64,000 nt of DNA from Eledone cirrhosa. Taxonomy: Eukaryota; Mollusca; Cephalopoda; Octopoda; Eledonidae. The stretch lies in NCBI GenBank assembly GCA_964016885.1, contig OZ024743.1:343435371-343499370 (forward strand), read 5' to 3'. The notes under the pieces were generated by a model, which saw only the letters and a list, made by a program, of their open reading frames with translations, was not told the DNA's origin and searched no databases. Positions 1-64,000 of the stretch are shown here, piece after piece; positions within the stretch are counted from its first letter, which is position 1; every line of letters begins with the position of its first letter. Made by a program: the position numbers and the translations under genes.

Positions 1-1430
1 ATTCCTTGGAAGGAGGAAGAGAAGTGTGGAGAGTTTCCGCTGATGGCAGTGGTGCAGCCCACGAAGAACAAGGTTAGGCCGGTGCTGGACTTTCGTGAGC
101 TGAACGAACACATGTCATGCCACACAAGTGGTGAGGACAGTGGCCATGATGCAGGAAATCGTGGAGAAGGTAAAAGCGGATAACCCAGCTGGTACGTCCC
201 CAAATCGGAGAGCAGGACCGTATGGTGTGATGCCAGCAGCATAGCACTAGGGGTCACTCTGGAGATAGGGGGTGTCGAGGTTGAGGACGCAGTTTGGCTC
301 TGGAAGGAGGACTACAACCACATGGCCGAACTGAATGCTGTGCTGAGAGGGGTGAATCTCGCCCTGAGATGGGGGCTGCACACTATAGAAATTCGAACTG
401 ACTCGGCCACTGTACTTGGATGGGTGAGATCAGTGCTTACCAGTGAGAGGAGGGTGCGAACGAGAGGGGCAGCAGAAATGTTGATAAAGCACCGCCTGGG
501 AACTCTGGAAGAGCTGTCTACTGAGTTTGGCCTGGAGTTGAGTGTAGCTTTTGTACCCTCAGAAAAACAGGGCAGACGTATTAACCAGGATGAAGAAAGT
601 CTGCCTGGAAATGCCAGGGGACGCAGAGGAGGGGATAGCGGCAGTGTGTCGGCTGAGTGATTTGGAGTTGAGGGGACTGCACACCATGCACCACATGGGA
701 GTAAATAGGACCCTGTTCCTAGCCAGAAGAATCGACTCTGACGTTAACAGACAGTGTCCAGAGAGTGGTCGGAGGTTGCGACAGATGCCAGTCTATTGAC
801 CCTGACCCGGGTGTGCACGAGACAGGAAGCATCCCGGTGGAGCACAACTGGAAGCGATTAATGGTGGACGTGACACACTACCGACAAGGAACGTATCTTT
901 TGATGGTCGATTGTGGGTCGGGACGGATGGCGATATGGAGGGAAATGAAAACAGGGACTGCGGAGGAAATCGTGTGAACGCTGAGAGAGATGTTTCGCTT
1001 GGAGGCACTGAGGGAAATGCCTAACAAGTGGAAGGTGAACCGCTTCTTCAGAGCGGCATACAGGCCGAGCAGAAATGGGATTGTGGAGAAACACCATCGC
1101 ATGATCAAGGCTATGGCGGAAAGGGGGCATATTTCGCCAATGGAGGCAGTGTTCTGGTACAACATGTCTCCTCGGGTGGGACAGGGCAATATATAGATAT
1201 GAATGGCGACACCCATGCACAGTACCACAGCAGCCAGTGGAGAGAGAGAGCCCATCCGTACGAGTGGGTGAAGAGGTATGGGTCAGGCCCCCGAATGCGC
1301 ATTGCACATCTCAATGGGGAAAGTACCCCAAACAGTGCAGAGATCGCAACGGAGTCGCTGCCAATCTAGGTAGATGGCGCAGTGTGATGGGGGGATTGAT
1401 CCTTGAGATCGGGTGCCGTGTGGGGCTGCG
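1..1430 (+). pseudogene. Decayed LTR-retrotransposon pol (RT start, RNase H, integrase)
   Basis: Pieces of a Ty3/gypsy- or BEL-like pol lie in order but in shifting frames. Around 40-110 there is an RT start with the motif VVQPTKNKVRPVLDFRELN. Around 215-600 an RNase H-like block holds WCDAS, MAELNAVLRGVNLAL and IRTDSATVLGW, that is, the D, E and D positions of type I RNase H. Around 640-800 an HHCC-type integrase finger is split by a frameshift, with the histidines in one frame and the C-x2-C (GGCDRCQS) in another. At 860-1200 there is an integrase core with MVDVTHY and YRPSRNGIVEKHH. The RT palm between about 130 and 215 is missing. Stops and frameshifts make it non-functional. The left end is cut by the window and no LTR was recognised. 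The clade assignment is an inference. Confidence 0.8.
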
Positions 1431-2506
1431 GTGAGATAGAGGGGGGTGTAGAGCTGCTGTGGGAGGGGGATGCCTGACCGGAAGCAGGAGGATGGGGGCG
1501 ACTTGAGGGAGCAGGCCATGAACAGCCCTCTCTTAGCTACAGGCCCTGCAAGGTGACGGACATGTGAAGACAGCCACGAGTGAAAAGTTCTCCACATGGA
1601 CGGTGGTACCAGCGATAGAGAGACACAAGGTAAGTCCGAATGCCTCCGGCTACAATTCTATAACGTATGACTATTCTGAATTTGATAATTTTATCTTAAT
1701 TACCTTAACTCTACTTTTCAGCTGGTAAAATGTCCACTTCACGTAGCCCATCATCATTTCCTACTGAAAAGAGCTTTTAACTGTGTTCTTTGCCTGTAAG
1801 GAGTCTGGCTGATGCTATCCTCTTGTATGCAACACACAGCCACTAGTCTCTTCTAAACATCTACCTCATCTACCTTTCAGCAAGCCAATGTTAAGATTGT
1901 TAGCCCTGAAATGTGTTACATTACAGTAATGGGGTGTCCATTGGTTAATGGGTTGACTTTTGGTACCAGTTTCTTATATCCAAAAGTAAATGTGTGATTA
2001 CTTGATGACAGTCAGACTTTTGCACAAAGTTATGTTAGCCACCTCACTACCATGCACAACATTATCATGGTTAGTGTTAGACCTTTATACACAGTTAGCA
2101 TTTATATTATGAGTTGAGCTGGTCATATTGGCTTGGTTTTTATGGCTGGATGCCTTTCCAGTCACCAGTCACCTTACAATGTGGACTGGGTGTATTCTAT
2201 TGTGCCACCAACACTAGTGAGGTTGTCTACCAGGACCTAAGAGCCTCCTCTACCCAGAGTAGATTGTTCTCCTAGATAGGTTGCATTTGCTATAATTTAC
2301 AAAGTCCACATCTACCCTGTGCAGTTTTATTTATTCAGAATAACTATCCTCCAAGAGAGGCTTACAGCGTCAATGTTCTACATCAGGTTGCACATGCACA
2401 TTTATACACACTGGTTATAATTGTGGTACATACCCATATCTACATAGAAATACACTAATTGTACAATTATAATTAATCAATTAATTATCTATAATAAATC
2501 TATATG
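1431..2506. other. Intergenic, no gene seen; old repeat remnant at about 2120-2280
   Basis: To about 1620 the G-rich sequence probably still belongs to the flanking retroelement. From 1620 the base composition drops to the local AT-rich background. A remnant at about 2120-2280 contains 'ggctggatgcctttccagtcacc' type sequence and resembles the LINE 3'-UTR unit seen many times further right. No open frame with recognisable similarity. Confidence 0.5.
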
Positions 2507-2853
2507 GAGGCACATGGCTTAGTGGTTAGAGCATTGACCTTGCAATCAAAAGGTTGTGAATTCAATTCTCAGACAGGGTGATGTGTTGTTTCCTTGAGCA
2601 AGACACTTTATTTCACATTGCTCCAGTTTACTCAGCTGTAGAAATGAGATGATAGGGACTGGGGTCCATATCATTCCACTGTAAAGTAGTCGTGCAGGTG
2701 CCATGGCAAAAAAGCACCCAGCACTCACTGTAAATGAGGTTGGTGTTAGGAAGGGCATCGAGCTGTAGAAATCAAGCCAGAATCAGTTCCCGTCCCACCC
2801 TTGCAAGCAGGGAAAAAGCGGACGTAAAATGAAATGATGATGATGAATTCTAT
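2507..2853 (+). repeat. tRNA-headed SINE, full-length copy (family A)
   Basis: The head GGCACATGGCTTAGTGGTTA is followed by a B-box-like GAATTCAATTCTC, as in a tRNA-derived pol III promoter. The body ends in a 3' tail with CCCACCCTTGCAAGCAGGG, then GCGGACGTAAAATG and a short (TGA)n run. A near-identical copy stands at 59338-59690 and a reverse copy at 29654-30021. The tail equals the 3' end of the LINE at 12372-13583. Confidence 0.85.
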
Positions 2854-2889
2854 AGACAAATTCAAGTCTATTTTCGATTGGGGATTGGA

Positions 2890-3258
2890 TAAATAATTGT
2901 TTCTACTTGGGCACAAGGCCAGACATTTGGTGGGAGAGGAAAGTCCATTAAATCAACCCCAGTGCATTACTGGTGTTTTATTTTATCAACCCCCGTAAGG
3001 ATGAAAAGCAAAGCTAACTTCAGTAGGATTTGAACTCAGAACATAAAGGGATTGGCTAAATAATTGTTTATATTTTTGGCACAAGGTCAGCAATTACCCC
3101 CATTGCATTACTGGTGTTTTATTTGATCAACCCCTGTAAGGATGAAAGGCAAAGTTAACTTCAGTGGAATTTGAACTCAGACCGTAAAGGGACGTAACTC
3201 TATGCTGCAAAGAATGGCGTCCGACCCTCTACCGATACTGCAAATCCACCGACTGGCT
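2890..3258 (-). repeat. Two tandem octopus OR-type SINE pieces, reverse
   Basis: On the minus strand both pieces show the family-B body: TTTGCCTTTCATCCTTACGG, AATAAA-rich spacer, GGCCTTGTGCC, then AAACAATTATT. The break is near 3050, where a second 'taaataattgttt' restarts the element. The right piece runs on to the tRNA-like head near 3250 (CCGATACTG on the plus strand). Confidence 0.7.
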
Positions 3259-4084
3259 AAATAATAGAAAGCTATTGTAGATTCTTGTTTATACTTCAAA
3301 TAAATTTTTTCATGTTAATACAGCAGTGGCTAACTTTCAAAGTGTTCGTTTTACTTTTACATTCCTCCTTTCTAACACCATTCATAGCTAAGTGTAGTTC
3401 AAACAGATTTCATGGGAGATCCCTTATTTTCTTTTAACCAGAAAATGAACTTGTACACCTCTTAACTCTTTTATTTTTATTGAGGTTTATATTTTCATTT
3501 TACTTTCTTTGTACTCCTATTTATTCCTTTTCATTTGCTGACATGCAACCAGCTGGAATCTTTATCTGCTTTTATTCTTACTTCTAATAAACACTACCTT
3601 TTTCCATAAACATCTTCCTTATTCCTTTCTATCTGGATACATCACATAATAAATGCTTTCTCCATACTGATTATGTCTGTTTACATATAGTCAACCTTAA
3701 TCTTATTTGCTTTCACACTACCTTTCTCCATAAAGCTTATTGTATCCACTGACACAGCAACATATCTGCTTCTTTTATCACCTCTCTATATTTCTCTTTC
3801 TCCCTCTACTTGCTATTTTTATCTTTTCCATGTGCATCACCTTGCTTCTTACTCAATTTCTTTTACATTTTATTACCGTCTATTTTAATCCAAGCCTATT
3901 TTTTCTTATTTTAAATGTGAGAATCTCAGTATTTACAAGCCAAGTCTTGACCAAATATTAAATATGGAGTTCAATTGTGTCAAAAATCAGAAACATGACA
4001 GAGTAACAATTGTGAAAAATCTCCATCAACCCTGGAAAGATTGAAGACAAAGTTGACCTTGGTGGGTTTTAAACTCAGAATGTT
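3259..4084. other. AT- and pyrimidine-rich spacer, nothing coding
   Basis: The stretch 3420-3910 is strongly pyrimidine-biased on the plus strand (long runs of t and c). The short open frame there has only low-complexity hydrophobic residues and is read as a composition artefact. Confidence 0.5.
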
Positions 4085-4430
4085 CTAAGAGTTCATTCTG
4101 AGTTCAAATTCTGCCATGGTCAACTTTGCCTTTTATCCATCAGGGATCAATAAAATAAAGTACTAATCAAGTACTGGGGTCAATTTAACCAACTTATAAA
4201 TTGCTGGACTTGTGCTTAAATAAAAAATAAAAAAAACATTACTAAAGCACTGGATTGGCAGTCAAACAAAATACTGTATTGAATCATGACCCTTTTCACT
4301 CTGGGTTCAAATCCTGTTGTGGTCAACTTCCGGGGTCAATAAAATAAAGTGTCAGTCAAGTACTGATGTTGATTTAATCAACTTAGCTCCTCCCCCAAAT
4401 TTGTTGACCTTGTACCTAAATGAGAAACAA
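4085..4430 (+). repeat. Two degraded OR-type SINE tails
   Basis: Two successive pieces with TTTGCC..TCAGGG, 'aataaagtactaatcaagtactggggtcaattt' type spacer, and CTTGTGC. They carry the 3' half of family B only. Old by divergence. Confidence 0.6.
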
Positions 4431-5567
4431 CCTCCTCATCATCATGATCATTTTATGTCCGTTTTCCATGCTGGCATGGGTTGGACAAGTTAGGATGAAG
4501 TTTCTCAACAGTAAAACAAGGATACCCAATCATGACTAAAAATTACAAATAAATTATTTGTTGTTTATCCTGGTTTTTTGAATAGGTACATTGTATACGT
4601 GAGTGCCACAAGAGATGATTGAAAGGGTTGGTGTCAGGAAGGGTATCCAACTGTAAAACATTGCCTCAGAACATCCTGTCCAACCCATGTCAGCATGCAA
4701 AGTGGATGTTGATTTGTAGTTCAGAAGATTGAAAACAACTGCAGATTATTGCTCTCAGAAAACTAGTTTAACACAGTCAAGGTTCTTTTATTCTTATTCT
4801 TTTACTGGTTTTAATTATTGGACTGCAGGCATACTGAAGAATTTCAAGAATATTAGTGAATTATATCAACCTCATCATTTGTTTCAGTCTGTTTTTTTTT
4901 TTTTAATCTCCATTCATGGAACTGCTACAGTTATGAAATAAACATAACGTAAGCACAGTCACACACACACACATACTTCAGGCATCTGCAGACATTCTAC
5001 TTACCCAATTTCACTAATGAATTATTTGATAACCTGCTATAATAGATGCCACACAGTTAGTATCAAACACAGAACTTCTTCATTGCAAAGTGAACTTTTG
5101 AAGCCATATCTGTGCCTAGACAATCATAATTTTGAAAGGTAAACCAAATATAAAGCCTTACATCTTTAACAAGACCTCCATTAGCTATTTCTGTGTTTGC
5201 ATTCATTGAATCAGAGCTGACTAGATTATAATCATCAACATTTTTTCTATGCTTGCATTCATTATCAGCATGTGGCATTCTTTTCACCCAACAACCATTA
5301 TACATTTAATCTAATGGCCATCACTTGCAATCAAGTATGATTTGGTAGCATGTTCTCATTAATGGTTTTAGGTGCCCATAGAGTCATGAGCAGACTCTTC
5401 AACCCTCAATCCAGCAGAATATCCAGGATGTGGCAGCTGGAGAAAGAAAGGGTTGCACCTACACTGGGTGGGTACTTTTTTATTGGTCCTGAAAGGATGG
5501 AAGGCAAAGTAGATATTGGTGAGATTTGAATGCAGAGCACTAAAATAACATAACATCATGCATCCTT
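4431..5567. other. Intergenic with LINE-tail debris
   Basis: At 4436-4495 there is a reverse LINE/SINE tail (catcatcatgatcatttta, then CATGCTGGCATGGG). At 4610-4720 there is a forward partner piece (GGAAGGGTATCCAACTG). A (CA)n run occurs near 4960. The rest is AT-rich and shows no coding signal. Confidence 0.5.
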
Positions 5568-5796
5568 TTAACCCTTTAGCATTTGCATTACTCTATATAT
5601 ACTATTGTATTTTCATGGTAAAGGCTTTATCTTACATAATTCTCACATAAAATTGAATTTATGAGATTTCAATATTATTTATTTTAAGAACAATACTTTA
5701 ACATTAGTATGAGTAGCCAGTTGCGGCTGGTTTGAACAGAAAGAGATGAGAGAATTCTGGCCGGATATGACCGGTCTAAATGCTTAAACACTTTAA
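5568..5796 (+). mobile_element. TTAA-flanked MITE (family T1)
   Basis: It begins TTAACCCTTTAGCATT, contains ACTCTATATATACTATTGTA and AAAGGCTTTA, and ends near GAATTCTGGCCGGATATGAC then CTTTAA. The same sequence occurs at 16562-16777, 20873-21879 (interrupted), 24490-24685 and 53383-53598. The ends and the TTAA target suggest a piggyBac-type non-autonomous element (inference). Its final TTAA (5793-5796) is also the first TTAA of another MITE beginning TTAACCCTTTTGTTATC. Confidence 0.75.
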
Positions 5797-7063
5797 CCCT
5801 TTTGTTATCAAACTGTCCATAGTTCTAGGATACACAGCTGTTTATTTTAAAGTATTTTTATTTATGATCCTTTTGTGGGCCTTCAAGACTGGTAAAATGG
5901 CTGAAGGAAAGTAAACTCAAACCAGAACCCTGGCCCAAACACTTGCAACAGAGTAGACTCTGCTATATGTACAAATGGCCTAGTTGGTAGTGTTAAACCA
6001 GTTGGATTAAGCTTAAAATGCAATAAGGCCACAACAAGATATGACCTCAGTATGTAAACAGTTGGAACAAATACTGCAAACTATATATTACAACACTAAC
6101 AATTCCTTTAATCTCCTGTCTTGGATTTAAATTTTATGTTACTGACCTCAAAAGGATGAAGGGCAAAGCGACATCAGCAAGATTTGAACTTAGAGTGCAA
6201 ATAGCCAGAAGAAATACTTCAAAGCATTTTATCCTATGCCCTAATAACTGCCAATTCACTGCTGTTAAACATTGCTTTTGTAACAAAACAGCGACACTAT
6301 CAAAGCTAGAGAATTGTATTCATATACATCAAAGTCAACTATATCAATACTTTTAAAGGCATCCAGCTATAAAAAGCAAGCCAAAACAAAGTGTACGAGG
6401 AGGACCCAGTTATCTGACTGGTCTGGCTGCTACACATAACCGTCTAACTCACGCAAGCATGGAAAATAGATGTTAAATGGTAATGATGATGAAATATTCT
6501 AACTAAAAGAAAACAAATACAAATGTGAAAGAATCATTTTAGCCATTTAAAAACACACAAAAACTGTTAACTTTACTTTATATTCATCAGTAGAACTGTG
6601 TATGTGACCAGGTCGCAGACTGTGTGACCAAACGTTTGACACCAGAAAAGAAATGATAAATATAAAGTAAATATATTATGTATGTTTTTAAATGGCTAAA
6701 ATGACTCTTCCACACAATAATTGTTTTACTTTCAACACATAGCCTCAGATCAAGTCATTTACCAGAAAAGTACAACTCTGAAATACAGTTCAAATTATTT
6801 AAAAAAAAAAAACAATTTTAATTACTGTTTCATAAAACTTTAAATATTACAAAAGGTTTGCACAAATGAAAACATTTTGTAAAGAAAAATATATATTTAA
6901 TACATGGAAATTATCAATAACATACTGTACAGGCAGAAATAATAAAAGAATACAAATAATTTACATATATGTACATTGTTTTGATTTTGGTAAAGCAGTA
7001 GAAGAGCAAATTGCTCAGCTGAAAAAATATTTCACAAACTCAGTAATAAAGTGTCCAGGTATA
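5797..7063. other. NEMP 3' flank with repeat remnants
   Basis: A T2-type MITE start (from 5793) is followed by degraded OR-SINE (6120-6220) and LINE 3'-UTR debris (6360-6490). The part from about 6520 to 7063 is AT-rich and probably includes the NEMP 3' UTR. No clear AATAAA was seen on the minus strand close to the stop codon. Confidence 0.45.
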
Positions 7064-7214
7064 TTAAAAACTGTCTTCCCAATTAAGTTCAATATCTGAT
7101 CCTTGGCTCAATTGACTTTCCTCGGAGTTCCGTTCTATTTCTCCCATGTCTGTATTATAGAGTAACAGCTCGTCATCAGTGATATGGGAATTCCCTAAAA
7201 TGAAACTAGTAAAT
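7064..7214 (-). CDS. NEMP1: NEMP exon 8 (last coding exon)
   Basis: The acceptor is a pyrimidine tract ending ..TTATTCTAG. The exon completes the split arginine of SPKR and encodes FTSFILGNSHITDDE, then an acidic tail rich in E, S and N that ends WEDSF-stop. A second AG 20 nt downstream would put the frame into a stop, so the upstream acceptor is chosen. Confidence 0.88.
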
Positions 7215-10200
7215 CTAGAATAAGAAAAAAAAAATGTTTGTTATATATATTAATTTATATATATATATATATATATACACATACATATGGAAGAGGAAGA
7301 CCTAGAAAAACATGGGATGATGTAGTGAAGGCCAACCGCATTTAGCTGAACATCACAATAGAGATGACTCAGGAATGAGAAAACTGGTGATATTCCATAA
7401 TACAGGGAGCTCACCTTCCCATGTAAGTGGAATGAAACATCACAAGGAAGATGGCTAATCACCTATCTACCTCCCTCTATCCTAAACCTGAAGAAGCAGA
7501 GAAGTGGTACAACACTCAGGTTTCATCTCCCACATGCCAGCGGAACAACTCTTAGGTTCTCACCTGCTAGTATTCCTGACTTCTTCACTCAAACCATGAT
7601 ACCTTCTTTGTGTCTTCGTCATTTTCCCAACTAGGAAAGCCAGGCTCATTACAAAATGACAGAAAGCCCCCACCCACTTGATCCAATGCCACTCCTATGA
7701 TCCCTCCACTACCATCAGCATATATATTTGCTCGCTTTTTGGACCCACAATATGTTAGCCATCACCCACATGCATCAGACTGCCTCCATTACATGACTCC
7801 CACTGGCAGTGTGATGTCTGTACTCCAGCCTGAATCTCCACAAATGCCTCCCCAACAAGATCAAGGACACTTAGTACTGTAATGAAGTAGTGTTGGTTCC
7901 ACAACAAAAAGCACCCAGTCCACTCTGTAATGTGGTAGTGCTGGTGCCACAATGAAAAGCACCTAGTCCACCCTGTAAGGTGATAGATAGTGCTGGAGTC
8001 ACAATAAAATGCTCCCAGTAAACATTGTAAAGTAGATTGCATGAGGAAAGGCATCCAGCCATAGAAACCAAGTCAAAACAAAGCATACTAGCAGGATTTA
8101 ATCACCTGATTGCTCTGGCCTCAAAAGTTTATGTGTGATCCACATCAGTTTAGATGTGGATCACATGTAAACTCAAATATCTGAGGAGATGTTAAAGAAG
8201 AGTCAGGCTTCGGTCACCTTGATCACACACGAGCTGATTGATATTGTAACAATTGTAATATGCAAATAAAGTTTCTACACAAGCTGCAAATCTGACTTCA
8301 ATTAATTTCAGTATATCTACACTCTGAAACATACAGCCAAAAGAACAAAGGTCAAAATTGACCTCAGTGGGATTTGAATTTAGGGCACACAGAGCCAGAA
8401 CAAATACCACCAAGCATTCTATCTGACATTCTAACAACTATACCAGTCTACCACTTGAAAATTCAAATACAGTGATACCTCACAGTATGAGTTTAATTCG
8501 AGTAAATCATTATAGGATTTACTCGTTTTACAAATCAATTTTCCCCATTGAAATTAATATAAATAGTCCGTTCCAGCCCCACATACCCACCAAAAAATAA
8601 TTTTTTACAGGTTTTAAAACAGAAAAGGTGAAGTTACAATGACAATTATAAAAACATAATAAAAGAAAATGCAAAAAAAAAAAGGCATGGGTCAAACCAA
8701 GGTAAATGACACTTATGCAAGATGCCACACAGTAGGATTGAACCTAGAACCTAATGATTGTGAAGCAAACTTCGTAACCATTCAGCTATGCTGCATCCAC
8801 AGCATAATATCAGAGCTGTGATCTCTATTTGGAGAAGTAGTGGCTCTACCTGAAGCATGGGTTAACAAAGGATGCGTTCAGGCCTTAGGTAGAGGGGTCT
8901 GTTCAAAAAATATATTGGTCTTCATTTCATGCTGCAAAAAACTGGCGATGGGCCTGCGACCAATCTTGGAAGGCATGGGATGAACGCACAAAGTTTGTGT
9001 ATCCCGAGACCCCAAAAAGGGTTCTGAAGGGAGAAAACCTTCATAATTGGAATCTGGAACATCACAACCCTTACAGGTAAGGAGCAGGAACTAGTGGAGA
9101 AGGCTAGATGCTACTGGCTAGATATGGTCAGAGTTTCCTCAACAAAGTTCTGTGGCTCTGGTACTATAGATTTGGATGGAGGATGGAAACTTCACTATTC
9201 AGGTGTGGCACCAGAAATGACTGCACAGAGAGGAGAGGGGATACTCACAAGCCCTAGCTGAGACATCCATAAATATACAGAGTATAAGGGGACATAGATC
9301 AATAATTGATTTTGTTATTGTCTCTGATCTCTTCGATTCTGTGCTGGATGTTCATGTTATGAGAGGGACTGAGCTGCCAACTGATCACCATCTAGTTATC
9401 TGCAACTTGAGACTACCTAAAGCCAAAGAAGCCCACATGACTGGCAGGTCCAGATCGACCTACAGGATAAAGTGGGATGCATTGGTGAATAAGGAAGTCA
9501 GGATCAGGTATGCAGCAGATACTATTACATCCAAATTGAAAGAACACCCTGAGCAAACTGAGGATATTGAAACTGAGTGGAGATTGTTCAGATCAGTAAT
9601 TTCTGCTTCAGCTGTTAAATGCTGTAAACAAATGAGGCTTGGTGTGGTGTCAGATGGCAGGAGGACCCCTGGATTCAATCAAAAGGTCAAAGATGCCATT
9701 CGAACAGAGAAGGAGGTCTGGCTTGGAAATAAGTCGTCCTTCTTGCACTTGCCATACATGCAGAATCACAGCAGAGAAGGCATCCAAAGTTAAGACATAG
9801 GAAGACTGTAGGGTTAAGCTGGAATCCAACTTAAGATCAGCAAATAAAGTGTTCTGGCAGAACATCTACAGAATTTATAAAGAAAAATTCAATTATTAAA
9901 TTATTTTATCTAGCATATTATTTGGTGTTGAATAAAGGAAAGGAGCTGATCCATTGCTGATACCATCTACCACTTACAACTCTTGACAGAAGCACCACTG
10001 CAAGATTTGGACTGGGAGTGTATAGAGCCTGAATAGATACTGTAATGCATCCTATCCAGCTCTTAACAATTCCACAAATCCACCATCCCTATTTATTTAT
10101 TGGCTTTAAAAGGATGAAAGGCAAAGTTGACCTTTGTAGGATTTAAACTCTGAGTATAGAGAGCTGGAACTAATATAAAGGCATTTAATCTAACCCTCTA

Positions 10201-13200
10201 AGAACTCTGCCAGTTCATCATATAAATAAAATTCCAGATAAAATAGATATTGACTCTTTTGTTACCATATTTCTAATGAAAGACACTGCATATAACTTGC
10301 AAATAATTTTGAAAATATCAAGAATTTGCAAAGATTTAGTAATACAACTTACTTCCTAATTATTAAGATGTTTGCTACATAAATGTTCTTAATTTTTTAG
10401 ATAAGTACACATACTTTAAAACAAGCAGTTTTGTATTGTAATACCAGGAAAAGCTTGAGCTAGTTTGGTATCTAAAAGGTTAAATATGTACCAGACCACT
10501 AACATATTTGTGGCCTGGTACCAATAACGTGGGATATTAATGTAATTGAACCTTTTGATACCAAACTGCTAGAATCCACTCCTGGTTCTATGACGAAAAA
10601 CAAGTTTTAAAGGGTTCATATTCAAATATAAGTCTTCATCATTTTTTTGTAAAAACATTTAGTTATGTTCTAAACACCAACATAATAACAATAAAGTTAG
10701 TTGTATTACCAAATCCCTCCAATTTTTTTATTTATTATTCTTAAAATTAATTGAAAATCATAGACAATATATCTCATTAGAAATGTGTTAATGAAAGGGT
10801 TAAATGCTTCATGCAAAATTAACCCTTTAGCATTCACATTAATTTGTCAAATATCATGTTTATCTATTCACATTATTTTCAGTTAATCATACTCAAGAGG
10901 GTTATCAATCATATTTGATTGTAATTTTCTTAATTTTCTATGTGCAGACTTGAAATTTTGTCAATAGATGTTTAAATATCAATAATTTACAATTATATAT
11001 TTTTACCTGAATTTTTTTTTTGTTAAATTTGACTTTTATGGGCAGGTGAATTTAATTAACAGGTGTAAAAGTAATGACTTAATGGATAAACACAAAAAAT
11101 TAAACTTTATCTGCCTTACCTGTAAGATGTGTTACAAAAAATATCCAACACAGACCTAGATGTTGACTTCCAACAATTTTATCACTTTTCCGAACAGGTG
11201 AATTAATTTAAAATGCAGGTATAAGTACAAGGTTTTATTTAGTCTTTCTCTACATTCCATGCAAATATTTTCATTGAAAAAATGGATAATACCTTTCACC
11301 AGTCAAAATAATATTGGCAATGTACTGAGTAGATCTATATAACAGAATGTGCCCAATATATAAGTTCATTAACAGGTGTGACAGGTGAATGCAGGTGTTT
11401 TTGTATATAATGTGTTCCAATATATTTTTTTAAATATTTTTTTCAATATTGTCAGGCAATATTTCTATCGGGAAATTGGCCAAAACACCCTTTACACTTT
11501 GCAAAAAGAACACATAAATGAGGTTTCAATTTGATAACCTTTATCTGTATTTTAAATACTTTGTTTTTGGCATAATACTTGATATATAAGGGTCACTAAA
11601 CCATATAATCAGTGCTCCAGTCATTCCAACGTTAAAAAAACACGTGCTGTTACAAGCTGTTTCATTATATTAAGTGTTAATTTTCACTGTAAAGGCCTAT
11701 CTCGCAGTAACTTCGAATTGATGAGATTTTGATGACGGTATTGTTTATTTTTAGAACGATATTTTAGTGTTGGTGTTGTTGGCCAGATTGGGCTTATATT
11801 AAGTGTTAATTTTCACTGTAAAGGCCTATCTCGCAGTAACTTCGAATTGATGAGATTTTGATGACGGTATTGTTTATTTTTAGAACGATATTTTAGTGTT
11901 GGTGTTGTTGGCCAGATTGGGCTGGTTTGAACAAATAAAGGGGAAATAATTTCGACCGGTTTGGGCCATATTGAAAGCTAAAGGGTAGCACAGACCTTTT
12001 AGGTGAACTGACTTTATTCAGTACTTCCCAAGGAACACAATCAGGACTGTGGCAATACTCTCTAAGATGTTCCAAAGCAATTTTTGTTTCCACTGCCCCT
12101 TGAGTAATATATTCTTCCTCTGTTAAAAACCTGTGTTGTGGTGGGAAAAATTTATACCTAAAAAAAGAAAATAATCAAAAGACAAGATTAAACACATAAT
12201 CACAATCGTTTTTTTGCTTTCTGTTCCTTGCTAGCATTGGTTGGAGACTTCTTGAGGCATTTTTTCTACAACTGGTTGCTTTTCCTAATGCCAACCCATA
12301 CTTTATCATTTTTAAGTATGGTATATATTGCTGATGTTAGTTAAGGTGCTAAACTATGGGACATAGTAATTATGAAGGCCTTTGATAGGGTACCCCGATC
12401 TGTCATCTGGTGGTCCCTAAGGAAGCTAGGTGTTGAGGAATGGCTTGTGAGGACAGTGCAAACTTTGTACAGAGGTACTCTCAGTAAAGTCAGGGTAGGA
12501 ATGGAGTTTAGTGAGGAATTCCAGATACAAGTAGGAGTACATCAGGGCTCGGTCCTCAGCCCGCTCTTGTTCATTATAGTCCTCCAAGCCATAACAGAGG
12601 AGTTTAAGACTGGCTGTCCATGGGAACTTCTCTATGCTGACGATCTGGTTCTTATAGCAGAATCAGTAGAGGAGCTAGAGAAGAAATTCTGGCTATGGAA
12701 ACAGCAGTTGGAAGCAAGAGAACTGAGAGTGAACCTAGCTAAGACAAAAGTGTTGATGAGTAGAAAAGAGGACAAAACCCTGATTCCGTCAGGGAAATGG
12801 CCATGTTCGATATGCAGAAAAGGAACTGGCATAAATTCTATAAAATGCACACAATGCAGATCCTGGGTACACAAGAGATGTAGCGGGATAGCAGGCAAAC
12901 TAACAGGTAGGGAGAAATATGTATGCAGTAGATGTACAGGGAAATTAGACAGTAGAAGTCGCATTGATAGACACATTTTTCAAATGCAGGAGGGCGCTAT
13001 AGAAGTGGTGGATAGCTTCCGGTACCTAGGAGATCAGATTAGCATGGGAGGAGGGTGTTCCGAGGCCATAGTATCTAGAATAAGGACGGGTTGGAAGAAG
13101 TTTAGGGAGCTGCTTCCTCTGTTGACGAAGAAGGGTTTCTCCCTGCGTACGAAAGGCCGGTTGTATGATGCCTGTGTGAGGAGCGCGATGCTGCATGGTA

Positions 13201-16200
13201 GTGAGACATGAGCAGCAACTGCAGAGGATATGCGACGGCTGGAGAGAAATGAGGCAAGCATACTCCGTTGGATGTGCAGTGTAAATGTGCGTGAACGACC
13301 CAGCATAAATGTGTTGAGAGGGATAGAATGTAGTGTACGGGAGAGGAGACTGAGGTGGTATGGACATGTGATGCGCATGGAGGATGACCGATGGGTGAAG
13401 AAGTGCCAGGAAATGCCAGTTGAAGGAAGACGTGGTAGAGGTAGACCACGAAAAACATGGGCGGAGGTGGTGAGAACAGACCTCAGATCATTGAAGCTCA
13501 CGGTGGAGAGATGCTGTGCTGAATAAGACCCGTCCCACCCTTGCAAGCAGGGAAAAGCGGACGTAAAATGATGATGATGATAAAGAAACATTACTGTTTG
13601 CTTTTTAAGCAGTGTAAATATCGAGATACCTGTAGCAACAGAGTCTCTCCCTCTCTCTCTTTCACACACACACATATATACAAAAATATATATTTTATCA
13701 TAGCTGTGAAGCTATACCATTCTTTTATTCTTTGACTTGCTTCAGAGATTAAATTGTGACTATGCTGGGGCACCACCTTGAAGAAATTTAGTTCATCATA
13801 TTGACCCCAATACTTATTTTTTCAAGTCTGGTTCTTATTTTATTGATTTCTTTTCCTTCAAACAAGGACAACACTTTATAGTTAAACACAATTTCACATG
13901 TGCATCAGAAAACCTGATCAGGTTGTCGAGAGCACTACATAGGACAGACCAAAAACAGCCTCCGACAACGTATGACTGTCTACAGATCCGGGAATATAGA
14001 AAGATAGCACTGAGTGAACACATTACAACTTGCGCATCTAATGAATAACCCAATTTTAGAATTTTTCCTATCTACAAATTTAAAGACAACGCTTCTTACA
14101 TCCAGTGCATTAGCAAGGAATCACAATTTATCGCCACATACGAACACCTTCTAAATGCTTCCACTTCAGACTAAACTAAAGCTAGCACACTTTAAAATTA
14201 ACCCTATAGCAATGTATCCTTCTCCAAGATTCCAGCAACCTCTGACAACTATATAATGAAGACCAAGCAACCGTATAGAAACACCCACATCAGCTAGTCC
14301 TGGAGGGCTTCCAAGTAGATAATCGGATAAATGGAAGCATTCAGGTGTCAAACTAAATGCTTTACATTCCCCTGAATCTGGAAGTTTCTGCTGAAGATAG
14401 AATGGGCATTCCAATGGTTCTGAACCCCTTTTTGTGGCAAAATTTTCTCCATTCCCCTAAATCTGAAATTTCTGCTAGGGATGGAATTAGTATTTCAATA
14501 ACTGTGAATCTTCTTTGTGGCAAAAACACAAGGTCAATGTTGATGTTTTTGTCTAAGAAAAAATACCAAGATAGATATTTAACACCCCCCCCCAGTTAAC
14601 TCTAAGGTCACCCAGCCTTTCAAACCAATCCCAGCTGGAACTTGTGCCCACTCCTCAAAGCAGCCAGCCAACACTTCTCCTTCCTCCCCTCCTACTACCT
14701 GTCACAACCAAGCTATAAGCAGAGTAGGATGGACAGAGAAATTACCTATCTTCTCTGAATGAACCTGTATGTGAAAATTAATTTTTCTTCCCCTTTTTAT
14801 TTTCATTTTCTTCATTATTATTATTACTATAAGGGCGGTGGATTGGCAGTATTGGTAGAGGGTCGGATGCCATGTTTTGACGCATAGAGTTACGGCCCTT
14901 GCCATTCTGAGTTCAAATCCCGCCGAGGTAAACTTTGCCTTTCATCCTTACGGGGTCGATAAAATAAAGTACCAGTAATGTACTGGGTAATTGCTGGCCT
15001 TGTGCCAAAAGTAGAAACAATTATTATTATCACTATTTGTACAAATATGCAACTTAACAATATTCTGCATATCCGCAATTGACAATGCATTTAATGCTGA
15101 AAGCGGTATTGTAAATAAATTAATATTTTGATATCTCACTGAAAAAAATCTCTTCAACATTTTCTACTGAAAGAATCTTTTTCTATTCTACTATTTGTTT
15201 TTATATATATCAACTCGTGTGTTACTTTTCTACATTTGATAATTTTATATATATATATAATGTAAGGTTTCAACCAAGAATGCAAATAAATATTACATAG
15301 GAGCCACTCCTAACATTTAAAAAAATGAATTTTATGAACACATAAGCTCGTTTAGAAATGAGATTAAGAAACACTATGTCAGATGCAGAATTCATCTGGG
15401 CTTTACACAATTCAAAGGAAAAGTATGATTTAAGCTGGTCCATTAAAGTAGGGTGAGTGGGAATTTGATTCCCATCAAAGGTTTAGAGATATGTTTGATT
15501 TATAACCCTCTCCTTAACTGGAGATAGGGAAATTATTATATTATGCTTGTAAATATTCTCTAGTCTGGTTTGTGATCCAACTTAGTAAAGCTTATCTCAT
15601 AATTCAGACAGCAGATTCTTTCTAACTCTTAATGCTTTGTTTACTAATATTGGCGTTAGTATTAAACAGACAATTTTTCAGAATATAGGGATAAAATACA
15701 ACTCTCTGATATAGAACTTTACTAGAGCAACACCTTAGGAATAAGAGAAAAAATGTATCCACTGCACCTAGAATAAATTGGCATAATAAGTTAACTCCTC
15801 ACATCATTAAGTGTTTTTTGGCAGTAGTAGTTTGGTACAAGACTGACCTCAACCTATACAATTCTCCCCGCTACTGCCCTAACACCACATTTCTCCATTG
15901 AACTTAGTTATTTTTTCTAATTCTTTTTAAACTTCTTGTCAACTCTAATTTTTTAGACACAAGAATCTAAATAACTTTCTTTTGTCCAAGACTTTCTTGT
16001 CTCCTGATAAAGAAGTGGTGGAGATAATAAATAATTTGACATTAAGACCTGTAGATAGCTCCTCTTTCAAATGTAGATAGTTAAAAAATACCAGGATGAT
16101 AGCTAAGCAGTTTGCATACTAATTTCTTGTCCCTACCTCTTCTATTCATACTTTTCTTTTGTACCTCTCACACTACGTATACTTATCTTCTTATATTCTT

Positions 16201-19200
16201 TTTTGGATATTTGTATGCTTATTTGTTATCATGCCTCAGTTATTCAGTTGTTCAAGGTTGAATTTAGGATTACCCTTGAATTGGGGATTACCTAGACATT
16301 CAAAAGTCTTTCCAATTAGAATTGAGTAATCAATTTTCTAGTTTGTAAGAACCAGAAAAACTGTATCAAGACATCATCAAACAACTCAAGATGCAATAGT
16401 GAAAAATCTTTTTTCTAATGATCTCACACACTCTAAATGGATGTCCCAGGAAACCGAAGCAGCTATTAAAAACAAACACAAAATCAGTGTAGATATAGTA
16501 GCAATATCAACAATACTGGGTAGTCAAAGCTGAATCTAAAAAGCTGGTTAAGAAAGGCAACTTAACCCTTTAGTATTTAAACTGGCTGTATCCAGCCAGA
16601 ATTCTCTCACCTCTTTCTGTTCGAACCGGCTGTAACTGGCCACTCATACTGATGTTAAGGTATTATTCTCAAATTAAATAATATCAAAATCTCATAGATT
16701 CGATATTATGTGAGATAAAGCCTTTACCACGAAAATTCAATAGCATATATAGAGTAATGTAAATGCTAAAGAGTTAAAGCAGATAGAGTAGCATGTCAAA
16801 TTCCTTAGCATTCTACCACCTCATAAGCAGTATTATGCTGCTCTGAAAAAGTTAAAAGCGAAAACAAAGAATATAAACTGGAGTATAAAAGACCATGATG
16901 CCAATTTATTGACCAGCAAAGATATCTTAGATTGCTGGTTCAAATTTTACAAAGAACTCTACTTTGATGACTCTCTTGAAACTTCTATTGTTGATGCAAG
17001 ATATGATCCCATTCCACTTATTCTAAAATTAGAAATGGAATATAAAATCAAAAACTTGAAAATCAGTAAAAATCCAGGATTAGATAACATCTACTCAGAA
17101 TAGCTGAAAGTAGGTGGAGGAACCTTAGTGAATGCTTTATTACAATCAAATACTAATCACTAGCTCAATACCTCAAGCTTTTAAAGAAGTGCTTATTGTG
17201 GATATAGCAGATAGCCAACTGGATTGTGACAATTACCATCCAATCAGCTTCATAAGTCATATTTATAAACTGTTTATTAGCATTGCTTCATGTGTTAAAG
17301 ATAATCTCTTTGCTTATTTTCCTACATCTCAAGTAACATATAAACCTGGTAAAGGTACTGTTGAATAAATAATTGCTTTGAAAAATCAATTGAATTTAAC
17401 AATCCAGTGTATACAGCTTTCACCAAAGCTTTTGATAATGTAAAGTGGCTACTGTACTTTCGGAAAACAAAAGCAGAATGCAACTTGGGTTTCTCTATCA
17501 ATGGCCAGCTACAGTCAAATCTGAGGTGTGCCAATGACATAGCTGCTGTAAACAGTTCTAGTCAAGATCTGCAAAAGTATCTTAATACTCTAGCTAGACA
17601 TACAGCAGAAATTGGGCTTTTTGTAAAAGTCTTAAAAACTACATGTATGTCAACAGATAAGAATAATCAACCTCTACACCTTACAATATATGATTAACAC
17701 ATACAAGTTTCAGAATTTGTCCATCTAGGTTATAAACTGTCAAGCACAAATGATGGTTCTGTTGTCATAGAATAAACTTAGGCTGGGCAGCTTTTAAGAA
17801 AAATAAGGAACATTTAACCTCAAAATGGATCCCACTTTATATCAAACCTAAAATCAACAATTCATATATCCTAGCTGTCATCCTTTATGGTCTTGAATGT
17901 GTGAACTGGACCTCAGGTGTGATTAGTAAAATCGAGACCTTTGAAGACCATATTATGAGGTTCAATACAAACCACTCAACCATATAAAAATTGTGGATTT
18001 ACTAGAAGCTGCTAAACTAATTCCCATAATGTACATCATCAAAAGCAAAGTCCTGAAGCTTGGTCATGTAAAACATTCACAAAAAAAAAAGTCTTCCTAA
18101 AATCTCTATGGAAAGTATGGTTCAAGATGAAAGAAATCGAGGTAGGCCACCAAGACAGAGACGAGACAGTGTCTATAAATGGTTTGGTCTAAATTTATAT
18201 GAACTAAACAAAGCAATGCAAAATAGGAAACTTTGGAAAGAAATATGTCTGTTAGTGCACAATCTGTTGCAGACAAAGACAGCAAATAATGATTGTTCTC
18301 ATGAGTTTGCCAGCAAATCATGTATTTCCTTGCTTTATTGTCCTTTTCTCATTATTGCTCTCTGGAATATATGATTTTATTATTTTCCTATTGTGTATTT
18401 TTATTTTTATTATATTCTCTTATTTTACAATTTCGATAACTCTTTTGAAAAACCCAGAGAGCAAGCATAATCACAGAAACAAGGATAGGAGCAATAAGGT
18501 TATGTCACTTAATCTCTGTACACACATATACACACATACATATTTACTTGTTTACATATATTTTAACTATCCTTTCAAGTGGAAGTTGGGTTTTTGCTAT
18601 TTTAGTATTTACATATGGTTTCTTTGAGCAAATATTTTTACAGCTGGCTACTTTTTCGACAATCACAACTCAACTGGTAACACCTATCAAACAGCACAGC
18701 TTTCACTCCCATATGGTCTAGTAGAACAAGTGGTTATGTGGTCACTTCAACATCTCTTCTGTGTCATGGTATTGATTTCAGTCAATGGAATCTGGCAATG
18801 TTGAGCCATCAACTTCAAATGTATATTTTATCATATCAAGTTTAATACAGTATTTATTTTATTAACTTCAGGAGGTTGCAAGACAGAGTCAATCTAGTGG
18901 AATTGATTGAAACATAAAGTGACAACCAACTACCAAAAGTATTTTTGTCCAATACTCTACCAATTTTACTGGTATTTGCTATCCTCATAATGAAATCCAA
19001 ACTTTACTTTCTATGCTTTTACTCTTTTGCTGGTTTCAGGAATTTTCAGTAGATTTCCTGTAGCACAACAGAAGTAACAGTAGCAACTATTGCTACCAGT
19101 TAGCTACACTGTTGAAAAACAAGTGACAAACAAGTGAAGAAGCTCAAAGCTATTTTTCTTCCTTTCTATCTATTCTTATTTTTTACAGCTTAAACAGGGA

Positions 19201-22200
19201 TGGAAGGAAAATGCTCATGACTCTTTTCAGGGCCCTTGAGAAAAGTGTAAGTGGAAAAGTATTTTCAAACCAGAGACCCAGCACAAATGCTTGCAATAGA
19301 GTGGACTATTGCAATGACAGCAAACAGGCAAAAGATTGCGTTAAAATGGGCAACCGATTAAATTTACCACCCAAGTAGGTTACAGTGGGATTTGAACTAA
19401 GAACATGTTTATAACTGTTAATAGAATTGTGTTCATTCTTTAATAACACATGTCTAATAACACATGTCTAAAAGGAAAAAGCTGTTCCTCATATATATGA
19501 CTATGTATATATATAATCATCATCATCGTCATTTAACGTCCATCTTCCATGCTAGCATGGGTTATATATATATATTCCTTCTATGACCCAATCGAGTTGG
19601 ACGAAGGTCACCACTTGTGGAAACAGGAAATGAAGAAGCAAAAATTAGACTAATTGACACACTTTTCAGTTGGTATGTAAATGTATGACAGTGTTACAAC
19701 CATCAAAGACAATCACAAGCAATGTAAATGACTAATTCTGACTACCAAATCTTATGGGTATATGTAGCTTAGTGGTTAATGCACCAAGGTATCAACTAGT
19801 AAGCATAGGTTTGATACCCTCAATGACTACACCCAAATTATTTATATATATGTCATTTCCATTTGCATATATTCCTAGGTTTAGTCTCTCCTGTTACTAC
19901 CTGCCATTACTGTTCATTTTTATTACTCTTTCCAACACTGTCACCATTTCACCACTTCCAATTACTCCCTTTTCTCCTATCATACTCTCATTCCCTTCAC
20001 CCATTTACACTGGTGTTTCTCTCATTGCTCTCTCTTTTCTATGCACTCTTGGCAACAACACCTTGAATGAATGGAGGTAATGTTCAGTAGTGAGTATTAT
20101 TTAGTCTTGTGAGATTCAAGGCAACATTATCCGTGAGTGGATGTAATGTTAAAATACACCCAATGCACTCTATAAAATGGTTGGTAAATGAGAGGAGATA
20201 ACATAGGGTCGAAAAGATCCTCTAGTCTTACTGAGGACATGACAATCTCTCTACTGTTGGTGTCAAAATGTACCCAGTACACTCTGTAAAGCATCAATCC
20301 ATAGAAATCATGGCACAAATGTAACATATGAGTGATATGTGGTCCTCTGATTTGTCTAGGTGGGAAATAATGAATAAGAACCAACTCAAACTATGACTTG
20401 TTCAACCTATGCCAGCTGTTAAACATGTTTTCTTCATTTCATCTTAGATATATCACATACAGACAATCATTCTAAAGGTATTTTCCCTGCTAAAACATGG
20501 ACTAGCCATGCAGTCTCCTTGCCAAACTTCTTCATTTTGCCCTTTCACTTTCATCTCCTCCTTACCAATCCCTTGGCGTTCATTTCTATCTTTAATCACA
20601 TCTTTCTTATTCCATCTACATTAATTTCCATCATTCCTCTCACTCAGTTACTTTCATCCTTCATCAATACATGACCCAGCTATCACATTCCATTTCTCTT
20701 CACAACATTTATCATTGGGTCTATTTCTATCATCCTCTCACTCAGTCACTTTCATTCTTCAATACACGAGCCAGCTATTACATTTAATTTCTCATCACTG
20801 GTTCTATTTCCATAATCCACAGCAAATCATATATGTCCTATCTATTAAAAAAACAAGCACACAAAGATTACATTAATCCTTTATCATTTAAACCGGCTAT
20901 AACTATCCACTCATATATATGTTAAGGTTTTAACAGGATGGTTTTTAGAGTAGATGTATCACCACGAAGAATTGAGGTTAGGCTGTAAGTCTCAGGTTCT
21001 GTTGCTGCTGTGATAATACCTCTGGAAGGAATCCTTCCATATCACATTTAAAGGCATTGCTGTGGTAACAGCATCACAAGACTATACAATGTTTTTATGT
21101 TAGTTATATCGACAACGAGTAACATGATAATAATGTCAACAAGAAGAATGTTCGTGAGATGAAATGTATGTTTATTTGTTGTAGTGAGAAAGAGACAAAG
21201 TTAATCACTAAGTAAATGCTTGTTGAATTGGATAGTTAAGGTTAACAATATAAAGGTTATAAAAGGAATGTGGCATTGTGCCAGGCCCAAGGAAGGCCGG
21301 CAGGCCAAAGTGCAAATCTCACCGTTACATTGTTTGTGTTGGTCCTTCGGCGTTCAAGCAGCAAGAGAATAAGTGATCTTTACATTAGCATGGTCAGGAT
21401 GCAAGAGACAGATTTCTCAAATCAACGCGGCAATTTTTCCCTCAGGGTGCGTAGGGATACATTCTCTTCTACTGGTGCTGATTGGCTGAGCTAAGCCAAA
21501 TCACGCACAGAGAATGTATGTGAGCCCGCGGAATGTAGGTCACTACAAGGTGTTGTTCTCAAAATAAATATCAAAATCTCGTAAATTTGATATAATTGTT
21601 TCTACTTTAGGCACAAGGCCAGCAATTATCCAGTACATTACTGGTACTTTATTTTATCAACCCCGTAAGGATGAAAGGCAAAGTTAACCTCGGCGGGATT
21701 TGAACTCAGACTGTAAAGGGACGTAACTATGCTAGAAAGCATGGCATCCAACCCTCTACCGATACTGCCAATTCACCGCCCGTAAATTTGATATAATGTG
21801 AGATAATTATGTGAGGTAAAAGCCTTTACCGGGAAAATATAATAGTATATATAGAGTAATGTAAATGCAAAAGGGTTAGACAAAATTTTACAAAAAAAAT
21901 CTTTGAAAAGAAAAATAAACCAAGAAAAAATGCTTTACTTACTTTAGACGTTTATATAAACTGTCTATACATTTTGGTCGATTATGAACTACAAGGATGG
22001 CAATGATAACAGCAGCAGAAACTTCCGCAAGTTGAGTTCCATTAAATACTAAAAACAAACCAATAGCTTGTAGAATCCAACATAAAATCTTTTTAGACCG
22101 ATGGTCAGTGACTGGGCCAAATCGATAGGATAAAAAAAATGAGAGCACACCAGTAACTGTTAGGTAGACTAGAAGTGAAATCCAATATTCTTTGGTTAAC

Positions 22201-25200
22201 ATGAAAATATTTTGGTAAAACCAATGAACTGTATAAAGTAATCCAGATAATCCAGAGATAATGAAAGCAGCTGTAACAACTTTCTGAAATAGAAAGTAAA
22301 ACATAAGTATTATACATTGGGGATAGGTGTATATGTAATAAAGAGGCATGGTTGTGGTTAAGGAGTTCGCTTTGCAACCATTTAGCTTCAAGTTCATTCT
22401 CACAGCATGACACCCTGGGCAAATGTCTTTTATAGCAAAAATTGATACATGGAAAACTTTAGAAGCCTGCCATATATATGTATTAGCGAGTATAGTTGTC
22501 AGAAATAATAAAACACTGTTCATAACTTGGTTAAAACAATATGATAATAAAACATTGTTTATAATTTGAATGTAGCACTTTTGCCCTTCACAAGAAGTAT
22601 CATGGGAATTATCCTTTTGATATGTTCAGTGAAAGATGAAAGCGCTAGACTTAAATTATAAGCATGTTTTATTATTATATTTTTTATCCAAGTATTAAAT
22701 TACTTCTTCTGACAATTATTCTTTATTTTGTACACTACCAAAAATACTAAAAAACTCATTAAAATAGTTGGTGTTAGGAAGGGCTTCATGTTTTATTATT
22801 ATATTTTTTATCCAAGTATTAAACAATATTTTATTACTTATTTTGACAATTATTCTTTATTTTGTACACTACCAAAAATACTAAAAAACTCATTAAAATA
22901 GTTGGTGTTAGGAAGGGCTTCCAGCTGTAAAAACTATGCCAAAAAGATTGAGAGGTGCCGTCAATCATGACACGGCAACCTCTCTAGTGCTGGTGCCCTG
23001 AAAAATGCATCTAATACACCTTGTTGTAAGATGGTTGGTGATAGGAAAGGCATCTAACAGTAGAAATCATGCCAAAAAAAAAGGGATGAAAGGACACTTC
23101 GGTTGAGTCAAGGGCATGACAACCTCTTTAGTGTTGCTGACAATAAAATGCATCCAGTAGATTCAGTAAAGTGGTTAGTGATAGAAAGGGTTTCTAGCTG
23201 TAGAAAACTCGCCTAATGAGAGGATTCTTCAGCTGTGTCAAAGACTTCTCTCATTCTGGTGCCATGATAAAATGCACTCAGTGCACTCTGTAGAGAGTGT
23301 GAATGCATGTAATCAAGATGGGGGTCCCCAACCCATCTGAGAGATCTGTCCTACCCTTGCTAGCAGAAAAAATAGATGTTAAATCATGATACATATATAC
23401 ATATACATGTGTATGTCCCCGTGTCTGCGTTTACGTTCCATAACTTAGTGGTTTGATGATAGGAGATCAATTAAAATTAATAACCGGTGCACTCTGCTAG
23501 AGAGCGAGAACATATATGAGATGCGGCTCCTGTTCCATCTGAGGGATTAAGTACTGACCTGGTCTGATCAACCCATCCAACCCATGCTAGCAGGGATAAT
23601 TGGCAGTAAACGATGACGATGTGTGTGTGTGTATGTGTGCATGTCTATTTCTGTGTACCTTAACACTGACAATGTAAAAACAAGTGGTAACATTTATTTC
23701 TATCCAGCAGCTTTGTAGTATGACAAACATCAGTGTTATCCACTGCACTAAAAAATAGAAAATGTTGTCATTAGAAAAGGTATCTGAATGTAAAACATTA
23801 CCTAAAAAAAAAGTCTTATCTAATCCCATGCATAGAACATCAGACAGGTTGGGTGATGATGAAGATAAATATATGATCATCTTTGTAAATATTATGGTGT
23901 TAATGATTTACTACCAGTAGCTCTTACCTTTGAAATCATCCGACTAACAAGGAACAATATAATCATTACAGAAAATATTACACCAAGGAGAGTTCCCATC
24001 AAGTAATGGAATGAAGAATTTCTGTCAAAATGGAAGATTTCAGAATATAATTGGTTTAAATTAAAAAAATATAAACATAGACTTGAATATATCTATGATA
24101 TGTGGCTGTGTGGTTAAGAAGTGCTTTAAAGTTCAGTTTCAGTGTCTAACACCATGGTCAAGTGTCTCTTACTATTTAGCTTCAGGCTGACCAATGCCTT
24201 ATGAGTGAATTTGGTAGATGGAAAACTGAGGAGGCCCATCGTATATATATATAACAATATATATATATATATAAAACCATCTTTATTTTATATAGAATGA
24301 CTTTTACAGGACTAAAACTATTTCATTTGAATAAAATCATCATTTCTAAATAAAATAAAGATGCCTATACTCTACCAACGTATCATGTACCTTTTTAAAC
24401 TATGGTCACTTCTCAATACCCATTGGGAATCAACCCATAATTATATATATACATATATATAAGATAGATATTATGACTTACAGTCAAGCTTAACTCTTTA
24501 GCATTTAAACTGGCCAGAATTCTCTCACCTCTTTCTGTTCAAACTGGCTGCTGATACTAATGTTAAGGTATTGTTCCCAAAATAAATAATATAAAAATCT
24601 CATCGATTCGATATTATGTGAGGTAAAGCCTTTACCATGAAAATATAATAGTAAATGTAGAGTAATGTAAATGCTAAAGAGTGAACTAATTTTACTTGTG
24701 ACCATAATGCTCTTTGTTAAAGGTATATATGTTAGTAAATTCCATTTATTTTTCAGTCCAAAAATCTGGCATCTTGTTAAGTGAAAGGATGTCAATATGA
24801 AATATAGGAGCAGTAAGGTTAGTGTGCATAAATTTTGACCAACAGACTACAAGTTAAAACCTGGCCATAGTCATTGTATTAAACCAGAGGTTTCCAAACT
24901 GTTGTGACACTTTAGTTGTCACCAATAATCTGTAGGTGTATCACAAAATTAAGTCAAATCGGATAAATCGGATTAATTTTTATGGATATTTGGCCGATAA
25001 GTATTTTTGAGATCTTACAGTTAAATATGCAACTCATGACACATGATTTAATATTTAATTGTTTATTTATTAATTTTGTGTCACTTACAAAACTTAATGT
25101 ATCCTAAGAAAGTTTAATTTTAAATGAATTGATAAGTTTATGAAAAAATTTATCCAAATTTGAAAATTACCTGCATTTATAATGTAAAGCTGCCTATAAT

Positions 25201-28200
25201 GCATATAATGAATATAAAATAGTCAAATATATTACTCTTGAAGTCACCCGTCCTCCTCATTTCCATCTCCAAGAGTAATTTACCTGGCTTATTCAACTAT
25301 TTTATAGGTTATTATATGAATTGTGGCAATTTTTCATAATAAAAGTAAATAAATAACAGATTTAAAATTTAACAATGTGTGCTGCAAATGTGAAATGAAG
25401 AAAGTTTTGTATTAAACCTTTGATCAAGATACACATTATTTTGTATGTCTTAGTCAGCCTAACCAGAAAACAGTGGTTAATCATAAACTCAACTTAGTTT
25501 ACCCATCATGGAGTCTTTTTAGAGGCAATGTTTTATGGCCAGATACTCATCTTAGTGCTGGTGACTAAAAGAGTTGGTACCAGAAATGGCATCCAGTGAT
25601 TAAACCTGGCCTCATAAAGGATTTCATGATGAATATTAAGCCAGTCAGGCTAACTCCTGCTTTAGCAGGGAAAATGGCATTGAAAAAGTTTGTTAACAGT
25701 AAATTCAATGCTTGCTCCTTTGTAGGAAATATACAAAAATTACATGTTAAATGGCCAAAATATGAAAGCACATAGCCTAGTGGCTAGGGTGTTGGACTCA
25801 TAATGATAAGGTCATGAGTTTTGAATCTTGGACAAGGTGGTAAATGGTGTTCTTGAGCAAGGCAATTCATTTCATGTTGCTCTAGAAAGGGAGTTTTTTT
25901 AATGATAAAACACCCAAGAAATTCCCTATGAGATGCCAACTTTATAGGAGGCCAGCTAAACTTACATTTATATGAGTTCCAACAACAAATGCTCCCCCCC
26001 CCCCCCCCTCCCAACCAAAAGGAAAAAAGGTAGTGATAAAAATCAGTTCTACATACTGGCTCCAGTTCTTTGCATTGAGAAACAGCAGGATTCCAAGACA
26101 AAATATAATGACCAGCCATAATTCAATTCCTATGAAAAAAAAAAGGTTATAGGAACAGTTCAATATATAAGACATTTTTTCAAATGAGAAAACAAAAAAT
26201 ATGTCCATACACTTCTACACAAGATGTGGGAAAAGAAAACAATTTCTTTAAGGATTAGTAATTGCTTCTAATAGTTTTCCCTTGGCTCCAGAACCCTGAA
26301 TTCCAGAAATGCCCAATCATCATCATCATATGGGTGTCCCAAAAATGTATACACCATTCTAATAAATATTGCCTGTACAGATAATCAAAGTATGTATACA
26401 TTTTTGGGGGGCACCCTGTATATGTGTGTGTGTATATATATATGTTTCCAAGTGGAGTGAAAACATATATGTCGGGTCACTCGAGTGCTACTGGTAACAT
26501 GTAACCCAGTACAACCTGTTGTATGGTCGGGTCGTCGGCGACTAAACCGGCAACCCCACCAAGTTTACTTGGTGAGGAGGGAGACTTTGGACACCCTGCA
26601 GGACAAAAAACAAAACCTGACAAAGGTCAGAAGAACTCATAAGAGTCAACAGCCATCCAAAAGTGTGTAAATATGTATATACACATGTACTGTGCGGTTA
26701 AACCACTGGCAGTGAAGGACACCCTAGACTTTGTCAGGGCATTCTTCTAGAAGGCAACTCAGGCAACTGGGATAACTCTGATATAAAACCTACGGCTCAG
26801 TAGTTACCGATGATGTTGATTTTTTCTTCTTTTCGGGTTATAGCTACTGTCGCTCAGAGAGTGGAATTGGCTCAGTGCACAGTCTTTCCTCACTTTAAAA
26901 AAATATCTTCACGCACAGGCATTGTACGATAGAATTAATTAATAATTATTAATAATGGTATATCGTGCAATGGCCATACTCGATAACAAGGTGGCAGCCA
27001 TCATATATATATATATATATCCAAAACAGGAATGTGTACAGGACAAAGACAATGAAAAAAAAAACCCTGGAACAACAGACAGTCTCTTCTCATCAGTCAA
27101 CCTCAGGAAATCACTCTAGTATCAGAGCATCAAATGTGTATGTATGTATATATATATATGTGTGTGTGTGTGTATGTATATATAATCATCACTGTTTAAC
27201 ATCTATTTTCTATGCAATTATGGGTTAGATGAGTTGTTCCGTTGTGAGAAAAGTCAGATCAGATGACCATACAGAACTGTTTCTGGTTTCGTTTCTATGA
27301 CTTGATGCCCTTCCTAATGCCAACCAAATTTACAGCATGGACTGGGCACCAAAATGACCAACTGACAGGTTGGACTGAGTACTTTTTTCATTGTGTAACC
27401 AGTATGACCATTTTACAGGGTGGACTGGATGCATACATACATATAAACATCATCGTTTAACGTCCATTTTTCCACTTCCATGGGTTAGACAGGTAGTCAA
27501 ATTATAAGGCAAGTCATGTCCGGTGACTTTGTCTTGCTCATACGTATCTGTATTTTGGCTTAGTTTCTATGACTGGATGCCCTTCCTAATGCCAACCACC
27601 TTACAGTGTGGACTGAGTGCTTTTTATCGTGGCACCAAAACGACCATCTAACAGGGATGACTAGGGGCTTTTTGTTATGTCACCAGCACAACCACCTTAC
27701 AGGGTAGACTAGGTGCGCTTTTTTTCTCATGTCGCCGACACGACCATTTTACTGGGTGAACTGGGTGCTTTTCTTTTCATGTCACATCATCATCATACCT
27801 GTTTAATGTTCATTTTCCATGCTAGCATGGATTTGACGGTTGTCCTATTTGAAGCAAGTGAAGGTCAGATGACCATGTCTTGTTCATACAGAATCGATTT
27901 TGGCTTGGTTCATATGGCTGGATGCCCTTCCTAACACCAACCACATTTACAGTGAGCATTTACACTGGGTGCATTTTGTATTGTGGGTTGGGTGCTTTTT
28001 GTCATGACACCTACACGACCACTTTACAGTGTGGGCTGGCTGCTTTTTGTCGTATCACCAACATGACCACCTTACAGGATGGACTGGGTGCTTTTGTTGT
28101 GGCACAGGATCAACATATAGGATGGACTTAATGCTTTATGTCCTGTCAATGGCATTGTGGGAGATCAGACGTAGAGCATGTCCAACTTTTATGCTTGTAG

Positions 28201-31200
28201 GCCTGTGTTGTGCAGGAGAGGTGTATCAAGGGTGAGGTTGGGGGTGGGGAGGAGCAAGTAAGCAAGTTCAACGTGGTTGAGGTGCATGGGATATGTAGCT
28301 GGTAAGGACAGGGTATTAAGATGAGGAGGGGTGAAGAGAAGATTGGTGCAGACTAATGTCCTCTATATGTTTGTTTCCTTCTATGGACATGGGAAGGGGG
28401 CAAGGCAGGTCTTCTGTAGTACAACATAATACCAGGGATCTTCATCCTGCATCATCTCCTTTGTGAGGTTTAATTGCGCAAAGTCAGCTTTTATTACTTC
28501 ATCCAAAGCTTTCCTAGGTCTTCCTCTTCCATAGTTTCCCTCAACATTGAATGCCCTGCACCTTTTTATACAGCTGTCCTCCACCATATACATCATATTT
28601 CCATATCAATGCAGTTTCTAATTCATCGATAATACTAACTAATTTGATATATTCAGCAGAACATGCTAGCCTCATTTTACCAGCATTGAAAAATAGATGC
28701 TAAATGATGATAATGATACCATTCCCTGCATTCAATGTCCACATCTCACTATCATGCAGCATTGATCTTCATTTGTAGGCATCATGATTCTGCAGAGACA
28801 TAGTGACAGTCACTGAGGAAGGAGAGAACAAATGAATGGATGGAAGCTGAAGATAGAGTCAAAGTAAAACATACTTGTACATTAAATTCTTCACTGAACT
28901 TGCTGCCAACCCCAAACTTACAGCAACCTCATACAGTGGCTTACACAGCTCTCACATACCATTCATATATATTATTTTCGGAAGGGTCTATCTTACTACA
29001 GAACCTGTAACTGTGACAAAGCCCTTCTCTTGATTAAGAATAGCAAAAGTTAGGGCATTAGTTCTTTGGTAAAAATTTCTCTTGTAGCTGTCTCAGTAAG
29101 TTTAATTTAAAATATATATATATATAAAATTTAAGCCACAATCACACTTCATATACTGTATATATATATATATTAAATTTAAGCCCAAATCACACTTTAT
29201 ATATATTAAATTTAAGCCCAAATCACACTTTATATATATTAAATTTAAGCCCAAATCACACTTTATATATATTAAATTTAAGCCCAAACCACACTATATA
29301 TTTAAAGCAAAAAAAAAATAATAAAGAAATCTAAGGAACTGTCAACACTCTAATTAAGGTGGGCTTGTTTTTTCCATCAGCCAAAAAGCAAAGTTAGAAA
29401 TTTTCAGGTGTTCACACATACCTTTTATTCTCAGTTGTATAGAAAAATTAGATGCAGTAGTGATGGCAACACATGTAGAATTAAAAGGCTGCAAAGAGAT
29501 TTCTTTGCTTTGGAACAATTTGTTTCGTATCATATTGAGATCAAATGTAGAAACACTTGCTTCAGTTTCCATAGCATTTGCACCAAAGGTAACTGTATAG
29601 TCCTCATTGATGTTCAATTTTAACTAAAAATAAAAGTAAAGGACTCATTAGTTAAGGTAATCATCATCATTTTACGTCCGCTTTTCCCTGCTTGCAAGGG
29701 TGGGACGGGAACTGATTCTGGTTTGATTTCTACAGCTGAATGCTCTTCCTAACACCAACCTCATTTACAGTGAGTGCTGGGTGCTTTTTTTTCCGTGGCG
29801 CCTACATGTCCACTTTACAGTGTGGGCTGGGTGCATTTGCAGTGGAATGATAGGGAACCCAGTCCTATCATCTCATTTCTACAGCTGAGTAAACTGGAGC
29901 AATGTGAAATAAAGTGTCTTGCTCAAGGAAACAACACATCGCCTGCCCGGTCTGAGAATTGAACTCACAACCTTTCGATTGCAAGGCCAATACTCTAACC
30001 ACTAAGCCATGTGCCTCCATGTTTTGAATATTTGTAACCTTTATACAATCTAAATCAAAAGGAGATAATGTGTAGGCAGGGTTGTGTAGTTAAGAGGTTT
30101 GCTTCACAACCACATAGTTTTGGGTTCAACCCCACTGCACGGCACCTGAGACAACTGCCTTCAATATATTTGACCAATACCCTATGAAAGAAACTTTGTC
30201 TGGTAGAAACTGTGCAGGAGCTCTTTGTCTATATATTCATATGCACACACACAAGTTTGTGTGTTTCCCTGCTTACTTGTTCCATAACTTAGTAGTTCAA
30301 CAAATGGAGATCGATAAAACAAGTACCAGATTAGAAAAGGATACAAAAAAGAACAGGGATTGATCTGATCAACTAAATTCCTTAAAGGTAGTGCCCAAGC
30401 ATAGCTACAGTAATTAGACTGTAGCCAGTAAAAGAATTAGTTGAACACTGTAGCATTAACTCTTAACATCCTATAATGATTTATCAGAAAACATCTAAAA
30501 ACAGGTTTGTTAATTCAAATGTTTAGTGTCTTTACTAGTGGACAGATCATTGTGAAAATTTGCAATAAACTGAAGACTTTAATTTTTTATATGAAGTCGT
30601 AGTTCCATTCTGTATATTTCAAGAATGTCTAACTAGTGTAGTATAAGGATGTTGAGAGTTAACTCTTAACACCCTGTACCACACCAAACTGTATTAGCAA
30701 AACATTCTTGAAAAGTACAAAAGCATGATTGCATCACATTAAACATTAAAGTCTTTACTCTAATATGGAAAATGTTCACAATGATGTAGTGATGATGTTA
30801 TAAACATTTGAATTAACAAATGCTTTTGTAGATATTTTCTGCTAAAGGTCATTACAGTAGTGATGTTTGTTTATGCTCTTCATAAACAATATCCCACAGT
30901 TTAGCAGTTTGACAAACATCAGCAATATACTCAAATTTTATAATATGAAGGACATCCAGCCATACAACAGCTTCAAAAATTCTCATCCATCCTATGCCAG
31001 CATAGAAAACTGGATATAAGGAAAACAACTATGATGATGTTCATCGTCTAACGTCCATTTCCATGCTAGCATGGGTAGAACGGGCTGTCCTTTTGTAAGA
31101 GATCAAGTTGGAGGACTGTCTTTCACTCACACAGAACTGATTTTGGCTTGGTTTCTATGGATGGATGCCCTTCTTAATACCAACCACATTTACAATGTGT

Positions 31201-34200
31201 ACTGGGCGCTTTTTGTCGTGACACCTACACGATCACTTTACAGTGTGGGCTGGGCGCTTGTAATATACTGGCTATACCAAATTCTCTGCACACATCATGA
31301 CTATCTTGTGTTTTCAAACACAAAGCAACTAGCCATTTATTATCCAAAGTGTTTTTTTCTTAAGATGGCCCGGTATGATTTGAAGTAAGTTGGGCTGCCA
31401 TTTAAAGTATGAACAACTTCATAAAAACTCAAAATTCTGTACATTATCTAGGTTGTGAGTTCTAATTTGCCAAAATCTACTTTTCATTTCATGCATGTCT
31501 TGTAAGACCATGAATCTGTACCTGGAAAATTCCTCTCCAAAGTCCGCAGGAAATTTTTTGGGGAAGGACCAATACTTCCCCCCCTTGATAAGGGAAAAGC
31601 AAAGGCTGATCAGGATGCAATAACAATTCCACTAATGCACAGCCCTGAACAGGTACTTTATTGACCCTAAAAGTACGAAAGGCATTGTTGATCTCGCTGG
31701 AATTTGAATTTAGTGTGCAAACAGATAGAACAAATACCACAGGGCATTTATTCTAATATCATAACAACTCTGCCACCTTTTCCATGTGTACAAGCTCAAT
31801 AAAATAACTCTCAAATTACACCATGTAACAAAAAAATTTTTTTCTCTGTTCCTGGCTTGTAATCACTTTTTTTGTGTTGTTTAGGTCCCAAATAAATAAA
31901 AAAAGTGCTATTAAACAGTTAAAAGTTTGGGTTTGTATAAATACTAAGCTATTCACTAGAATTATTTGTATGCTGGATTTTACGTTGTATGTAAGTTTAA
32001 TTTGCTGATGTTAAATGATTTTTTTTTATATATGTTTCAGGTTAAATTAAAATTATAAAATAAAGAATAATACCTAAAGAAAATTATAAAAGTGCAATAA
32101 AGTATAAAATTGTTAAAAAGTGGATTAAAGAGATTTATTGATACTGGGGTACCAGAAAAAGTTCCTCACTTCCCAAACCAAAAAGAAGTCAATGACTTGG
32201 TCAGGGATATGGGTCTGACCAAGTCCAATGTAGAGCTATTCGTCTCCAGGATGAAGCAGTGGAACTTGGTCAAGGAGGAAGTGCAGGTGACTAGTCAGAG
32301 AAGTCGACACGAACCTTTCTCAGGCTTTTACACTCTTAGGGATGGCCTCTGCTTCTGCCATGACGGGCTTGGACTGTTTGACGTTATTGGGGTGTCGTTT
32401 GTGCCCAAGGAGTGGCGGCTATTTATAGACAGCTCCACCACATGTTTGAAGGCTGTCCTCCTCCACAATGGAAACAAGTTCCCGACACTGCCCCTAGCTC
32501 ATTCAGTCTGCCTGAAGGAAGATTACTACAGTGTGAAAGTCCTCTTGGAAGCTCTGCAATACAAACAGTACAATTGGGAAATCATTGGAACCTTCAAGAT
32601 GGTGGCTTTCCTGCTTGGACGCCAAGGAGGCTTTATCAAATTCCAATGCTTCCTCTGCCTTTGGGACAGCAGAGCCACCTCTGACCACTACAAAAGAAAG
32701 AACTGGGAGCAGCGAACAGAATTTGTAGTTGGGACCTGGAACGTCATGTGGGAGCTACTGGTTGATCCCAGGATTGTGCTCATGCCACCACTGCACATTA
32801 AGTTGGGGTTGATGAAGCAGTTTGTGAAGGCTCTCAACCAAGAATCAGCCGCTTTTAAGTACCTTCTTGAGTTCATCCCCAAGTTATCTGAGGCCAAAAT
32901 CAAAGGTGAAATTTTTGTTGGACCACAGATAAAGAAGGTGTTTGAGTCTACCGAGTTCTCCAATAAGCTCAATAGGATTGAGAGAACAGCATGGAACTGT
33001 TTCAAGGCAGTTGTTAAGAGCTTCCTGAGCAACTACAGAGCTGAAAACTACCAGCAACTGGTGCAGGATCTGATAAAGGCTTTTGGCGCCATGGGATGCA
33101 GGATGTTGCTTAAACTCCATATGCTGGACGCTCACCTGGAAAAATTCAAGGACAATATGGGCGCCTACTCAGAAGAACAAGGCGAACGATTCCACCAAGA
33201 TGTGAAAGAGATAGAGTGGAGGTACCAGGGCCACTACAATGAAAAAATGATGGGGGACTATATCTGTAGGCTAGTGTGGGAATGCGACCTGGACTACAAC
33301 CGCAAATCCAGTCATTTCTGACATGTATAAGTTGCTTTATAAGTGTTATTTGTTTTTACTTGTTTGCTTTTGATAAGCTTGTGTAATAAAATAAATATAT
33401 ACTCTGTTGATTTAATTATATGAACTGATAAATTTTTTTTAAATGTGTTTTTTGTTGAAAAATATGAAAATTTCGAAATATCAAACTCCTGACCACAAAC
33501 CCAAACTTCTGATTAAATAATAGTGTTTTTTTAATAATAATGGGATATAATAAACCAGTAATTGACACTTAGAACCGGGGAACAAAAAATGTTACACAGT
33601 GTTATCAGATGACAATACAGAGAAGACAGTAAAGAAAAACAACTTACAACGGGTGATAACCAGAGTTTATATATATTTCGCTTCTCTCCTGGATAACAAA
33701 ATATCCAAGTTTTCTCTTGTGACAAATTCTCCACATTTTGGATGGAAATAAAAGGCTTTGTGGGATCTATTACAGAACCTAGAAAACAATGAGTAAAAGT
33801 TGATAATTTAACCTTTGGTATTTCCATATAATTTTTAAAATTATCAAGAATTTGGAAGGATTTAATAACATAAAAGTCTGTCTTAAGCCAGAAGGCTTGT
33901 TAGGCCAGTACTTATCCTGGTTTTATGTCGTGAAGCAACTGAGAGTACAATACTTCCTCCTGGACATGACGCCAGTCTATCGCAGGGTTAAAGCCCCAGC
34001 TATTGCTGGTACTCATTTTCAGCTGAGTATACTGGAGCAACATCAAATGAAGTGTTTTGCTCACGAACACAACATGCAACCCGGCCCAGGAATTGAACCC
34101 ACGACATTATGATTGTAAGTCCAACACCCTTACAACTAGGCCATGCGCCTCCAGTTTGATAATATAAAATTATGATGGAAGATTTATATATAGCCTTGAA

Positions 34201-37200
34201 TGTAATTGGCTAGATGGTAACCGTGTATCAGCTAGTTAAATAGACTATATCTGTAATCCAAAGGTCCAACCTTGTCACACTGAGGAATACTTAGCTTCTT
34301 TGTATTCTAATTCAATGAAAAAGGGACATACACACTCCTTATGTTAGTGGCATGTTTAGTCTGGATAAGCTCTGCATCTTATTTACTCAGTCAGGGCTGA
34401 TGCCTGCTCTAACCAGATTTTATATCCCTTCAATTCTTGAGCCAATCATTTTGTGCAGAGATCATGAGAAGAGGCCTGACAGACCCTTTGCCTTTGCATT
34501 AGATGTAGGTGTCATTTGTTCACACATTCTAGATACTATGGTGGAGGTGGTGATCACTGCATCCATACTGAACTGAATAAATTACTGAAACACTGTAATT
34601 TATCAGTAAATTACATTTTTCAATCTTTAGAATTTGAGGCATTCAGAGGACGTGGACCATCAAGTTTTTATCATTGTTGGTGGCTTGCTTTATTAAAGTG
34701 TCAGGTGATGTTCATGAAGCTTTAAAATCACACACAGAAATGCTGGCAGTGCTTTGGGTTGTCTCAAACATTTTTCAAGAGTAACATCAGCATTCCCTGT
34801 TGCAGGGTGCAGGTCTTTATTTCTTTTCTTTCAGGCTCATTTTTTAAAATTGATTTGTTTCTTTTGTAAATCATACTCATTATAAAAAAATGTATTATTT
34901 TTTTCCGATACCCTGTGGTGGAACCTGTGATTTGATTCACCAATCTGTCAACATGTGGCAAGATGCCAGGAAACACGGAGCAATGTTAGGCCATCACTAA
35001 ACAGCACACAAAAAGAGGAAAATATTGAGGAAGTGTGAAGGTTAGTTATACAAGACCCTCAAGCTATTATGAGGATGATATCTGAAGCTGTTGGTATTAA
35101 TATTGGCACAGTGGAGACCACTTTGAAGCTTTGGAGCTCTACAAAGTTGGTGCCAAATTTGTGCAAAAGATTCTGACGATCAGAGGCAGTTTCATATGGA
35201 ATAATGCATTGATATTCTCGATATGATAGGGGCTGATTCTGGTTTCCCAAATAAACTAGTGACATGCATGCAACAAGTGTTGAGTATTCACCTATGACCC
35301 TGAGAGCAAATGTTAGAGCCCAATGAAAAGCAAAAATGAGCAGGTTGCAAGAGAAGGCCATGATCAATCCTTTCTTCAACTCCCAGGCATCAATTTATAT
35401 TGAATGAGTGTTTGAGGGCCAAACTATCAATAAGGAGCATTACCTTGAAGTTCTGAAAAGGTTCAGAAGGCGGATGGGAAAGAAGAGGTTCCACCAGGAC
35501 ATTGCCCCATACCGCAAGTCAATGCTGGTGACCGCCTGGATGGCCAACAATGGACTGAAAGTCTTACAACACACAACCTACAGCCCTGACCTGGCATCTT
35601 GTGACTTTCTCCTGTACCTACACATAAAATATAGCTTCAGGGGAATCAGATTTGAGTGAGCATAAGAGGCATCAGCGAATTTCCTGATGGGACTGCAGAA
35701 GGACTAGGAGTGGGGAAGAGGCTTGCGTATGTGTGTAGATGTGGGAGGTCATTATTTGAAAATTTTGTAAGCTTATGAAAATAAATATAGTCTCTCCTGA
35801 AATTTTCTCATTACTTCTTGAACATACCTCGTACTTTTCAGCTATCACGTATATGTGTTTTGCATAAGGCTCTGCAGGAATATATGTAATATTTAGCAAT
35901 ATTCAGTCAAAGCGATGACAAACTACATTTTTTCACGCTCAGAGTTGCTGAAGCATGGAAGAAACTATCTGCATTAGCTGTTAGGACACTGCATCCTTCA
36001 AAACTTCCAAAAATCCGCTAACACTACACATGGTATTCATCCTCATCATCGTTTAACCGCCATCTTCCATGGGTTAGACAGTTTTGTTCCATTTGATGCG
36101 GGATTGGTTGGGAGACCGTGTCACGCTTGTACGGAAGTGTCTCTGGCAGGTTTTCTACGGCTGGATGCTCTTCCTAACACCAACCACTTTTACAGTGTGG
36201 ACTGCGAGCCTTTTTACCGTGTCTCCTACACAACCACTTTACAGTGTAGACTGGGTGCTTTTTGTTGTCACTGACACAGTGGACGGAAATAGCAGGATGG
36301 GGTAGGGTGTGTGGGGTGTATATTGGGTTAATAGGTGCCTACTGACTGTAGGTTTGTGTGCAAGGGAAAGTGGGTCTTCTATAAAACTGAATAGCGCCAA
36401 AGATCTCGATCCAGTGACGTTGCCTTAGAGAGGTGTAAGTGAGCAAGGTCAGTTTTTATCACCTCGTCCCAGGTTTTTCTTGGTCTACCCATTTCTTAGC
36501 TTCCATCAATTTTCATTACTCTGCACTTTTTTTATACAGCTGTCGTCCTTCATACTCATCACATGGGCATACCAACGCACTCACCTCTCCAGAACACAAC
36601 ATTTGATACCTATGCTTAGTCTCTCTCTCAATTCGTTTATCCTTCGCCGTTCGCTCACATTACTATTACACATCCATCGGAGCATGCAAGCTTCATTTCT
36701 TTCTAATCTACACAAGTCTTCAGCAAATCACGCCCAGGTGTCACCACCATGTAATAACGCCGTTCGAATACAAGCATCATACAATCTGCCTTTCACTTTT
36801 AGAGAGAGAAAAAAAAAAAGAAAACCTTGTGGTCTACAGCGGTATTAGCTCTCTGAACTTTTTCCATCCCGTTCTAACTCTGGCTACTATTCTTTCAGAG
36901 CACCCTCCTCCACTGTGATTTTGTCACCCAGGTAACAGAAAGTGTCTATTTCTTTATGCGTGTGTGTGTGTATCATGACTCATATACTGTTCATTTTCCT
37001 GACCTTTATAACATTGCACAACAATTTTCATTATCATTATTATTATTTAATGAACCGTTTCCATTTATTGATTGTTTCATCAAATCCGAAATTAAAACGC
37101 TATTATCATTTTTTTTAATTGCTGGACGAGCTTTATTTTAGTGTCGTTATGAATACATCTAAGAAAATTTGGGGAATACTTTTTCGACAAATACACTTTA

Positions 37201-37860
37201 TACTTAGAATAAAGTCTAATACGTAATAGTCAATCAAGTTCCCGTAACTTTTGCATCCAGCCGTTGGAGTGACACTCATCGTGGCTTTGTCACGATGGAC
37301 AGTCAAACGTCAAGAGTAATACTCCAACGACTGGCTGCATCCATTACTGTGTTTTTGTAAAAAAGTATTCTCGAAATTCCTACTCTCAGAATCGGCTATA
37401 TGAAGGGCCCAAGAGAAGACGGTTTAATTTAAGGCTCCAACAATCCTTACACCACCATACCATCTACAAGATAAGACGTATTAGATGCTATACATCGTTT
37501 GTTTGCCGATTCAAATATTCTATAAGATTCTACGTATTTTTCTAATACAGAAACAAGCTTGTAAGTATACTTACATGTAAAGTGAAAACAAAATATATTT
37601 ATACACCTCAAATACTAATGAAATAACATTCATATGCACTACAGTTATAAATCATCACTAAAATCAGTTTCTGGTTTTTGTTTGAAGTGACAGAAAAGTG
37701 TTATGAGAACAAACAATAAAAATGAGTAGACTCATTATTATTGTTGCCGAAACGCATAATAAAACTTACAATCTTTCACTTTATCACAAAGATGCTGTGA
37801 AGAATAGCTGTTAGAAGATGGTATCAAATGAAGAATAAGAAATAAAATAATCACATCCAT
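7064..37860 (-). CDS. NEMP1: Nuclear envelope integral membrane protein (NEMP/TMEM194), 8 exons
   Basis: Exons in transcription order are 37860-37770, 33778-33648, 29623-29422, 26129-26057, 24021-23928, 22283-21943, 12157-11996 and 7214-7064. All introns are GT-AG and all phases agree, giving 1245 nt, or 414 residues plus TAA. The predicted protein has a signal peptide (about residues 1-18), a luminal domain of about 120 residues with Cys at 27 and 31, five hydrophobic segments between about 143 and 295, and a nucleoplasmic tail. The tail motifs FLTEEEYITQGAVE, HLREYCHSPDC and SPKRF match the animal NEMP1 tail as I know it. The tail ends in an acidic, Ser-rich segment. Known family role: inner nuclear membrane protein that binds Ran and emerin and supports nuclear stiffness and germline function. 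The length is close to human NEMP1 (about 440). One gene serves for vertebrate NEMP1 and NEMP2; which is closer needs a tree. Confidence 0.93.
7880..8060 (+). repeat. LINE 3'-UTR tandem units
   Basis: Three to four diverged units of the type 'gcacccagtccactctgtaa..gtgctggtgccacaatgaaaa', followed by GGCATCCAGCCATAGAAACC. This is the same module found after the LINE reading frame at 43.7-44.5 kb. The frames across it are repeat artefacts. Confidence 0.65.
8840..9890 (+). pseudogene. LINE endonuclease domain, internally deleted
   Basis: At about 9047 an apurinic-type endonuclease start is seen (IGIWNITTLTGKEQELVEKA), followed by SGVAPEMTAQRGEGILTSP. A deletion then jumps to the domain end at about 9300-9420, with IDFVIVSDLF and TELPTDHHLVI; the TDHH holds the catalytic D-H pair of the EEP fold. 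After it comes the linker toward the RT (IESEW-like IETEWRLFRSVI). The frame is open at 9341-9793 and lost after. It is probably the 5' part of the same LINE family whose 3' part lies at 12372-13583. It sits in NEMP intron 7 on the antisense strand. Confidence 0.8.
9891..10545. other. NEMP intron 7, MITE and SINE remnants
   Basis: A degraded OR-SINE tail is seen at 10090-10210 (reverse), and a reversed T2-type MITE at about 10246-10486 that ends GGTATCTAAAAGGTTAA. No coding signal. Confidence 0.5.
10546..10803. mobile_element. MITE, family T2 (TTGATACCAAACTG ends)
   Basis: Starts TTGAACCTTTTGATACCAAA and ends AATGAAAGGGTTAA, 258 bp. The same start occurs at 59010. The flanking TTGA/TTAA suggests a TTAA target with one mutated copy. 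Confidence 0.6.
10804..11664. other. NEMP intron 7, AT-rich, no gene
   Basis: A TTAACCCTTTAGCATT end of MITE family T1 is at about 10820. Several 'aacaggtg' words recur between 11050 and 11400 at irregular spacing. I see no frame or fold that explains them. Confidence 0.4.
11665..11922. repeat. 129-bp direct tandem duplication, two near-identical units
   Basis: Units 11665-11793 and 11794-11922 each begin TTATATTAAGTGTTAATTTT and end GGCCAGATTGGGC. They read as identical by eye, so the duplication is recent. The unit resembles a diverged T1 MITE (AAGGCC..TCGAATTGATGAGATTTTGA). It ends about 70 bp from the NEMP exon 7 donor. Confidence 0.85.
11996..12157 (-). CDS. NEMP1: NEMP exon 7
   Basis: 162 nt. 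The acceptor TTTTTTTAG and donor AAAAG|GTCTGT are on the minus strand. It encodes YKFFPPQHRFLTEEEYITQG and the conserved HLREYCHSPDC..SPK block of the NEMP C-terminal tail. The first base completes Lys311 and the last two begin Arg365. Confidence 0.92.
12372..13583 (+). pseudogene. 5'-truncated LINE: RT second half, PHD-like finger, C-terminal domain
   Basis: Starts inside RT motif A (KAFDRVPRS). It runs through VHQGSVLSPLLF (motif B) and the catalytic YADDLVLIAES near 12631. At about residues 144-190 lies a Cys-rich finger, C-x2-C..KCTQC..WVHKRC..CSRC, like a PHD/RING-type zinc finger. The frame 12372-13211 ends in TGA where sister copies in this window have Trp (HGSETW). The same frame continues beyond with RRLERNEASILRWMC and GRGRPRKTW to about 13526. 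The 3' end is CCCACCCTTGCAAGCAGGG plus (ATG)n. Upstream of 12370 there is no LINE sequence, so it is a truncated insertion. Confidence 0.85.
13590..13854. other. NEMP intron 6 spacer with (CT)n and (CA)n
   Basis: A short (tc)n/(ca)n microsatellite sits near 13650-13690. Nothing coding. Confidence 0.4.
13855..14175 (+). pseudogene. Penelope-like element GIY-YIG endonuclease remnant
   Basis: The frame around 13855-13970 reads HFIVKHNFTCASENLI, then a Cys and REHYIGQTKNSLRQRM. This is the Cys-containing lead and the YIG half of the C-terminal GIY-YIG nuclease of Penelope-like retroelements. After a frameshift near 13998 a second stretch reads SEHITTCAS, then PNFRIFPIYKF and FIATYEHLLNA. Stops and frameshifts show that it is dead. 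No reverse transcriptase of this class was found nearby. Confidence 0.72.
14176..14833. other. NEMP intron 6, no gene seen
   Basis: At 14359-14520 two similar words (TTCCCCTGAATCTGGAAGTT and TTCCCCTAAATCTGAAATTT, about 95 bp apart) look like an old direct repeat. A C-run lies near 14585. No coding signal. Confidence 0.4.
14834..15030 (+). repeat. OR-type SINE, near full-length (family B)
   Basis: The head GGCGGTGGATTGGCAGTATT is followed by the B-box-like GAGTTCAAATCCCGC, the body CTTTGCCTTTCATCCTTACG, and the tail GGCCTTGTGCCAAAAGTAG with (ATT)n. Very similar to 59140-59332. Confidence 0.85.
15031..16369. other. NEMP intron 6, AT-rich, no gene seen
   Basis: Mostly AT-rich, with (TA)n at about 15206 and 15247. 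Possible old LINE upstream sequence from about 15400. No recognisable domain in any frame. Confidence 0.4.
16370..18260 (+). pseudogene. Old LINE reverse transcriptase, heavily mutated, split by a MITE
   Basis: Fragments in order: 16909-17101 (YKIKNLKISKNPGLDNIYSE, like the 'KSPGPDGI' region), 17170-17365 (PQAFKEVLIVDIA, NYHPISFISHIYKL), 17407-17697 (FTKAFDNVK in place of motif A, and CANDIAAVN in place of YADD), then to 18250 (LYGLECVNW, GRPPRQRRD, NRKLWKEI). The catalytic Y-A-D-D has become C-A-N-D and many stops are present. A 216-bp MITE interrupts it at 16562-16777. It resembles RTE/L1-like ORF2 ends, but the clade is uncertain. Confidence 0.78.
16562..16777 (-). mobile_element. TTAA MITE family T1, 216 bp, inside LINE remnant
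   Basis: Flanked by TTAA on both sides. Starts TTAACCCTTTAGTATTT and ends AATGCTAAAGAGTTAA. Same length (216 bp) as the opposite-orientation copy at 53383-53598. LINE-like sequence resumes on the far side. Confidence 0.82.
18261..20099. other. NEMP intron 6, repeats and spacer
   Basis: A reverse LINE/SINE tail ('atcatcatcatcgtcatttaacgtcc', CATGCTAGCATGG) is at 19518-19562. A tRNA-like SINE head piece with ATGTAGCTTAGTGGTTAATG is at about 19760-19830. A T/C-rich stretch covers 19850-20040. No gene seen. Confidence 0.5.
20100..20345 (+). repeat. LINE 3'-UTR fragment with internal units
   Basis: Repeats of the type 'aaaatacacccaatgcactctataaaatggttgg' and 'tacccagtacactctgtaaagc', then the 'agaaatcatggc' word. 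Diverged member of the module at 44.1-44.5 kb. Confidence 0.55.
20346..20872. other. NEMP intron 6 spacer
   Basis: Pyrimidine-rich. Two related stretches (near 20620-20690 and 20720-20800) share CACTCAGT..CTTTCAT, CAATACA and CCAGCTAT, so an old direct duplication of about 110 bp is likely. Confidence 0.45.
20932..21546. mobile_element. 615-bp insert inside a MITE, candidate solo LTR
   Basis: The insert is bounded by AAGGTTTT (20924-20931) and AAGGTGTT (21547-21554). A 5-bp duplication AAGGT or an imperfect 8-bp one both fit. It has a TATAAAA at 21258-21264, is less AT-rich to the right of it, and has no reading frame of note. A TATA-containing, non-coding, few-hundred-bp insert fits a solo LTR, but the ends do not show the usual TG..CA. 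A hAT-type element with 8-bp duplication is the alternative. Confidence 0.5.
21594..21780 (-). repeat. OR-type SINE with 17-bp target-site duplication
   Basis: A reverse copy of family B, inserted into the MITE. The target word CGTAAATTTGATATAAT stands at 21580-21596 and again at 21781-21797, a perfect duplication as expected of LINE-mediated retrotransposition. Confidence 0.92.
21943..22283 (-). CDS. NEMP1: NEMP exon 6 (largest; last three membrane segments)
   Basis: 341 nt, from acceptor CTATTTCAG to donor AA|GTAAGT. It encodes VVTAAFIISGLSGLLYTVHW, then EYWISLLVYLTVTGVLSFFL, RFGPVTDHRSKKILCWILQ and VSAAVIIAILVVHN. The [YF]-x-GP-x(3)-[EHR] link between membrane segments 4 and 5 is the most recognisable NEMP feature. 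The open frame continues upstream of the exon, but that part is intron. Confidence 0.93.
22663..22920. repeat. Direct tandem duplication, units of 124 and 134 bp
   Basis: Both units begin CATGTTTTATTATTATATTT and end GGTGTTAGGAAGGGCTT. Unit 1 is 22663-22786 and unit 2 is 22787-22920. They differ mainly by a small insertion near the middle (AATATTTTATTAC). The unit end is the start of the LINE 3'-UTR module that follows. Confidence 0.82.
22905..23375 (+). repeat. LINE 3'-UTR module, several diverged units
   Basis: Repeated words of the type 'gaaaggcatctaacagtagaaatcatgcc', 'gacaacctctctagtgctgg' and 'aaaatgcatccagtagattc', ending with CCTACCCTTGCTAGCAG and AGATGTTAAAT. Non-coding. Confidence 0.6.
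23928..24021 (-). CDS. NEMP1: NEMP exon 5 (membrane segment 2)
   Basis: 94 nt, acceptor TTTTGACAG and donor AAG|GTAAGA. It encodes NSSFHYLMGTLLGVIFSVMI then ILFLVSRMISK, matching the second NEMP membrane segment. Its first base completes Gln166. Confidence 0.92.
24490..24685 (-). mobile_element. T1 MITE, right TTAA mutated
   Basis: Starts TTAACTCTTTAGCATTTAAA and ends AATGCTAAAGAGTGAA, 196 bp. It is slightly shorter than the 216-bp copies because of an internal deletion after CAAACTGGCTG. Confidence 0.75.
24885..25409. mobile_element. hAT-type non-autonomous element, perfect 8-bp duplication
   Basis: The left end is CAGAGGTTTCCAAACTG and the right end, read on the minus strand, is CAAAACTTTC. 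Flanked by TATTAAAC at 24877-24884 and 25410-25417. The CAGNGGTTCTC-like end and 8-bp duplication are hAT hallmarks. 525 bp, no reading frame. Confidence 0.7.
25766..25890 (+). repeat. SINE family A, head half only
   Basis: AGCACATAGCCTAGTGGCTA, then TGAGTTTTGAATCTTG and the 'cttgagcaaggcaattcattt' body. The 3' tail is absent. Confidence 0.65.
26057..26129 (-). CDS. NEMP1: NEMP exon 4 (membrane segment 1)
   Basis: 73 nt, acceptor TTTTTTCATAG and donor CCA|GTATGT. It encodes IELWLVIIFCLGILLFLNAK, then NWS and a split Gln. Both flanking junctions restore the family's reading frame. Confidence 0.9.
26331..26418. mobile_element. Palindromic TA-flanked MITE, 88 bp
   Basis: Arms read TGGGTGTCCCAAAAATGTAT on the left and, on the other strand from the right, CAGGGTGCCCCCCAAAAATG followed by TATACA. 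The flanks are TA/TA. Fits a Tc1/mariner-type miniature element. Confidence 0.75.
26450..26950. other. Unidentified GC-richer block
   Basis: Clearly richer in GC than its surroundings (e.g. GGTCGGGTCGTCGGCGACTA near 26525; TATAGCTACTGTCGCTCAGA near 26840). It is probably a piece of a retroelement 5' region or UTR. The short open frame (26485-26670) shows no domain I recognise. Confidence 0.35.
27185..28160 (-). repeat. Three LINE 3' tails in series with tandem units
   Basis: Reverse tails with the ATCATC..TTTAACGTCC word start near 27186, 27449 and 27786. Each is followed by CTGGATGCCCTTCCTAA and by units of about 47 bp of the type 'cacgaccactttacagtgtgg..gggtgctttttgtc'. The last runs straight into the LINE frame at 28381-28600. 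The plus-strand frames over this stretch (GLGAFC-like repeats) are translations of the tandem units. Confidence 0.75.
28161..28620 (-). pseudogene. LINE C-terminus and 3' UTR start
   Basis: The minus-strand frame 28596-28381 reads MVEDSCIKRCRAF, YGRGRPRKALDEVIKADFAQ and LTKEMMQDEDPW. This is the terminal segment shared with the copies at 36.3, 42.3 and 43.9 kb. The 5' continuation is lost by about 28620. Confidence 0.75.
28621..29121. other. NEMP intron 3 spacer
   Basis: A further short LINE-tail word (AGATGCTAAATGATGATAATG) near 28690. Nothing coding. Confidence 0.4.
29122..29300. repeat. 33-bp minisatellite, about 5 units
   Basis: The unit is AAATTTAAGCCCAAATCACA plus CTTTATATATATT. Unit starts at 29175, 29208 and so on are exactly 33 bp apart, with a diverged unit at the left. 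Because 33 is a multiple of three, an apparent 11-residue repeat frame appears on the minus strand; it is not a gene. About 120 bp from NEMP exon 3. Confidence 0.9.
29422..29623 (-). CDS. NEMP1: NEMP exon 3 (luminal domain)
   Basis: 202 nt, acceptor TTTTTAG and donor AAAAG|GTATGT. It encodes LKLNINEDYTVTFGANAM, then the stretch ending in PFNSTCVAITTASNFSIQLR. The Asn-Ser-Thr-Cys near the end parallels the 'YSTKTCLKVEI' part of the NEMP luminal domain. N-x-S/T sites (NST, NFS) suit a luminal location. Confidence 0.9.
29654..30021 (-). repeat. SINE family A, full-length reverse copy
   Basis: The reverse complement has the GGCACATGGCTTAGTGGTTA head near 30018 and the CCCACCCTTGCAAGCAGGG tail near 29690. 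It contains one extra 3'-UTR-like unit (CACTTTACAGTGTGGGCTGG). Confidence 0.85.
30022..30455. other. NEMP intron 2, degraded SINE head
   Basis: At 30075-30340 there is another tRNA-like cephalopod repeat (TAGTTAAGAGGTTTGCTTC, GGGTTCAACCCCACTGC, a (CA)n run, 'gatcgataaaacaagtacc'). Similar pieces are at 22330-22440, 24110-24240 and 58385-58500. Non-coding. Confidence 0.5.
30456..30662. mobile_element. TTAA MITE, family T3 (TTAACTCTTAACATCC ends)
   Basis: 207 bp with inverted ends TTAACTCTTAACATCC and GGATGTTGAGAGTTAA. Its last TTAA is also the first of the next element. Confidence 0.8.
30659..30860. mobile_element. Second T3 MITE, inverted, abutting the first
   Basis: Begins TTAACTCTTAACACCCTGTA and contains AGTCTTTACTCTAATATGGA and ATATTTTCTGCTAAAGGTCA. 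The right end is decayed. The complete copy at 58768-58990 reads in the same direction. Confidence 0.72.
31035..31260 (-). repeat. LINE 3'-UTR tail, reverse
   Basis: ATCGTCTAACGTCC, CATGCTAGCATGGG, GGATGCCCTTCTTAATACCA, then two units with CACTTTACAGTGTGGGCTGG. Solo copy. Confidence 0.7.
31261..31818. other. NEMP intron 2 spacer
   Basis: A degraded reverse OR-SINE body at about 31650-31740. No gene seen. Confidence 0.4.
31819..33601 (+). mobile_element. Compact 1.78-kb TIR transposon of unclear superfamily
   Basis: Left end CACCATGTAACA (31819-31830). Right end on the minus strand CACTGTGTAACA (33601-33590). Homology continues inward as imperfect terminal inverted repeats: both contain T/A runs with GTTCC near position 30, a TCCCA block, AAAAAAA..CTATTA, and the shared 13-mer AGTTTGGGTTTGT at the inner end (31924-31936; complement 33495-33507). 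The left repeat is thus about 118 bp and the right about 107 bp. TTA flanks both ends (31816-31818 and 33602-33604). The CAC terminus with a 3-bp TTA duplication recalls the CACTA/CMC group, but the protein is not a CACTA transposase I recognise. One gene lies inside. The element sits in NEMP intron 2, antisense, 46 bp from the exon 2 donor boundary. Confidence 0.82.
32101..33321 (+). CDS. Transposon-encoded protein, RNase-H-fold-like, about 400 codons
   Basis: The frame is open from just after a TAA at 32098 to TGA at 33319-33321, with no internal stop. No ATG stands at its start: the first in-frame ATG is at 32209 (MGLTKSNVELF), so the true start could lie there or in an upstream exon joined at the acceptor-like TATGTTTCAG ending at 32040, although stops before 32100 weaken that. 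Visible features: WRLFIDSSTTCLKAVL near codon 100 (a beta-strand with Asp, as at the first catalytic Asp of RNase H folds), IIGTFKMVAFLLG then FQCFLCLWDSRA (a C-x2-C; the strand before it lacks an Asp), and EEQGERFHQDV near codon 350. I remember arthropod and cnidarian predicted proteins with HxKLGLMK, ENYQQLV and GERFHQD blocks, but no named function. Nucleic-acid processing is an inference. Confidence 0.8.
   Translation, partial: SIKLLKSGLKRFIDTGVPEKVPHFPNQKEVNDLVRDMGLTKSNVELFVSRMKQWNLVKEEVQVTSQRSRHEPFSGFYTLRDGLCFCHDGLGLFDVIGVSFVPKEWRLFIDSSTTCLKAVLLHNGNKFPTLPLAHSVCLKEDYYSVKVLLEALQYKQYNWEIIGTFKMVAFLLGRQGGFIKFQCFLCLWDSRATSDHYKRKNWEQRTEFVVGTWNVMWELLVDPRIVLMPPLHIKLGLMKQFVKALNQESAAFKYLLEFIPKLSEAKIKGEIFVGPQIKKVFESTEFSNKLNRIERTAWNCFKAVVKSFLSNYRAENYQQLVQDLIKAFGAMGCRMLLKLHMLDAHLEKFKDNMGAYSEEQGERFHQDVKEIEWRYQGHYNEKMMGDYICRLVWECDLDYNRKSSHF
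33648..33778 (-). CDS. NEMP1: NEMP exon 2 (luminal domain start)
   Basis: 131 nt, acceptor TTTTCTAG and donor GTT|GTAAGT. It encodes SVIDPTKPFISIQNVENLSQ, then EKTWIFCYPGEKRNIYKLWL. Joined directly to exon 1 it completes a Cys codon (T|GT) in frame. FCYPG parallels the FCYT of the vertebrate luminal domain. Confidence 0.88.
33985..34155 (-). repeat. SINE family A head half, reverse
   Basis: Plus-strand words TACTGGAGCAACATCAAATG, GAATTGAACCCACGA and AACTAGGCCATGCGCCTCC are the reverse of the head. No tail. Confidence 0.65.
34156..34985. other. NEMP intron 1, no gene seen
   Basis: AT-rich. At 34345-34580 a short frame is less biased but shows no domain. Sequence just before 34990 may be the start of the mariner remnant. 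Confidence 0.35.
34990..35720 (+). pseudogene. Mariner-type transposase remnant
   Basis: The frame 35408-35659 reads INKEHYLEVLKRFRRRM, FHQDIAPYRKSMLVTAWMAN and TYSPDLASCDFLL. These are the HQD-x-APxH and PDLAPxDF blocks of mariner transposases. The proximal part (34990-35400) is recognisable only in pieces with stops. The family differs from the copy at 61-62 kb. No inverted repeats were identified. Confidence 0.75.
35926..36030 (+). pseudogene. Fragment of the same LINE as 38.2-39.8 kb (C-terminal end)
   Basis: Reads HFFTLRVAEAWKKLSAL then AVRTLHPSKLPK, matching the end of the 524-codon frame (FFTLRVAEAWNKLPASV). Only about 100 bp remain. Confidence 0.7.
36040..36950 (-). pseudogene. LINE 3' end: C-terminal coding part plus 3'-UTR module
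   Basis: From right to left on the minus strand come GRLYDACIRTA.. near 36790, RLERNEACMLRWMCNSNV near 36700, MKDDSCIKK near 36540 and a 3' UTR. The UTR has 'gcaccta..taacccaatatacacc', two 47-bp type units and the tail word CCATGGAAGATGGCGGTTAA. Frameshifted. Confidence 0.75.
37250..37342. repeat. 93-bp imperfect inverted repeat (snap-back)
   Basis: The arm TTGCATCCAGCCGTTGGAGT (37251-37270) is matched on the other strand by GGATGCAGCCAGTCGTTGGA and GT (37321-37342). A second inner pairing exists (CATCGTGGCTTTGTCACGATG, 37280-37298). It could be a foldback element or a structured RNA; no A/B boxes were seen. Confidence 0.6.
37770..37860 (-). CDS. NEMP1: NEMP exon 1 (start codon and signal peptide)
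   Basis: 91 nt from the ATG at 37860 to donor T|GTAAGT. It encodes MDVIILFLILHLIPSSNS, a clear signal peptide, then QHLCDKVKD. This ATG is chosen because it gives a signal peptide and the phase needed for exon 2. Confidence 0.88.
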
Positions 37861-37938
37861 AATTCAAGATATAAAAAATTAATATTTTCAGTGGATAACA
37901 TTACAAAATATTCCCCGCCAACATCCAGGTAACTCACT

Positions 37939-37951
37939 CGCCGCCATATTG
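37939..37951 (-). promoter_or_regulatory. YY1-like motif upstream of NEMP
   Basis: Minus-strand CAATATGGCGGCG matches the YY1 consensus AANATGGCGGC. It lies about 80 bp upstream of the NEMP ATG on the same strand, where YY1 sites often mark the start region of housekeeping genes. Confidence 0.5.
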
Positions 37952-38179
37952 AACAATTTGAATTTTTAAAAAAGTTAAGGGAAATAACTCCCGTTAGCAA
38001 ACTGCATAAAATTATATATCTTTCTATTATCATCTTTATTAGATGGGTAACAATAGAGCTGATTGACCGGTTAGAGCAAATTAAATATTCAAAAAGCACT
38101 AGGATATATATAAAGAGTATTTTTTTTCTTTAATCAGACAGAATGAATATTTTTTATAATTGTTACTTCAACTAAATAC
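37952..38179. other. NEMP upstream flank
   Basis: AT-rich, no further motif recognised. Bounded by the LINE's (TTA)n tail. Confidence 0.4.
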
Positions 38180-39835
38180 TTAATAATAATAATAATAATG
38201 AAATTATTGTGTAAAGTGCTCAGGTGCGCTACAACTCGTCAAAGGTGTATGTATAGTACATAGAATAATACAAAAATGTCAGGGAAGTACATGTGTGTAT
38301 GTGTTAGCTGTAGTGTTAGCGGATCTCGGGAAGCATGGTGCCTTAAAGGATGCAGTGTCTCGACAGCCAACAACTGATGCAGGTAGTTTGTTCCATGCTT
38401 CAGCAACTCTGAGCGTGAAAAAATGTTTCCGAAAGTCATGGGAACTGTGGTGTTTTCTTACTTTGTGGGCATGTCCACGTGTGTTAGACACATGGAAATC
38501 AAAAAGGTACTCAGGGTTGTTGTTGGCAACATGGTTAACAATTTTGTGGGTGTTTACCAAGTCAGTTGCCAGGCGTCGGAGCTTCAATGTATCCATGCCC
38601 AGGGAAGCAAGGCGCTCAGAGTATGGTAGATGCCTGATGGAGGGTATTCGCTTGGTTGCACATCTCTGAACAGTTTCCAGGAGGTCAATGTTCTGAGCAA
38701 GATAGGGGTTCCAGACTGGTGATGCAAATTCTAAGTGTGCTCGCACCATAGCCATGAACAGCCTTAAATAGATATCTGGAGAGCGGCTGACAAAGGTCTT
38801 GCTGAGTGGTGCTAACACCCTCTTGACAATTTTAGAGACGTGCTTCGTCCAACGCAAATCGCTGCTGACCGTAATGCCCAGGTCATGTTCACAAGAAGAC
38901 TTCTTGATATTAGTGCTGTGGAGGGAGTATGTGGACGCTGGGTTTTTACTCCCAAAATGCATGGTGGTGCACTTGTCCACAGCTAGCTTGAGTTGCCAGT
39001 CTGAGATCCATTGTTGCATTGTATCCAGGTCAGACTGCAAGCAAGATCTATAGTGTTCAGGATCTGTCCTTTTTATCTCAAGGTACAGCTTGATGTCGTC
39101 TGCGTACTTTAGTACTGTGGCATTCTTTAAGTTGGCATCTATGTCATTAATATATGCCACAAACAAAAGGGGACCAAGAACAGATCCCTGTGGTACACCA
39201 GATGACATCTCATATGGTGAGGAATGCTGTCCCAGAACCGTGACTACCTCTCTTCGACTGAGAATGAAGGACTTGACACCCATTGCAGAGAGTTTTGCCA
39301 TAAGTCTTTTGTGTGGCACAGAATTGAAGGCTTTCGCAAAGTCAAGGTAAACAACATCCACCCATGAGCCGCCATCAGTGATCCGGGTGATGTCCTCAAG
39401 AAACTCTATAAGTTGATCACAGCAGCTGGAGTTGGGGATAAATCCAAATTGCGAGGGCCGGATAAGACTGTGAGAGCTCCAGAAGTTCCAAAGTGTTTCT
39501 CTGACACAGGATTCCATCAGTTTGGCGATGCAACTAGTAAGACTGACTGGACGATAGTTCACAGGTGATGTGCGGTCACCCTTTTTGAAAAGAGGAATGA
39601 CACTGGCAGTTTTCCACTGTTCTGGAGTAGCACTGTTGTTCAGACAGAATTGGAAGAAGCGTGATAACTGGTGCAGAAGGGAGTACCCACCATGTTTAAG
39701 AAGCAGGTACGTAACACCATCAAGACCAGGAGAGGCATGGTTGCGTTTATTTTTTAGGTGACGTCGCAGCATTGCAGGTGTAAATTCCATGGTTGTAATA
39801 GAGTCCGGTGTCATAGGTAGTGGAGATGGTACACT
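38180..39835 (-). mobile_element. 5'-truncated LINE (CR1/Jockey-like) with open RT
   Basis: The 3' end is an (ATT)n run at 38184-38202 preceded by a 3' UTR. The 5' end lies at about 39835, where OR-type SINE sequence abuts. No endonuclease domain is present. The reading frame is uninterrupted, so the insertion is probably recent. It stands about 320 bp upstream of the NEMP ATG in the same orientation. Confidence 0.85.
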
Positions 39836-39853
39836 CTGGCACAAGGCCAGCAA
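38279..39853 (-). CDS. LINE reverse transcriptase, 524 codons, open
   Basis: Complete palm: NHASPGLDGVTYLLLKHGG, WKTASVIPLFKKGD, NYRPVSLTSCIAKLMES, VVYLDFAKAFNSVPH (motif A Asp), SSGVPQGSVLGPLLF (motif B) and LKYADDIKLYLE (catalytic YADD near residue 249). The thumb and C-terminal domain follow (HLPYSERLASLGM; FFTLRVAEAWNKLPASVV). The first few residues (MLALCQS) come from adjoining SINE sequence, so no natural start is present and the protein is unlikely to be made as in the intact element. The family resembles CR1/Jockey-superfamily RTs common in molluscs. Confidence 0.9.
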   Translation of the reverse strand: MLALCQSVPSPLPMTPDSITTMEFTPAMLRRHLKNKRNHASPGLDGVTYLLLKHGGYSLLHQLSRFFQFCLNNSATPEQWKTASVIPLFKKGDRTSPVNYRPVSLTSCIAKLMESCVRETLWNFWSSHSLIRPSQFGFIPNSSCCDQLIEFLEDITRITDGGSWVDVVYLDFAKAFNSVPHKRLMAKLSAMGVKSFILSRREVVTVLGQHSSPYEMSSGVPQGSVLGPLLFVAYINDIDANLKNATVLKYADDIKLYLEIKRTDPEHYRSCLQSDLDTMQQWISDWQLKLAVDKCTTMHFGSKNPASTYSLHSTNIKKSSCEHDLGITVSSDLRWTKHVSKIVKRVLAPLSKTFVSRSPDIYLRLFMAMVRAHLEFASPVWNPYLAQNIDLLETVQRCATKRIPSIRHLPYSERLASLGMDTLKLRRLATDLVNTHKIVNHVANNNPEYLFDFHVSNTRGHAHKVRKHHSSHDFRKHFFTLRVAEAWNKLPASVVGCRDTASFKAPCFPRSANTTANTYTHVLP

Positions 39854-40055
39854 TTTGAAGTCGATTAAATCGACTCCAGTGCATTACTGGTACTTTATTA
39901 ACGACCCGGTAAAGATGAAAGGCAAAGCGGGATTTGAACTCTGATCGTAAATATATAATAATTGTTTCTACTTTTGGCACCAGGCCAGCAATTATCCCAG
40001 TGTATTACTGGTACTTTATTTTATCGACCCCGTAAGGATCAAAGGCAAAGTTATA
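39834..40055 (-). repeat. Two OR-type SINE tails, reverse
   Basis: GGCACAAGGCCAGCAATTTG at 39838 and GGCACCAGGCCAGCAATTAT at 39977 each start a reverse body with ATTACTGGTACTTTATT. Both lack the head. Confidence 0.75.
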
Positions 40056-40059
40056 ATAA

Positions 40060-41400
40060 TAATAATAATAATGCTTTCTTTATTAACCACAAAGGTTTAC
40101 ATAAAGTAGACATTAAGGACAATACAGGACAGTACAAATGGGCATTTCTGCGTGTAAAAAAAACAAAAACAGGATGTAACAAAAAAATAACAATGAAAAA
40201 TTCCCCAATATGGGGGAAACTTCTGAGGGACATTCGTGGAGAAAGCCCATTAAAAAACCACAGTGACCCTGACCACCAGGGCAAGTGCCCTCTCCCAGTT
40301 TTCCACCTTTAATATACAGACACATACTCAGTTGGGCCATTCTTGCCTCTCTCACCCATCTTTCAACAAAATGCTGGGAAGAGAGCACTTCCCTCTCTAC
40401 CCTGATTTTCATTTTCAAATGAAATTTGAAAAAGTTAATCAGGGCATCACCGAAGAGGTAAGTGCTCGTCTTCAGCCCTTTCAAACGTGTCCACCTTACT
40501 ATCTCTTTCGCCATGGCCACCAGACAGATAAAAACTGCCTGCCCTTCCCGGCTAAAGGAAGAGGGCGGGGCAATCCTCACGATGGACTCAGCTGATAGCT
40601 GGATCCGTCCTACATGGGACAGCAGGTGTTCGATATAAACCCACAATTCAGCAATGCTCGGACACTGGACGATAATAATAATAAGCTTGTTCTCATATTT
40701 TGATGGGCAGTTAGAACATATTAATTTTCTGTCAAAATTTCTTGTATGAAAAGAGATATAATAATACAATGCTAACAGAACGAAAGCACAAACAAATATA
40801 ATATAAAGGAAAGGGAAAGGGAAAACGGAAAAAAAAAACGAAAGGAAAAGAAAGCGAAAAAAGACAAAAAAAAACACACATCTGGTACCATATACAACAA
40901 AAGGACAACCGAGCTGCTACCAGAGTAAAAGGTAACAGTATCGCAAGGAGCACTGGGAAACCTCTCTAAAGATTTTTGAAGCAAGCCAGCACGCTCATCA
41001 TTGGGTGATGGTGAGGCTGGTGCGCCCTCTCTGTTAGTAGTCCAATTTCTCCAAATGTCTCGAACGCCACAGGCTGGAAAATGTAGTTGGCTGACAGATC
41101 ACGTATTTTAAGATTTTGTTCTGTTTGGCTGTGGAAACTGTAGCTCTTGCCCTAACCACAGCATCCAGGATGTAGAAAGAAGCAAAAGAGTTTCTAACTA
41201 TCCCAGACAAGGTATCTGCCTCTCGACCAGGGGCACAGGGTAAGGCTGTCAGGTCTTTTCCCATCACTTCTGGACATCCCAGATGGTTCCAAGATTGAGG
41301 GGATGTTTGCCCGGGTCAAAGATCTCTTGAGAATAAGGTTTTTTTATGAAGGTGGGGTGGTCATCGTTGTAGTGGAGTTCAACAGGCCAAGATTCAATTG
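40060..41400 (-). pseudogene. LINE ORF C-terminal part and 3' end, frameshifted
   Basis: The 3' end is an (ATT)n tail at 40054-40072. The minus-strand frame at about 40600-40250 reads VAMAKEIVRWTRLKGLKTST, FGDALINFFKFHLKMKIRVE and FVERWVREARMAQL, a basic LINE-type C-terminus. A second piece at 41267-41034 reads LPCAPGREADTLSGIVRNSF, ASFYILDAVVRARA. Between them lie purine-rich filler and stops. The domain is uncertain; I base the call on the tail and the context. Confidence 0.55.
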
Positions 41401-41849
41401 ATTCCCTATAAAATTCTTTTTCTATTCATAATAATAGTCTAGCTGGCATTTTTGTTGTGTGTATGTGTGCATTTGGGTGGCGTTCTATTATGTCAAAAGT
41501 TGTTTTCAGGGTTTGTGAAAATAGCTAGGGGTGGATATAGAATTTCTTTTGTTTTGTGGTGGGTGTGTGCATGAGGTTTCCTTGTGTCAAGAGATCAAGA
41601 TTATTTCTAGGGTTTGCAGACAAAAGCAAGAAGGAAAGTAAAAATGAAAATACAAATATAGGTATAAACATGATTGAAAAGAGTCTGAGGGGGGGGGGTT
41701 ACAAAGAATAGGTTTCTGAAGGATTTATAGAAAAAAAAAGAAAGGAAAAAAGGGTTTTAGTAGAGGTTTCCTTGGAGTTATGATTTATATATATTATATA
41801 TATGTATATATATATACATATATATTATATACACATGTATGTATATATA
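41401..41849. other. Spacer, purine-rich
   Basis: A G-run at about 41690 and (TA)n at about 41790-41850. No gene seen. Confidence 0.4.
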
Positions 41850-42790
41850 TATCATCATCATCGTTTAACATCTATCTTTCACGCTAGCATGGGTTTAGAC
41901 AGGAATTGTCCCACTTGAGGCAAGATTGGTTGTCTTGCTCGTATAGGACTGTCTGGCAGGTTTTCTACGGCTGGATGCCCTTCCTAACACTAACCACGTT
42001 TACAGTGTGGACTGGGAGGTTTTTACCGTGTTACCTACATGGCCACATTACAGCGTGGACTGTGTGTTTTTTTTTTGTCGTGACACCTACATGGTCTCAT
42101 TTATTTAGGACTGGATGTTGTGGTACCAACATAACTTTACAGAGAAAGGGGTAGGAGTAGGGGTAGTGGGATGGGGGTGTATTTTTGGTTAAGCGGTGCC
42201 TACTGACTGTAGGTTTCGCTTTGTACTTAGGCAAGGCGGGTCTTTTGTATTACTGTGTAGTGCCAAAGATCTCGGTCCAGTGACATTGTCTTGGAGAGGT
42301 GTAAGTGTGTAAGGTCGGAACTTATCAAATTGTTTCAGGTTTTTCTGGGTCTGCCTACTCCGTAGCTTCCATTAATTTTGATTGCCCTGCGCTTTTTTAT
42401 ACAGCTGTCATCTTTCATGCACATCACGTGACCATACCAACGTAGTCTTCTCTCGAGTAAACAGCATTTGATCCTTCTTATTCCTAATTTCTCACTTAGT
42501 TCATTTATGCTTTGCCGTTCACGTATATTACTATTATACATCCAATGGAGCATGCAAGCTTCGTTCCTCTCCAGTCTGCGCAGATCCTCTGCACACAATG
42601 CCCATGTCTCACTGCCATGTAACTTTGCTGTTCGTATGCAGGCATCATACAGTCTGCCTTTCATTTTTAGAGAGAAACCTTTAGCGGCCAATAGTGGTAT
42701 AAGCTCTCTGAACTTTTTCCCGTTCTGAATCTGGCTATTGTACTTTCAGAGCACCCTCCACCATTGCTGATTTTGTCACCCAGATAACGA
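41850..42790 (-). pseudogene. LINE 3' end: C-terminal coding part plus 3'-UTR module
   Basis: The minus-strand frame 42691-42335 is open: FSLKMKGRLYDACIRTAKLH, then GSETWALCAEDLRRLERNEA, RRLRWYGHVMCMKDDSC and GVGRPRKT. The 3' UTR follows with CCACTTTACAGTG-like units and the tail CATGCTAGCGTG..(ATG)n at about 41855-41890. The Trp in GSETW shows what the stop at 13209 replaced. Confidence 0.82.
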
Positions 42791-42839
42791 AAGGTGTCCA
42801 CTATTTCTATAGAACCGTCTGGGCAATGGAAGGAGCTAG

Positions 42840-43321
42840 TATCCTGTGGGCACTTGCTACTTTATATATCTCTAGGGTGGGAAAAATTCCTGAGATCCAT
42901 GGACGAGTTCTCTCCAGCGGTCTCTGTCTCTAATTATCGCTGCCATGTCCTGCATCTCCAACAGACCAGTGTCTGTCCTTAGGGCATCAACATACATTAA
43001 CTTTGGTCTTCCTCTTCCAGTGTGTCCATGTAGGGGCTCCCACAGAAGCTCTGAGTGCAATGTCAACTCTGGATGTCGGTGAGCATGTCCAGCTAACCTC
43101 AGTCTCCTCTCTGTCACTTTTGAGCTGACTTTTGGGAGGCTCCCATACAGCTCTGAGTTTTTCATCCTCAGTGTATACTGATTAATGTTCAGAGCCATCC
43201 TCAGCATTTTCGTGTAGCACCCATCCACCATCTGAGTGAGTTTCTTGGTCAGTATCCTAGTCTCAGACCCATACTGCAGCACAGACTCCACTACAGCAAT
43301 GAAGACGCGGATTTTCAGGTC
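42840..43321 (-). pseudogene. Different LINE C-terminus (RTE-like), open 139 codons
   Basis: Frame 43291-42872: VLQYGSETRILTKKLTQMVD, MLRMALNINQ, LYGSLPKVSSKVTERRLRLA and GRGRPKLMYVDALRTDTG, then DMAAIIRDRDRWREL. The layout is the same as in the previous family but the sequence is distinct, like RTE/BovB-type ORF2 ends. Truncated at both ends. Confidence 0.78.
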
Positions 43322-43329
43322 TTTACAAA

Positions 43330-44500
43330 GTAAGGGAGGCAGAGGATTTGATGCAGGAGGTTGGGGCTGTGTCGGTGGGTGTGGGGATGGGAGTGGGTGG
43401 GACTAGAACAAGGTGTCTGGTGGGGAGTATTGGGAAGCCAGAGGAGATCACTAATGTAGGCGGGAAGCCGCTAGAATTGGTTGAGGACTTCCTGTATTTG
43501 GGAGCAAAGATTGGGAATATGGAAGATGATGTGGTTGAGAGGAAGAGCAAAGCCTGGGCAGCGTGCCACAGCTTGAGATCGGTGTGGAAGTCGGACTTTA
43601 TATATATATATATATATATCAGGGAGCTACTACCACTGCTAGCTGTAAAAGGCTTTTCCCTCAAAATGAAAGGCAGACTGTATGATGTGTGCATATGAAC
43701 AGCAATTTACATGGTAGTGAGACCTGGATGCTGTGTGCAGAAGACTTGCATAGATTGGAAAGAAATGAAGCTTGCATGCTCCAATGGATGTGTAATAGTA
43801 ACTTACGTGAACGGCAAAGCTTAAATGAACTGAGAGAGAAACTAAGAAGAATTGGATGCAGTGTGCAGGAGAAGAGACTGTGTTGGTATGGACATGTGAT
43901 GCATATGAAGGATGACAGCTGTATAAAAAGGTGCAGAGCACTCAAAGACGATGGAAGCCATAGAATAGGGAGACCCAGGAAGTCTTGGGAAGTGTGATAA
44001 AAGCTGACCTCATTCAATTGCACCTCTCAAAGATGAGGACGCAGGACCGAGATCTCTGGCATTATACAGGCTGAATCTAAAGCATATATATATATATAGT
44101 ATTCATCACCGCACCCCACCCTCCCATACATCTTTCATGAGGAGTGGCTGTAGCATACATCCAGTGAAGCCTCCAGCCCACACTGCAAAGTGGTTCTGTA
44201 GGTGTCATGACAAAAAACACCCATCCCACACTGTAAAGTGGTCCTGTAGGTGTCATGACAAAAAGCAGCCATCCCACAGTGTAAAGTGGTCATATAGGTG
44301 GCATGACAAAAAACACCTAGCCCACACTGTAAATGTGGTTGACGTTAGGAAGAGCATCCAGCTGTAGAAACCAAGCCATAAACAGTTCTGTGTGAGCAAG
44401 ACATGGTCATCTGATCCAACTTGCCTCAAACTGGACAACCTGTCTAACCTATGCTAGCGGGGAAAAAAAATGGACATTAAACAATGATGATGATGATATA
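43330..44500 (+). pseudogene. LINE 3' part with its 3' UTR and tandem array
   Basis: Begins near 43430 with LVEDFLYLGAKI (a late RT motif). A (TA)n at 43595-43617 breaks it. It continues LLPLLAVKGFSLKMKGRLYD, a frameshift at about 43697, HGSETWMLCAEDLHRLERNE, RLCWYGHVMHMKDDSCIKR and GRPRKSW. The 3' UTR holds the 48-bp array (44177-44340), then GGAAGAGCATCCAGCTGTAG and the tail ending in (ATG)n at about 44490. This copy shows the order coding end, array, tail in one piece. Confidence 0.83.
44177..44340 (+). repeat. 48-bp tandem repeat in LINE 3' UTR, about 3.4 units
   Basis: The unit starts CCCACACTGTAAAGTGGTCC at 44177, 44225, 44273 and 44321, exactly 48 bp apart. It continues TGTAGGTGTCATGACAAAAA. 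Each unit contains the palindrome-like CACTGTAAAGTGG. Confidence 0.92.
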
Positions 44501-44815
44501 TATATACTTTGCTTTTGTATTTGTTTTGTGAGATTCTTGATGTAAATTTGTGTGTTGGAACATATTGTAATACTTAGAGTGGGCCATATTGCTAGTAAAA
44601 ACACATGCTCTAATTGAGTCTCACCTAAGTTCTGATTTTGTTCTATTTAAAAAGAATGGAATAAATAGAACAAGATCAAAACAAAGAGGAGACAGAGAGG
44701 ATACAGAATAGTCATTGAGAAGGTCATAGGATGTGTGACAAAAAAGCTTTTAAACATCTTAACAACTATCCAGTTACTAAACTAGCCCATAAATGGATTA
44801 GTTACTTAACTAATA

Positions 44816-44999
44816 ATTGTTTCTACATTTGGCACAAGGCCAGCAATTACCCAGTGCATTACTGGTACTTTATTTTATCGACCCCGTAAGGATGAAAGGC
44901 AAAGTTGACCTTGACAGAAATTGAACTCAGACTGTAAAGGGCCGTAACTCTATGCTGCAAAGCATGGCGTCCGACCTTCTACCGATACTGCCAATCCAC
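44816..44999 (-). repeat. OR-type SINE, near full-length reverse
   Basis: Starts TAATTGTTTCTACATTTGGC and ends at the head (CCGATACTGCCAATCCAC). ACTAATAA stands on both sides (from about 44809 and 45000), a likely target duplication. Confidence 0.85.
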
Positions 45000-45000
45000 A

Positions 45001-47461
45001 ACTAATAATAAACTCCCAAAGTATAACAATATATACATAATTAAGATTGGATTCCTGGTGGGGATTTGGGGATTAAAGAATGGCCATAAGCCAGAAATGC
45101 ATCGCCAGTTATCTTCTACAGCTTCTGCTGGAATCCGCTAGCTGTCAGCTTCTAAAATTCATTGCTACCACACAAGCCCCACACCCACCTTGGTCACACC
45201 TACCAAACTCACAATGTTTTGCATTGACAAGTTTGTTATTCGGAGATAGTTTACAGCAACAATAACACCTATTTCGTGGGTCATCTCTGAATAAAATATT
45301 TTGTCTATTCTCTGTTTTTGTTTGCTGTAATTCTTTTATTAATTAATTAATTATGCAATCTGCACCTGATGTCACCAGGATCTTACGTAACCAGGCCATT
45401 GAAATATATATAGTATTTTTTACAACAAAAATCTTTAAAGGAACATTACCAGTCTGGCCTCCTGTTGTTTTAATCAAATTTATATATACATATATATATA
45501 TATCATCTTCATTTTACGTTCGTTTTTCGATATGGGCATAAGCTAGACAGGTATTCATGGTTCCAGATGAGACAGGTTTGAGAGTTGTGTTTTGCTGATA
45601 TCTTTAATTTTTGGCATGGTTTCTACTGCTGGATGCTTTCTTAACCACAAGCACTTTCCTGAGTGTACTGGTTGCATTTACTGTGACACCAGAATTTGGG
45701 AATCAAAAAAGAGAAGAGAGGAATATTCAGTCATCTCAAGGGCATGACAGCCTCTCTAGTATTGGTATCATGATAAAATGTACAAAGTAAACTCTGTAAA
45801 GTGATTGTGTGTAAGGAAGGGAATCTATTATTATCATCATCGTTGTTTTTATATCTGCTTTTGCATAGGTGAGACCAAGACTTTTTTATATTTAGTATGC
45901 TATACACCGATTAGCTTCATTGAATCACTGAGGCTAAATTGAAACATTTGAATAATAGTTAAACTGGTTTATTGAGTATTAAGCACAAATTGAAGGTAGT
46001 CAATTTAGGTAATTACCTGGAACATCACTACAGTGCACCACATAATGTTATCTATAACTGTTGCCACAGGGAAAAGAAACTTTAGTAAACTAAAGTTTAT
46101 ATAGACATATTTAGGGTCATCCATAACACAATTCTTTCCTAATATAAAAGGATATTGTAAAAAGTCATATGCAAATGTTTGCAGATCTAGTTTTAGGTAG
46201 GATAATCTGTTTTTCAGTATCTGTTTTGTTCATATTCTTTACTTGATAAGAAGACAGTTCATTACATCTAGAAATCAATGGCACACTTCAGACTTTGTTT
46301 CACCCATCTATCTAAGAACTCAGAATTTATTTGTAACAAAAATGTGGCATTATTGCCATGACTGTAGATAACCTCTTTCTCACTAGAAAAGGTCGAAACT
46401 ATGATAGTATGATTGTATTGTCTTGTATATTGTAGTAGACATGTTATTTTTATGATATATTTGTAGGTTTTCTTCCTTGTGAAAATCTGTAAACACACTT
46501 TTTTAATTGCAGGCTGCCACACTGTTAACTTAACTGTGTATCTATGCGAAAAACCTCATTCACTATCAAAGTCAGTGAACTGGCAACATTGAGGTTCCGC
46601 AAGACAAGATCTTTGAATGAAATTTAATTAAAATTTATTGTGTTTATATGAATAAATACACTCTCTAAAAAAATTGTTTCATTTAATGCTTTATTAAAAT
46701 TTTAATGGTGGAGATTGTCCATAAAATATAGATAATATTGGTTCTGCAATTATTTGAAAATCGTGTAGGTGCTCTGCAACAAAACATCTTAGAGAACCAC
46801 ATGTTAGAATATGAAAACAACATTGCAAGTGAAATGTGTCAACTATCTCAAAAAATCTCATTAATAAAAAATCTAAACACAATTTTATTTTTTAAAGAAT
46901 ATTTAATTCTGCCAAGATAGAGAAGGGAGACAACCAAAATTTTAAAAATTCAAGAGTGAAATCTGAAATCTGAGGTAATTGGTAAGGATCTGTGTCAGCA
47001 ACAATGGTACAGTTACTATAAAGAGTGGTAAAAATCTGACATTTCATACTGATGCCATTCAATGGACATTTGTTGCAAATTTCTCCATTACTCATGGCAA
47101 CTAAACATACTAATATTCATCAAACTTTTTTGGATTTATTATGAAGGATTCAAGCCCTAGTGACAGGGGAAGATCTTTGGTGTTAAATAAATATATAAAA
47201 ATATTTTTCTTCCAACAGCAGCAAATATCAGTTGATGTTTCACTACATTTCTGAGTTTAAGATTTATCAATATTATAAGCTGATTTATTTGGATAAATGT
47301 TCTCATCTTTGTTGTTATAATCACATTTCAACAGTTGTACCCTTTCACCTTCTTCAGGTGCTTGTCTGGAAAATAGCATAATCAGTATAACTGTTAGGTG
47401 CTTTAGTCTACCCACAAGTAGTAAGTTCAATCTCTTTAGTATATCTACATATACTCCAGAT
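45001..47461. other. SDHAF3-NEMP intergenic spacer
   Basis: A reverse LINE tail is at 45500-45560 (catcttcattttacgttcg), with 3'-UTR words to about 45830. The part 45900-47450 is AT-rich with no repeat I can name. Short frames (46268-46522, 46738-46920) show no domain. Confidence 0.45.
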
Positions 47462-47805
47462 CAGAGGTTCTCAAACCTTTTGAGCCACTTCCCCGTCATG
47501 GTCATGTCCCCACCCCTATTTCCAGAGAGATCTGTCTACAGGCAAATTGTAAATAATATATAATAAATAAAATCGTTAATTGATATATAATAATATAATA
47601 TATACTATGTATAAATAAATATTTATATATTTTTTTATTTTACTATATTTATATATATATGTATCATTTGATATTTAATATACTATTATATCATTTCTAC
47701 CCCCCCCCCCCCTCCACTGTTCCCATAGGCTCTAGCGCCCCCTGGACCTTCTCAATTGCCCCCCCCCCCCCCGGGGGGCGGTAGCATACATTTTGAGAAC
47801 CTTTG
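47462..47805. mobile_element. hAT-type MITE with 8-bp duplication
   Basis: Ends CAGAGGTTCTCAAACCTTTT (left) and, on the minus strand, CAAAGGTTCTCAAAATG (right). Flanked by CTCCAGAT (47454-47461) and CTCTAGAT (47806-47813), 7 of 8 alike. 344 bp; the centre has two long C runs at about 47700 and 47760. Confidence 0.85.
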
Positions 47806-47813
47806 CTCTAGAT

Positions 47814-48031
47814 AAAGCAGAACAAGTGACATCACAAGTAACTATTTAATATAAGGATATTATGACAATAATCTATCTTCAAAGTTTGAAATCCTGAAAA
47901 TATTAATGAATATTACAAGCAACTGGAGAAGGCTAGAGGGTACAACAGTCGAAGCATAATTGTAACAACGAAGATGAGGAAATTAGTCTGAATAAATCAG
48001 TTTATAATAGTTAATTGATATTTCTTTAATC
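47814..48031. other. Likely SDHAF3 3' UTR
   Basis: Downstream of the SDHAF3 stop on the minus strand. AT-rich, with ATTAAA-like words near 47845. Confidence 0.35.
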
Positions 48032-48190
48032 TTATTCTTTTAGAGGTTTCTGCGTTTCTTGGAACAATTCATAGAGTTGACCAAGTTGTTCTGAAGTAAA
48101 GCAGTCCAAAAAGTCTGAAGACAAATTTTCTCCTATCACTCCAGTACGATTTTTCTGATTTATCTGTTTAGCTATTGTCACATAATATTT
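48032..48190 (-). CDS. SDHAF3: SDHAF3 exon 2
   Basis: Acceptor TTTTCAG, then KYYVTIAKQINQKNRTG through QLGQLYELFQETQKPLKE and stop. It matches the family's 'EEKLNDFRDEQIGQLQELM' end. The last about 10 residues of vertebrate SDHAF3 are missing. Confidence 0.93.
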   Translation of the reverse strand, partial: KYYVTIAKQINQKNRTGVIGENLSSDFLDCFTSEQLGQLYELFQETQKPLKE

Positions 48191-49742
48191 CTGAAAATTA
48201 AGAAAAAGAAATAATTATTAAAGTAATACTTTTTTTCCGCCTCTCTTTGGGTGTAATTATAATTACAATATTTTTTTTACTTGGGGTATTAAGTGTACAG
48301 CATCCACTTAACTATTTTTTATGAAACTGGTAAGAGTATACTACACTGAAGACCAAAACATATCCAGAATTGTCACTGCATATGCCAAATATTAGACTCG
48401 CTCTTTATTACATGCTCTCGTTTAACTTACAATTTAAATTTGGGAGTTATTTCCCTTATCTTCTTTAATCCAGAATTAATCCTTAAACAATTTCTTTCTT
48501 TTTACTTAGAGTTTAATTTTAAATAATTGTTTCTACTTTTTGGCACAAGGCCAGCAATTACACAGTACATTACTGGTACTTTATTTTATCGACCTCGTAA
48601 GGATGAAAGGCAAAGTTAACCTCGGCGGGATTTAAATAATGAAAATTCTTTTGCTCATTAAATTAAGTATGTAAGCCCTCACAGACACTATAGATCTATT
48701 AAGCTGGGAAAGGAAAACTAAATGTTTATTCTTAAACTAGAAGTAGGTGAATCAATGGCAGCGTGGTTAAAAAGTTAATTTTGAATTTCAGTTCCATTCC
48801 ATTGTATGACACATTGGACAAGTGCCTTCAGCAATAGCCTCGTCAATGGGAGGGAAATCTGAGAGAGAGGAACTGCGTGGAAGCTTGTCAGAAGGACCAT
48901 CCATGTTCTTCGGTTGTAGACATAATCCACCACCTAATTTAACACCACAAACTTGCCCTTGAGTACCTTTAACAAAGTCCGCTTTGTTGTAAACATCTTC
49001 GGTCCAAAGATAACTTTCTTTCGTTAATCAGTCTTGGGAGCTTTACCCTTCCTCCACTAAATTATTGAAGAAATAAGGGGATAGGAAGGTAGAGTCTTGG
49101 TACCTTATTAACACATAACCTGGTTCCCACAAAAAGATATTATTTAGCATTATTTTCACACCTTACTTGTAAATGACGTGAATAATGCGTGACTAGTGGG
49201 TTTTTTTTACGTTGAATCAGCTGGATCAATTGGAGAAGGTTACTTCAGGATCCGCTGGAAGGAGTGTTTGAGGACTCTGCTCTCACGACCCTCTCAGAAA
49301 TAAGTGGACAAAGAAGATGATATAATATTCTACACCTAATCAGATACACCACTAAGTGATGAATAATTCATGTTCGAATAAAAAAAAAAAAATCAACGCC
49401 ATAATAAGTACTAGTAATGTAGTGAAACAGATTATAAATATCAAAATACTATGGATATGTAAAATGGGCTTATTTATTCGTAAGGTGATGATTCACCTTA
49501 CGTTGATATGTGCGTAACGGAGTATTTACAAGAAAGGAGAGAGGAAAAAGAAAAGGCCCTACCGTCCATTCATGCATAAATATATCTGCTTGCTTGCTGT
49601 CAGAAGTTTTGTTACTGCGAAACTCATCTTTAACATATTGGTCCCCAATTGCTCTGTAATGAAGGGGAAGGCCGTGATGGATTTTCAGAATCGCTTTATA
49701 TAAAGCTCTTACGCGTTTGACATGCCCTGGATTATTTGCCAT
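48032..49742 (-). CDS. SDHAF3: Succinate dehydrogenase assembly factor 3 (SDHAF3/ACN9), 2 exons
   Basis: Exon 1 is 49742-49563 (180 nt) and exon 2 is 48190-48032 (159 nt with TAA), joined in phase 0 by a 1372-bp GT-AG intron to give 112 residues (human has 125). The protein is a small mitochondrial matrix LYR-family chaperone. It protects the iron-sulfur subunit SDHB from oxidants during complex II assembly. Visible: ALYKAILKIH at residues 13-22 (the LYR-type motif), GDQYVKDEFR at 33-42 (the most conserved ACN9 block), and a C-terminal half with GENLSSDFLDCFTSEQLGQL and YELFQE. No classic presequence, as in the family. The first ATG is used because the conserved VRALY starts ten residues later. 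Head to head with DYNC1I. Confidence 0.95.
48522..48640 (-). repeat. OR-type SINE tail in SDHAF3 intron
   Basis: AATTGTTTCTACTTTTTGGC, CCAGCAATTACACAGTACAT and GGATGAAAGGCAAAGTTAAC; the head is missing. Confidence 0.78.
49563..49742 (-). CDS. SDHAF3: SDHAF3 exon 1
   Basis: The ATG at 49742 follows TATTTGCC on the plus side. Donor ACG|GTAGGG. It encodes residues 1-60, ending FMHEWT. The reading frame runs on into the intron for 30 codons (VGPFLF...), which is not coding. Confidence 0.93.
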
Positions 49743-50107
49743 AGTAAGCGTATATTATTCCGTTAGAATAATTACAAATAGTTATGGAGCCAAATTAGAT
49801 GCTAAAATACAGTTTCTAGTTTCGAAACTTATGTTGTTTCTGAAGTAAAATTCAAGCCGTAGTTAAACATTGATTTCATCCTTCCAGGGACATTGTAATA
49901 AGTACGAATAACGTACTGACATTGATTATATCTTCCTTACAAAACTTCCATTATGCCTAAATAAATAGATTAAAAAAACCATTTTGGCTGTTGTTATCAT
50001 CAGTTAAATGACCACAATATCTTCGCTCTGTTTACAACCACATGTCACCAAGTACTTGAATGAGGGTTAAATTGATGTTACATTTATTTATTATGAAAAC
50101 ACACAAA

Positions 50108-50115
50108 TCACGTGA
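50108..50115. promoter_or_regulatory. E-box TCACGTGA
   Basis: The palindrome TCACGTGA within AATCACGTGACTC matches the MITF/TFE/USF-type E-box. About 370 bp upstream of SDHAF3's ATG and 520 bp from DYNC1I's. Confidence 0.45.
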
Positions 50116-50537
50116 CTCAAAAATTGAAAGCACAGCTGCGCGTTTGTGAGCTAGCAGTTTTATTTTTACTTCTTTCATATTATTTTCCGCTGTTTATTTT
50201 GGTTTACTATAAACTAACTTAAAATATTTACTGAAAATAAATAAAATTATATATATATATATGTAAACATTTTTATATTTTAATACAAACAAGTAACAGC
50301 TTACACTTTTACTTTATATTTCATATTTATTTTTAATTCCAAAATAAAAAGTTTTCAATTATTTTTATTTATTTACAAAAAAAAAACAAAAAAAAACCAT
50401 ACAATTTGTATATCATCTAGTTTTCCCCCATAACTTGTAACACGTATCTTGGGGAAAGAAGAAAGTTATTTTGTTAATATAGTATATCTTAGAGGTTTTG
50501 CTAGCTCTGTATTGTTGGAGTTGAAGTAAGAGGCGAG

Positions 50538-50545
50538 TGACGTCA
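50538..50545. promoter_or_regulatory. Full CRE TGACGTCA
   Basis: A perfect cAMP-response/ATF element in GCGAGTGACGTCATCATTACG, 90 bp upstream of the DYNC1I ATG. Confidence 0.55.
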
Positions 50546-50634
50546 TCATTACGGTAATGTCTTCTCGTAAATGATATTCTCTAGTCGGCATCGAATTAGT
50601 ATCTTCACATATTTACTGAGATTGACGGACGAAA

Positions 50635-50733
50635 ATGTCTGATCGAAAAGCGGAGTTAGAACGGAAGAAAGCTCGTCTGGAGCAGATGAGAAAGGAGAGA
50701 CAGGAAAAAGAGCAACGCCGAAAGTTAAAAGAT
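50635..50733 (+). CDS. DYNC1I: DYNC1I exon 1 (coding)
   Basis: 99 nt, ATG in the context GAAAATGTC, donor GAT|GTAAGC. 33 codons, nearly half of them K, R or E. Confidence 0.93.
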
Positions 50734-53700
50734 GTAAGCATTTGATTTGTCATTAATTATTTTTAGTCAAGTGCGAGATTCAGAGATCCATCTTAAATCT
50801 ATTTTACTTCGTACTTAGGAAATTCATACAAGTCAAAGCATTTTAATTCTGTAAGAAATCAACAATTTCCATGTATATACTGTTAATGTAATTGTATTGA
50901 TGTCCCACAAGCATCAGTATCGAGATTGCAGCCTTCCATTTTTTTTGTATTTTAAATAAATAAATGGATTGACATTGTCTTTTATTCATCAGTAATGAAG
51001 GAGAAAAGCCGATTTAATAAATACACTAAGTAAAATATAGTAGTGTTGAGTCAAAACACCTATACCTTCTTACTGCCTTAGAAAATCTGTGATCTGGATA
51101 GAAAAGAATTATGGCCGATCTTCTTTAAAGCTAACGCCTTCTTTATTATTTTTTAACGTAAACTTGACTCTCATTTTAACATACAAAAATATATTTAGTA
51201 TTTATTTTGCTGTCCTATACATATATCTTTATAATATAAAATTTTGCATATAGTGCTATTTAAAAAAAAAGTTCCCTTCAACCAGTAATCAGCTGTTGGC
51301 GTCGGGGATTGCTTAGTAATGCATCAACATAATATATGTGACAGGCGATGTGGTTACGAGGCTGACTCAGTTCACGAAAAATCAGGATCTCCATCCCTTT
51401 AAATTCTAAGTAAGAATCCCTTCCGCAGTTTTTGTTTTTGTTTTTGGCAAGGCATAGATGTTACAACGCCTCTAAAATAAATAAAAAATAAATAAAGGAC
51501 ATTGCGCAGTAATATCTGTGAAAAATAAAGACAAATAACATAATTCACCAAGGAAAGTCACTATCATCTGTTTGAAAATGCGGCATAACTGCAGTTTCGA
51601 ATCCCTACCCGGCTCTATTTCCTCATAATATTTTTAATTCATATTTTTAAAAGAAGTTTTGCGGATTTGTTTTCGATTAGGTTGATCTACTTATATATAT
51701 ATATATTTAAAAAAAACATATTTGCAATTCTTAGTTGTAGAAATGACATTACGTTCCTGTAGAAAATATATGACATCCTGATTGATATTATCAACACGAT
51801 ATTGGAAAGAAAATGACCCCCCCCCCCCCCGTTTACGTTTACCATAAACACACTGAAAGTATTTAGTAATGAAATCATTTTTTCGTTTCCAAATAATCAA
51901 TAAATTTTCAGTTTCGCTTGTGGGGAGGGGAACATTAAACTGTAGTGATATCAAAAATTCTTTGGAACATATTCCAAATTAAGGTTATCTTTTCGCACAT
52001 TTTGCTTATTGTACATTATTTGTAGTTTTTTTTGCCGTTGAAGTTATTTTTGAGCTTCTGACACCACCTTTTATTTTTCATCAGTCTGGGTTCAATTAAA
52101 TAATCGATCAGTTATCAATTGATTGCCTCCACCCTACCTTTAACTAAAACGTCGTAGTCGCTCGTCATGCCAGAAACACCAGTCAAATCTCTAGCAAATT
52201 ACACTGTATCGTCTTACAGAAGGGATAGACAAATTAGATAATTTTCTCGATACATTCATACAAAAAAAGAAAAGAAAAAGACAGCACGGTTTCCATTGGA
52301 ACGCTTTGAACGTAGTTGAAGAGTCATGATAATTTTACAACACATATACCGTTATATGTACTTAAGTTTTAATTTGTGATAGTATTATGTTATAAATTAT
52401 CAACAGAAAGGTGGAAAATGTGTTTATATTTCCGAATTTAGATTCAGCTCTGGATGGACGTTAATATTGATATTAATTACACGAGGTGAAAGGACTCAAA
52501 CTTATTTTGTCACGAAACCCTTATACAATTTTCCAAAAATGATGGAACTCATTACTATATTTCATGGACAACCTTTATCCTAATTTTAATAAGACATTAA
52601 ATGAAACACAGTTGTTTTAAAGAAAAATTTATTCATATAAAAAATTGTAATAAATATTTATTAGATTTTATTAAAAGTAGATTATTTCGTGAAATCCTGG
52701 GGCTCTTCAAAAGCCCACTTTAGGAAACCCTGTTTTAGGTCATCCCTGATTAAGCAGACCTATGATCAAGTGTATTCCACCCGTGCTCCAAGGTGGAACA
52801 AGTATATATGTATATATGAGTATGATTTTCATGCTGGATTTTATTTAGCAAAACTTCTTTCCAACTTGTTTCATTCTTTTGTTATCTTCTCAGTGATTTG
52901 AGATTGGCTCTCACCTCTTCTACCCAAGTTCTATTTAAATATATAAATATGTCAATCAAATATTTTCCACCTACAACAGAAATACTATTATGAGATAAAA
53001 AGAAAAATCAATATATGCTGTTTATGCAGTAACATTTGGTGCAGAATATATGGATTATACGTTACAGTATTTTCTAATTATCCGTAAAAAACTGGGCTGT
53101 ACATGGTCAGTTAACTATAACTTCATTTCTTTCATGAATATGATTATTTAGGTGTCTAAGGAATTAATCAATATGTACACTGTCTCTGAATTTTTAAAAA
53201 GTATTTATTCAAAGAGAGAATCTCAATGCCCACAAACCTTTTCAGGTCCCCTGAGACTGTTGGAAAGGAGGATGGAATTTATTCTCAAACCTTACTGTTT
53301 CACTCATAATCTTTTGATTGGTAGAATCATTACATGGACAAAATGCAGTGCAGTATTTGTTCTGACTCTTTACATTATGACTTTAACTCTTTAGCATTGA
53401 CATTACACTATATTTACTATTGTATTATTGTGGTAAAGGCTTTACCTCACATAATATCGAATCTATGAGATTTTGATATTATTTATTTTGAGAACAATAC
53501 CTTAACATCAGTATGAGTGGCTAGTTACGGTCGATTTAAACAGAAAGAGATGAGAGAATTTTGGCTGGATATGGCCAGTTTAAATGCTAAAGGGTTAAAT
53601 CTCATTAAGGTCAATTTTACCTTTCATTCTGCTGAGTTTGGTAAAATTAAGTACCAGTTAAGTACTGGGGTGGATTTAATTTATTCTATCTTAGAAACAT

Positions 53701-56700
53701 TTTAAGGGCAGAGGTTCAGCTGAATTGCTAGAGTGTTGGTATTTGATTTGGCACTTTATTTTCTGTCTTCAAATCCTACTGAGGTGAACGTTGCCTTTCA
53801 GTCTTCTAGAGTTGATAAAATAAAATACCAGTCAGTTACTGGGGTCAGTATAATTGACTGTTCCCTATCATCAAATTTCTGACCTTGTACATAAATTAGA
53901 AACCATTATTCTCATTATTAATGTTATATTATATCATCTTCAATATTTAACTGGTATTTATTTAAACTAGAAATGATAAATTAATAATCAGTTGAAATAT
54001 GGGGTTGATATGTTTGACTGTATCCTCCTACAAAATTTGTGGTCACATGTCAATGTGAGAAATCATTTTATGAATTTGAAAAACCATTATTTTGAAGTTA
54101 GAAATTATAATTACCACCACTGTTCTTTCACTGAAGTTAATGTTTGTAAATTTGTGTGAAATTCTTAGCAATAGAATTTACCAATTTCCTCCAAGCTTTG
54201 TGTATATCTGGTTTAGAGTAGGTACAGTGTCCCTGCATGTTGTAAGAAGCAGCTAATAGGGTTGATGCCAGGAAGGGCAGCCAACCATAAAATATTGCTT
54301 TAGAAAGAATCCCATAGGACCCATGATGCTAACACATGTTTTAGCAGGGAAAAATGACCCTAAAATGTTTGCTTGCTGCTGCTGCCCTTTAACAAGTTGG
54401 GCCATATAAAGTAAACATTTTTTTATTTTGCATGTCAGACAGTGTTGGATTTAGGACAAATGAGACCCTGTGCTAGTTAAGGTATGAGGCCCCTTACTTG
54501 GGCCCTGAAAGAGGTAAAAAAGTTTTTCAGCAGGCCAATGGAGCCCTGTGCTTAAGCACACCTAAGCACAATGATAGATCTGGCACTGATGTCAGGGGTG
54601 CTTTGAATATCTACCAGTTCTTCCTATCTTTTCTCCATACAGGCATGGATTACATTTATACATTATTGCTAGACCTACTAGAAATAGCAGCAAATTCTTC
54701 CTCACATCACATTCTGCCATCTTAGAAATGAAAGGACACATTGAAAAATGTAATTCTAGATGCTTGTGCTTGAATAAAAGAGGGGATGGTCGCTTTGATC
54801 ATAAGTTTGCTCTATCAGGACAGATATGGAGGCTTTCTTTCTTTCCTTTTCTTTTTTTTTGTAACTGATTTGTCAGAAAGGGAATTGCAGTGCCCGTGAC
54901 CCTTTTCAGGACCTTCAAGACTGGTGTGAGGGAGGTAGATGGAAAGGTGATCTTGGTTTAAATGCTTGCAATAGAATAAGTTCCACTAAAGACACTCTGG
55001 GCCTGGGTGGTTGTTTTAAACTGAGTGATGGATTAAGTCTACCATCTAAATAAACCACAGAAAGATGAAAAAGAGCCATAAGGCATCTTGTCCAATGCAT
55101 TAACATTTCTGCCCGTCCACTGCCATGGACTGGTACTTTATTTTATTGCTCCTGAAAGGATGAAAGGCAAAGTTGACCTCAGGATTTAAAGAATCAAAAT
55201 CTGCTCATGTCATTGTTGGTCATCTTCATCCTAATAAATTTAATATACACTCATTATCCATTATTATCCTAATCTCCTTTAATCCTACATTTGTTGTGAC
55301 ATTACATTCTGCAGCTAATCAGCATTACATAATTAGTTCTATCTCTTGTACCTACCTCCTCTATTCAAACTGTAATTTTGTTATTTTGAAAAGATAGGGT
55401 GAATAGGGCAAATAGCTTAGTGAGGCAATATTTTCAGTGAACTAAGTATGCAACCCAGTGTTTATTCCCAGTTGGAACTATTAACCTAAGTTACAACTTT
55501 ATAAAAAAATCATGAGCTTCATACCTATGAATAAAAACATTGTCCTCCTCATCATCATCACCATCTTCATCATCATCAAGAAGACGAAGGACAGAAGGGC
55601 GTTGGATTGGCAGAATCATCAGAACATTGGACAAAATGTTGTGCAGTATTTAGTTACAGCTCATTATACATTTTGAGTTCAAACCCTGCTGAGTTCAACT
55701 TTGCCTTTCACCCTTTTACGGTTGATAAAATATAGCACCCTTCAGAAACTGCTGGCCTTGTGCCTAAATTAGAAACAATTATTATTAGGACATAGAACTG
55801 GCAGAATCATCAGAGCATCACTCACAAGCTTTGCAGTATTTATTCAAGCTCTTTACATTCTGAGTTCAAATCTTGCCAGGGTCAACTTTGTTTAATCAAC
55901 TTTGACCTTTACCCAAGTTTGCTGACTTTGTGTCTAAGTGAGAAGTCTCTTGCTAGGGTTAACTTTGCCTTTCAACCTTATGGGGTTGATAAAATAAAGT
56001 ACCCGTAATGCACTGGGGGTGATTTAATTGACTTTCTCCTCCCCTTCAAATTGCTGGCCTTGTGCCTAAAGTAGAAATCATTATTTATGTGTGTTTGTGT
56101 AAATGGTAAAAGAGGAGTTTTAAAGACAATGCCTGGATTTACTTAGTCTTTCATCCTTTTGTAGTTCTCCTTCAATCCTTAGCTGGCAATTGGATGAGGC
56201 TGTCCTTTCAACCTATATGCTATTGTGGGGGCTGCTGGATGATGGACTCTAATGATCATGTTCTTCCATGCTTTTCTATCCATGGCGCTGACCGTATCAT
56301 GGTCGAAGTTGAGGTGCTGTGATTTCAGGACCTCCTCGATTTGTTTCACCTATGTCTTCTTCAGTGCACTGCGCTGGATTTTCCAGTACTTGGGTCGCTG
56401 TCATGACAAAATTGGTGTAGTAGTCTTCCCGTGCTCATTCTGCAGATGTGGCCAAACCATCGTAGCCTGCGTTGCCAGATTTGGTCTTCAATGGTCGGCT
56501 GCTGCTGGCATTGTTCTTGGATGTTGTTGTTTTAGGTTCAGTTGCATAGGGAGACACCAAGGATCAGTTAATGAGTACTTGTAATATTCTTGTATCAAAT
56601 AGAGTGACTAAACATTTATAAAAGTGTTTAATCAAATCATTTTATTATTATTACTGATCGACAAAATGCCTTGTATTATTTAGTTACTGATTTTTGCATC

Positions 56701-59700
56701 CTGACTTCCAATTCCACTAAAGTTGATAATATAAAGTGCCCATGAAATACTGAAGGCAGTTTCATTGACTATAAATTTGAGGCCTTGTGCTAATATAAGA
56801 AATAATAATAATTATTATATGTGCTGTGATTGGTAGAATCATTAGAGCATTGGACAAAATGCTTTGTGGTATTTGTTTTGGGTTCAAATCTCGCTGAGGT
56901 TATTTTTACCTGTTCTCCTTCAGAATTTGATAAAATGAAATACCAGTTAAGTACCGAGGATGGTTTAATCGACTTCAAAAAAAAAAAAAAAAAAAAAGAA
57001 AAGAATACTTGTATTGTGCCTAAATCAAACATTGTGGCCAATAAATGAAATCATTATTATTATTATTATTATTATTATAACTAGCAGAAAAAACCACCCT
57101 TCGGGTGGTTTTCTGTTATCATGTGTAGTGTGCATATTGATATTATACGCAAGTATATATGCATGTAGATATGATACATCAAATAAAATCGTAATTGACA
57201 ATATACACAAATTGAACGAAGACTGTGTTACACTCTCTTATGTAATCAGTAATGTAATTCATGATACATTAAAAAAAGACATTATATATAAACTGCATTA
57301 GGAGAAAATTAGCGACGGAAATATATGAATGTTTATTTAAGCGATCGCTAACTGGAAGTGTTGACATTTGAACATTTTAAAGAAGTGAACCTTAAAATAA
57401 GGAACAAAATTATTTATATTTAATCAAGAATAACGAAATTTAGTAGATAAATTATGTAATATTCATTCATTATTTATTCAAAGTAATCCAACTTATTTTA
57501 CAAACGGGATAAAAAAATATATTCAGGATGCAGTCCCGCACTCCTTACTTTATTATAGTTTAGTTAATAATAATAATAAGGGCAATGGATTAGCAGTATC
57601 GGTGGAACATAAGACAACATGCTTTGCAGCATATAGTTATGGCCTATTACATTTTGAGTTTAAATCTCATTGAGGTTGTTTTACCTTTCATCCATATGGT
57701 GTCAATAAATAATAAAGTACCAGCAAAACACTATTGTCAATTTAATCAACTTTCTCCTTCCCTTCAAATTGCTGGCCTTGTGCCAAAACGTAGAAACAAT
57801 TATTAGAGACAAAGTGTCATAATATGTAGAGCATTCAACAAAATACCTAGTATTTAATTACATTCTGCATTCAGATGCTGATCATCCTTCTCACCATTTT
57901 ACATGTGCTTTTCCGTGTTTGCATGGGTTGGACAGGTCTTCTCCAGCACAGCTTCCCTCCACTTGTTTCATTCTTTCATCATTTCCTCTGTGAGGTTCAA
58001 AATTTTGAGATCAGCTCTTACCACTTTTGTTATCTATATGCATTTTGTGACCATACCAGCAAAACCTTCTCTCTTGTACACTGCAACTGATTCCTCTTAT
58101 GCCCAGTTTATCCCTCAGCTCATCCGTGATACATCGTGGTTGAATTTACTTTTCTTCTTTCCAAGGTTTGAAAAAAAAAAGTACCAATCAAGTTAATAAT
58201 TCCTCTTCATGCTGCAGGTCCTCAAACTTTAGCTGTTGTAACTAACATACTGAAGTGAAATATGAAAGCTGTTTTTCGATGAGGTATTACTTGGTGTGCC
58301 ATAATGGTATCAGTTCGATTTTACTTGGTTTATTATCAATGTTTCCATATGTTGAGTCTACACTCAATAGGTACAGGCATGACTGTGTTGTTTTAGAGGT
58401 TCACTTTACAACTACGTGATTTCAAGTTTGATCCCACTACATGGCACCTTGCACATGTCTTCTACTATAGCTTCAGGCTAACCAATGCTGTGTGAGTGAA
58501 CAGAAACTGTATGGAAGCCCATAATACACATATATGTATATATATGTATGTCTCTGCTTTGCAGTTGATGCTGCTTGTATAGGTTGTAATGTTTGTTTAT
58601 GTCCTACATTATCAATATGTTCCACAGTTCAGAAGTATGATTTTGAAGATTAGTAGCTTACTTGAAAACAAGTAAGGGTTGGTGACAATAAAACTGCTGC
58701 AAAGATGTCTTGTTCAATTCATGTCAGGATGGAAAAGCAGACATAAAATGAAACAATATTTTGTTCATTAACTCTTAATGTCTTGTATTGCATGAAACTG
58801 CATTGGTAAAGGCATTCTTGAAAAATGTATAAAACAGCTGACTGCATCACATTAGAAATTAAAGTCTTTACTCTAATATTACAAATTTTCGCAATCATCT
58901 GTCAAGTAGTGAAGACACTATAAACATTTGAATAGACAGTCCTATTTTTAGATATTCTCTGCTGAATCATTACAGAATGTTAAGAGTTAATGTAAATAAA
59001 ATAATTTGTTTAACCCTTTTGATACCAAACTGATTGAAACTGACCCCTATTCTATGATATATAGCTATTGATTTTAATGTATTTATATTTATCAAGAAAC
59101 CTTTCATTAGAACATTATGTAAGAACCTTTGTAAGAAACGGCGGTGAATTGGCAGTATCGGTAGAGGGTCGGACACCATGCTTTGACGCATAGAGTTTCG
59201 GCCCTTGCTATTCTGAGTTCAAATCCCGCCGAGGTTAACTTTGCCTTTCATCCTTACGGGGTCGATAAAATAAAGTACCAGTATTGCACTGGCACTGGGG
59301 AATTGTTGGCCTTGTGCCAAAAGTAGAAACAATTATGTAAGGCACATGGCTTAGTGGTTAGAGCATTGGCTTTGCAATCAAAAGGTTGTGAGTTCAATTC
59401 TCAGACCGGGTGATGTGTTGTTTCCTTGAGCAAGACACTTTATTTCACATTGCTCCAGTTTACTCAGCTGTAGAAATGAGATGATAGGGACTGGGGTCCC
59501 TATCATTCCACTGTAGAGTGGTTGTGGAGGTGCCACGGCAAAAAAGCACGCAGCACTCACTGTAAATGAGGTTGGTGTTAGGAAGGGCATCCAACTGTAG
59601 AAATCAAGCCGGAATCAGTTCCCGTCCCACCCTTGCAAGCAGGGAAAAGCGGACGTAAAATGAAATGATGATGATGAAATGATGAAGAACCTTTATAAGT

Positions 59701-59962
59701 TATGTTTGAAAGACCATCTTAATAATCTGAAAATAAGTTATATTAATAAATCTCTCTAAATTCTTTATTATTGTCATAATGATTTGAAAGCCACAGGAAA
59801 TATCTTTCATTAGACATATCGTAAGGAAAGGGTTGATATTTTATATTGATTTTTTTAATCTCTTTGTTTTTCAGAATGAAGATGTAAAAACAGGAAAACC
59901 CCCACAGGACCTGAGAGCTGAAACAGATGCATTACTTCAAGACTTGGGTATACCACCTAATG
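50635..59962 (+). CDS. DYNC1I: Cytoplasmic dynein intermediate chain, first two coding exons (partial gene)
   Basis: Exon 50635-50733 and exon 59875-59962 join in phase 0. The visible N-terminus is MSDRKAELERKKARLEQMRK, a charged coiled coil (about residues 4-32), then NEDVKTGKPPQDLRAETDAL and LQDLGIPPN. The single alpha-helix/coiled coil is the known docking site for p150Glued of dynactin and for Nudel/NudE. The second short helix (DLRAETDALLQ) matches 'RRETEALLQSIGI' of the animal proteins. The gene continues beyond the window with the light-chain-binding and WD40 parts, which I could not find here. Intron 1 is 9.1 kb and full of SINEs. DYNC1I1 versus DYNC1I2 cannot be said for an invertebrate; usually one gene. 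Confidence 0.92.
50734..53382. other. DYNC1I intron 1, first part
   Basis: Mostly unique AT-rich sequence. A C-run at about 51815-51830, (TA)n at about 51690. Fewer recognisable repeats than the rest of the window. No gene seen. Confidence 0.45.
53383..53598 (+). mobile_element. TTAA MITE family T1, 216 bp
   Basis: TTAACTCTTTAGCATTGACA to AATGCTAAAGGGTTAA, both TTAA intact. Best-preserved copy in the window and the mirror image of 16562-16777. Confidence 0.85.
53599..53910 (+). repeat. Two degraded OR-type SINEs
   Basis: A tail piece at 53600-53700 (TTTTACCTTTCATTCTGCTG, AAGTACCAGTTAAGTACTGG). A fuller copy at 53700-53910 begins GGGCAGAGGTTCAGCTGAAT and ends CCTTGTACATAAATTAGAAA. Confidence 0.65.
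53911..55589. other. DYNC1I intron 1, middle part
   Basis: LINE 3'-UTR words at 54250-54350 (GCCAGGAAGGGCAGCCAACC). An OR-SINE-like reverse piece at 55120-55180. (CATCAT)n at 55548-55575. No gene seen. Confidence 0.45.
55590..57055 (+). repeat. Cluster of four to five OR-type SINE copies
   Basis: Heads or bodies start near 55590 (GGGCGTTGGATTGGCAGAAT), 55795, 55940, 56640 and 56815 (GTGCTGTGATTGGTAGAATC). Each ends with CCTTGTGC and AGAAA..ATTATT. Between, at 56200-56580, a minus-strand frame with LNFDHDTVSAMDRKAWK looks like another LINE C-terminal end. A poly(A) run is at 56977-56996. Confidence 0.7.
57090..57112. repeat. Perfect 10-bp stem, 3-base loop palindrome
   Basis: AAAACCACCC, TTC, GGGTGGTTTT, directly after an (ATT)n run. 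It has the shape of a bacterial terminator, but the context is a eukaryotic intron. More likely the end of a foldback or SINE. Confidence 0.8.
57113..57574. other. DYNC1I intron 1, unannotated stretch
   Basis: AT-rich. The stretch 57115-57400 follows the palindrome and looks less decayed than its surroundings. No domain seen in the two short frames. Confidence 0.35.
57575..57805 (+). repeat. OR-type SINE
   Basis: GGGCAATGGATTAGCAGTAT head, TTTTACCTTTCATCCATATG, tail GGCCTTGTGCCAAAACGTAG. Confidence 0.8.
57875..58170 (-). pseudogene. LINE 3' end with SINE-like tail, reverse
   Basis: On the minus strand: RCITDELRDKLGI, SCSVQERRFCWYGHKM, then stops and a tail CCCATGCAAACACGG plus AAAAGCACATGTAAAATGG. 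This is the diverged form of the 13.5-kb LINE end, which again shows the LINE and SINE tails to be the same sequence. Confidence 0.68.
58768..58990 (+). mobile_element. T3 MITE, complete
   Basis: Ends TTAACTCTTAATGTC and GAATGTTAAGAGTTAA. Interior AGTCTTTACTCTAATATTAC as in 30659-30860. Confidence 0.82.
59140..59332 (+). repeat. OR-type SINE, full-length
   Basis: GGCGGTGAATTGGCAGTATC head, GAGTTCAAATCCCGCCG B-box region, GGCCTTGTGCCAAAAGTAGA tail. Followed at once by the family-A SINE. Confidence 0.88.
59338..59690 (+). repeat. SINE family A, full-length
   Basis: GGCACATGGCTTAGTGGTTA head to CCCACCCTTGCAAGCAGGG and (ATG)n. Close to the copy at 2507. Confidence 0.9.
59875..59962 (+). CDS. 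DYNC1I: DYNC1I exon 2
   Basis: Acceptor TTTGTTTTTCAG, donor AATG|GTTAGT, 88 nt, 29 codons and one base. It encodes NEDVKTGKPPQDLRAETDAL and LQDLGIPPN. The next exon must start with two bases that complete a Gly-type codon. Confidence 0.92.
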
Positions 59963-60970
59963 GTTAGTATCGTTTACAGGTTTTGGTTTTTTTTGAAGGA
60001 AAGGTTTTATTTTTTTTTAAATTAAAAATAAAACAGCAATAAAAATAAATATCTTCATTAGAATTTTGCTCTAGTTTACATATAATTTCTTAAGATTAAA
60101 GTCATTGTAGTCTTCAAAGTTCTGTAGAAGTACTCTTACATCATATTCAGTAGGAAGATGACTTATTCACTTGATTATAAAGATAATAGACTTAATTGAG
60201 GCTAAAAGAGTATGTGTGTGTATGTATATATATTGATGTACGAACCATTGTCATCATTTAATGTCCATTTTTTCACACTAGTATGAGTTAGATGAGTGGT
60301 CCCGTTGAGACAAGCCAGATCAGATGACTGTGTCTTGCTCATACAGGTCTGATTTGGGCTTGGTTTCTATGGCTGGATGCCCTTCCTAATGCTAACAGTG
60401 CATTATTTCTTTCTCCATTCTTATGTCTTTATCTGACTATTCATAATCAAGTTGCCTTGCAAAGGGAATATGCTTTACTGAGGAGACTTAATAAGATAGG
60501 AAATTGTTCATTGCTTTCACCAAGTTGTTGACTTAGAGATAAGCTTCACTCCCACTATATTGTTTTAAAAGACTTGGATCAGCCAAGGCTATAGGTGTCA
60601 TCTCCCAGCTCACTTTCATAACCAAACACTTCTGAAGGGAGTTTGGTTTTGAAATTGTGAGGATAGTCTCTGTTAATTGGAGTTTTTTCCCCCCACTTGC
60701 TATATTCAGACAGCGATATGCTATTTATATGTGTACATTTTATACATATTTACACACACTCAGACACATATTGAGTTCATATCTGTTGATAAAAGAGAAG
60801 GAAAAAAAATCAATATTTCTAACAGTACACGAACAACATGGCCACAATATTTCAGCAAAACATGTATTTGCTATGCTTCATCAGAGACATATGTGAAGAG
60901 CTGATGATTCAGTTTATATAGTTAGAATAGAAGAGGAGGGTGAGAGAGGAAGAAAGGGAAGAATAATATA
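59963..60970. other. DYNC1I intron 2, first part
   Basis: Reverse LINE 3' tail at 60245-60400 (CATTTAATGTCCATT, GGATGCCCTTCCTAATGC). No exon seen. Confidence 0.5.
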
Positions 60971-62256
60971 CAAGCATTGGCTGATAAGTTCATAGGCTGA
61001 CAAAGATACTATTATGAAATGTGACCAAATGAGGTTTATTTGTCAACATAGTCCCCCTTGTGGTCTGTTGCACTTCTTCCATTGGTGTTGCAGTGTTTGG
61101 ATCCCATTTGTGAAGAAGCTTTGATCCTGTTGGTAAAAAAGTCATCAACAGCAGATATGTCACTCTCACTGCGATACTGGTTCCTAGCCAAGTGCTTTTT
61201 CATGTTGGAGAACAGATAATAGTCACATGGATCCAAATTAAGAGAATAGGGAGGGTGATCAACTAGTTCAAAGCCACAGGCATACACAGCAACCATTGAA
61301 TCCAAAGACTTGTGTGCTGGAGCACTGTCCTGATGAAACAAGAACCCTTTCATCAGTTTCCCTGGGTGTTTGGTTTTGATAGCTTTTCGTAACTGCTTCA
61401 ACAAGCTGCCATAGTAATCTCCATTGATGGTATGGCCCTTTTGAAGATGGTCAATAAACAATGCTTTTTGCATCTAAAAAAACTGAGGCCATCACCTTCA
61501 CTGCATGTGAAATGACTATAACAGTCTTTGGAGCAGGTGAAGAGGGATTTTCCACTGCATGGATTGTATCTTTGTCTCTTGCACAAAGTGATAAGCCCAA
61601 TATTCATCCTGGATTAGGAAACATTCAAGGAAACCAGCTGGATCTGCCTTAAACGATGTCAAATTGTCTCGTGATGTGATCAGCCTGGTGCGCTTTTGAT
61701 CAGGTGTTAGAAGTCATGGTTCCCATCAAGCTTAAATTTTCATCATGTCAAGTTCATTGTGCAGAATATTCTCAACTTTCTCATGGGATATGCTAATAGT
61801 ATTGGTTATTTGATTTATAGTCAATCGCCTGTCATCTATCACCATGTGGTGAACACGATCAATGCTTTCTTCAGTGGTGGCAGTTGTAGGATGTCTAGAC
61901 ATTGGGTCATCTTCAAGACTCTCCCTTCCCCTCCTAAATTCAACTGCCCACATTTGCACTGTTGATAAAGCTGGAGTGTCATTCCCTAATGTAGTAGCCA
62001 TGTCAGCATGAATGTCCTTGGAGGCTAAAGCCTTTTTCTGCAGGTACTTGATAACACCACGGTGCCAAATTTTGTCCATTTTCAAGAGAAGTCGCTACTC
62101 GTTACTTTTGAAGTCTTCTTTGAACAGCAAAATGTCAGTTTACTTGGAAAGAAACAATGCAGTTATTAAGGAAAGTTGAAATTAATGCACGCAAGATTTC
62201 ACAGCTCTAGCATTACTCCTTCATAGTCAGCCTATGAACTTATCAGCCCACCTTCA
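60971..62256 (-). mobile_element. Mariner-type transposon, 1286 bp, both ends present
   Basis: A 23-bp terminal repeat core beginning GGCTGATAAGTTCATAGG lies at 60979-61001 and inverted at 62226-62248, identical on both sides. The outer 8 bp differ. TA flanks both ends (60969-60970 and 62257-62258). The size is that of a complete mariner. Confidence 0.88.
61036..62085 (-). pseudogene. Mariner transposase, broken in the middle
   Basis: The N-terminal part, frame 62085-61732, starts at an ATG and has the two helix-turn-helix regions (VIKYLQKKALASKDIHADM, LSTVQMWAVEFRRGR, SIDRVHHMVIDDRRLTINQI). A frameshift follows near 61735. The C-terminal part, frame 61473-61036, has LFHQDSAPAHKS (second catalytic Asp) and LVDHPPYSLNLDPCDYYLFS (third Asp). 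The first catalytic Asp region between them is shifted and interrupted by stops. Not active as it stands. Confidence 0.85.
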
Positions 62257-62259
62257 TAT

Positions 62260-62900
62260 ATATCATCATCATCCTTTAACATCCCTTCTTCCATGCAGAC
62301 ATAGGTATGATGGGTCATCAGAGACTAAATAAATACTTTATTGAAACCAGTGACCTCTCAGACAGGCTGTGAGCCCACATCTCCTTTACATACATTACAA
62401 CACTTTACAGAATGTAGTGGGTTCATTTTATTGTGGCATCAGCACTAGAGAGGTTATGTCTTTCACACAACTGAAGAGTTCTCTCAACTCTGTGTTTGGC
62501 AAGTTTCCCATGGCTGGGTACCCTTCTCAACACCAACCACCTTACAGAGTGTATTTAGTACATTGTATATTGGCACCAGCACTGGAGAGGTTGTCATACT
62601 CTTGACAGAACTGAATACACACATACAGACACACAAACATACACTGTAAGGTATACTAGTGCAATGACAAAAAGCACCCCGTCCATTTTGTAACGTGGTC
62701 GTGCTGATACCATGGCAAAAATGTATCAACCTGTAAAGTGGTAGTGGTAGTGCCACAAGAAAAGCTGTAACGTTGTTGGCATTAGGAAGGACACCCAGTC
62801 ATAGAAAACCAAACCAAAAACAGATATTGTCATCTGACCTGATCTGCATCATAACATGACAACTTGTCTAACCTATGCAAGCATGGAAAATGGACGACGC
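62260..62900 (+). repeat. LINE 3'-UTR module copies, one reverse and one forward
   Basis: Reverse tail at 62262-62310 (ATCATCATCATCCTTTAACA, CCATGCAGACATAGG), then units 'accaccttacagagtgtatttagtac'. Forward units at 62660-62760 (AAAAAGCACCCCGTCCA), then CACCCAGTCATAGAAAACC and the tail CATGGAAAATGGACGACGC at about 62890. Confidence 0.65.
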
Positions 62901-64000
62901 ATAATTGACAGAGTTGTTGGTGGTTTGGATTAGATGCCTTGCAGTATTAGTTCTAGCCTTGTGTGGTCTGAGTTGAAATCCTGCCATGGTTAACTCTTCC
63001 TTTCATCTTTTTTGTTTTAATAAATATAATACTAGTCCAGGTGGGTGGATTGATAGAATTGTTAGGTCAGTGTGTTCCGAGTACAAATCCTGCTACTTAT
63101 CATCAGAAAAATGGTAGCATGATAGGAATGGAACCTCTATCATTAAAACTTTGAAGAAGCTTCCTATGTTTTACAACTTTATGGAAGGCCAGCTAAATTC
63201 ATACAACCACTAAATTCATAACAACAACCTTAATGAAGAATCAGCCTCAGTTTAGTTCTTTTCTATTTATGTACCTCGTTTTATTTACATATTCACTGAT
63301 GATATACTTATCAAAGATATTTCAAGTTTCTTCTTAACTCTTTGAGTGCCAGTGTTGTTTTTGGTACTTTACTACTTCAGAACAAGATTACACGTTAACT
63401 TGTGTCCCTCCACCAAAAAAAAAAAATTTTTTAAATAAAGTAAAATGAAATATTTTTATCAAATTTGCTTTATTTACTTTGTCCTGAACCTGAGCTTCAC
63501 AAACTAATCTGAAATGTACCAATATATATTTAGTACACAAGAGAAGTAGTACCAGTTCGATTTTTGGCATTCAAAGGGTTAACTTTCCTTGTATTTATTG
63601 CAGCTTTGTCCTATTTTATTTTTCTTTATTATTGTATTTTATTTTTATTTCTGTTATCACTCCATGAAGTTTGGAACCGACTTGGTAACTAATTGTTTAT
63701 CTCTACAGAACTTCTTGCGCATGCTGTTGGTCTCACCAGATATGACTTTTTTCTTGGCTCCACAATGCTTAGCCATTTTTAAAATTCTTTTTTTTTAATT
63801 TTTTTTTTTATTATTACTGAGAATGAAGTCAAAGTTTATATATATATATTTTTTTTCTTATAGCCCTTTATTCTTCTGATGCAATACATAAAAAAGTTTG
63901 CTAGAAAGTGGGCAGTGGAGTTTACCATGAACATGGTATAACGCTTCACTAGATGCTTTGTGGTAATCTACTTTGGTTAAATTCCTTATAATTTTAAGTT
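62901..64000. other. DYNC1I intron 2, end of window
   Basis: A degraded OR-SINE start at 62930-63080. Poly(A)/T runs at 63415-63435 and 63788-63812, (TA)n at 63838. Two acceptor-like sites (near 63708 and 63863) were examined, but the frames after them show no dynein intermediate chain sequence. Confidence 0.4.

Follow-up and report, generated by a model that had tools for sequence, protein, structure and literature searches.

Introduction

Chapaev3 has been treated as a sublineage of Chapaev within a wider group called CMCT (PMC12730594). Another account places it in the wider Transib superfamily and ascribes to it an N-terminal Chapa zinc-finger domain (PMC4411706). The hallmarks by which Chapaev or Chapaev3 has been described are 5'-CAC/GTG-3' termini, duplication of a TWA with A on its 5' and T on its 3' side, and the motifs C(2)C, LH and H(4)H (PMC4079192). 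The same description covers Merrow (Repbase Chapaev3-1_PM), which occurs in lampreys, sturgeon, dragonfly and others, and Garfield, which occurs in the silkworm, a triatomine bug, a bracovirus and others. Merrow from lamprey measures 2451-2455 bp and encodes 78+484 aa in two exons, while full-length Garfield measures 2289-2291 bp and encodes 78+478 or 77+477 aa (PMC4079192, Table 1).

Our literature search found no report of Chapaev3 in molluscs, and among the matches listed in a wider mollusc search there were only unrelated ones. A repeat annotation of Octopus vulgaris has, in a table of recently active insertions, a CACTA-Mirage-Chapaev row with the entries 1, 1 and 878 (PMC13282606). Here we describe an element that, judged by the described hallmarks, the protein lengths and the taxa, is very probably a degenerate Chapaev3 (CMC/CMCT) transposon, namely a defective deletion derivative.

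Results

Ends and inverted repeats of the element

The element is 1783 bp long and occupies positions 31819..33601 of the window, i.e. of the whole 64-kb stretch of DNA that was analysed (Table 1). It begins with CACCATGTAACA (31819-31830, + strand) and ends with CACTGTGTAACA (33590-33601, - strand); exact matches to the 12-mer end occur in the window at these two ends only. With up to two mismatches the window contained 32 matches against 22.0 expected, and 1 of 100 shuffles contained as many. By itself, the 12-mer end is weak evidence for the termini.

When the two ends were aligned, the local score was 41 against at most 39 in 1000 dinucleotide-preserving shuffles, and the global score 57 against at most 49; none of the shuffles thus reached the observed values. 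Both repeats finish inwardly in the common 14-mer AAGTTTGGGTTTGT. Such words also arise between shuffled 250-bp ends: among 1000 pairs, 9 had a word of at least 14 in common and 25 one of at least 13. The ordered alignment therefore carries more weight. The initial annotation had proposed a 1783-bp element with matching CAC...GTG termini, and both ends were found where it had put them. The long imperfect inverted repeats that it reported are indeed beyond chance, and its alternative of a fortuitous AT-rich similarity does not agree with scores above those of all 1000 shuffles; the shared inward word is, however, a 14-mer and not a 13-mer. A blastn search (E≤0.01) within the 64-kb window returned the self-match only and no second copy of the element.

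Table 1. Features of the element and its insertion site (positions in the 64-kb window).
Feature	Position	Strand	Basis
Left TTA, presumed target-site duplication, preceded by A	31816..31818		Sequence reading; Chapaev3 TWA rule (PMC4079192)
Left terminal inverted repeat, imperfect, ~118 bp	31819..31936	+	Starts CACCATG, ends AAGTTTGGGTTTGT; alignment and shuffles
3' splice-site-like CAG after pyrimidine-rich stretch (14/18), candidate	32038..32040	+	Sequence reading
Open frame of 403 codons, ~last 390 residues of a Chapaev3-type transposase	32110..33321	+	ORF list; homology from ~32146
First presumed catalytic Asp, residue 107 (FIDSS)	32428..32430	+	Asp in 64/64 rows
Codon 161, Thr for presumed second catalytic Asp	32590..32592	+	Asp 62, Asn 1, Thr 1 (window) of 64 rows
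C(2)C motif, residues 180 and 183	32647..32658	+	Cys180 in 63/64, Cys183 in 64/64 rows
LH motif, residues 228-229	32791..32796	+	Leu-His in 64/64 rows
H(4)H motif, residues 337 and 342	33118..33135	+	His337 in 63/64, His342 in 64/64 rows
EEQGE, residues 355-359, with presumed catalytic Glu	33172..33186	+	Alignment; choice of Glu inferred
Two overlapping AATAAA words, possible polyadenylation signal	33385..33395	+	Start 64 and 69 bp past the stop codon
Right terminal inverted repeat, ~107 bp	33495..33601	-	Starts CACTGTG on - strand; alignment and shuffles
Right TTA, presumed target-site duplication, followed by T	33602..33604		Sequence reading

Insertion site and surroundings

The TTA that had been noted on each side of the element lies in the context A-TTA / TTA-T, read at this single site. 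A 3-bp match between flanks has a chance of ~1 in 64. The five bases before the element are AATTA and the five after it TTATC, i.e. a 5-bp target-site duplication is absent. The presence of TTA on both sides suggests that the copy was once mobilised.

Each flank also carries a repeat of its own. The one at 31621-31775, which lies close to the left end of the element and looks SINE-like by eye, has partial copies in the window with 66-72% similarity, e.g. at 8339-8445, 10064-10212 and 62906-63064. The one to the right (34012-34101) is 76-82% similar to pieces at 59389-59480, 2561-2648 and 29872-29936. Similarity of this kind to other window repeats is confined to the flanks and lies outside the element (blastn).

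Further reading frames were recognised in the window. Residues 71-190 of an ORF at 21939-22523 (- strand) match the NEMP family (Pfam PF10225, E 1.9e-26), and this ORF probably represents one or more exons of a host gene. A LINE-like frame at 12372-13211 (+ strand) contains a reverse-transcriptase domain followed by a PHD finger (Pfam PF00078, PF00628). A frame of 524 aa at 38279-39853 (- strand) also has a reverse-transcriptase domain; among the matches listed the best had 61% identity over 94% and another 85% over 41%, and none of the 120 listed bore a cephalopod name. Finally, 61036-61473 (- strand) encodes part of a mariner-like transposase (Pfam Transposase_1 above and DDE_3 below cut-off). 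At gathering thresholds Rfam had no match in the 64-kb window.

The open frame lacks the N-terminal part of its relatives

The frame at 32110-33321 fills the interior of the element, as the initial annotation had stated, and runs without a stop over 403 codons; none of 2000 single-base shuffles was open. Its listed start codon is TTG. The first in-frame ATG, which has a purine at -3, is residue 34 (at 32209), and in-frame stops sit just upstream of the frame, including between it and the CAG at 32038-32040.

In comparison with full-length relatives (~560 aa) the window frame misses ~168 N-terminal residues. When eight relatives were used in tblastn, the match to the window frame began at residues 160-177 in seven of them and at residue 132 in P0001, a protein whose N-terminal part differs. 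The same search recognised the missing part nowhere else in the window (other matches E≥0.58). By alignment and tblastn, then, the window copy is without the N-terminal Chapa zinc-finger region, a loss which we read as a defect of this copy.

Relatives and predicted fold

A protein database search with the window frame, in which 4090 candidates were scored, identified 2462 relatives at E≤0.001; the best 120 of these are the listed relatives. The closest of them is P0001 with 85% identity over 84% of the frame. P0002-P0004 have 66-67% identity over 97%, and P0042 (moth) and P0059 (wasp) are 57-61% identical. Sources named in the list are sucker fish, sturgeon, characins, mantis shrimp, shrimp, moth, wasp, tunicate, frog and mosquito, among others, and the names given for the listed proteins are "uncharacterized" or "hypothetical" protein or "unnamed protein product".

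Lengths among the best 120 of the 2462 relatives include 562 aa (P0003), 484 aa (eight proteins) and 478 aa (P0041), with many at 551-572 aa; the 484-aa frames start at a Met picked by the gene finder. P0004 comes from Acipenser, in which Merrow has been reported (PMC4079192). Because of the lengths of 562, 484 and 478 aa and the origin of P0004, we presume that P0002-P0004 are of the Merrow type and P0041, P0042 and P0059 of the Garfield type; the agreement in length, which was seen only in hindsight, counts for little by itself. All of the hallmarks listed in the Introduction recur in the window element: it has CAC..GTG ends, the context A-TTA / TTA-T, read at a single site, and the three motifs.

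A tree was built from 41 rows (window and 40 of the 120 listed relatives, without labelled references). In it the window sequence pairs with P0001 with support 100/100, on a common stem of 0.61 changes per column. P0002-P0004 come next, at tree-path distances of 0.94-0.97, and the deeper branching is drawn open. The length of the stem indicates that the window element and P0001 probably form a family of their own within Chapaev3. The initial annotation had considered the protein a member of no nameable family; hallmarks and relatives assign it to Chapaev3, nearest to the presumed Merrow-type proteins. Its broader proposal of a single-gene TIR transposon of the CACTA/CMC group agrees with these hallmarks, which are those of Chapaev3 within CMC.

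No Pfam model passed the cut-off in the five members scanned (the window frame and four relatives). A zf-AD match below cut-off was seen in two of the four full-length relatives scanned, and the sub-threshold matches of Death (16.2 of 22.6 bits) and ColG_sub (13.3 of 27.8) on the window frame were taken as chance. In a PDB sequence search the best E was 3.2 with the single protein and 0.077 with the profile. Pattern matches in viral contigs (39 stretches) and genome contigs (10) included none that was confirmed as a relative. Structure prediction, which had been proposed as a check against DDE/RNase-H folds, gave a fold that matches RAG1 and the Transib transposase over ~350-360 residues; the best structural alignments have 12% identity.

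Presumed catalytic residues and departures from conserved sites

Conservation was counted in an alignment of the window frame with 63 of the 120 listed relatives (64 rows). The Chapaev3 DDE triad is incomplete in the window copy, which has Thr161 where 62 of the 63 aligned relatives, P0001 among them, have Asp. Asp161 is taken as the presumed second catalytic residue and a Glu of EEQGE as the presumed third; a predicted helix begins at residue 355. The incomplete triad is read as a defect of this copy in a family that has the triad.

Of 115 sites on which 95% or more of the other rows agree, the window sequence differs at 9; one of these departures, L44F, is common to the window and P0001. This is the third highest departure fraction of the 64 rows (median 1.7%). 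Because P0119 and P0108 depart more, the count alone is no proof of decay. If 8 or 9 of the departures are neutral, the implied divergence is 3.2-3.9%; ~1.7-2.1 stops would then be expected, and the probability of finding none is 0.12-0.18. The arithmetic leaves indels aside and presumes neutrality, and hence speaks for sufficiency and not for proof. Since neutral decay of 3-4% leaves the frame free of stops with this probability, selection is not needed to explain it, and it is no surprise that a decaying copy still has its frame open. The initial annotation had taken the protein as intact and its frame as a sign of recent activity or selection. Neither view holds: the N-terminal residues are missing, no in-frame ATG precedes residue 34, position 161 is Thr, and a neutral divergence of a few per cent is sufficient.

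Discussion

Family and fold suggest how an element of this type would move. The full-length transposase (~560 aa) would combine an N-terminal zinc-finger-like region with a RAG1/Transib-type RNase H domain carrying D-D-E; it would bind the CAC-ended inverted repeats, excise the element and insert it at A-TWA-T, with duplication of TWA. In the window copy the 5' coding part would have been deleted before or after insertion. With ~168 N-terminal residues lost and Thr in place of the second presumed catalytic Asp, this copy is most likely unable to mobilise itself. It could move only if a full-length relative supplied the transposase, and its open frame would be that portion of the gene which has not yet decayed.

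Truncated P-element proteins are a precedent for retained repressors. A shortened and catalytically changed Chapaev3-derived protein could have been kept in this way or otherwise domesticated, and the 403 open codons, the retained C(2)C, LH and H(4)H motifs and predicted fold, the residue-34 ATG with its purine at -3 and the AATAAA after the stop would all suit such a protein. However, it is altered at 9 of the 115 sites on which 95% or more of the other rows agree, it has lost the zinc-finger-like N-terminal region, and neutral decay of the implied size would leave such a frame open in 12-18% of cases. We consider domestication very unlikely, and slightly less likely again its specific form, in which the locus would make a catalytically inactive short protein that the host keeps as a regulator or repressor of related transposons. 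The least probable reading of all is that the element is intact and still active, with an unusual start codon or an upstream exon. In its favour are the ends, the TTA flanks, the largely retained catalytic domain and the 3' splice-site-like CAG at 32038-32040; but in-frame stops separate that CAG from the frame, the eight relatives detected no significant N-terminal piece in the window, and a presumed catalytic Asp is Thr.

The defective Chapaev3 copy that we favour also has to be distinguished from a canonical CACTA/EnSpm element or a Transib. CAC ends suit EnSpm, Transib and Chapaev3 alike. For EnSpm the comparison covered termini and flanks (CACCA/CACTG ends, TTA on each side), and 3-bp duplications suit it as well (PMC12730594). 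RAG1 and Transib were the best structural matches of the protein. The heptamer consensus is CACWRTG, to which the right end fits in 7 of 7 positions and the left in 6 of 7. Transib and RAG, however, make 5-bp duplications (PMC7204232), which are absent here, and the A-TWA-T rule, the motifs and the protein lengths, as far as they are described, favour Chapaev3 over either group. An assignment to CACTA/EnSpm or Transib is very improbable.

The copy itself is ordinary and unsurprising. With it Chapaev3 gains one more member, which probably belongs to a separate family. Chapaev3 is a known kind of animal transposon, distantly related to the RAG enzyme of the human immune system, and the transposon group to which it belongs has a fold in common with RAG1. 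A profile and a label would be useful for annotation because there are 2462 relatives, none of the five members scanned has a Pfam model above cut-off, and their names are uninformative.

Among the systems compared, the CACTA-Mirage-Chapaev row of Octopus vulgaris places the same group in an octopus; the row offers nothing by which the window element could be matched to it. RAG1 and Transib resemble the window element in predicted fold and in CAC heptamer-like ends; they differ in their 5-bp duplications (PMC7204232) and in sequence, with the 12% identity of the structural alignment, and no RAG2-like gene was recognised within the element. Garfield has the same described hallmarks, whereas the presumed Garfield-type proteins P0042 and P0059 reach only 57-61% identity with the window frame. 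Merrow likewise shares, as described, the CAC..GTG ends, the TWA with its A and T neighbours and the three motifs; unlike Merrow, the window element has 1783 bp, is without the ~168 N-terminal residues and carries Thr in place of the presumed second Asp.
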